From: a bacterium
Lineage (GTDB): Bacteria; Auribacterota; UBA3054
NCBI GenBank assembly: GCA_017649705.1
Contig: JAGCGH010000144.1
Location: forward strand, 1 to 33,433
Direction of reading: 5' to 3'
Length of the DNA: 33,433 nt
The position numbers were made by a program, and so were the translations under genes. Below the pieces are notes generated by a model. The model saw only the letters and a list, made by a program, of their open reading frames with translations. It did no database searches and was not told the origin of the DNA. Numbering within the stretch: position 1 is the stretch's first letter; the number at the start of each line of letters is the position of its first letter. Positions 1 to 33,433 of the stretch are shown here, in pieces.

Positions 1-1183
1 ATTCGGAGATCTCGCACTTGGCGTACTTCATGTCCTGCACGCGGTCGCCGACGTAGCCGTAGCTCATGGCGCCCGTCTCGTGGTCGGCGGTCACGACGAT
101 GAGAGTCTCATCCGGATGCTGCTTGTAGAATTCCAGCGCCACGCCGATGGCGTCGTCGAAGTCGAGAAGCTCGTAGAGCGTCTTGGGGGCGTCGTTGGAG
201 TGTCCGCCGTGGTCGATGAAGGAGCCTTCGCACATCATGAAGAAACCCTTCTCGTTGTCGAGAAGCTCGATGCCCTTCGCGACGAAATCCTTGAGGAAGG
301 GGCCTTCCTTGTAACCGACGCGGTAAGGGATGCCCCAGCCTTTGCAGGGGTGGGAAACGTAGACTTTGCCGCAGCCGGGCTGCAGAGCTTTGAAGCCCTC
401 TTCGGTGTCGACGTACTTGTAGCCGCCGTCCTTGATAACGTCCAGGGCTTTCTTCCATTCGATGACCGGCTTGCCGTCCTTGTCGAGAAGGCAGGACTTG
501 ACGCCGCTGGCGAAGATGTTAGTGGCGGCCTGGTAGTTTTCCGGAGTGATGTTGGAGTTGAAGTCGCTGGCGTCGTTGTCCCAGACGTCGCCGCCGGCGA
601 AATACTCGAAGCCAGAATCGACGAGGTCGTAGGCGCCGGGATAATAGCGGCCGCGGTAGCCCTGGTGCATGAAGAAGGCGCCGGGCGTGGCTTCCATCAA
701 GGTCACCGTGGCGACGATGCCGACCTTCATGCCGTGGTCGTGGCAGAAGACCGCAATGGAGTCGACGGCGTCGCCGTTAACGTCGATGCCGGCCACGCCG
801 TAGTTGGTCTTCCAGCCGCAGGCCAGGGCCGTTCCGGAAGCGGAGGAGTCAGTCACGAAAGCGTTGGCGCAGTAAGTCCTGTTGGCGCCCATGACGGGGA
901 ATTTCTGGAGGTTCAGCTCCCCTTTGCCGTCGGTGGTCTGGGACATGTAGTCAACGCCCATCTGCACCTGGTTGATGCCCATGCCGTCGCCGATGAAGTA
1001 GAAGATGTACTTCGGCTTCTTCACCGTTTCAGCCTGAGGCTGCTGCTGCTCAGTCTTAGCCTGCTCTTCGGGCGGGACGACTTGCATTAAAACGTTGTTG
1101 ACTTGCCTAAGCCCCTGGACAAAGTCGGCGTTGACCGCCAGCGCCAGGGAAAAAACTAAAGCGACCAGTAAATACTTGCGCAT
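1..1183 (-). CDS. Secreted alkaline phosphatase (PhoA family), 3' end cut by window edge
   Basis: Reading the minus strand from ATG at 1183 gives an open frame of 394 codons that runs off the left edge without a stop. The first ~19 residues (MRKYLLVALVFSLALAVNA) form a signal peptide. A Q/E-rich linker follows, then the alkaline phosphatase core: metal-binding GDGMG at 65-69, the nucleophile motif TDSSASGTA (Ser113 by analogy with the DSA motif of PhoA), then EGSFIDHGGHSND and VVTADHETG, which supply zinc ligands. The family hydrolyses phosphomonoesters outside the cytoplasm. The C-terminal zinc histidine lies beyond the window. AAGGATC sits before the ATG as a ribosome binding site. The gene begins 29 bases after the stop of the metalloprotease on the same strand, so the two probably share a transcript. 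No phosphate-box promoter was recognised. Confidence 0.93.
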   Translation of the reverse strand, partial: MRKYLLVALVFSLALAVNADFVQGLRQVNNVLMQVVPPEEQAKTEQQQPQAETVKKPKYIFYFIGDGMGINQVQMGVDYMSQTTDGKGELNLQKFPVMGANRTYCANAFVTDSSASGTALACGWKTNYGVAGIDVNGDAVDSIAVFCHDHGMKVGIVATVTLMEATPGAFFMHQGYRGRYYPGAYDLVDSGFEYFAGGDVWDNDASDFNSNITPENYQAATNIFASGVKSCLLDKDGKPVIEWKKALDVIKDGGYKYVDTEEGFKALQPGCGKVYVSHPCKGWGIPYRVGYKEGPFLKDFVAKGIELLDNEKGFFMMCEGSFIDHGGHSNDAPKTLYELLDFDDAIGVALEFYKQHPDETLIVVTADHETGAMSYGYVGDRVQDMKYAKCEISE

Positions 1184-1212
1184 TTTTTGATCCTTATTGT
1201 TTGAATTTATGG

Positions 1213-3264
1213 TTATTTGGTTTTAGGTTCGACGTTAAGTTTGAGGGAGCGGAAGGTGGCGTAGTTCTTGGCGTCCTTGTTCTTCAGCCAAACGCTGGCA
1301 ATAGTGTTGGCCGCGGTGCCCAGGGGAACTGTTTCCGAGCCCAGGATGTCCTTGCCGTCGATGGTGAAGGCGGAGAGGACTCTGTCTTTCAGATCCAGGG
1401 TGAAAGCGACGTTCTGCCAGGCGCAGCCGGAATCGGACTTGAACTGCTTGGAGAGAGCCTTGCCGTCCTTGCCGCTGGTGTGGATGACCAAAGAGCCGTC
1501 TTCCATGTATTCCAGATAGAAGAAGGAAACGCCCTCCACGTCCTTCAGATCGAGGATGGTCCCGCCCTGCACGGGCTTGACCTCGCAGCTGCAGTTGATG
1601 AGAGACTCGACTTCGCCTTTGGCTTCCTTGCCAACGCTGACGGGGACTTTGACGCCGTTGCCGTCGCCTCTGACCTTCAGGACGAATTCCTGAGCCTCGT
1701 CGAAGAGGTCGCCGTTGTTGGCTTTCTCGAAGACCGCTTCAGACTCGGAGCGGACGATTGGGGGGTTGGGATCCTTCAGACCCTTTATCATGCCCACGGG
1801 CTGGAGGCCTTCCTTGTAGCCCTTCTCTTCCGTGAAAGCGGAGACGTAGGAAGTCTTAACGGGATAGGGGTAATCCCTGTCCACGCTTTTGGCGTAGCCG
1901 CTGCCGTTGCTGGCGATGATGTGCAGAGCGCCGGACTGCTTGTCCTCCTGCGGCAGCCTCGTGATGGAGACTTTCTTGGGGTACGGTTTCTCGAAGGCCA
2001 CGGTGTCGCTGAAGTGGTAGGCGTCGGAATCCTTGTAGGCGTACCAGGCGATGCCGGATTCGTCCTCTATTACGATGGTGCTGTTCTGCCTGCCTTCCCT
2101 GATGACGGGGCCTTTGCCCGCGGCCGGGCGGTTAGGGTTGAAGAAAGGATGCTCGTTTAGGAAAGCCGCCGCGGAATCGCTCCAGCGGCCCACTTCCGAA
2201 GCTTCGAAATAGTTCGTGTAAGGAACGCGGTCGGTGGGGGGATCGAAGAAGGTGAAGATCCTGTTCAGCTGGTCATGGCCGCGGCTCATGATGACGTACT
2301 TGCCGTAGAAGTGAGGGAGGCCAAGGGCGTGGCCGTTCTCGTGAATGGTGGCGCCCAGGGTGGTGGCAAGGTGCGCCCAGCGGCGGTGCCTGTGGCAGGA
2401 GTCGTCGATCTCGACTTTGGGGTTCAAGGGCGTGTTGTCCAGGAAGCAGGGAATGACTTCCTTGATGTTCCTGGGCCAGGTGTAGACCGCGCCGGACCCG
2501 AAGGCGCCGAAGCTGCCGCCGCCCGTGGCGGTGTGGCCGACGCAGAGGCCGTCTTTCAATTCGGAGAAGTTGCCGATGGCCACGTACTGCGTTTTGGAGC
2601 TGTAGCTTCTCTCGTCGTGGCCGGCGGCTTCCCTAAGCCTGGCGTGGAACTTGTAGTTGTCGTATTGGCCGTTGGGCTTGCGGTAGCTTTGTATCTCCGC
2701 CCTGGTGTATTTGCTGGTCACGACGTGCACCACAACGTGGTAGTTGTCATCCAGTTCCAGCTGGAAGGTCTTTTTCCCGTAATGCAGCGGATTCTCGTCC
2801 AGGTCGTGGGCCGAGAAGGTCTGCATGATCTTGGCGGCTCTGTCGATCCTATCCCAGTAGTTGGTGTTCTCGCCCTCGTATCCGGGCGGAATATAGAAAT
2901 CCGAGGTGTCGTCCTTGCCCACCACGTAGAAGAACTTCACCATGTTCTCGCTGTCGAGCTTCGTGAAGACGATGGGGACAGTAAGCGTCTCTTCTCCGCA
3001 CTTAAGCTCAACTTCGTTCACGCCGTAATGCAGGTCGACCAGGGCTTTGTAGCGTCCGTTGTACCAGGTCGCGTCGCCCTCTTCGCCCGTTGTCTTGTTT
3101 ATGATGGTGACAGGCGTGTCGGGAGTGCATTCGCCCTTCAATAAGGGCATGGAGTAATGGATCTCTTCGTTAGGCTGGAAGTTGTCGCAGGTTAATTTGG
3201 CCTGTAAGCCAAGGCTAACGACAAAAAATAGGATGGGAAGGAAAAGGGACGTGTTTTTTGGCAT
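1213..3264 (-). CDS. Secreted zinc metalloprotease with HExxHxxGxxH motif
   Basis: 683 residues. It begins with a hydrophobic signal peptide (about residues 1-22, ending LGLQA). A beta-rich N-terminal region of about 100 residues precedes the protease domain. The zinc-binding motif is HENGHALGLPH (His308, Glu309, His312, His318), followed by VIMSRG around Met326 as a plausible Met-turn, which together suggest a metzincin-like fold. It resembles the poorly characterised Metallopep family (Pfam PF12044), but that assignment is from memory of the motif and is not certain. The last ~170 residues look like a beta-sandwich, laminin-G/concanavalin-like module ending FRSLKLNVEP. GAGGTAA lies before the ATG. 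Substrate unknown; an exported enzyme acting on protein or glycoprotein is inferred. It leads a likely two-gene transcript with the alkaline phosphatase and is divergent from the sigma-54 activator. Confidence 0.85.
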   Translation of the reverse strand: MPKNTSLFLPILFFVVSLGLQAKLTCDNFQPNEEIHYSMPLLKGECTPDTPVTIINKTTGEEGDATWYNGRYKALVDLHYGVNEVELKCGEETLTVPIVFTKLDSENMVKFFYVVGKDDTSDFYIPPGYEGENTNYWDRIDRAAKIMQTFSAHDLDENPLHYGKKTFQLELDDNYHVVVHVVTSKYTRAEIQSYRKPNGQYDNYKFHARLREAAGHDERSYSSKTQYVAIGNFSELKDGLCVGHTATGGGSFGAFGSGAVYTWPRNIKEVIPCFLDNTPLNPKVEIDDSCHRHRRWAHLATTLGATIHENGHALGLPHFYGKYVIMSRGHDQLNRIFTFFDPPTDRVPYTNYFEASEVGRWSDSAAAFLNEHPFFNPNRPAAGKGPVIREGRQNSTIVIEDESGIAWYAYKDSDAYHFSDTVAFEKPYPKKVSITRLPQEDKQSGALHIIASNGSGYAKSVDRDYPYPVKTSYVSAFTEEKGYKEGLQPVGMIKGLKDPNPPIVRSESEAVFEKANNGDLFDEAQEFVLKVRGDGNGVKVPVSVGKEAKGEVESLINCSCEVKPVQGGTILDLKDVEGVSFFYLEYMEDGSLVIHTSGKDGKALSKQFKSDSGCAWQNVAFTLDLKDRVLSAFTIDGKDILGSETVPLGTAANTIASVWLKNKDAKNYATFRSLKLNVEPKTK

Positions 3265-3331
3265 AGTTTACCTCATTTTGTGGTTATTTCCCTTATTTTA
3301 TCAAAAAAGAGACGAAGGCGTCATTCCCTCT

Positions 3332-3354
3332 AAAAACGCTCTATTTGCGTTTTT
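3332..3354. repeat. Inverted repeat in divergent intergenic region
   Basis: AAAAACGC (3332-3339), a 7-base spacer, and GCGTTTTT (3347-3354) form a perfect 8-bp inverted repeat. The T-run on the right arm and A-run on the left make it terminator-like on both strands. It lies just upstream of the promoter of the sigma-54 activator, so it may insulate the divergent genes or serve as a protein site. A smaller palindrome, GACG-AAGG-CGTC, is at 3311-3322. Confidence 0.5.
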
Positions 3355-3357
3355 CCC

Positions 3358-3386
3358 TTGAATAATTAGAGCCAATCGGATAGAAT
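3358..3386 (+). promoter_or_regulatory. Sigma-70-type promoter of the activator-guaA operon
   Basis: TTGAAT (3358-3363) and TAGAAT (3381-3386) are separated by 17 bases, a near-consensus housekeeping promoter. The predicted start near 3393 leaves a leader of about 20 bases. No GG-N10-GC sigma-54 element was seen here, so the activator does not obviously control itself. Confidence 0.6.
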
Positions 3387-3414
3387 TAACAGAAAATGTA
3401 ATTGGACCCTCCAT

Positions 3415-4932
3415 ATGCACGAAAAACTTTCAATAGAGATCAAGATCCTTCAGGAGATCAGCAACGTCCTGGTCTGGGAAAACGATTCCCAGGTCCTGCT
3501 TGACAAGATCATAGAGATCCTGGAGCGCGAACTGGGCATGCTCCGGGGCACCTTCACGCTCATAGAGGGCAGCGAACTGAAGATCGCCGCCTCCGCCCAA
3601 GAGCTTAACGCCGAAGAGAAAGCCCTCGGCCGCTACGGCATCGGCGAAGGCGTGACCGGGACCGTCGCCAAGACCGGCAAAGCGGAAATTATTCCGGACG
3701 TCAGGAAGGACAAACGCTTCCTAAACAAGACCGGCGCGCGCCCGAAAGGAAAAGCCATCGCCTTCATCTGCGTCCCCATCATCCGCCACGGGCAGATAAT
3801 AGGGACCCTTTCCGTGGACAGGAATGTCGGCAAGAACGCTTCCTTCGACCTGGAAAAGGACGCGGCGCTCCTCTCCATCATCGCCAACATCGTGGGCGAA
3901 GCCGCCGCCGTCAGGAAAGAGCAGCGGGAAGAGCGGGAAAAGCTTATCAACGAAAACAAAAAGCTCCGCAACATGCTCATCGACAATCCCGGCAACCTGA
4001 TCGGCAACTGCCAGGAGATGCGCGTCGTCTACGAGCAGATCCGCCAGGTGGCGCAATCCGACGTGACGGTCCTCATAAGAGGCGCCAGCGGCACCGGCAA
4101 GGAACTGGTCGCCCGGGCGATCCAGAGTCTCTCCTCCCGCAAGGACAATCCCTTCGTCATCGTCAACTGCGCCTCGCTTCCGGAGAACCTTATCGAGTCC
4201 GAGCTTTTCGGCCATGAGAAAGGCTCTTTCACCGGCGCCTTCGAGCGCCGCATCGGCCGGGCGGAGGAAGCGGACGGCGGCACGCTCTTCCTGGACGAGA
4301 TCGGGGACCTTTCCCTCCCCATGCAGGTGAAGATCCTCAGGCTTCTGCAGGAGCGGACTTTTTCACGCCTCGGATCCAACGCGGAAATAAGATCCAACGT
4401 CCGCTTTATCGCGGCGACCTCCCGCGACCTGGAGGAACTGATGAGCCAGAACCGCTTCCGCGAGGACCTCTATTACCGTCTCTGCGTCTTCCCCATCACC
4501 CTGCCGGATCTTTCCAGGCGCTACGACGACATTATGCTTCTGGCGAAATACTTCCTGGAGAAATTTAATCTCAAATATTCCAAGAACATTTCGGCTTTCT
4601 CCACGGCGGCCGACAGCAACATGCGCAGCTACTCCTGGCCCGGCAACGTCAGGGAGCTGGAGAACTGCGTGGAAAGGGCCGTGCTTACCGCCAAGGACAA
4701 CATAATCCACACCTACGACCTGCCGAAGCAGATACAGCGCGAGAAATATACCGACGATCCTTACCAGATCAGGCAGAGCAAAACCCTGAACGAGCAGATC
4801 GGCGAGGCCATAAAAGTCTTCGTGAAGAACGCCCTGGATGAAAACGGAGGCTCCCAGAAAGAAGCCGCCAGATCCTTGGGCATCTCTTCCAGAATGATCA
4901 ACTATTACATCAAGCGATACAAGGTCAAATAA
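3415..4932 (+). CDS. NifA-type sigma-54-dependent activator (GAF, AAA+, Fis HTH)
   Basis: 505 residues with three domains in order: an N-terminal GAF sensor (about 5-165), an AAA+ sigma-54 activation domain (about 193-430) and a C-terminal Fis-type helix-turn-helix (about 465-505, [19 protein letters not shown]). Walker A is GASGTGKE (223-230) and Walker B TLFLDEIG (290-297). The sigma-54 contact loop reads GSFTGA (270-275) rather than the usual GAFTGA, with the other loop residues kept. The protein should use ATP to open sigma-54 promoters in response to a ligand bound by the GAF domain. The ligand is unknown, and there are no nif genes here, so NifA describes only the architecture. ATG at 3415 has a weak upstream ribosome site. 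It ends 4 bases before guaA. Confidence 0.93.
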
Positions 4933-4936
4933 AATT

Positions 4937-6472
4937 ATGCAGAAGATCCTCATCTTAGATTACGGCTCCCAGTACACCCAGCTAATAGCCCGCAGGATAA
5001 GGGAGCAGGAAGTGTTGGCCGAAATAATATCCTATGATACGACGGCTGAAGAACTGAGAGCCACCGCCCCCAAAGGCATCATCCTCTCCGGAGGGCCCAA
5101 TTCCGTCTTCGAAAAGGACGCTCCCGGGATAGACAAAGCGATCTTCGACCTTGGCATCCCCGTCCTCGGAATCTGCTACGGCATGCAGCTCATGAGCCAG
5201 GTCCTGGGCGGCAGAGTCGTTCCCGGCGCGGAACGCGAATACGGCAAAATGCCCATAGAGACAATGAAAGACAATCCCCTCTTCAAGGGCATCCCCTCCA
5301 CCATCGTGGTCTGGATGAGCCACGGCGACAGGGTGGAAGCCATCCCCTCGAGCTTTGAAAGAGGCGCGCTTTCCGCCACCTGCCCCTTCGCCTCCATGTA
5401 CGACCAAAAAAAGAATTTCTACGGCCTGCAGTTCCATCCGGAAGTGGTGCACACCCAGTACGGCACGGAGATATTGAAGAACTTTGTCTTCGGCATCTGC
5501 CAATGCAAAAACGACTGGAAGCTCACCAACTGGGTGGACGCCACCGTAAAAGATTTGAAAGAGCGCATAGGAAACGAAGAGGTGATACTGGGCCTCTCCG
5601 GCGGCGTGGACTCCTCCGTGGCCGCCGTGCTGCTTCACAAGGCCATCGGCAAAAACCTCCACTGCATCTTCGTGGACAACGGGCTTCTGCGCTACCGCGA
5701 AGCCGAGCAGGTGGAGGAGATGTTCAAGAAGAACCTGGGCCTCGACCTCACCGTAGCCAGAGCCGCCGAGCGCTTCTATGAAAAGTTGAAAGGCGTGGAA
5801 GAGCCGGAAGCCAAGCGCAAAATAATCGGCAAGGAATTCATCGAAGTCTTCACCCAGGAAGCCAGGAAATTCAAGCACTGCCGCTATCTGGCCCAGGGCA
5901 CCATCTACCCCGACGTGATAGAATCCAAGTCCCCCAAGAAAGGCCCCTCCCAGACCATAAAAAGCCACCACAACGTGGGCGGCCTTCCCCCGGATCTGAA
6001 ATTCGAGCTTATAGAACCCTTGAAAGAACTCTTCAAGGACGAAGTCAGGGCCGTGGGCCGCGTCCTCAAGATCAGCGACGAGCTCTTAGACCGCCAGCCC
6101 TTCCCGGGCCCCGGCTTGGGCGTCAGGATCCTGGGCGAAGTGACCAAAGAAAAAGTCGAACTCTTGCAGCAGGCCGACCTCAGGGTCCAGGAAGAAGTCA
6201 AAAAGCTGCCCGACTACAAGACCATCTGGCAGACCTTCGCCGTCCTTCTCCCCTGCCGCTCAGTGGGCGTCATGGGCGACCAGCGCACTTACGAATACAC
6301 CTGCGCCATAAGGTCCGTCAACTCCCTGGACGCCATGACCGCGGACTGGACGCGCCTCCCCTACGACACTCTGGCCGCCATCTCCAACCGCATCATCAAC
6401 GAAGTCCGGGGCATCAACCGAGTCGTCTACGACATCTCCTCTAAACCCCCCGCTACCATCGAGTGGGAATAA
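4937..6472 (+). CDS. guaA: GMP synthase (glutamine-hydrolysing)
   Basis: 511 residues, the normal length for bacterial GuaA. The N-terminal class I glutamine amidotransferase domain has the nucleophile Cys80 in GICYGMQ, with His167 and Glu169 in FHPE completing the triad. The ATP pyrophosphatase domain carries the PP-loop SGGVDSS (221-227), and the C-terminal dimerisation domain ends in the conserved KPPATIEWE. It converts XMP to GMP using ATP and glutamine in the cytosol. It follows the sigma-54 activator by 4 bases and is probably cotranscribed with it. No terminator is visible after its stop. The AT-rich restriction-modification island begins immediately downstream, and the 3' end of guaA is a known integration site for genomic islands in other bacteria. 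Confidence 0.98.
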   Translation: MQKILILDYGSQYTQLIARRIREQEVLAEIISYDTTAEELRATAPKGIILSGGPNSVFEKDAPGIDKAIFDLGIPVLGICYGMQLMSQVLGGRVVPGAEREYGKMPIETMKDNPLFKGIPSTIVVWMSHGDRVEAIPSSFERGALSATCPFASMYDQKKNFYGLQFHPEVVHTQYGTEILKNFVFGICQCKNDWKLTNWVDATVKDLKERIGNEEVILGLSGGVDSSVAAVLLHKAIGKNLHCIFVDNGLLRYREAEQVEEMFKKNLGLDLTVARAAERFYEKLKGVEEPEAKRKIIGKEFIEVFTQEARKFKHCRYLAQGTIYPDVIESKSPKKGPSQTIKSHHNVGGLPPDLKFELIEPLKELFKDEVRAVGRVLKISDELLDRQPFPGPGLGVRILGEVTKEKVELLQQADLRVQEEVKKLPDYKTIWQTFAVLLPCRSVGVMGDQRTYEYTCAIRSVNSLDAMTADWTRLPYDTLAAISNRIINEVRGINRVVYDISSKPPATIEWE

Positions 6473-6554
6473 AGCTAAATAACGTCAAATTAAAAATATA
6501 ACCAAAAATCTTAACTACCCCATCGTCAGCTCAATATAGACATTTTTCGCGAAA

Positions 6555-6606
6555 TGACATAGTTAGCTTGACTTTTGACATAGTTAATAGTAATATAACT
6601 GTGTCA
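6555..6606. promoter_or_regulatory. Operator array around the fic-hsd promoter
   Basis: TGACATAGTTA occurs twice as an exact direct repeat (6555-6565 and 6576-6586), 21 bp apart start to start, about two helical turns. A third copy is inverted, TAACTGTGTCA at 6596-6606, with 10 of 11 bases matching the complement. The copies lie just upstream of the -35 element, inside the spacer, and over the -10/start region. A partial copy, TGACAT, is at 6619, and a 10-bp palindrome TTTCGCGAAA (6545-6554) abuts the first copy. This placement suits repression. The binding protein is unknown; the winged-helix end of the Fic protein is a candidate by inference. Confidence 0.65.
6568..6596 (+). promoter_or_regulatory. 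Promoter of the fic-hsdMS operon
   Basis: TTGACT (6568-6573), a 17-base spacer and TAATAT (6591-6596). A start near 6603 would give a ~43-base leader to the fic ATG. The elements are interleaved with the operator copies described separately. Confidence 0.55.
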
Positions 6607-6645
6607 AAATTAAAAAAATGACATCATTGAACGGAGAATGACTAT

Positions 6646-7704
6646 ATGCGACAGATCAATTACATTGTAGAGTATCCAAAACTGCTTACGCCAGAGATAG
6701 TCTCGTACCTGACGCAGATACATGACTATAAGGGAATGCAGAGCCTTTTTTTAAACAGCAACAAAGAAGTTCTTGACGAATTGTTGGAAATAGCCAAGAT
6801 CCAAAGCACTGAAGCTTCAAACCGCATTGAAGGCATTGTTACTTCTGACGAACGCTTAAAAAAAATACTTAAAGATAAAACTACTCCTAAAAACAGGGAA
6901 GAATGCGAAATCTCTGGTTATCGTGATGTGTTATCAACTATTCACGAAAACTACGACTTTATCTTAATCAATCCAAACATGATTCTTCAGCTTTATGGGA
7001 GCCTATACAAATTTTCAAATTCCGACTCCTATGGGACCTTTAAAAAGACAGACAATGTCATAAAAGAAATTTACCCTGACGGAACAGAAAAGACAAGATT
7101 TGAGCCCGTATCGGTATGGGAAACAGAATCGGCAATGGAAAATATCTGTGGTGCTTACCAGAAAGCTTTAAAGCACAAAGAACTGGATCCGTTGTTGCTA
7201 ATACCTATGTTTATTCTGGATTTCCTTTGCATACACCCATTCGATGACGGGAACGGACGTATGAGTCGTTTGTTAACATTACTACTGCTCTATCGTTCCG
7301 ACTATATCGTAGGAAAATATATAAGTATTGAAAGACTTATTGCAACTAGCAAGGAAAATTATTACAACGCCCTCGAGAACAGTTCTGTAAACTGGCACGA
7401 AGCGTGTAACGATTACATTCCTTTTGTCAGATATATGTTAGGCGTAATCATTGCAGCCTATAGGGATTTTGCACAAAGGGCAGATATCCTCATTGTCCAA
7501 AACTTGTCCAAATCCGAAAGGATACGCAAAATCATAAGCGAGCATTTGGGCAAGATTACAAAGGCCAAAATCATTGAACAGTGTCCTGACATCAGCAGTA
7601 AAACCGTGGAACGAACGCTAAAGGAATTACTCGACAACCAAGAAATCATTAAGATTGGCACCGGGCGCTATACATACTACAAATTAAACGAAAACATACA
7701 ATAA
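6646..7704 (+). CDS. Fic family protein with C-terminal winged helix
   Basis: 352 residues. The catalytic Fic motif HPFDDGNGRMSR (197-208) has His197 and the anion-binding GNGR intact, so AMP transfer from ATP to a protein hydroxyl is expected. An N-terminal inhibitory-helix motif, SNRIEG (58-63), matches the class II (S/T)xxxE(G/N) pattern in which Glu62 would block ATP binding until relieved. The C-terminal ~70 residues look like a winged helix (ISSKTVERTLKELLDNQEIIKIG), typical of large Fic proteins. ATG at 6646 has GGAGA upstream; an earlier ATG at 6638 is out of frame. It is the first gene of the island and lies 16 bases before hsdM. Fic genes next to type I systems are seen elsewhere, but their target there is generally unknown. 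Confidence 0.9.
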   Translation: MRQINYIVEYPKLLTPEIVSYLTQIHDYKGMQSLFLNSNKEVLDELLEIAKIQSTEASNRIEGIVTSDERLKKILKDKTTPKNREECEISGYRDVLSTIHENYDFILINPNMILQLYGSLYKFSNSDSYGTFKKTDNVIKEIYPDGTEKTRFEPVSVWETESAMENICGAYQKALKHKELDPLLLIPMFILDFLCIHPFDDGNGRMSRLLTLLLLYRSDYIVGKYISIERLIATSKENYYNALENSSVNWHEACNDYIPFVRYMLGVIIAAYRDFAQRADILIVQNLSKSERIRKIISEHLGKITKAKIIEQCPDISSKTVERTLKELLDNQEIIKIGTGRYTYYKLNENIQ

Positions 7705-7720
7705 AAAAGGAGATATTTAT

Positions 7721-9220
7721 ATGATAACAGGTGAACTTAAAAACAAAATTGACAGTCTTTGGGAAATCTTCTGGACTGGCGGTCTCACAAATCCGCTCGA
7801 CGTCATCGAGCAAATGACATATTTAATGTTCATCCATGACTTGGATGATACCGATAACCTTCGCTCCAAGGAAGCCTCAATGCTAGGCTTGCCCTACGAA
7901 AGTATATTCGCCAAGGACTTAAAAATTGGAGAACGTAAGATTGACGGTAGCCAGCTAAAATGGAGCGTCTTTCACGATTTTCCTGCAGATAAAATGTACT
8001 CCTTAGTTCAGGAATGGGTATTCCCATTCATCAAAAATTTGCACGGCAACAAAGACAGCGCTTATTCAAAATACATGGGCGACGCTATCTTCAAAATACC
8101 TACGCCTTTAATGCTCGACAAAATCGTCACTGCTATGGACGATATCTACGAGCAAATGGCGCAACTTAAAAGTGCTGACACCAAAGGCGATATTTACGAA
8201 TATCTGCTTTCCAAGATATCCACAGCAGGTGTTAACGGCCAGTTCCGCACTCCCAGACACATAATCCGCATGATGGTTGACCTCATGGAACCCAAAGCTG
8301 ATGAAGTTATCTGCGACCCTGCCTGCGGTACTTCCGGCTTCTTGGTTTCTGTTTGCGATTATCTCAAAGAGAATCGTAAACAGGAAATTTTCTTCGACAA
8401 GGAGAAAAAAGATCACTATATGAACAATATGTTCCATGGCTATGATATGGATCGCACCATGTTGAGAATAGGCGCCATGAACATGATGACTCACGGCGTT
8501 GACAATCCCTTTATCGAATACAGGGACAGTCTATCTGATCAGAATACAGACAGAGATATGTACAGTCTCATCCTGGCCAATCCCCCATTCAAGGGAAGCC
8601 TAGACGCTGACATTGTTTCACCTGATCTTCTCAGACTCTGCCAAACAAAAAAGACTGAGCTATTATTCTTAGCCCTATTCATCAAAATGCTTAAAATTGG
8701 CGGACGATGCGCCTGTATCGTTCCAGACGGTGTCCTCTTCGGCTCCTCAAAAGCCCACAAAGCTATTCGCAAGGAGCTGATTGAAAACAACCGTCTTGAA
8801 GCCATTATCTCAATGCCTTCTGGTGTATTCAAACCATACGCTGGCGTTTCAACCGCCGTCTTAATCTTTACCAAGACTGGCTACAGCGGAACAGACAACG
8901 TTTGGTTCTACGACATGGAAGCCGACGGCTTCTCTCTCGATGATAAGCGAAGTGCAGTACAAGAAAATGATATTCCTGATATTATCTCCCGCTTCAAAAA
9001 TATCAAAAACGCAAAAGAACGTAAACGCACTGAGAAGAGCTTTCTTGTCCCAAAGGATGAGATCGTCTCTAACGACTATGATCTTTCCATCAACAAGTAT
9101 AAGCAAACAGAATACAAGCCCGTAGAATATCCGCCAACTAGCGAGATCATGGCCGAGCTTAGGAAAATAGAAAGCGAAATTTCAGCTTCTATGGATGAAC
9201 TTGAAAAACTGTTAAAGTAA
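7721..9220 (+). CDS. hsdM: Type I restriction-modification methyltransferase subunit HsdM
   Basis: 499 residues. An N-terminal helical HsdM domain (about 1-150) is followed by the N6-adenine methyltransferase domain. The SAM-binding motif is DPACGTSGF (199-207) and the catalytic motif is NPPF (287-290). Both are intact, so the enzyme should methylate adenine in the site chosen by HsdS. A GGAGA ribosome site lies 7-11 bases before the ATG. The gene follows fic by 16 bases and precedes hsdS by 26 bases, so these form one operon. A small hairpin (CAAAT-TCGG-ATTTG, 9221-9234) sits in the gap to hsdS. Confidence 0.96.
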   Translation: MITGELKNKIDSLWEIFWTGGLTNPLDVIEQMTYLMFIHDLDDTDNLRSKEASMLGLPYESIFAKDLKIGERKIDGSQLKWSVFHDFPADKMYSLVQEWVFPFIKNLHGNKDSAYSKYMGDAIFKIPTPLMLDKIVTAMDDIYEQMAQLKSADTKGDIYEYLLSKISTAGVNGQFRTPRHIIRMMVDLMEPKADEVICDPACGTSGFLVSVCDYLKENRKQEIFFDKEKKDHYMNNMFHGYDMDRTMLRIGAMNMMTHGVDNPFIEYRDSLSDQNTDRDMYSLILANPPFKGSLDADIVSPDLLRLCQTKKTELLFLALFIKMLKIGGRCACIVPDGVLFGSSKAHKAIRKELIENNRLEAIISMPSGVFKPYAGVSTAVLIFTKTGYSGTDNVWFYDMEADGFSLDDKRSAVQENDIPDIISRFKNIKNAKERKRTEKSFLVPKDEIVSNDYDLSINKYKQTEYKPVEYPPTSEIMAELRKIESEISASMDELEKLLK

Positions 9221-9246
9221 CAAATTCGGATTTGTTGAGGTTAAAT

Positions 9247-10353
9247 ATGAGGCTAGATAAAGTGATAAAAAGTATATCTGTTGCAAACGCAGCAGTAAAG
9301 AACACGGCATCTCCTGTTAAAATCGACGGATGGTATCCAGCATATAGTGCGTCTGGGCAAGACGTCTGGCTTCCAAATTATAGATTTGACAAAAAAGGAA
9401 TAGTAGTAAGTGCTGTTGGTGCAAGATGCGGAAAAGCATTTAAGGCGGATGGCAAATGGAACATATGTGCTAATACACATGCTTTAATTGTTGATGAGGC
9501 ATTAGCAGATAGAGACTATTGTTGGTATATGTTAAACAACGAAAACTGGTGGATTAAAGGAGGTTCAGCTCAGCCATTTGTCAAAGTTAAAGACTCTCTT
9601 AAAAGAGAACACAATTTCCCTCCAATTGCTAAGCAAAAAATAATAGTTCAAAAACTAAATACTGTTGCAAGTTTAATTAATTTAAGACAAAAAGAAATAA
9701 CCATTTTAGACAATCTCATCAAAGCCCGATTTGTCGAGATGTTTGGCAATCCAGTTATAAACGATAAAGGGTGGAAACAGAAATTTCTAGGTGATACTAC
9801 CTTAAAAATAGGATCTGGTGCTACTCCTAGAGGTGGAAAAGAAGCATATCAAGAAAAAGGCATTTCATTTATCCGAAGCATGAATGTTCACAATGGTAGA
9901 TTCGAATATAAAGAATTGGCACATATTTCAGACAAACTAGCCGAAGAATTAAACAATGTTACTGTTAATAAAAACGATGTGTTGCTCAATATTACTGGAG
10001 CTTCAGTAGCTCGATCCTGTGTTGTTCCAAGCAATGTTTTACCTGCTCGGGTTAATCAGCATGTCTGTATTATTAGATGTAAGGAATGTCTTATTCCAGA
10101 ATTTTTAAATGAATTGCTCATAAATGACGATTCCCAAAAAATGCTATGGATTATTGCTGGTAGCGGTGCCACAAGAGAAGCAATAACAAAACAGCAAGTT
10201 GAGAACTTGCAAATAATCTTGCCACCTATAGAATTGCAAAATGAATTTGTGATATTTAGTAAAAAAATTGAAGAATTAAAAATCAATATTAAAAATGTTT
10301 TAGCTAGCATTCAGCTTTTATATAACAAATTAATGCACATTTACTTTGATTAA
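9247..10353 (+). CDS. hsdS: Type I restriction-modification specificity subunit HsdS
   Basis: 368 residues from ATG at 9247. This start is preferred over an upstream in-frame TTG at 9232 because GAGG is correctly spaced before it. Two target-recognition domains are seen: the first at about 1-125 and the second from about 170. Each is followed by the conserved helical spacer with its characteristic proline-rich entry (FPPIAKQKIIVQKL near 125, and LPPIELQNEF near 325). The KARFVEMFGNP segment marks the end of the central spacer. HsdS reads the bipartite DNA site for the HsdM/HsdR complex. The target sequence cannot be predicted by eye. The gene is very AT-rich. It precedes the HEPN gene by 17 bases. 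Confidence 0.94.
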   Translation: MRLDKVIKSISVANAAVKNTASPVKIDGWYPAYSASGQDVWLPNYRFDKKGIVVSAVGARCGKAFKADGKWNICANTHALIVDEALADRDYCWYMLNNENWWIKGGSAQPFVKVKDSLKREHNFPPIAKQKIIVQKLNTVASLINLRQKEITILDNLIKARFVEMFGNPVINDKGWKQKFLGDTTLKIGSGATPRGGKEAYQEKGISFIRSMNVHNGRFEYKELAHISDKLAEELNNVTVNKNDVLLNITGASVARSCVVPSNVLPARVNQHVCIIRCKECLIPEFLNELLINDDSQKMLWIIAGSGATREAITKQQVENLQIILPPIELQNEFVIFSKKIEELKINIKNVLASIQLLYNKLMHIYFD

Positions 10354-10370
10354 GCCAGAAGGAGATAAAG

Positions 10371-11702
10371 ATGAACGAAACCTTATTGACATACTCCATC
10401 AACAAAATATCCTCTTTAAAACACTATTACGAAGTTGAAAAAGAAAACATTAAACAAACAAGTGAGAAAGAGAAGAAAAAACACATTATAGGAGCAATGA
10501 TAGATAATTATTTATCCCTTCTTGCGTTCTCTAATGAAGATTTAAAAAAAGACGAACATTTTTTGTGGATGGAAAAAGAAGCGTCTAAATTTATTGAAAA
10601 AATAGAAGTATTTAAAGAAGGAAAATCAAAAAGAGTTTCTTTTCGTTTCTTGTCAGAAGACATTGCAAAGGCTGTTGGTAATATCAGCGAAGAAAGCAGA
10701 CTATATGATCAGTTTGAAGAAATGCCAGATATTTTGGGAAGCACAATGCTTATTATGTTAATTACTAGGTTTGAAGAATTTTTTACATTTTTCCTATCTA
10801 CGTTGTATGTTAAGTACCCAGAAAAATATCTTAACAATCAACAATTGGCTTTTTCAGAAATACAGTCAGGAGATATTGAAGAAATAAAGAAGAATCTGGT
10901 TAAACGTGAAGTTGAAGCAAAAATGCGTGAAAACTTTAAAGAATGGTTTAAAATTTACAGTTCTCACGGACTGAGCAAATCTTCCTTCGAAAACGATCTT
11001 GTAACACTTGAAGAAATCTACGCTAGAAGGAATGTTCTTGTTCATAACTCCGGAATAGTTAATGCCTCTTATTTAAATTCCGTCTCAAACTCGTGTGAAA
11101 AAGAAGGAAATAAATTGGCAGTTGATGAAAACTATATGAACTCTGCTTTTAATACAGTTAATCGAATAGTTGTTTTAATGATGATTGAAGCATCGAAATT
11201 AAACAAAAATAATAAAGATAAATATTTGAAGCGTATTTTTGTGTCCCTGTTTAACATGCTGAGAAGTGAAGAATTTGCAGTATGTGAACCCGCATATGGA
11301 GAATTGTATGAAAAGCGCGACTTAAATACTGAGATAAAGATAATGTCAAAAATAAATAAGTGGATATGCATTATTGCATTAAGAGGGAAAGAAGAGGTTG
11401 AAGAAGAAATCAAAGCTTTTGATGTTTCGGCTTTAAATTCCATGTTTAAAATGGCAAAAGAAATACTTCTTGAGAATTATGAAACTGCAAATAAATTGCT
11501 TGAAGGCCTAATAAAAACTAAAGAGATATTGTCTTCGGCAATAGAAGAATGGCCACTTTTTAGGTGGTATAGGCAATCGGAACAATATTCAGTATTAAAA
11601 TTAAAATTCCCAGAAGATTTCAAACTAGAAAGTACTGAAATAGAACAACAAAACCGGAAAAATCTTGATAAGCAAGAATATATTGATAGCAACAAAAACT
11701 GA
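10371..11702 (+). CDS. HEPN-domain protein, putative RNase within the hsd locus
   Basis: 443 residues, mostly helical and lysine/glutamate-rich, with no signal peptide. The segment about 120-230 looks like a HEPN domain: a helix with acidic and aromatic residues (ITRFEEFFTFF, about 131-141), then ARRNVLVHNSG, which has the R-x4-H signature (Arg220, His225) and the RN-xxx-H spelling of catalytic HEPN RNases. No ATPase motif is present. The remaining sequence is unrecognised helical protein. The family contains many toxins and abortive-infection RNases. It starts 17 bases after hsdS with GGAGAT before the ATG, inside the hsd operon and ahead of hsdR, the same slot held by the anticodon nuclease PrrC in EcoprrI. 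RNase activity and a role triggered by HsdMSR disturbance are inferences. Confidence 0.7.
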   Translation: MNETLLTYSINKISSLKHYYEVEKENIKQTSEKEKKKHIIGAMIDNYLSLLAFSNEDLKKDEHFLWMEKEASKFIEKIEVFKEGKSKRVSFRFLSEDIAKAVGNISEESRLYDQFEEMPDILGSTMLIMLITRFEEFFTFFLSTLYVKYPEKYLNNQQLAFSEIQSGDIEEIKKNLVKREVEAKMRENFKEWFKIYSSHGLSKSSFENDLVTLEEIYARRNVLVHNSGIVNASYLNSVSNSCEKEGNKLAVDENYMNSAFNTVNRIVVLMMIEASKLNKNNKDKYLKRIFVSLFNMLRSEEFAVCEPAYGELYEKRDLNTEIKIMSKINKWICIIALRGKEEVEEEIKAFDVSALNSMFKMAKEILLENYETANKLLEGLIKTKEILSSAIEEWPLFRWYRQSEQYSVLKLKFPEDFKLESTEIEQQNRKNLDKQEYIDSNKN

Positions 11703-11736
11703 ACTTCCCATTAAGCGAATCAAAAATCTTTAATGA

Positions 11737-11746
11737 TGTCATAGTT
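11737..11746 (+). promoter_or_regulatory. Operator-like site upstream of hsdR
   Basis: TGTCATAGTT matches 9 of 10 bases of the TGACATAGTT core repeated at the fic promoter, and lies 20 bases before the hsdR start. The 64-base gap between the HEPN gene and hsdR could hold a separate promoter, though no clear -35/-10 pair was found. Shared control of fic-hsdMS and hsdR is inferred. Confidence 0.4.
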
Positions 11747-11766
11747 TTTCATCTAGGGGACGAAGA

Positions 11767-14700
11767 ATGACAAACTTTGAAATATTCAAAAGCTATCCTG
11801 AATTTGCTTCATTTTCGGAATTAGCAATCACGGCAGAAAAAGTTTGCAGCAGTAATCCAAAGGCCTGTGCCATATACTGCTTTCAAACTTTGGATTGTGC
11901 TGTCAAATGGATGTATTCTGTGGACAACAAGCTTATTTTGCCTGAGGATAGTAGTTTCTTTGATCTTGTATCCTCGAATGAGTTTAAGTCGATAGTTGAT
12001 CCTAGCCTTTTACAGAGAATTGAATATATACATAAGCTTGGTGCTACTGCTGAGCATAAGGGGAAGAAAATATCGGTAGAACAGGCTTCTCTTTGCCTTG
12101 AGAATCTATATGTTTTACTAGACTTTATTGCGTTCTGCTATAGTGAGAATTATGAAAAGAAGGAATTTGATCCTTCCCTACTCACTAAGGAATGTCCGAA
12201 AGAAGCATTGCCAAAAGAAGAGAATGTCTTTAAGCTTTCAACTCCTGTTATAGCGAATGATGAGGAGAGAGAAAGGTTTTCTTCGAGGCGAGAAAGGCAG
12301 CTTAGGAATTACATTCCTCGAACACTTGATATTTCCGAGTATAAGACTCGTAAGCTTTATATCGACACAATGCTGCTTGATGCAGGTTGGATAGAAGGAC
12401 AAAACTGGATTAACGAGTATGAATTAGAAGGAATGCCTAATCAAGCCGGATTAGGCTTTGCTGATTATGTTCTTTTCGGAGATGATGGCCTTATCTTGGC
12501 GGTGATTGAAGCAAAGAAGACTTGTGTAAGCGTTGAGAAAGGAAGGCAGCAAGCTAAGTTATATGCTGATTTGATTGAAAAGAAACAAAATTATAGGCCT
12601 GTAGTTTTTTTAACAAACGGATTTGATACCAGGCTTATTGACAATCAATATCCTGAAAGGAAAGTTGCCTGTATCTACTCGAAAAGAGATTTGGAGAAAC
12701 AGTTTAACCTTAAGAAGACTAGACAAAAATTTGACAATATTAGCGTTGATAAGGGTATAGCGGGACGCTACTATCAAGAAGCAGCCATTAAAGCCGTATG
12801 TGAAGACTTTGACAAGAACAATCGCCGCAAAGCCTTGCTGGTTATGGCTACTGGATCTGGCAAAACCAGAACTGTTATTGCGCTTTGCAAAGTCCTGATG
12901 GAAAAGGGATGGATTAAGAATATATTATTCTTGGCAGATCGCACGCCATTGGTTAAACAGGCTAAAAAAGCTTTTACTAAGTTTATTCCGAGCCTTTCAG
13001 CAACGAATATTTGTGAAGAAAGAAATGCCTATGATTCCCGTTGCATACTATCAACTTATCAGACTATGATCAATTGCATTGATAAAGTTGAAGATGCAGA
13101 TGGAAAGATATTTTCATGCGGGCATTTTGATCTCGTTATATGCGATGAGGCGCATCGTTCAATCTATAACAAGTACAAAGATATTTTCAATTACTTTGAT
13201 GCTCCCCTAATAGGTCTGACCGCTACTCCTAAGGATGAAATTGACAAGAATACATATGAGATTTTTGAACTGGCTAACGGAATGCCTACTTATGGGTATG
13301 AACTTGCTCAAGCGGTAACGGACGGATTTCTTGTTGATTATTTGTCAGTAGAAACTACCCTGAAGTTTGTTCAGGAAGGTATTACCTATGATGAATTATC
13401 AGAGGAAGACAAAGAGGCATATGAGGAAACATTTAAAGACGAGGATGGCAACATCCCAGAAAAGATAGAAGCCTCTGCTTTAAACGAGTGGATATTTAAT
13501 GAAGACACAATTGCTAAGGTTCTCAATATTTTGATGACTGACGGGTTGAAAGTTGATTGCGGAAATAAAATAGGAAAAACTATAATTTTCGCTAAAAATC
13601 ATACTCATGCAGAAAAGATTTTCGAAGTGTTTGGCAAACAGTATCCAAATCTTGTCGATTATGCCAAAGTCATCGATAATTACATGACATATGCTCAAAG
13701 TGTAATAGATGATTTTGCTGATCCAAACAAATTGCCGCAAATTGCTATTTCTGTGGATATGCTAGACACCGGTATTGACGTGCCTGAAATACTTAACCTG
13801 GTGTTTTTCAAGAAAGTATTGAGCAAAGCTAAGTTCTGGCAAATGATAGGACGCGGCACGCGTCTGTGCCCCTGTTTACTTGATGGTAAGGATAAAGATA
13901 AGTTTTATATCTTTGATTTCTGCGGCAACTTTGAATTCTTCAGACTAAACAAAGGAAAGGCTTCTGCAAATGCTATGGCTTTACAGGGGGCCATTTTTCT
14001 CCTTAAGGCTAGGATCGCAGAAAAACTACAGGCATTAGAATATCAAACTAAAGAACTGATAGCTTTTCGTGAAAGGCTTGTAAACGATATGCTGTCAAAG
14101 GTACAAGCGCTAAACAGAGAAAATTTTGCTGTCAAACAACACTTGAGATATGTTAACTATTATTCTGAAAAGAAAAACTACACTACTCTAACTTTTGAAG
14201 ATTTAAGAATCCTTAAAGAAGAAATAGTTCCATTGGTTGAGCCAGAACAAGATGAAATCAAAGCCTTGAGATTTGATGATTTGTTATATGGGATAGAACT
14301 TGCTTATCTGGCGAAATCCCCTTGGAATAGTTCCAGAAAAGATCTTATAAATAATGTTCAGGAAATCGCTAAAATTGCCAATGTTCCTGAGATTATTGCC
14401 CATGCAGAAATCATCCATAAGATTTTGCACACTGACTTCCTGGATACCGCCGGTATTAATGAATTCGAGTGCATTCGTGAAGAAATTCGAAATTTGCTGA
14501 AATACATTCCGAATAATTCTGTCAAATATAATACGAATTTCGAAGATGATATTCTTAATACAGAAATTCACGAAGCTGAACTTGAAACTGTCTATTTCGC
14601 GAATTATAAAGTAAAAGCCGAATCTTATATCAGAACACATCAAGATAACGAAGCAATATCAAAGCTGAAATACAATATACCTTTAACAGATGGCGATATC

Positions 14701-15057
14701 AAAGAATTAGAGAGAATTCTTTGGAAAGAAATAGGCACAAAGGAAGAATACAGCGCAGAATATGGTGAAAAGCCGCTTGGAATTTTAGTGCGCAGTATTG
14801 TTGGGCTGGACATGAAAGCGGCAAAAGAAGCCTTCTCCGACTATTTGACCAAAGCGAACTTCAATAGTCGCCAAATATATTTCCTTAACCAGATAATAGA
14901 GTATATTGTGCAGAACGGCACAATGAGTGATTTTTCCGTACTACAGGAAACTCCGTTTACGGATCAAGGAAGTATCGCTGAAGTCTTCGATATGAAAGCA
15001 TGGGCAGGCATAAGAAATACCATTGAAAGGATCAACGCTAATGCTGTAATTGCATAA
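11767..15057 (+). CDS. hsdR: Type I restriction endonuclease subunit HsdR
   Basis: 1096 residues. The first ~130 residues form a helical DUF4145-like domain (RIEYIHKLGATAEHKG), common on HsdR proteins of the EcoEI/EcoR124-like branch. The nuclease domain has a PD-(D/E)xK pattern (FADYVLF with Asp233; AVIEAKK with Glu248 and Lys250). The helicase motor has Walker A ATGSGKT (361-367), DEAH (460-463) and LTATP as motif III. The C-terminal half is the family's helical coupling region. It should translocate DNA and cleave when HsdS meets an unmethylated site. AGGGGA precedes the ATG. The gene is intact. It ends 38 bases before a strong bidirectional terminator. Confidence 0.95.
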   Translation: MTNFEIFKSYPEFASFSELAITAEKVCSSNPKACAIYCFQTLDCAVKWMYSVDNKLILPEDSSFFDLVSSNEFKSIVDPSLLQRIEYIHKLGATAEHKGKKISVEQASLCLENLYVLLDFIAFCYSENYEKKEFDPSLLTKECPKEALPKEENVFKLSTPVIANDEERERFSSRRERQLRNYIPRTLDISEYKTRKLYIDTMLLDAGWIEGQNWINEYELEGMPNQAGLGFADYVLFGDDGLILAVIEAKKTCVSVEKGRQQAKLYADLIEKKQNYRPVVFLTNGFDTRLIDNQYPERKVACIYSKRDLEKQFNLKKTRQKFDNISVDKGIAGRYYQEAAIKAVCEDFDKNNRRKALLVMATGSGKTRTVIALCKVLMEKGWIKNILFLADRTPLVKQAKKAFTKFIPSLSATNICEERNAYDSRCILSTYQTMINCIDKVEDADGKIFSCGHFDLVICDEAHRSIYNKYKDIFNYFDAPLIGLTATPKDEIDKNTYEIFELANGMPTYGYELAQAVTDGFLVDYLSVETTLKFVQEGITYDELSEEDKEAYEETFKDEDGNIPEKIEASALNEWIFNEDTIAKVLNILMTDGLKVDCGNKIGKTIIFAKNHTHAEKIFEVFGKQYPNLVDYAKVIDNYMTYAQSVIDDFADPNKLPQIAISVDMLDTGIDVPEILNLVFFKKVLSKAKFWQMIGRGTRLCPCLLDGKDKDKFYIFDFCGNFEFFRLNKGKASANAMALQGAIFLLKARIAEKLQALEYQTKELIAFRERLVNDMLSKVQALNRENFAVKQHLRYVNYYSEKKNYTTLTFEDLRILKEEIVPLVEPEQDEIKALRFDDLLYGIELAYLAKSPWNSSRKDLINNVQEIAKIANVPEIIAHAEIIHKILHTDFLDTAGINEFECIREEIRNLLKYIPNNSVKYNTNFEDDILNTEIHEAELETVYFANYKVKAESYIRTHQDNEAISKLKYNIPLTDGDIKELERILWKEIGTKEEYSAEYGEKPLGILVRSIVGLDMKAAKEAFSDYLTKANFNSRQIYFLNQIIEYIVQNGTMSDFSVLQETPFTDQGSIAEVFDMKAWAGIRNTIERINANAVIA

Positions 15058-15095
15058 GATTGATTATGATCTGATTGTTTACAACTGTGGAAAAT

Positions 15096-15129
15096 AAAAA
15101 AAGCGCTTTCATTCGAAAGCGCTTTTTTT
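15096..15129. terminator. Bidirectional terminator between hsdR and the GH3 gene
   Basis: AAAAAAAGCGCTTTC (15096-15110), loop ATTC, and the exact complement (15115-15129) form a 15-bp stem with an A-run on one side and a T-run on the other. It works for hsdR on the plus strand and for the GH3 gene on the minus strand. Confidence 0.9.
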
Positions 15130-15149
15130 GTATGCCTTGATCCTCTCCG

Positions 15150-18100
15150 TTATTCGCTCGTCAGATCAAGGTAGTTGATGTTGAACTGGCCGCCCAGGGA
15201 GACGATCTTCAGTTCCTGCTCGCCTTCCGCGAGTTCCAGTTCCGCGACGTTCTCGTCGGTCTGCCAGGCTTGCCAATTGCCGGTCTTCACTTTGTTTTCC
15301 CAAACGAACTTTTCCTGGCCGTTCAGAAGAGCTTTTGCGGCGCCGCTTCCGTCCGGAGAGGAGAAGCGCACGCTGACTTTGTAAGTTCCCGGCGTTTTGA
15401 CATTGAGCTTGTAGGCGAAGTAACTTCCCTTTGCGCTGATGTTGGTAAGATTCCTGCCGCCGGTCTCGTCCTGGCAGGTCTCAGCGCCGAGGCCGGAGCT
15501 GATCTTCCCGGCTTCCGTGCCAATGAGGCGCCAGAGATTTCCTTCCGGCTGCTCAGTGACAGCGAAGGGCTTCTTGGGAGCGTTTTTCGCGTACTGCGCG
15601 GCTTTCCTGAGCAGAGGATCCACGCTGAACCTAAGTTCGTCCAGGGAAACGAGGCCCAGCTTGTAAGCCGCTATGAGTTTCTTGGTCTCGCCCCAGGGCA
15701 TCTGGATGTTGCAGCCACCCTTGACCTCTTTCCAACAGACGCTGTGGCTGCCCCAGTCGGTCGTGACGAAGCCGTCGAAGCCCCACTCGCCTCTCAGAAG
15801 GTCAGTAAGCAGCGCTTTCGATTCGGCGGTATGGATTCCGTTGAAGCAGTTGTAAGAGCACATTATCGCCCAGGGATTTGCCTCTTTCACGGCGATCTCG
15901 AAAGCCTTGAGATAAATTTCCCTCAGCGCTCTTTCGCTCAATCTGGAATCGTTGTTAAGGCGGTTTTCCTCGCGGTTGTTGGCGCAGAAGTGCTTCATCT
16001 CCACGCCGCGGTCGCCGTTGGCCTGCACGCCCTTTATGAGGGCGGCGGCCAGCGTTCCAGTCAGATAGGGATCTTCGGAATAATACTCGAAATTGCGGCC
16101 GCAAAGAGGATCCCTGTGGATGTTGAGGCCCGGGGCCAGCCAGACGGCGATGCCGGCCTTCTCCATTTCCTCGCCGATGGCGCGGCCGATCTTACCCAAA
16201 AGCTCGGTGTCCCAGGTGCAGGCCAGCAAAGCTTCCACGGGCCAGGCGGTCTGGGGGTCGTTGAGGCGCAATCCCGCCGGTCCGTCGGCGGTGTGCAGCG
16301 TTTCCACCTCGCGTTCAGACATGCTGCCCACGCTGCCGGTGGAACTGACGCCGCTGCCCTGTCCGCAGGAAAGGGCCGCCAGTTCCTCCACGGTGAGAGA
16401 GTCTATGAAAGCCTCAAGTTTGTCGGGATCGGCGATTACTTCCTCGAAGGACATTTCCCCACCCTTGGGAAGTTCCTTCAGAGCCGGCCATTCGGGGGCC
16501 TTTATTGCCTCGGGGGCGTTCAGGGCGATCCCATAGATGTAGGCGTGGTCGTCCGGGCTCAGGTTTTTGATCCTGAGAATGTGGTAGCCCGAGGAGGAAT
16601 GGAAACGCCAAGGTTCCGTGGAAACTTTTTCGCCTTCCGCGGAAACTGTAATATCCTCGTATTTGCCAAGGTCTATGGAGGCGGAAAGCTTGGCGCCGCC
16701 GTTCACCGCCAGCCTAAGGTCGTCCGGTTCGCCGTCGTTGTTGTAGACGAGGTATTCGATCCACTCGCCCTTGGGCAGGATCAAAGACGCGGGTTCCTTC
16801 GTGAAGTCCAGTCCGTTGCTGGTCCAGGCGTTCCAGCCTCTTTTCCTGAGGCAGAAGGGAGACATGACCTGGCCGTTGTCCTTGACGAGCCCGAGCGCCT
16901 CCTGATCCTCTAAGGTTCCCTTGTACGGCAGGGCGTAGGTGCCGTCGGACTTCAGGACGCTGTCAAGGAAAATGGGCGGCGGCAGCTTGGCCAATCCTTC
17001 CGTCTGAAGGACGTCCGTGCAGGTACGGGAGTAGGTGGCCATGATGCCTTTTTCCTTGGCGTCCCTGACGGAATTGCCGACGTAGATGTTGTAGGTGCCC
17101 GGCTCCATCAGATAGCAGCGCTTGGGGCTCTCCTGAAAAGTTTTCATCTGTTCCAGGGGGAAGGAGACGGTTATGGTCTCGCTCTCGCCCGGCGCGAGAA
17201 GTTTCGTCTTTTTGTAGGCGGCCAGCTCCATGGCGGGATTTCCCAGCCTGCCCTGCGGACGCGAGAAATAGACCTGGACCACTTCGCGGCCGGGGAAATT
17301 TCCGACGTTTCTTATTTTCGCTTCCAGACTGAAGGCGTTGTTTTTGATGGAAGGCTGGAGCAATTCGTAGATGAACCGCGTGTAGGACATGCCGTAGCCG
17401 AAGGGATAGCGGACTTTCAGGCCTTCGGGATCGAAGGTCTCAAAATAACGGTAGCCTACGTAAATATCTTCCTTATAGTCCGTGTATTCCCTGCTCTCCC
17501 TGAAGCAGGAGGAGGAGGGATAATCCTTGTACTCTTTGGCGATGGTGTCGGCCAATTTGCCGCAGGGTGAGAAATCGCCGCAGGCAATATCCCAGAAGGC
17601 ATTGCCGCCTTCCATGCCGGGCTGCCAGACCAAAATGAGAGCGTCCACGGGATAGCGGTCGATAAAGGAGAGATCTATGAGGGCGCCGCTGTTCACGACC
17701 ACGATGACTTTGTAGAAGCCGGCCTTGGCGGTCTCGGATAAAAGCTTCTCTTCATCGTCGGTCAGGTAGTAGTCGCCTTTGATGAGCTGCCTTGCGCTGT
17801 TCTCACCGCAGTTGCGGGAGATGAAGACGAAGGCCGCGGGATAATTCTCGGCGGTCTTCTGCAGTTCCTCGAGCGTCGGAAAATAATTTTCCTCAGCCTT
17901 GTATTTTTCCGCCAGCTCTTTGTCGATCACAATGTCGCCCTTCTCCGCTCTCGCTTCGGCGCCCATAAGGAAGTTGACGGAATAGTAAGCGTAGACGTCG
18001 CCGGAACCGGTGCCGGTCTGGCTGAAGTGGATCTGAGCTTTGCCTATGAGAGCGACCTTCTCGCCTTTGGCGATCGGCAGGGCGTTCTTTTTGTTTTCAA

Positions 18101-18233
18101 GAAGCACCATGCCTTCCGCGGCGGCTTGGCGGCAGAGCGCGGCGTGTTCGGGATTGGGGGCGGGGGTTTCCGCGCAAAGGATATTCACAGCGCCGAAAAT
18201 AATAAGCGCCGCCAAAGGAAAGTGCATTCTCAT
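15150..18233 (-). CDS. Secreted glycoside hydrolase family 3 enzyme, permuted domain order
   Basis: 1027 residues with a signal peptide (about 1-21, ending LCA before ETP). The domain order is reversed relative to most GH3 enzymes. The (alpha/beta)6 C-type domain comes first (about 35-290, with EGMVLLENKKNALPI and YPFGYGMSYT), then a fibronectin III-like domain (about 295-385), then a beta-rich segment (about 465-575) that may be a carbohydrate-binding module. The TIM-barrel N-type domain follows (about 600-885), with the nucleophile Asp826 in TTDWGSHS and KHFCANNRE/GRNFEYYSEDP motifs. A CBM6/35-like module closes the protein (about 895-1027). Such C-to-N arrangements are known in Ruminococcus and Butyrivibrio beta-glucosidases. 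It should remove sugar units from plant or host glycans; specificity is not predictable. AAGGAGACATCC precedes the ATG. Confidence 0.92.
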   Translation of the reverse strand: MRMHFPLAALIIFGAVNILCAETPAPNPEHAALCRQAAAEGMVLLENKKNALPIAKGEKVALIGKAQIHFSQTGTGSGDVYAYYSVNFLMGAEARAEKGDIVIDKELAEKYKAEENYFPTLEELQKTAENYPAAFVFISRNCGENSARQLIKGDYYLTDDEEKLLSETAKAGFYKVIVVVNSGALIDLSFIDRYPVDALILVWQPGMEGGNAFWDIACGDFSPCGKLADTIAKEYKDYPSSSCFRESREYTDYKEDIYVGYRYFETFDPEGLKVRYPFGYGMSYTRFIYELLQPSIKNNAFSLEAKIRNVGNFPGREVVQVYFSRPQGRLGNPAMELAAYKKTKLLAPGESETITVSFPLEQMKTFQESPKRCYLMEPGTYNIYVGNSVRDAKEKGIMATYSRTCTDVLQTEGLAKLPPPIFLDSVLKSDGTYALPYKGTLEDQEALGLVKDNGQVMSPFCLRKRGWNAWTSNGLDFTKEPASLILPKGEWIEYLVYNNDGEPDDLRLAVNGGAKLSASIDLGKYEDITVSAEGEKVSTEPWRFHSSSGYHILRIKNLSPDDHAYIYGIALNAPEAIKAPEWPALKELPKGGEMSFEEVIADPDKLEAFIDSLTVEELAALSCGQGSGVSSTGSVGSMSEREVETLHTADGPAGLRLNDPQTAWPVEALLACTWDTELLGKIGRAIGEEMEKAGIAVWLAPGLNIHRDPLCGRNFEYYSEDPYLTGTLAAALIKGVQANGDRGVEMKHFCANNREENRLNNDSRLSERALREIYLKAFEIAVKEANPWAIMCSYNCFNGIHTAESKALLTDLLRGEWGFDGFVTTDWGSHSVCWKEVKGGCNIQMPWGETKKLIAAYKLGLVSLDELRFSVDPLLRKAAQYAKNAPKKPFAVTEQPEGNLWRLIGTEAGKISSGLGAETCQDETGGRNLTNISAKGSYFAYKLNVKTPGTYKVSVRFSSPDGSGAAKALLNGQEKFVWENKVKTGNWQAWQTDENVAELELAEGEQELKIVSLGGQFNINYLDLTSE

Positions 18234-18290
18234 GGATGTCTCCTTAAAATTTATTTATTGTTTTCGAATCTTAAAAAGTGCGGGGAAAAG

Positions 18291-20138
18291 TCAGTCAAGC
18301 GCTTCTTCCTCTTCGCCTTCCTCGGGAACGCCGCTGCTCTGCCGGCGGCTCTTCTGCCTTGAGGCTTCGTCCACTTCCTTTCCCAGCGCAAGAGTCATGT
18401 CCCTGATCTGCTTGAAGAACCTGTCGTTCCAGTCCACGCAGGTCTTGAAGTGGCGGAAAGTCCTGCCGGCTTCGTCCGCCTGGCCGTTGTTGATGGCCGC
18501 CCGGACGAACCAGGCCGTCAGGCTCATGCAGTCCGCCGACTCCTTGTTGAATTTCTTGACGAATTTCCTGACCTCCTCGCCCGCTTCTTTCCATTTGCCT
18601 TCGCTCATCAGCTGGGTGGCTTTGTCGCGGTAAACTTTCAGGCTAAGATCGTAGCGCTCCCTCTTGGTGGTGTCGATGATCTTCTTTTCCATGGCCACCG
18701 CCAGTTCCTCGTTGCCGGCGGCCCTGGCCGCCTTGATGAGTTTCTGGCGGCAGGCGGAAGTGATGTCCTCCACATAGCGGAACTGCCCGATCATGGCGTC
18801 CAGGTGGGCGATCAAGTTGGTGGAGTTGGTCTTTTCCAAAAGCTGGGTCTTGAAGTTCCAGGCATAGACGTTTTTGGGAGCCATCTTAATGGCGTTGTCG
18901 ATTATCTCCAGCGCCCTTTCGGGATACTTGGTGAAGGAGAAGACGTGGGACATGTAGACCATGCGGTTGGCCTGTTTGTAATCGCTCTTGGTGTATATGT
19001 CGTCTGTCAGAAGCAGCAGCTGATGGTCTGAGAGGTTCTCCTTGGTCTGGGGATCCTGGGCGTGGCCCACCACGTAGTTCTGGGAGGCGTAGCGCCCGCA
19101 TTCCAGATCCCAGTTGTCGTCGCCTTTGAGGTATCCCAGCCAGGCGTGCCAGCCGACTCTGCCCGCGCCGCCGAAATACAGCGTCGGGATGCCGCAGGCT
19201 TTGCCCACGGTCGAGGCGTAGTAGGCCTGGTCGCAGCAGATGCCGCCGCGCTTTTTGATCTCCTTCAGGGAGTAGACCTCGTGCGGCCAGCTGAACTGGG
19301 ATTTCTCCACGCGCTCATAGACGTAGTGGATGGAGCCGTAGGCGTTGCCCAGCCTGGTCCTGGTGTAGTGAGTGTGCTTCTGCGCCCATTCCAGCTCGGA
19401 TATGGGGGCCGGAGCGTTTATGATGAACTTGATGTAAACGGGATCAGTCTTGGTGAAGTTGCAGTCGATGTCGCCGTGCTCGTTGGATTTCACCCAGAAG
19501 TCATAACGCTGCAGATCCGTGTCGTCGTTGGGGACCACGGCGCTGTCGGGCACCTGCCCGTGGGGCTTGGCGGAGGGCGGCTGGTCCCAGACGATGGCCA
19601 AGGCGATGGCCAGCTTGTTGTATTTCGGGAAAGTGTCCTTCCTCTGCAGGTAGAATTCCTGTAAAAGCCTCATCACGTTGTTAAGATCGTCCTTGGAGGA
19701 ATAGACCTCGAAGAAGTTTTCCGTGAAATCGCGGTTGGACATGATGTAGGTCACGAACCTCTGGTCCAGGTCCTTCAGATCCGCGCGGTGGGCGTGGAGG
19801 AAAGTGCACCATCTCTGCAGCCCCACCATGGAGCACCAGGACTCCTCCTTGATCTTCTCGCTGTCGTAATTGTTGACCATCCATTGGGTAAGGGCCATTA
19901 CGTAGTAGGCGTAGGGCGGATTTTGGGAGACCGCCACGGCCAGCTGTTCGAATTTTTTGGGAGTCCAGTTTTCCAGCGTGATGCGGTGGATGGCCTGGGT
20001 GATGGCGGGCATGCCGATCTCCTGGGCGGCCTCGGCCGGCTTGTCCTTGGCCGGCTCTTCAGCCTTCAAATTTAACGCGCAGGCCAGAAGGGCCGCCGCG
20101 GCAAAAACAACATAAGCCACATTTTTCGCTTTTGTCAT
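18291..20138 (-). CDS. Exported transglutaminase-like protein with TPR-like C-terminus
   Basis: 615 residues. The N-terminus is a signal sequence with LLAC at 17-20, which could be a lipobox (a weak one, Leu at -2); otherwise cleavage may follow NLKA. Residues about 285-350 form a transglutaminase/protease-like core with a plausible triad: Cys301 or Cys302 in GGICCDQAYY, His331 in GWHAW and Asp344 in NWDLECGRY. The rest is helical with repeat-like segments (PERALEIIDNAIKMAPKNVYAWNF resembles a TPR). The end is strongly charged (EEGEEEEALD). Its substrate is unknown. It lies 24 bases downstream of galE with AAAGGTGAA before the ATG, so it probably belongs to the glycan operon. A peptidoglycan or surface-protein processing role is only a guess. 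Confidence 0.75.
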   Translation of the reverse strand: MTKAKNVAYVVFAAAALLACALNLKAEEPAKDKPAEAAQEIGMPAITQAIHRITLENWTPKKFEQLAVAVSQNPPYAYYVMALTQWMVNNYDSEKIKEESWCSMVGLQRWCTFLHAHRADLKDLDQRFVTYIMSNRDFTENFFEVYSSKDDLNNVMRLLQEFYLQRKDTFPKYNKLAIALAIVWDQPPSAKPHGQVPDSAVVPNDDTDLQRYDFWVKSNEHGDIDCNFTKTDPVYIKFIINAPAPISELEWAQKHTHYTRTRLGNAYGSIHYVYERVEKSQFSWPHEVYSLKEIKKRGGICCDQAYYASTVGKACGIPTLYFGGAGRVGWHAWLGYLKGDDNWDLECGRYASQNYVVGHAQDPQTKENLSDHQLLLLTDDIYTKSDYKQANRMVYMSHVFSFTKYPERALEIIDNAIKMAPKNVYAWNFKTQLLEKTNSTNLIAHLDAMIGQFRYVEDITSACRQKLIKAARAAGNEELAVAMEKKIIDTTKRERYDLSLKVYRDKATQLMSEGKWKEAGEEVRKFVKKFNKESADCMSLTAWFVRAAINNGQADEAGRTFRHFKTCVDWNDRFFKQIRDMTLALGKEVDEASRQKSRRQSSGVPEEGEEEEALD

Positions 20139-20162
20139 TTTTTCACCTTTGGGTAATTTTAT

Positions 20163-21122
20163 TTACTTGAGACTTTTCCAAGCGGTCTCAACGATGAATT
20201 CCAGATCGCTCTCCTTGGGCTGCCAGCCCAGGATGGTCTTGGCCTTGGTGGAGTCGGCCACAAGTTTCGGCGCGTCGCCGGGGCGGCGTTCCACCATGAC
20301 TTCCGGGATCTCTTTGCCGGTCACCTTGCGGCAGACGTCGATGACCTCGCGGACGGAGAAGCCGTTTTCGCTGCCCAAATTGAAGATGCCGTTCTTCTTT
20401 TCCCTCTTCAGGTATTCCAATCCCAGGATGTGGGCGTCACTGAGGTCGTCCACATGGATGTAGTCCCTGATGCAGGTGCCGTCCGGCGTGGGATAGTCGG
20501 TGCCGAAGACTTTGATATTTTGGCGCGTGCCCTTCGCCACCTGGAGAACCAGCGGGATGAGGTGCGTCTCGGGATCATGGCGTTCCCTCAGCTGTCCTTC
20601 CGGATCGGCGCCGGCGGCGTTGAAGTAGCGGAAAATGCAGTAGTGCATGCCGTAGGCCTTGCTGAAGTCGTCCAGGATAAGCTCGACCATGCGTTTGGAC
20701 CAGCCGTAGGGGTTCAGGGGGGCGATGGGCGTGTCTTCGCTGATGGGGACTTTCTTCACGTCGCCGTAGGTGGCGCAGGTGGAGGAGAAGATGAAATTGT
20801 TGATGCCGAAATCCCGGCAGGCGGTGATAAGCGTCAGGGTCTGGGCCACGTTGTTCTTGTAATACATGTCCGGGTGCTCCACAGACTCGCCGACGGCCGC
20901 GAAAGCGGAGAAATGCATGACGGCTTCGATCTTATGCTCATTGAAGATCTTTTCCAATATCTCCCTGTCGCCGATATCGCCTTCGTAAAAATAAGGGGTC
21001 ACGACCGCGTCGCGGAAACCGCGGGACAAATTGTCAAGCACGGCCACCTCGTAGCCTTTTGCCATAAGACGTTTCACACAATGACTGCCAATGTAGCCGG
21101 CTCCACCGGTAAGAAGGATCAT
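20163..21122 (-). CDS. galE: UDP-glucose 4-epimerase
   Basis: 319 residues from ATG at 21122. The longer frame to 21164 is rejected because it overlaps the methyltransferase C-terminus, and the protein naturally begins MILLTGGAGYIGSHCV, the NAD-binding Rossmann motif. The SDR catalytic Tyr-x3-Lys is in NPYGWSKRMVE, with the preceding Ser in FSSTCATYGD. DDLSDAHILGLEYL and NLGSENGFSVREVI are typical of GalE. It interconverts UDP-glucose and UDP-galactose (or the N-acetyl forms) and would feed the neighbouring glycosyltransferase. Its ATG overlaps the upstream stop as ATGA, implying translational coupling, and AAAGGAA is the ribosome site. Confidence 0.96.
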   Translation of the reverse strand: MILLTGGAGYIGSHCVKRLMAKGYEVAVLDNLSRGFRDAVVTPYFYEGDIGDREILEKIFNEHKIEAVMHFSAFAAVGESVEHPDMYYKNNVAQTLTLITACRDFGINNFIFSSTCATYGDVKKVPISEDTPIAPLNPYGWSKRMVELILDDFSKAYGMHYCIFRYFNAAGADPEGQLRERHDPETHLIPLVLQVAKGTRQNIKVFGTDYPTPDGTCIRDYIHVDDLSDAHILGLEYLKREKKNGIFNLGSENGFSVREVIDVCRKVTGKEIPEVMVERRPGDAPKLVADSTKAKTILGWQPKESDLEFIVETAWKSLK

Positions 21123-23002
21123 ATTTTTTCCTTTTTGGTTGCGAGAATGACGCAGTCGCGGCATCCCCAGATTAGATCGTTTATCTTTTCAAAATTCTTT
21201 TTCGCTTCCTCACTCAGCCCGGGAGCGTCCAGGGTCAACTGTTCGTTCTGCGGGAAAGGATGGAGGAACTTGATGTCGATGTCCTTGTAGCCCATCTGCT
21301 TCATGCGGTTCCTGAGAGCCACCGGATGGACGGGCCTGACATGCGTTATGTCGCTGTAGAAATCACAGGAGGCCACGTGCAGGTTCATGATGTTGGGCGT
21401 CTCCATGGCGATGAGCCCGCCGGGCTTCAGGGCTTTCAAAGAAAGAGCGAGGAATTCGCCCTGCTCGGAAGGCGTAAGATGCTCTATCACGTGCATGGCG
21501 GTGACCGCCGCCAGGCTTCCCTCTTTGGCTTCCCTGAGGTATTGGAAGAGGTCCTTGCACTCCATGTTGAGGCCGGCCTTTTTGCCCCTGATGACCGCGG
21601 CTTCGTTGTTGTCGATGCCGACGGCCGAAATTTTCTTTTCTTTCAAAAGCTCCAGAAGTTCCCCGCGGCCGCAGCCCAGATCGGCGACGACTCCGCCGCC
21701 ACAAGCCGCCTTTTCAAGCAGCGGAACGTAAAATCCGAGGCGTTCCCTGATGTCCGCGACATCTCCCCTGCTCTCGTCTTCGAAAAGCTCGTAATCGGCG
21801 GACTGCCAAGCTTTCTCGAAGTCGTCGAGGACGCTGGGGGCGCTTTCCGCTTTGGTTTCCTTTCCGCCCGCGGTCACGGTGAAGTTTCCGCTGGCCAGTT
21901 TCTCCTTCAGTTCGGAGAAGACGCCGCCGATGGCCGCGTTCCTAAGCTGCAGATCGTCCACCAAGCCGTGCAGTTCCTTGAAGCCGGCTTCGATGGAGGA
22001 GAGGCGCGCGGCCGCCTGTTCGCTGACGGAACCAAGATTCTTGATGCCCTCGTCCGCGGCCGCCAGTCTCTTGGCGGTCTCTTCGTTGGTCTTGCCGAGG
22101 GTCTTGATGCCCTCGTCCGCGGCGGCCAATCTCTTGGCTGTCTCTTCGTTGGTCTTGCCAAGAGCCTTGATGCTCTCGTCCGCGGCGGACAAACGCTTGG
22201 CGGTCTCTTCGTTGGTCTTGCCGAGAGTTTTGATGCCCTCGTCCGCGGCGGCCAACCGTTTGGCGGTCTCTTCGTTGGTCTTGCCGAGAGTCTTGATGCC
22301 CTCGTCGGCGGAATCCAGACGCTTCGCGGTATTTTCGTTGAATTTGCTGATCGTCTTGATGCCTTCGTCAGCCGCGTCTAAGCGCTTGACAGTCTCTTCA
22401 TTGAACTTGCCGATCGCCTTGATGCTCTCATCCGCAGCGGTAAGGCGCTTCGCGGCAGTCTCTCCGCTTTCAGCCAAAGCGCGCACAGCGTTCTCCAAAC
22501 CTTCCAGGCGCTGCTGGACAGCCGCGACTCCAGCGGCGATGTCGTCGACTTTGGCGCCCCATTTTTCCAATTGTTCCAGCCTGGAGTCGATGACTCTCAG
22601 GGCTTCCTCGTTCCTCACTTCCGATTGGCGGAAGTAATTGAAGCGCTCCACCGTTTCCTCGAAGCGGTCCTGGAACATGTTGAGGAGCTTGACCACCGTG
22701 GCGTTGAATTCCACTTGCCGCGTGGCGTAGAGCCGCATGACGCGCATGAGGAGGCCCTTTATGCGGCGGAACCTGGTGTTCTGCGGGACCGTCCTGGGGT
22801 CGTAGATCTTGGCGGCGTAGTCCAGCTGGAAATACATCTCGTTGCCGAGATGGAGATTGTCGAAGTCGGCGGCCTTGGGCGTTTCCGCGACGGGCCGGCT
22901 CACGGCCGCGTCAGGGTTTTCCATATGGAATTTCACCCGGCGCAGGAGCTGCTCCGTTTCCATCTCTTCCACCCGCATGTCGAAATCTTTGTATTCAGGC
23001 AT
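21119..23002 (-). CDS. Coiled-coil SAM methyltransferase with seven 21-residue repeats
   Basis: 627 residues, no signal peptide. Residues 1-130 are a charged helical N-terminus. From about 135 to 345 is a long coiled coil whose core (188-334) consists of seven 21-residue repeats, each exactly three heptads. The C-terminal ~200 residues are a class I SAM-dependent methyltransferase with motif I DLGCGRG (441-447), acidic motif II VGIDNN, and AMHVIEHL. The stretch ETPNIMNLHVASCDFYSDITH resembles methyltransferases in O-antigen/capsule clusters. The layout (methyltransferase plus rod-like coiled coil) recalls WbdD, which caps polysaccharide chains and measures their length. The order of the domains is reversed and no kinase domain is seen. 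It overlaps galE (ATGA) and the upstream glycosyltransferase (TAATG), so all three are coupled. Length control is an inference. Confidence 0.85.
   Translation of the reverse strand: MPEYKDFDMRVEEMETEQLLRRVKFHMENPDAAVSRPVAETPKAADFDNLHLGNEMYFQLDYAAKIYDPRTVPQNTRFRRIKGLLMRVMRLYATRQVEFNATVVKLLNMFQDRFEETVERFNYFRQSEVRNEEALRVIDSRLEQLEKWGAKVDDIAAGVAAVQQRLEGLENAVRALAESGETAAKRLTAADESIKAIGKFNEETVKRLDAADEGIKTISKFNENTAKRLDSADEGIKTLGKTNEETAKRLAAADEGIKTLGKTNEETAKRLSAADESIKALGKTNEETAKRLAAADEGIKTLGKTNEETAKRLAAADEGIKNLGSVSEQAAARLSSIEAGFKELHGLVDDLQLRNAAIGGVFSELKEKLASGNFTVTAGGKETKAESAPSVLDDFEKAWQSADYELFEDESRGDVADIRERLGFYVPLLEKAACGGGVVADLGCGRGELLELLKEKKISAVGIDNNEAAVIRGKKAGLNMECKDLFQYLREAKEGSLAAVTAMHVIEHLTPSEQGEFLALSLKALKPGGLIAMETPNIMNLHVASCDFYSDITHVRPVHPVALRNRMKQMGYKDIDIKFLHPFPQNEQLTLDAPGLSEEAKKNFEKINDLIWGCRDCVILATKKEKI
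22001..22441 (-). repeat. Seven tandem 63-bp coding repeats (coiled-coil units)
   Basis: Seven in-frame 63-bp units encode 21-residue repeats of the form xAADEGIKTLGKTNEETAKR plus Leu. Units 3 to 6 are nearly identical in protein and DNA; units 1, 2 and 7 are more diverged. Hydrophobic or small residues fall in strict 3-4 spacing (Ala3, Ile7, Leu10, Asn14, Thr17, Leu21), with Asn in a core position, a feature that favours parallel dimers. A degenerate unit flanks each end. Confidence 0.95.
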
Positions 23003-26000
23003 TAAAACAACCTCCCTTTTTCAAGTATGGCGCGGTACTGCGCCGCCGCTTCCGCAGTGGTCTTTTTCAAAGAGAATTTCGCGACCTGACCGGGCGCGGC
23101 GGCAAGCAAAGTTTTCCTCAGGTTTTCGTCTTCGTCGAGCTTTCTCACGGCCTTGGCGAGAGAACTGATGTCCTTGGGATCGTCAATTAGAAGCGCCGCG
23201 TTTCCGGCTACCTCCGGCAGCGAAGCGACGTTGGTTGTGACGCTGGGCGTTCCGCAGGCCATAGCTTCCAAGACCGGCAGGCCGAAGCCTTCGTAAATTG
23301 AAGGATAAACGAGAAGGCGCGCCGCGCTGTAAAGGCTCGCCAGATCGGCTTCGTCAACATAGCCTATAGGAATGATGCGGCCCTTGGAACTCTCTATTCT
23401 TTCTTTCAGCTTGTCGTTGAGCCAGCCCTGGGCGCCAGCCACGATAAGGGGAAGATCTATCTTTTCGCTGAGCCAGGCTTCCACGACAGTTGCGAGATTC
23501 TTCCTGGGCTCCATGCTGGCCAAAAAGAGCGCGAAGCGTTCCGGCAGTTTGTATTTCTTTTTGACTCCCGCGATCAATTCATCGCTTGATCTCTTGAATT
23601 TCCTCTCGTCATAAGAGCAGTAGTTCACCCCGCAGCGTTCCGCGGGAACTTTCAGGATCTCCATCAGGTCGCTTCTTGTGTGCTCGGAGATGCAGGTGAA
23701 GAAAGCGCCTTTCTTAAGGGACTCCTTGATGTTCTTGGTGCAGAACTCGATGGTTTCCTTCGTATGGAAATGCGGATGCGTCAGGAAGGAGAGATCGTAG
23801 ATGGTGGAAAGGATGGGGCCCTCGAATTCCGGCGTGGTCCAACCGGTGGAGTGGACGAGGTCCGTTCCCGGAACGGTGGAATCCTTGGAGACGAAAGCCG
23901 GCGTCACGCCGCGCCAGAGGTTGAGGTTCTTGGCGTCCGGGCAGATGAAATCGAAGCGCGTCAGATACTCCGGATGCGTAAAGGTGGTGAAGCCCGGCAG
24001 CAGCGTGAACTCCATATCCTCCGGCGGGAATTCTCCCAGTCCCCTGGCGAGGTTCAGGATGTGGCGCCCGATGCCGGTTATCTGCTCGCCTATCCCGCGG
24101 CTGACGTCCAGGGCAACGCGTTTCTTGGCGGGATAAGGAACGTAGGCCGGGAAGCTCAGGTCTTTCTTCTGTATTTCGGAAAGCCGCTTGGCGATCCTGG
24201 CGGCGGTGTGGGTGAAGGTCCAGTTGTCTTTTACGTCCTCATACGCCCTCGCGCCCTTCATGCGCGCCTCTTCCTGATTTTCGAAAACGTGGCGCATCAG
24301 GGCGGACAAATGGTCGCTGTCCGGCTCGGCCCACTGGAATCCCTTATAGTAAGGGCATTTCGCCACGGCGGGGATCAGTTTCTTGACCTGCAGCGGATAA
24401 GCGTTGTAGCTGTTCATGAAGGTGGTCTGGGCGCTCCAGTTGGTGGCGATGACCGGGAGCCCGCAGGCCATGGCTTCCAGAATGGGCATGCCCCAGCCTT
24501 CTCCCCTGGTGGACAAAACGAAGCAGTCGGCGGAACGGTAAAGGCTGCCCAGCTGATAATAAGGCAGATATTTGTTGAAGATGAATTCTATCCTGCCGCC
24601 CTGGGGATCCAGGTTCAAGCTTCTTATGATCTCGGGAACGTTGACGCTCGGGTCGGTGCAGTTGGCTTTGCAAAGAAGGACCACCGGCTCCTTGGCCCTG
24701 AAGGTCCGGTTGAAGGCCACGATCAGATCTTCCGGCGCCTTGCGCTCGCCCCACTCGAAGACCGTCAGGAATTTGAAGTCGTCGCTGACGGGGAATTTTT
24801 TGATGAGGGGGTTGAAATAATTTGTGTCGACGCCCAACGGCATGAGGTGGATGGGAACTTTCACGCCGGAATTCCTGAAGGTCTCAAGGTTGAAGAGGCT
24901 GGGCACCCAGACTTCGTCCATCTTGTTGCAGTGCTCCACCCATTCCTTGGGCAGCCCCGTCACTTCCAGCATGGTGTAGCCGATTTTGTAATTGCCGACG
25001 CCTTCCGTTTTCTTTGTCACGAAGGCGTCGCCCTGGCCGTAGACCACGCAGGGGGCGTTGGGGTCAATGGCCCTGGCTTTCATGACGTTGACGTTGTAGT
25101 AGGGCGCCGCCTCCGGTTCCTCTATGGGGAAGACCGTGCCCGCGCCGTAGAGGTAGCGGTAAGAGACCGCCACGTTCTGGGCATCCAGGTGCAACAGCAT
25201 TTCCTTACTGGACATGGCGTAGCCGTGGGGCCGGGAGACCGTGGAGAGCCAGTTGACGTTCTGGGTGTAGCGCGCCTCGCAGGTCTTGGCCCATTTCTTC
25301 TTGAAGATCCCCTGCGACTTCAGGAAAATGTCGTTGTGGCTGACCTTGTTCTCCTTGGTGGAGACGTTCTCGTGGTGGACTATGGTGGCACCGCCGCAGC
25401 AAACGGTCTTATATCCCGCCGCCTTGGCCCGCAGGCAGTAGTCGGTGTCCTCGAAATAGGCGAAAAAATCTTCGCTGAGCAGGCCGATCTTGTCTATAAC
25501 TTCCCTTTTGATGTAAGCGCAGGCGAAGACCACGCTCTCGACTTCGGAATTGAAGGGATACTGGTTGAGGTTCGCCTCGTTAGAGGCCACCTGCTGGCCC
25601 CAGTAGGGCCCCACCGGCATCCAGGCGCCCAGATGCTGCAGCAGTCCGTTGGCCCTTATCAGGCGGCAGCCCACCACGCCTGTGTCCGCCGATTCGTAAG
25701 CGGCCTCCTGCATCTTTATGAGCCAGTCTCCTTTCTCTTCCAGGATCTCGGTGTCGTTGTTCAAAAGCAGGATGTCGGAATCGTGGGGCGTCAGCTTTAT
25801 GGCGACGTTGTTGCCCTTGGGGAAGCCCAGATTGGCATTGTTGAAAACGCACTTGATATCCTTCTGGCTTTTCAAATATTCTACGGTTCCGTCCGTGCTG
25901 CCGTTGTCGGCCACATAGATCGTGTAATTCGGGTGCGTAGTGTAGCGCCTCAGGGTGTCCAGGCAGCGCTTGGTGTAGGCAAGACCGTTCCAGGTAAGAA

Positions 26001-26022
26001 TAATTATGGCAACATTCCGCAT
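23002..26022 (-). CDS. Three-domain glycosyltransferase (GT2 + GT4 + GT4)
   Basis: 1006 residues, cytoplasmic, no membrane segments seen. The N-terminal ~260 residues are a GT2 (GT-A fold) domain, rhamnosyltransferase-like: IIILTWNGLAYTKRCLDTL, VADNGSTDGT and LLLNNDTEIL as the DxD equivalent. The middle part (about 300-620) is a GT-B, GT4-type domain with EGWGMPILEAMACGLPVIATN near residue 505. A second GT4 domain (about 640-1000) has YEGFGLPVLEAMACGTPSVTTN near residue 908. Each GT4 motif carries the nucleotide-sugar-binding E-x7-E pattern. One polypeptide could therefore add three residues of a glycan repeat in sequence. The sugars are not predictable, though galE downstream hints at galactose. 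Its stop overlaps the methyltransferase start (TAATG). The ribosome site before the ATG is weak. Confidence 0.92.
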   Translation of the reverse strand: MRNVAIIILTWNGLAYTKRCLDTLRRYTTHPNYTIYVADNGSTDGTVEYLKSQKDIKCVFNNANLGFPKGNNVAIKLTPHDSDILLLNNDTEILEEKGDWLIKMQEAAYESADTGVVGCRLIRANGLLQHLGAWMPVGPYWGQQVASNEANLNQYPFNSEVESVVFACAYIKREVIDKIGLLSEDFFAYFEDTDYCLRAKAAGYKTVCCGGATIVHHENVSTKENKVSHNDIFLKSQGIFKKKWAKTCEARYTQNVNWLSTVSRPHGYAMSSKEMLLHLDAQNVAVSYRYLYGAGTVFPIEEPEAAPYYNVNVMKARAIDPNAPCVVYGQGDAFVTKKTEGVGNYKIGYTMLEVTGLPKEWVEHCNKMDEVWVPSLFNLETFRNSGVKVPIHLMPLGVDTNYFNPLIKKFPVSDDFKFLTVFEWGERKAPEDLIVAFNRTFRAKEPVVLLCKANCTDPSVNVPEIIRSLNLDPQGGRIEFIFNKYLPYYQLGSLYRSADCFVLSTRGEGWGMPILEAMACGLPVIATNWSAQTTFMNSYNAYPLQVKKLIPAVAKCPYYKGFQWAEPDSDHLSALMRHVFENQEEARMKGARAYEDVKDNWTFTHTAARIAKRLSEIQKKDLSFPAYVPYPAKKRVALDVSRGIGEQITGIGRHILNLARGLGEFPPEDMEFTLLPGFTTFTHPEYLTRFDFICPDAKNLNLWRGVTPAFVSKDSTVPGTDLVHSTGWTTPEFEGPILSTIYDLSFLTHPHFHTKETIEFCTKNIKESLKKGAFFTCISEHTRSDLMEILKVPAERCGVNYCSYDERKFKRSSDELIAGVKKKYKLPERFALFLASMEPRKNLATVVEAWLSEKIDLPLIVAGAQGWLNDKLKERIESSKGRIIPIGYVDEADLASLYSAARLLVYPSIYEGFGLPVLEAMACGTPSVTTNVASLPEVAGNAALLIDDPKDISSLAKAVRKLDEDENLRKTLLAAAPGQVAKFSLKKTTAEAAAQYRAILEKGRLF

Positions 26023-26056
26023 TTAATACTCACTAAATGATTATTCGTATTTATAA

Positions 26057-26065
26057 ATTATAGCA
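26057..26065 (-). promoter_or_regulatory. Extended -10 promoter of the glycan operon
   Basis: On the minus strand TGCTATAAT is a perfect extended -10 element about 35 bases before the glycosyltransferase ATG. No good -35 hexamer is seen, as is common for extended -10 promoters. This is the only promoter recognised for the run of genes down to the GH3 gene. Confidence 0.6.
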
Positions 26066-26112
26066 AAAACGCGGACAAAGCTGGAGAGTGATCCCCTTTA
26101 ATTCAAGGCTGG

Positions 26113-26135
26113 AAAAAGCATGCGTCTAAGCATGC
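26113..26135 (-). terminator. Rho-independent terminator after the Xer recombinase gene
   Basis: Read on the minus strand: GCATGC, loop TTAGAC, GCATGC, then TTTTT. It lies about 30 bases past the recombinase stop and before the glycan-operon promoter. On the plus strand the same bases appear as the direct repeat AAGCATGCG (26116-26124 and 26128-26136). Confidence 0.65.
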
Positions 26136-26166
26136 GAAACAAAGGTATTTGACAGCCGGCGGAAAA

Positions 26167-27138
26167 CTATCCGTGGGGGTGGTATTTTTTATGCGTCTTC
26201 TTCAGGTGGCTGTATTCCACGTGGGTGTACTTTTCCGTGGTGACCACGGAGGAATGCCCCAGCATCTCCTGGACCACCCTCAGGTCCGCGCCGTGCATGA
26301 TGAGATGGGTGGCGAAACTGTGCCTGAGCACGTGGGGGGAGATGTCTTTCTGGATGTCCGCCTCCTGGGCGTATTTCTTGATCCTCATCCAGAAATTGAT
26401 CCTGGTCATGGGCTTCCCCAGGCGGGAGAGGAAAACTTCCTTGCGGCGCGGCTCTTCGCAGCGGGTCGCCAAATAATCTTTGATGGCCTGGCAGGCGTAG
26501 CTTCCCACCGGAACGATCCTGGTCTTGTTGCCTTTGCCAACGACCTGCAGGAAGCCCTCGTCCAGGTTTATGTCCCCTTTTTTCAGTTTGACCAGCTCGC
26601 TGACCCTGAGCCCCGTGGCGTACAAAAGCTCCAGCATGGCCTTGTCCCTCAGCCCGGAGGGCGTGTCCTTGTCGGGCGCGGAAAGAAGCCGCGTGACTTC
26701 TTCCTCGGTCAGGACATGTGGCAAGACCTTCGCCAGTTTCGGGGATTCCACCAGTTTGGGGACGTCCTCTTTCAGGTACCCCTCCTCCACGCCGAAGCGG
26801 TAGAACATCCTGAGGCTGATGAGCTCCCTGGCCGCCGTGGCGACAGCGACGCGGTCCTCGTAGCGCTCGCCCAGATAATCCGTGATGTTTTCAGGCCGGA
26901 CCTCGTCCCAGTTCTTCAGGCCCTGCTTTTCGCAATAAGCGGCAAAGCCTACCAAATCGCTTCGGTAGGCTTCGCAGCTATTGCGCGCCAGACCTTTCTC
27001 CACGCGCAGATATTCATCGAACCACTTGATCTGCGGTCCGAAATCGTTTTCAGGATATTTGCTTATTTCAGTTTTCCTTTGGCGTTCTTGCCCTGCTTGA
27101 CGTCCACGCTCATGGGGAAGCTGCCGGAGGCGATCCAC
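26167..27138 (-). CDS. xerD: Tyrosine recombinase, XerC/XerD type
   Basis: 323 residues as drawn. The N-terminal core-binding domain (IKWFDEYLRVEKGLARNSCEAYRSDL) and C-terminal catalytic domain are complete. The six catalytic residues are Arg178 (TGLRVSEL), Lys202 (GKGNKTR), His269 and Arg272 (HVLRHSF), His295 (LGHSSV) and Tyr304 (TTEKYTHV). Length and the ending HLKKTHKKYHPHG suit chromosomal XerC/XerD, which resolve chromosome dimers at dif; XerD is the closer guess. The start is uncertain. ATG at 27138 overlaps the upstream gene by 76 bases and adds 24 basic residues that look like a shadow of it. The natural N-terminus would fall near residue 25, where the only candidate is ATA (27066-27064), overlapping the upstream stop and preceded by AAAGGA. 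Confidence 0.93.
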   Translation of the reverse strand: MDRLRQLPHERGRQAGQERQRKTEISKYPENDFGPQIKWFDEYLRVEKGLARNSCEAYRSDLVGFAAYCEKQGLKNWDEVRPENITDYLGERYEDRVAVATAARELISLRMFYRFGVEEGYLKEDVPKLVESPKLAKVLPHVLTEEEVTRLLSAPDKDTPSGLRDKAMLELLYATGLRVSELVKLKKGDINLDEGFLQVVGKGNKTRIVPVGSYACQAIKDYLATRCEEPRRKEVFLSRLGKPMTRINFWMRIKKYAQEADIQKDISPHVLRHSFATHLIMHGADLRVVQEMLGHSSVVTTEKYTHVEYSHLKKTHKKYHPHG

Positions 27139-28328
27139 ACTTTGCCCTTCTTGGCGGTGTCCGTGGCGGAGGTGCCGATCATGGCGTAGGTGAAGGGCAG
27201 GAACATCTGGCGGGCCTTGCCGGTGGCGGACTGGGCGTTCAGGCCCGTGGCGCCGCCGATGGTGGCTTTGCTGATGGAGAAGGTGACCTTCATGCGGCCG
27301 TCCTTCTTGGTCTTGATGTCGAGCTTCTTGACGCCGCCCTTGGAATCGACCACCTTGTGGAGGCGCTGGTTCTTCTTGACCTTCGTTTCCGTTCCGTCGC
27401 CGGGCAGGAAGAAGAGGTCGCTTCCAACGTAGAAAGCGATGTCGAAGTCCGAGAGGTTGGCCATCACGGAGGCGTGGTCGGTCATGTCGACGTTGAAGGA
27501 GATCTTCATGGTGTCGGTCAAGGACTTTTTGAACTTCTGGCTGAAAGAGGCCTTCTGGTCGGTCAGGGTTCCGTAGCCCTTGAAGTAGACCGGCGCGTTG
27601 TCAGTGTTGGTCAGCTGCTGGATCTCGGTGTTGTTGACGCCGATCATCAGCTTCGAGGTGACCCTGACGGCTTCCCGATCGACGTTCTGCTGCGGATAAG
27701 CGAGCGCGGAGGCCAGGTTCGGGGACTCGTTCGTCTGGATCGTGTTGGGCAGAACGGAAGTCTGGACCTGCAGGGCGACTTTCTCCATGTCGCCGATCAT
27801 GAAGCTCGAGGGAGCCTGGGAGGAGCAGCGGCCGGTGAAGCCCACGTAGCGGTCCTTGGTCTCCTGAGTGGTGACGACGTAGTTGGCGGAGTTGTAAGGC
27901 TCCGCGTAGTCGTTCTCGATGGTGCCGTAAACGTCGGCGTCCACGTAATGGGCGACGTTCAGATTAGTGCTCTCGCGGGAAGTGATGATGTTGACCTGGT
28001 TGACGGCGTTGTTCTCGTCGGGGATGTTGGCCACGGTGAAAATGAAAAGGTTCGAGAAGATCCCGGAGCCGTAGCCCACGAAAAGCTGGCTCTTGGGATA
28101 GACTTTCTCCGAACCGGGGACTCTCTGAGTCTCCACGTTCGTGCCGGAAGATTTCAAGCGCATGGAAGCGTCGTTGACATTGTTGTTCTGGATGTCGACT
28201 TTATAGGCCAAAGCCCCGACTTTTCCGTCGCCGTTGATCTCCACCTGGATATTGGTGTTCTCCAATATCGCACCCAGGGCCATGCCGCACATTGCGGCTA
28301 TAGCGCCCAAAAGGTAAACCTTACGCAT
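27063..28328 (-). CDS. Secreted protein of unknown function
   Basis: 421 residues from ATG at 28328, chosen because GGAGAGGA lies upstream and the protein then begins with a clear signal peptide (MRKVYLLGAIAAMCGMALGA). An extension to 28409 would put 27 unrelated residues before the signal peptide and run across the promoter. The mature protein is rich in Asn, Thr, Val and Lys and looks mostly beta-stranded. No catalytic motif was recognised. The C-terminal ~100 residues are lysine-rich (KKNQRLHKVVDSKGGVKKLDIKTKKDGR; GKNAKGKLK at the end). A surface or periplasmic structural protein is possible. It reads directly into the xerD gene, whose coding frame overlaps its 3' end, an unusual partner for a recombinase. 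Confidence 0.75.
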   Translation of the reverse strand: MRKVYLLGAIAAMCGMALGAILENTNIQVEINGDGKVGALAYKVDIQNNNVNDASMRLKSSGTNVETQRVPGSEKVYPKSQLFVGYGSGIFSNLFIFTVANIPDENNAVNQVNIITSRESTNLNVAHYVDADVYGTIENDYAEPYNSANYVVTTQETKDRYVGFTGRCSSQAPSSFMIGDMEKVALQVQTSVLPNTIQTNESPNLASALAYPQQNVDREAVRVTSKLMIGVNNTEIQQLTNTDNAPVYFKGYGTLTDQKASFSQKFKKSLTDTMKISFNVDMTDHASVMANLSDFDIAFYVGSDLFFLPGDGTETKVKKNQRLHKVVDSKGGVKKLDIKTKKDGRMKVTFSISKATIGGATGLNAQSATGKARQMFLPFTYAMIGTSATDTAKKGKVWIASGSFPMSVDVKQGKNAKGKLK

Positions 28329-28379
28329 AATTAATCCTCTCCTACAAGGGTTAAACGTTTGTTTGATTATTATTGTGTC

Positions 28380-28409
28380 ATTGTACCATATATAGTGGAA
28401 AAAGAGCAA
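28380..28409 (-). promoter_or_regulatory. Promoter of the secreted-protein/xerD operon
   Basis: On the minus strand TTGCTC (28409-28404), an 18-base spacer and TACAAT (28385-28380), with TGG directly before the hexamer giving an extended -10. It lies about 52 bases before the ATG at 28328. Confidence 0.55.
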
Positions 28410-28440
28410 GCCTTCCCCAAGGTCTTGTTCCCGGCGCCCC

Positions 28441-28477
28441 TCAAAGGACCCTCTTTGACTTCCAAAGGCCCTTTTGG
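28441..28477. promoter_or_regulatory. Two tandem palindromic sites in the divergent promoter region
   Basis: TCAAAGGACCCTCTTTGA (28441-28458) and CCAAAGGCCCTTTTGG (28462-28477) are two related imperfect palindromes of the type CAAAGG-CCC-TTTG, starting 21 bp apart. They lie between the divergent promoters for the genes at 28328 and 28549. A dimeric regulator binding one helix face is inferred; no regulator gene is adjacent. Confidence 0.45.
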
Positions 28478-28501
28478 TAATATGTCTATCCCTAACTTTT
28501 G

Positions 28502-28507
28502 TATAAT
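28502..28507 (+). promoter_or_regulatory. -10 element of the 28549-tpiA operon
   Basis: A perfect TATAAT lies 41 bases before the ATG at 28549. No good -35 is seen at 16-18 bases (TTGGTA at 28474 is too far), so activation through the palindromic sites just upstream is plausible. Confidence 0.5.
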
Positions 28508-28548
28508 ATAACTGTAAGGATCATATAACCCAAGTGCGGAGACACACA

Positions 28549-29274
28549 ATGAAAAAAGCGTTTTTCCTCAGTCTTTTGGCGATCGCCGCGACCGCCGCTC
28601 TTTGCGTTTATGCCGACAGTATTACTCTCAACAACAAGAAGACCTACACGGGCGACATCCTCGAAATGAACGAGGAAGGCATCAAGATGAAGGACAAGGC
28701 CAAAGGCATGACTCTCTTCGTCAAATGGGACAACATGTCGCTCGCCTCCATCAAGGAGCACAATCCCGACCTTTACGAGGAGAAAGTGAAGGAAAGGAAA
28801 GCCAAGATAGAACAGCAGAAATTGGAAGCCGGCCTGGTGAAATACACCACTCCGGAAGGCAAAGAGATCTTTGTTACCCCCGAACGCAAGACGGAATTGG
28901 AAAACCGCGCCAAAGGATTGGACTTCTACCAGGGCCAGTGGCTTCCCACCAACAAGGTCGCCGAATTGAAATACGACGCCGAGATGAAGAAGCAAGGCAA
29001 AGTTAAATTCGAAGGCAAGTGGTACAACCAGGAAGAAGTCAGGGACGTCGAGCTCTTCAAGAAGAACAAAGGGCTTAGGGTCGGCATGACCGCCGAAAAC
29101 GTGAAGGCCACCTGGGGAGAGCCCACCTCCGTGCGCAAATCTTCGGAATTCTCATCCCGCAAGCGCGAGATGTGGGTCTATACAAACGAAGAGAAGGGCA
29201 CCGAAGACCGCGTGGTCCTGGAGCAGGACGGCGTGGTCCAGATCATGGTGGGCCAGGAGATCGAAGATTTTTAA
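28549..29274 (+). CDS. Exported protein with BamE/SmpA-like C-terminal motif
   Basis: 241 residues from ATG at 28549, preferred over GTG at 28534 because GGAGA is correctly spaced before it and a signal peptide then starts at once (MKKAFFLSLLAIAATAALCVYA). The middle is highly charged and helical. The C-terminal ~65 residues (LRVGMTAENVKATWGEPTSVRKS, then a hydrophobic-charged beta pattern ending VVLEQDGVVQIMVGQEIEDF) resemble the GMTxxxVxxxxGxP motif of BamE/SmpA-type domains. The N-terminal SITLNNKKTYTGDILEMNEEGIKMK resembles a small beta-barrel found in many PVC secreted proteins. Function unknown; envelope location inferred. It is the first gene of a likely operon with the small basic protein and tpiA. 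Confidence 0.75.
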   Translation: MKKAFFLSLLAIAATAALCVYADSITLNNKKTYTGDILEMNEEGIKMKDKAKGMTLFVKWDNMSLASIKEHNPDLYEEKVKERKAKIEQQKLEAGLVKYTTPEGKEIFVTPERKTELENRAKGLDFYQGQWLPTNKVAELKYDAEMKKQGKVKFEGKWYNQEEVRDVELFKKNKGLRVGMTAENVKATWGEPTSVRKSSEFSSRKREMWVYTNEEKGTEDRVVLEQDGVVQIMVGQEIEDF

Positions 29275-29310
29275 GAAAACAAAAAATAAACAATAAAAAG
29301 GAGTAAAACT

Positions 29311-29463
29311 ATGTCCAGACATCCCAGTTTCGGGCGCGGCGGCATCACCAAGAAACGCAACGTCCTCAAACGTCTTGAGCGCATCGACCTGCTCAGAAAA
29401 CAGAATCGTTATAAAGAAGGCCAGACCGTTTACGGCCTGCCCAAAACCAAATTCGAACAGTAA
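29311..29463 (+). CDS. Small basic protein (Chlamydiae/Verrucomicrobia-type family)
   Basis: A 50-residue frame with AAAAGGAG before the ATG. The sequence starts MSRHPSFGRGGITKKRNV, continues with LKRLERIDLLRKQNRYKEG and ends VYGLPKTKFEQ. This pattern (a basic N-terminus, RNVLKRLERI, and a final GLPK) matches my knowledge of the small basic protein family described in Chlamydiae, Verrucomicrobia and related phyla (TIGR04137). A ribosome- or RNA-associated role has been suggested by its size and charge but is not proven. It starts 36 bases after the preceding stop and ends 6 bases before tpiA, so it is probably cotranscribed. It is the best taxonomic marker in the window. Confidence 0.85.
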   Translation: MSRHPSFGRGGITKKRNVLKRLERIDLLRKQNRYKEGQTVYGLPKTKFEQ

Positions 29464-29469
29464 GGAAAA

Positions 29470-30219
29470 ATGAGAACACCCGTCATTGCCGGCAACTGGA
29501 AAATGAACAAGACCGTTGCCGAAGCCGTTGCCCTGGCCAGCGAGATCAAAGAGAAAGTGGCCGGCGTTGAGAACGTCAAAATTATCGTCTGCCCCGTCTT
29601 CACGGCCGTCAAATCCGTGGCGGACGTCCTTAAGGGCACCAACGTCAAAGTCGGCGCCCAGGACATGTATTGGGAAACCTCCGGCGCCTTCACCGGCGAA
29701 GTGAGCGGCGAAATGCTCAAGGAAGCCGGCGCCGAATACGTCATCATCGGCCACTCTGAACGCCGCCAGTACTTCGGCGAGACCAACGAGACCGTCAACA
29801 AGAAGCTCAAGAAAGCTCTCTCCATCGGCCTGAAGCCCATCGTCTGCATCGGCGAGACTTTGGCTGACCGCGAAGCCGGCAACACCGAAGCCGTGGTCGA
29901 AAAGCAGGTCCGTGAAGGTTTCGTCGGCCTCACCGCCGAGGAAATGAAGGGCACCATCATAGCCTATGAGCCCGTCTGGGCCATCGGCACCGGCAAGACC
30001 GCTACGGCCGACCAGGCCGAGGCCGTCCACGCCTTCGTCCGCAACCTCGTCTCCCAGCTCTGGGACAAGGAGACCGCGGACGCCGTCGTCATCCAGTACG
30101 GCGGCTCTATGAAGCCCGAGAACGTCGCTTCCCTTTTGGCTCAGCCTGACATCGACGGCGGCCTTATCGGCGGCGCGGCCCTGAAGGCTGATTCCTTCGA
30201 GAAACTGGTCAAATTCTAA
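29470..30219 (+). CDS. tpiA: Triosephosphate isomerase
   Basis: 249 residues, standard length for the family. Catalytic residues are Lys11 in AGNWKMN, His95 in IIGHSERR and Glu167 in AYEPVWAIGTGKTA, whose following residues form the flexible loop 6. The phosphate-binding GGSMKPEN and GGLIGGAALK near the C-terminus are intact. It interconverts dihydroxyacetone phosphate and glyceraldehyde 3-phosphate in glycolysis. The ATG is 6 bases after the small basic protein stop, with AAGGAA overlapping that stop as ribosome site. A strong terminator follows. Confidence 0.98.
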   Translation: MRTPVIAGNWKMNKTVAEAVALASEIKEKVAGVENVKIIVCPVFTAVKSVADVLKGTNVKVGAQDMYWETSGAFTGEVSGEMLKEAGAEYVIIGHSERRQYFGETNETVNKKLKKALSIGLKPIVCIGETLADREAGNTEAVVEKQVREGFVGLTAEEMKGTIIAYEPVWAIGTGKTATADQAEAVHAFVRNLVSQLWDKETADAVVIQYGGSMKPENVASLLAQPDIDGGLIGGAALKADSFEKLVKF

Positions 30220-30231
30220 AATGACCGAAAC

Positions 30232-30265
30232 AAAAAGCCATGCCGCAAAAGGCATGGCTTTTTTT
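30232..30265 (+). terminator. Rho-independent terminator after tpiA
   Basis: AAAAAGCCATGCC (30232-30244), loop GCAAAA, exact complement GGCATGGCTTTTT (30251-30263), then further T. It ends only 23 bases before the next ATG (30289), so the following operon relies on an unseen promoter or on read-through. Confidence 0.92.
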
Positions 30266-30288
30266 ATTTCCCAACTAAAGGAGCCTCT

Positions 30289-31155
30289 ATGAAAAAAAGC
30301 GCCATCTTCTTACTCCTTCTCCTGACCGCCGCGACCCTTCTGGCCGCCGCACCCAAAGAGGACGAAGCCTGGATCCAAAAATGCAAAAACTTCAAAGTTT
30401 TCGGCATCTCGCTCGGCATGACGCCCAATCAGGTCCGTTCTGTCTTTCTTAAGGCCCCCAGGTCTTCCTTGCTCCCCTGGTCTGAGACCACGCCCTATGT
30501 CTCGGAGTTTCGCTTCGACACGGACACCAACTTCGGCCCGCTGGACCAGTCCTTGACACGCTACCTTGACGTAGGCTTCTCCCCTATCATGACGAACGTT
30601 CCCAAACGCTCGCAGATGCGTGTGGCTTTCTCCAACAGCTATGAACTTTCCTACCCGCTGACGGAAGCCCACAATCCTCAGAACGGCACGGAAGAGGTCC
30701 TGCCCTACATAAGGCACAGGGCGACCTTCCACGACTACATCGTCTACACAAATACCCAATTCATGACTGTCAAAAGGCTGAAAGTCCGCGACAGGGCCGA
30801 CATCAAGGTCTACTTCAACAAAAAGCACCGGGCCGTGGCCATCGGCGTCGACCTTCTCAACATGAAGGACGACGACCAAGAGAAAGCCTTCAAATTCATG
30901 AACGAAAACTACAGCAAGCAGCTGGCCAATTCCGACCAGTACAACTTCACCTTCGACTGCCCCCAGGCCGCCAACGTCTGCCTGCAGTCCAGTTGGACAA
31001 ACTATTACACCGCTCCGGAAAATCTTTCCTTCAAGATCGCTCCTCCCCAGTATTTCCGCCGCTGGAGAGGCCGCAACTTTTACTACCACGAGATCGAATA
31101 TTTCAAGGCCCTGGAAGAAAAGAAACAGAAAGATCCTCTCTTAAACTGCCTCTGA
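30289..31155 (+). CDS. Exported protein of unknown function, tandem paralogue 1
   Basis: 288 residues with a signal peptide (MKKSAIFLLLLLTAATLLAA). The mature part opens with EDEAWIQKCKNFKVFGISLGMTPNQVRSVFLKAP, whose GMTxxQV resembles the start of BamE/SmpA-like domains. The rest alternates short beta and charged segments, including FHDYIVYTNT and VYFNKKHRAVAIGVDLLNMKDDD. No enzyme motif was recognised. It is clearly homologous along its full length to the next gene, 10 bases downstream, so the pair arose by tandem duplication. AAAGGAG precedes the ATG. Envelope location is inferred. Confidence 0.8.
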   Translation: MKKSAIFLLLLLTAATLLAAAPKEDEAWIQKCKNFKVFGISLGMTPNQVRSVFLKAPRSSLLPWSETTPYVSEFRFDTDTNFGPLDQSLTRYLDVGFSPIMTNVPKRSQMRVAFSNSYELSYPLTEAHNPQNGTEEVLPYIRHRATFHDYIVYTNTQFMTVKRLKVRDRADIKVYFNKKHRAVAIGVDLLNMKDDDQEKAFKFMNENYSKQLANSDQYNFTFDCPQAANVCLQSSWTNYYTAPENLSFKIAPPQYFRRWRGRNFYYHEIEYFKALEEKKQKDPLLNCL

Positions 31156-31165
31156 TCGCTAGAAA

Positions 31166-32026
31166 ATGAAAAGAATCGTCTCAAGTCTAATTCTCCTCTT
31201 CCTCGCGGCCGCGCCGCTGTTGGCCGCGCCAAAAGATGACGATGCCTGGATCCAAAAAGCCAAAAACCTTAAGATCCTCGGGGTCTCCATCGGCATGACC
31301 GCCGGGCAGGTGCGCTCCGTGCTTCTGAAAGCCCCCAAGACCACGCTGCTTCCCTGGGCCGCCACTACGCAGTACCACTCCCTTTTCCGCTTCGACTTGG
31401 ATACTGGCTTCGGGCCTTTGAACGGTCCGCTGGACCGCTTCCTGGACATCGGCTTCGCCCCCATTCCGACCAACACTCCCAAGAGATCGGAAATGCGCAT
31501 CCAATACGACAACCCTTACTGGGAGACCTACCCCATGCAGGAGAACCACCATCCCGGCAACGGTGAAGCGGAGATCCTGCCGTTCATCTCCTATTCCGCC
31601 AAATTCCACGACTTCATCGTCTACACCAACACGATCTACCAGAGCAAGAAGACCCTGAAGGTCAGGACGCGCGCCGAGATGAAATTTTATTTCAACGCCA
31701 AGAACAGAGTGGTGGCCATCAACGTGCATCTTTACAACATGAAGGACAACGACAAGGAAGCCGCCCTGAAGCAGCTGAACGCCAAATACAGCCTCAAGAT
31801 GGAGAAGTCCGACAACGATTACTACACCTACGACGTCTATCCCGCCTCCGGCGTAACGTTGCAGTCCGAATGGAAGAGCAACTACCATTACAAACCCACC
31901 GACAAGAACGCTCCTCCCCTCAACAGCCGCCGCTGGGAAGCCGACAACTTCTACTTCCACGAGGACGAATACATGAAAGCCCTGACCGAGAAAAAACTCA
32001 GGGACCCCCTCATGGAGATCCTCTAA
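31166..32026 (+). CDS. Exported protein of unknown function, tandem paralogue 2
   Basis: 286 residues with a signal peptide (MKRIVSSLILLFLAAAPLLA). It aligns end to end with the preceding protein: DDAWIQKAKNLKILGVSIGMTAGQVRSV, TLLPW, FGPL, TPKRSEMR, FHDFIVYTNT, FYFNAKNRVVAINVHLYNMKDND and the final RDPLMEIL all have counterparts. Cysteines present in paralogue 1 (for example in WIQKCK and the FDCPQAANVC region) are absent here. No Shine-Dalgarno sequence is evident before the ATG; translation may be coupled to the upstream gene 10 bases away. Function unknown. Confidence 0.8.
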   Translation: MKRIVSSLILLFLAAAPLLAAPKDDDAWIQKAKNLKILGVSIGMTAGQVRSVLLKAPKTTLLPWAATTQYHSLFRFDLDTGFGPLNGPLDRFLDIGFAPIPTNTPKRSEMRIQYDNPYWETYPMQENHHPGNGEAEILPFISYSAKFHDFIVYTNTIYQSKKTLKVRTRAEMKFYFNAKNRVVAINVHLYNMKDNDKEAALKQLNAKYSLKMEKSDNDYYTYDVYPASGVTLQSEWKSNYHYKPTDKNAPPLNSRRWEADNFYFHEDEYMKALTEKKLRDPLMEIL

Positions 32027-32031
32027 AAATT

Positions 32032-32442
32032 ATGACGAAACCGAAGATCTATCTTTCCGGCCCCATCATGGACGCCGACCCTCACGGAGCCCGCGAGTGG
32101 CGTACCAAAGCCAAGGAACTCCTCTCCGAGAATTTCGAGCTTCTTGACCCCATGCGCCGCTCTTTCATTGACCGCGCCGTGGACTCCGCCAACGAGATCG
32201 TGCGCTTCGACCTCCAGGACGTGGACGATGCCGCCATAATATTGGTCAACTATTCCAAGCCCAGTATCGGAACGGCCATGGAAGTCTTCTACGCCGGACA
32301 TGTCAGGGACAAATTCATCGTGGCCTTCTCCCCCTTCTCCTTCCAGGACAGTAGCCCCTGGATGGTCAAATACTGCACCAAGATCCTGCCCTCTCTGGAA
32401 GAGGCGGCCCAATACATCAACCAAAACTTCGCGAACAAATGA
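32032..32442 (+). CDS. Nucleoside 2-deoxyribosyltransferase-like protein
   Basis: 136 residues from ATG at 32032; a longer frame back to 31870 only overlaps the previous gene. It begins [10 protein letters not shown], and has the acidic [29 protein letters not shown], with Glu84 in the GTAMEV position of the catalytic nucleophile in nucleoside deoxyribosyltransferases. Family members exchange or hydrolyse the base of (deoxy)nucleosides. Fusion domains are absent. It starts 5 bases after the paralogue 2 stop with no clear ribosome site, and its stop overlaps the next start as ATGA, so coupled translation is likely. The physiological substrate is uncertain. Confidence 0.8.
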
Positions 32443-33164
32443 AAGGAATCGTATTAGCCGGCGGCGCCGGCACCAGACTGCGCCCCCTCACCACCATAAC
32501 TAGCAAGCAGCTTCTCCCCGTCTACGACAAGCCCATGGTCTACTATCCCCTGCAGACCCTTTTGGACGGCGGCATCAAGGAAATACTCTTCATCGTCGCC
32601 CCGGAAAGGGCCGCCGACTTCATGCGCCTCCTTGGCTCCGGCAAAGACTTCGGCGCGGAGTTCTCCTACAAGATCCAGGACAGGCCCGAGGGCCTCGCCC
32701 AGGCCTTCATCATAGGCTCCAACTTCATCGGCACCGACGACGTCACCATGATCTTAGGCGACAATATCTTCGTGGGCAACGACAGCTTCCTGCACGATTC
32801 CATCAAGACCTTCAGCAAGGGCGCCCGCGTCTTCGCCAAGAAAGTCCCCGATCCGGAACGCTTCGGCGTGGTGGAGTTCGACGACAAGATGCAGGCCGTC
32901 TCCATCGAGGAAAAACCCAAAGCCCCCAAGAGCGACTACGCCGTCACGGGCCTCTACATCTACGACAACTCCGTCGTCGAAAGAGCCGCCAACCTTAAGC
33001 CCTCCGCCCGAGGCGAACTTGAGATCACCGACCTCAACAATCTCTATCTCAAGGAGAACTCCCTGGACGTCAGCATCTACGAGGGCGAGTGGCTCGACAC
33101 CGGCACCTTCGACTCCCTCCTGGACGCCGGCATCATGATAAGGGACCTCAAGAACAAAAAGTAA
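32439..33164 (+). CDS. rfbA: Sugar-1-phosphate nucleotidyltransferase, RmlA type (short form)
   Basis: 241 residues. The nucleotide-binding signature [11 protein letters not shown] (8-18) is followed by [17 protein letters not shown], as in RmlA/RfbA glucose-1-phosphate thymidylyltransferases. ILGDNIF, GVVEFD and [20 protein letters not shown] complete the active site, and [14 protein letters not shown] marks the end. It is about 50 residues shorter than E. coli RmlA, lacking the C-terminal helical extension, as in the known short RmlA forms. It would make dTDP-glucose for rhamnose or another deoxysugar, but rmlBCD are not in the window. Start overlaps the upstream stop (ATGA). Confidence 0.9.
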
Positions 33165-33187
33165 AAAACATCAAAACACGAGATAAT

Positions 33188-33202
33188 AAAAAAGCCTTCC
33201 GC
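33188..33202 (+). other. Orphan left arm of a terminator, apparently split by the IS
   Basis: AAAAAAGCCTTCCGC has the composition of the first arm of a rho-independent terminator, like the arms at 15096 and 30232, and lies 24 bases after the rfbA stop. Its complement (GGAAGGCTTTTTT) does not follow; the insertion sequence begins a few bases later. Confidence 0.5.
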
Positions 33203-33210
33203 AGGTGATA

Positions 33211-33243
33211 TGAACCCCAAATCTTGGACAGATTTGGGGTTCA
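33211..33243. repeat. 14-bp perfect inverted repeat at the IS left end
   Basis: TGAACCCCAAATCT (33211-33224), spacer TGGAC, and AGATTTGGGGTTCA (33230-33243). The left part with TTGGACA resembles the terminal inverted repeats of IS3-family elements (TG...CCCCAAA...TTGGACA). The hairpin directly before the transposase ATG could also block translation from read-through transcripts, as known for several insertion sequences. Confidence 0.75.
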
Positions 33244-33247
33244 TTTT

Positions 33248-33433
33248 ATGGCAAAAAAAGGACAGAAATTCAGACGTTACAAGACAAAGTTTAAACTTTG
33301 TGTTATAATGGACATACTCAAGAACCATTTGAGTTACCGTGAAGTTGAGCGCAAGCATTGGCATGTCACGCAAGCAGCGGACGCTCACTTTAGAGAAACG
33401 ATAAAGCGATGGGAACGCTTATATCTTGAAGGA
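33248..33433 (+). CDS. IS3-family transposase OrfA, partial
   Basis: An open frame of 62 codons from ATG at 33248 to the window end without a stop. The product begins MAKKGQKFRRYKTKFKLCVIMDIL and continues NHLSYREVERKHWHVTQ then FRETIKRWERLYLEG, which is the helix-turn-helix pattern of IS3-type OrfA proteins. The ATG lies 4 bases after the inverted repeat, so its ribosome site would be within the hairpin. In this family OrfB, carrying the DDE catalytic domain, normally follows with a -1 frameshift; it is out of view. Confidence 0.8.
   Translation, partial: MAKKGQKFRRYKTKFKLCVIMDILKNHLSYREVERKHWHVTQAADAHFRETIKRWERLYLEG

Follow-up and report, generated by a model that had tools for sequence, protein, structure and literature searches.

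The window, a stretch of 33,433 nucleotides from a gut bacterium of the UBA3054 lineage, encodes a methyltransferase carried at the end of a long predicted coiled coil, part of which is built from seven tandem 63-bp units. The number of units differs between closely related species, while the heptad register is always kept. With confidence evenly balanced between acceptance and doubt, we read the protein as a coil-tethered glycan-capping methyltransferase, similar to WbdD but of opposite polarity, in which rod length would set chain length. The parts of the gene and its operon partners are listed in Table 1.

Table 1. The rod methyltransferase gene, its parts and its neighbours (positions in the window)
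Feature	Position	Strand	Basis
Rod methyltransferase gene, 627 aa	21119..23002	-	ORF with homologues across the class
N-terminal domain, residues 1-140	22583..23002	-	kin to the MT-A N-terminus of sister genera (bit scores)
Basic amphipathic helix, residues 75-92 (NTRFRRIKGLLMRVMRLY), candidate membrane anchor	22727..22780	-	hydrophobic moment 0.56, net charge +6
Proximal non-repeat coil, residues 106-183	22454..22687	-	single heptad phase shift near W148; AlphaFold2
Seven tandem 63-bp units (21 aa, three heptads each), residues 184-330	22013..22453	-	
Distal non-repeat coil, residues 331-371	21890..22012	-	heptad phase equal to that of the units
Linker, residues 372-402, variable among species	21797..21889	-	low pLDDT, indels in alignment
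Class I SAM methyltransferase head, residues 403-624, MT-B clade	21131..21796	-	DLGCGRGE motif intact; PF13489
1006-aa glycosyltransferase (GT2 and two GT4 modules), upstream, overlapping; candidate polymerase partner	23002..26022	-	Pfam
galE (UDP-glucose 4-epimerase), downstream, overlapping	20163..21164	-	TIGR01179

The repeat array and its heptad register

Tandem Repeats Finder detects a period of 63 bp at 22035-22440 (6.4 copies, 82% matches, 0% indels), and a repeat search of the window gives a start-to-start spacing of exactly 63 bp throughout the array. In the minus-strand ORF (23002-21119) the array reads as seven units of exactly 21 amino acids, residues 184-330, with an internal repeat score of 85 against at most 4.9 in shuffles. 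The first-pass annotation had recognised seven three-heptad repeats at 22001-22441; the repeats and the length of the array are confirmed, but its position was off by 12 bp. Plus-strand ORFs across the repeat (e.g. 21260-22381) were discarded as shadows, since it is the minus-strand gene that has homologues and conserved domains. Matches of the rod to the DUF16, SMC and tropomyosin families denote generic coil similarity and not family membership.

A single heptad phase is maintained from about residue 148 to 385, spanning the units and non-repeat coil on either side, and the heptad contrast of the rod is 3.6 as against 1.9 or less in shuffled sequences. Each unit has six a/d positions, of which four are apolar (L, A, I, L/I); in the third heptad a is Asn or Ser and d is mostly Thr. 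In the 42 full-length units compared among seven species, R3, L4, D8 and E19 are invariant and the a/d consensus is L-A, I-L, N-T, so that each unit has two strong heptads and a polar one. The spacing had been described as perfect, which is nearly right: the phase holds through repeat and flanking coil, with a single shift near W148. Because the units contain Gly as well as a polar third heptad, the coil may be flexible, a point that counts against a ruler. Among the units pN/pS is about 0.3, with synonymous sites nearly saturated; the ratio indicates that the units diverge under purifying selection.

The head is preceded by about 265 residues of heptad coil, which places the catalytic domain at one end of an extended coil. 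The rod does not join the methyltransferase directly, as had been supposed: between them lie a non-repeat coil of about 40 residues and a linker of about 30. In the AlphaFold2 monomer model the head is predicted with confidence (10-residue blocks up to 96) and the rod forms two long helices, 98-222 and 233-370, of low confidence. The latter counts against the ruler explanation, although low values are to be expected when an oligomeric coil is modelled as a monomer.

Unit number among species

Six congeneric orthologues were taken from whole genomes, two of them matching ruminant-gut assemblies (L080, L081). The expectation that repeat number would differ among relatives was borne out. There are seven units in the window, G001 and G003, ten in G004, and four each in G005 and G006; the array of G002 (14+21+14+21+21 residues) holds 13 heptads. 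Register is kept in all seven species. Indeed, rod lengths from anchor to anchor are 108, 115, 171 and 234, all equal to 3 modulo 7, and the differences between species are always multiples of seven residues, unlike the indels in the linker and the N-terminus, whose sizes are not tied to seven. The complete rods measure 199-325 residues by species, or about 30-48 nm at 1.485 Å per residue.

Some unit copies evidently arose by recent duplication in single lineages, to judge from their DNA: units 2-6 of G003 are 90-97% identical to one another, units 2 and 3 of G004 are 97% identical, and G002 carries a duplication of 35 residues (five heptads).

The operon and its distribution in the class

The rod methyltransferase gene overlaps both the 1006-aa glycosyltransferase gene (GT2, GT4, GT4) upstream and galE downstream. 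The three genes form one operon. The methyltransferase query finds a match in each of the 15 genomes of the class, a strong one in 14 and only a weak one in G007, where the glycosyltransferase match stops short at residue 930. The glycosyltransferase is found at E below 1e-100 in 14 of the 15. Wherever both genes are visible in the class they adjoin. From its GT2+GT4+GT4 composition, the 1006-aa protein is a candidate for the partner polymerase.

In sister genera that have the operon on one contig (G011, G012, G014), the order is MT-A, glycosyltransferase, MT-B, galE. Two different coil methyltransferases thus flank the three-module glycosyltransferase (L073, L072 and L074, respectively), and in G012 both contain repeat coils, with repeats of 17 and 18 residues. 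The window genus has a single methyltransferase, placed after the glycosyltransferase.

Other parts of the window also deserve mention. Positions 6646-15057 encode a Fic-domain protein and, after it, a type I restriction-modification set (HsdM, HsdS, a 443-aa protein and HsdR). At the corresponding site of G006 (L062), a single unrelated 521-aa ORF lies between GMP synthase and the glycoside hydrolase, so that 6646-15057 looks like a lineage-specific island. The glycoside hydrolase family 3 protein at 15150-18233 has a swapped domain order (C-terminal domain, Fn3-like, N-terminal domain, CBM6/35). Two adjacent ORFs of 288 and 286 aa at 30289-32026 have no Pfam match; since the ORFs of relatives at this site match the first of them at 55-78% identity, they are probably tandem paralogues.

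A chimeric methyltransferase

The head is a SAM methyltransferase, as the first-pass annotation stated. It matches PF13489, its glycine-rich SAM motif (DLGCGRGE) is intact, and it resembles PDB 3dli_A in sequence (E 2.6e-33) and in fold (Foldseek TMt 0.90). Among the matches listed, 3dli, from Archaeoglobus, is the closest solved structure, and no WbdD structure is among the structure matches listed for the head. In a tree the head groups with MT-B (support 100/97), and residues 1-140 score 101-134 bits against MT-A proteins versus 2-27 bits, or no match, against MT-B. By these affinities the window genus carries a chimera, an MT-A N-terminus on an MT-B head. The retention of the MT-A N-terminus though MT-A itself was lost suggests that it performs a needed job, such as docking. 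The basic amphipathic helix at residues 75-92 would serve for membrane anchoring; similar helices are present in MT-A, in MT-B and in several further members of the family.

Linkage to Wzm-Wzt export

We surveyed 80 relatives from many phyla. As a rule the head is C-terminal in these proteins and follows an N-terminal stretch, typically of 150-400 residues, and a heptad-like signal occurs ahead of the head in 58 of 75 relatives versus within it in 18 of 75. In 35 of the 80, both Wzm and Wzt are encoded within 6 kb of the methyltransferase, and in 22 of these 35 the methyltransferase lies at most 600 bp from Wzt on the same strand. All ten Wzts tested (nine linked ones and the window genome's own) possess the Wzt_C sugar-binding domain. 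Since most of the genomes searched contain one or two Wzt_C genes, chance linkage is estimated at about 1% or less. Cyanobacteria are over-represented among the relatives; linkage also occurs in Bacillota, Pseudomonadota, Desulfobacterota, an actinobacterium and an archaeon (taxa as in the records). The family is tied to Wzm-Wzt export across phyla.

In the window cluster and the class genomes, wzm-wzt was sought near the operon and not found. The window genus has a single Wzm-Wzt, with Wzt_C, on another contig, and this lack of linkage within the class counts against the ruler explanation. The genome's single Wzt (L162:4209-5918, on contig C44 of G000) is about 561 aa long and consists of an ABC domain, Wzt_C and about 150 residues without Pfam match; homologues form open frames of 545-583 aa across the class. 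The genome also encodes several Wzy_C proteins and one Wzz-like protein, so the substrate of the methyltransferase could belong to another glycan pathway, a further point against the ruler explanation. That the organism has Wzx/Wzy systems alone is ruled out, since both kinds of system occur.

Repeat rods of unrelated sequence recur among the relatives. Repeat lengths are 14 residues in Nostoc (L099, beside wzm-wzt), 15 in Methanoperedens, 18 in MT-B of G012, 22 in Microcystis, 25 in G130 and 13 in Desulforhabdus. The Nostoc protein (L099:5599-7239), whose gene lies directly behind wzm-wzt, contains about seven near-identical 14-residue repeats (RLSTVDTHFQGIDQ) and is a good candidate for repeat-number polymorphism. 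A protein from Burkholderiales (L122:5932-7083), encoded next to Wzt, has the polarity of WbdD, with the head N-terminal and 21-residue coil repeats behind it. It is possible, though less likely than not, that many lineages independently built the rods of wzm-wzt-linked capping methyltransferases from DNA tandem repeats (of 21, 14, 18, 22, 25 and other numbers of residues), so that glycan length could evolve, or vary within a population, stepwise by gain or loss of units.

A ruler or a tether?

What the data show directly is the architecture of the protein, the repeat and its variation between species, the keeping of register, the pairing of genes in the operon and, for the family, the link to Wzm-Wzt. 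The following model is compatible with these findings. The N-terminal domain would hold the protein at the inner membrane beside the glycosyltransferase encoded by the upstream gene. A rod of 199-325 residues, presumably a parallel coiled-coil oligomer, would carry the methyltransferase away from this anchor. There the head may methylate the growing glycan, probably at its non-reducing end; such terminal methylation would stop chain growth and may also mark the glycan for the CBM-bearing Wzt exporter. If only chains that span the rod can reach the head, rod length would set chain length, and each 63-bp unit gained or lost would move the head by about 3.1 nm with the heptad register intact. By analogy with WbdD, it is plausible that repeat number sets glycan length. 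The molecular ruler proposed by the first-pass annotation thus draws support from the heptad rod, the variable unit number, the intact head, the glycosyltransferase partner and the family's Wzm-Wzt link, but not from WbdD-type polarity, WbdD homology or a linked exporter, which the protein lacks.

The main rival is a serious one, to which we give real weight while leaning against it. It assumes that the rod tethers and oligomerises the protein but meters nothing. The rod would be a neutral, length-tolerant spacer, with slippage or unequal recombination causing the repeat number to drift while selection keeps only the register. Close species differ up to 2.5-fold in repeat number, which fits a tolerant spacer. 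So does the comparison of G001 with G006, which are 94% identical in methyltransferase DNA, yet have seven and four units. The unrelated repeats of the relatives likewise suggest loose constraint on length, sequence and type of repeat. However, coil length sets chain length in the analogous WbdD (PMC5082667) and the family belongs to the same pathway, so that an effect of rod length is to be expected, whether selected or not.

Alternatively, the methyltransferase might decorate internal residues or a short oligosaccharide, without terminating the chain or controlling its length, the rod merely reaching the substrate. The lone three-module glycosyltransferase of the operon would suffice for a short oligosaccharide, Wzm-Wzt is absent nearby, and two such methyltransferases per sister-genus operon exceed the need for one terminator. 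Across phyla, however, relatives sit directly behind wzt genes with a CBM domain, the pattern of end-capping, and we regard internal decoration as improbable. That faulty assembly of short-read metagenome-assembled genomes created the differences in unit number is scarcely credible: the class genomes do resemble draft metagenome assemblies and G003 has an exact internal repeat of up to 106 bp, but the longest is 32 bp in the window, where assembly error behind the repeat number is unlikely, none reaches 20 bp in G005 or G006, the units differ by synonymous changes, and every array lies inside one contig.

What is known of coil rulers for glycan length comes from a few laboratory systems with engineered changes of rod length. 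Here a natural series is found, in which the enzyme and its partner glycosyltransferase hardly change while the rods have 12, 13, 21 or 30 repeat heptads and register is kept. If glycan length follows repeat number, a mutable DNA repeat is linked, in defined steps, to the length of surface glycans, and the series constitutes a natural set for measuring a ruler.

Comparison with known systems

WbdD of E. coli O9a and Klebsiella O3 is a methyltransferase-kinase chain terminator with a coiled-coil ruler; insertions in its coil lengthen the chains and truncations shorten them, the distance being about 200 Å (PMC5082667). Coiled-coil rulers mark the terminators of ABC-transporter-dependent glycans (PMC11231755). 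WbdD and the window protein have in common a SAM methyltransferase on a long coil and a multi-module glycosyltransferase partner; an amphipathic helix at the opposite end of the coil is in the window protein a candidate anchor, and a pathway with a CBM-bearing Wzt is shared at the level of the family, the window's own Wzt being unlinked (PMC3482155, PMC11231755, PMC5082667). The differences are considerable. In the window protein polarity is reversed, with the anchor N-terminal and the enzyme C-terminal, whereas the order in WbdD is methyltransferase, kinase and coil from N to C; no kinase domain is found by Pfam; and the rod consists of DNA-level tandem repeats whose number varies among species. 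Rods of the window genus are 30-48 nm long as against roughly 20 nm in WbdD, which counts against a ruler. By homology the protein is no WbdD, given its different domain order and the missing kinase, and the structure matches listed for the head lend no support to direct homology. Its polarity is reversed and unrelated repeat rods recur; both facts suggest that the spacing is more important than the end at which the enzyme sits.

Searches of the freely accessible literature turned up no account of variable tandem repeats in the coils of terminators. In Klebsiella O7 ORF6, O4 ORF7 and O12 WbbB, a coil likewise separates the terminating enzyme from polymerising glycosyltransferase modules, and the available text of PMC11231755 describes no such variation in them. 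Their enzymes differ from that of the window, the terminator domain of O7 and O4 is N-terminal, and the polymerase is fused in O7 and O12. The 80 3dli-type relatives share the head of the window protein, most have a heptad-like N-terminal region of 150-400 aa, and many are encoded beside wzm-wzt. They have other repeat units or none, whereas in the window genus the units are of 21 residues and the methyltransferase is the MT-A/MT-B chimera.
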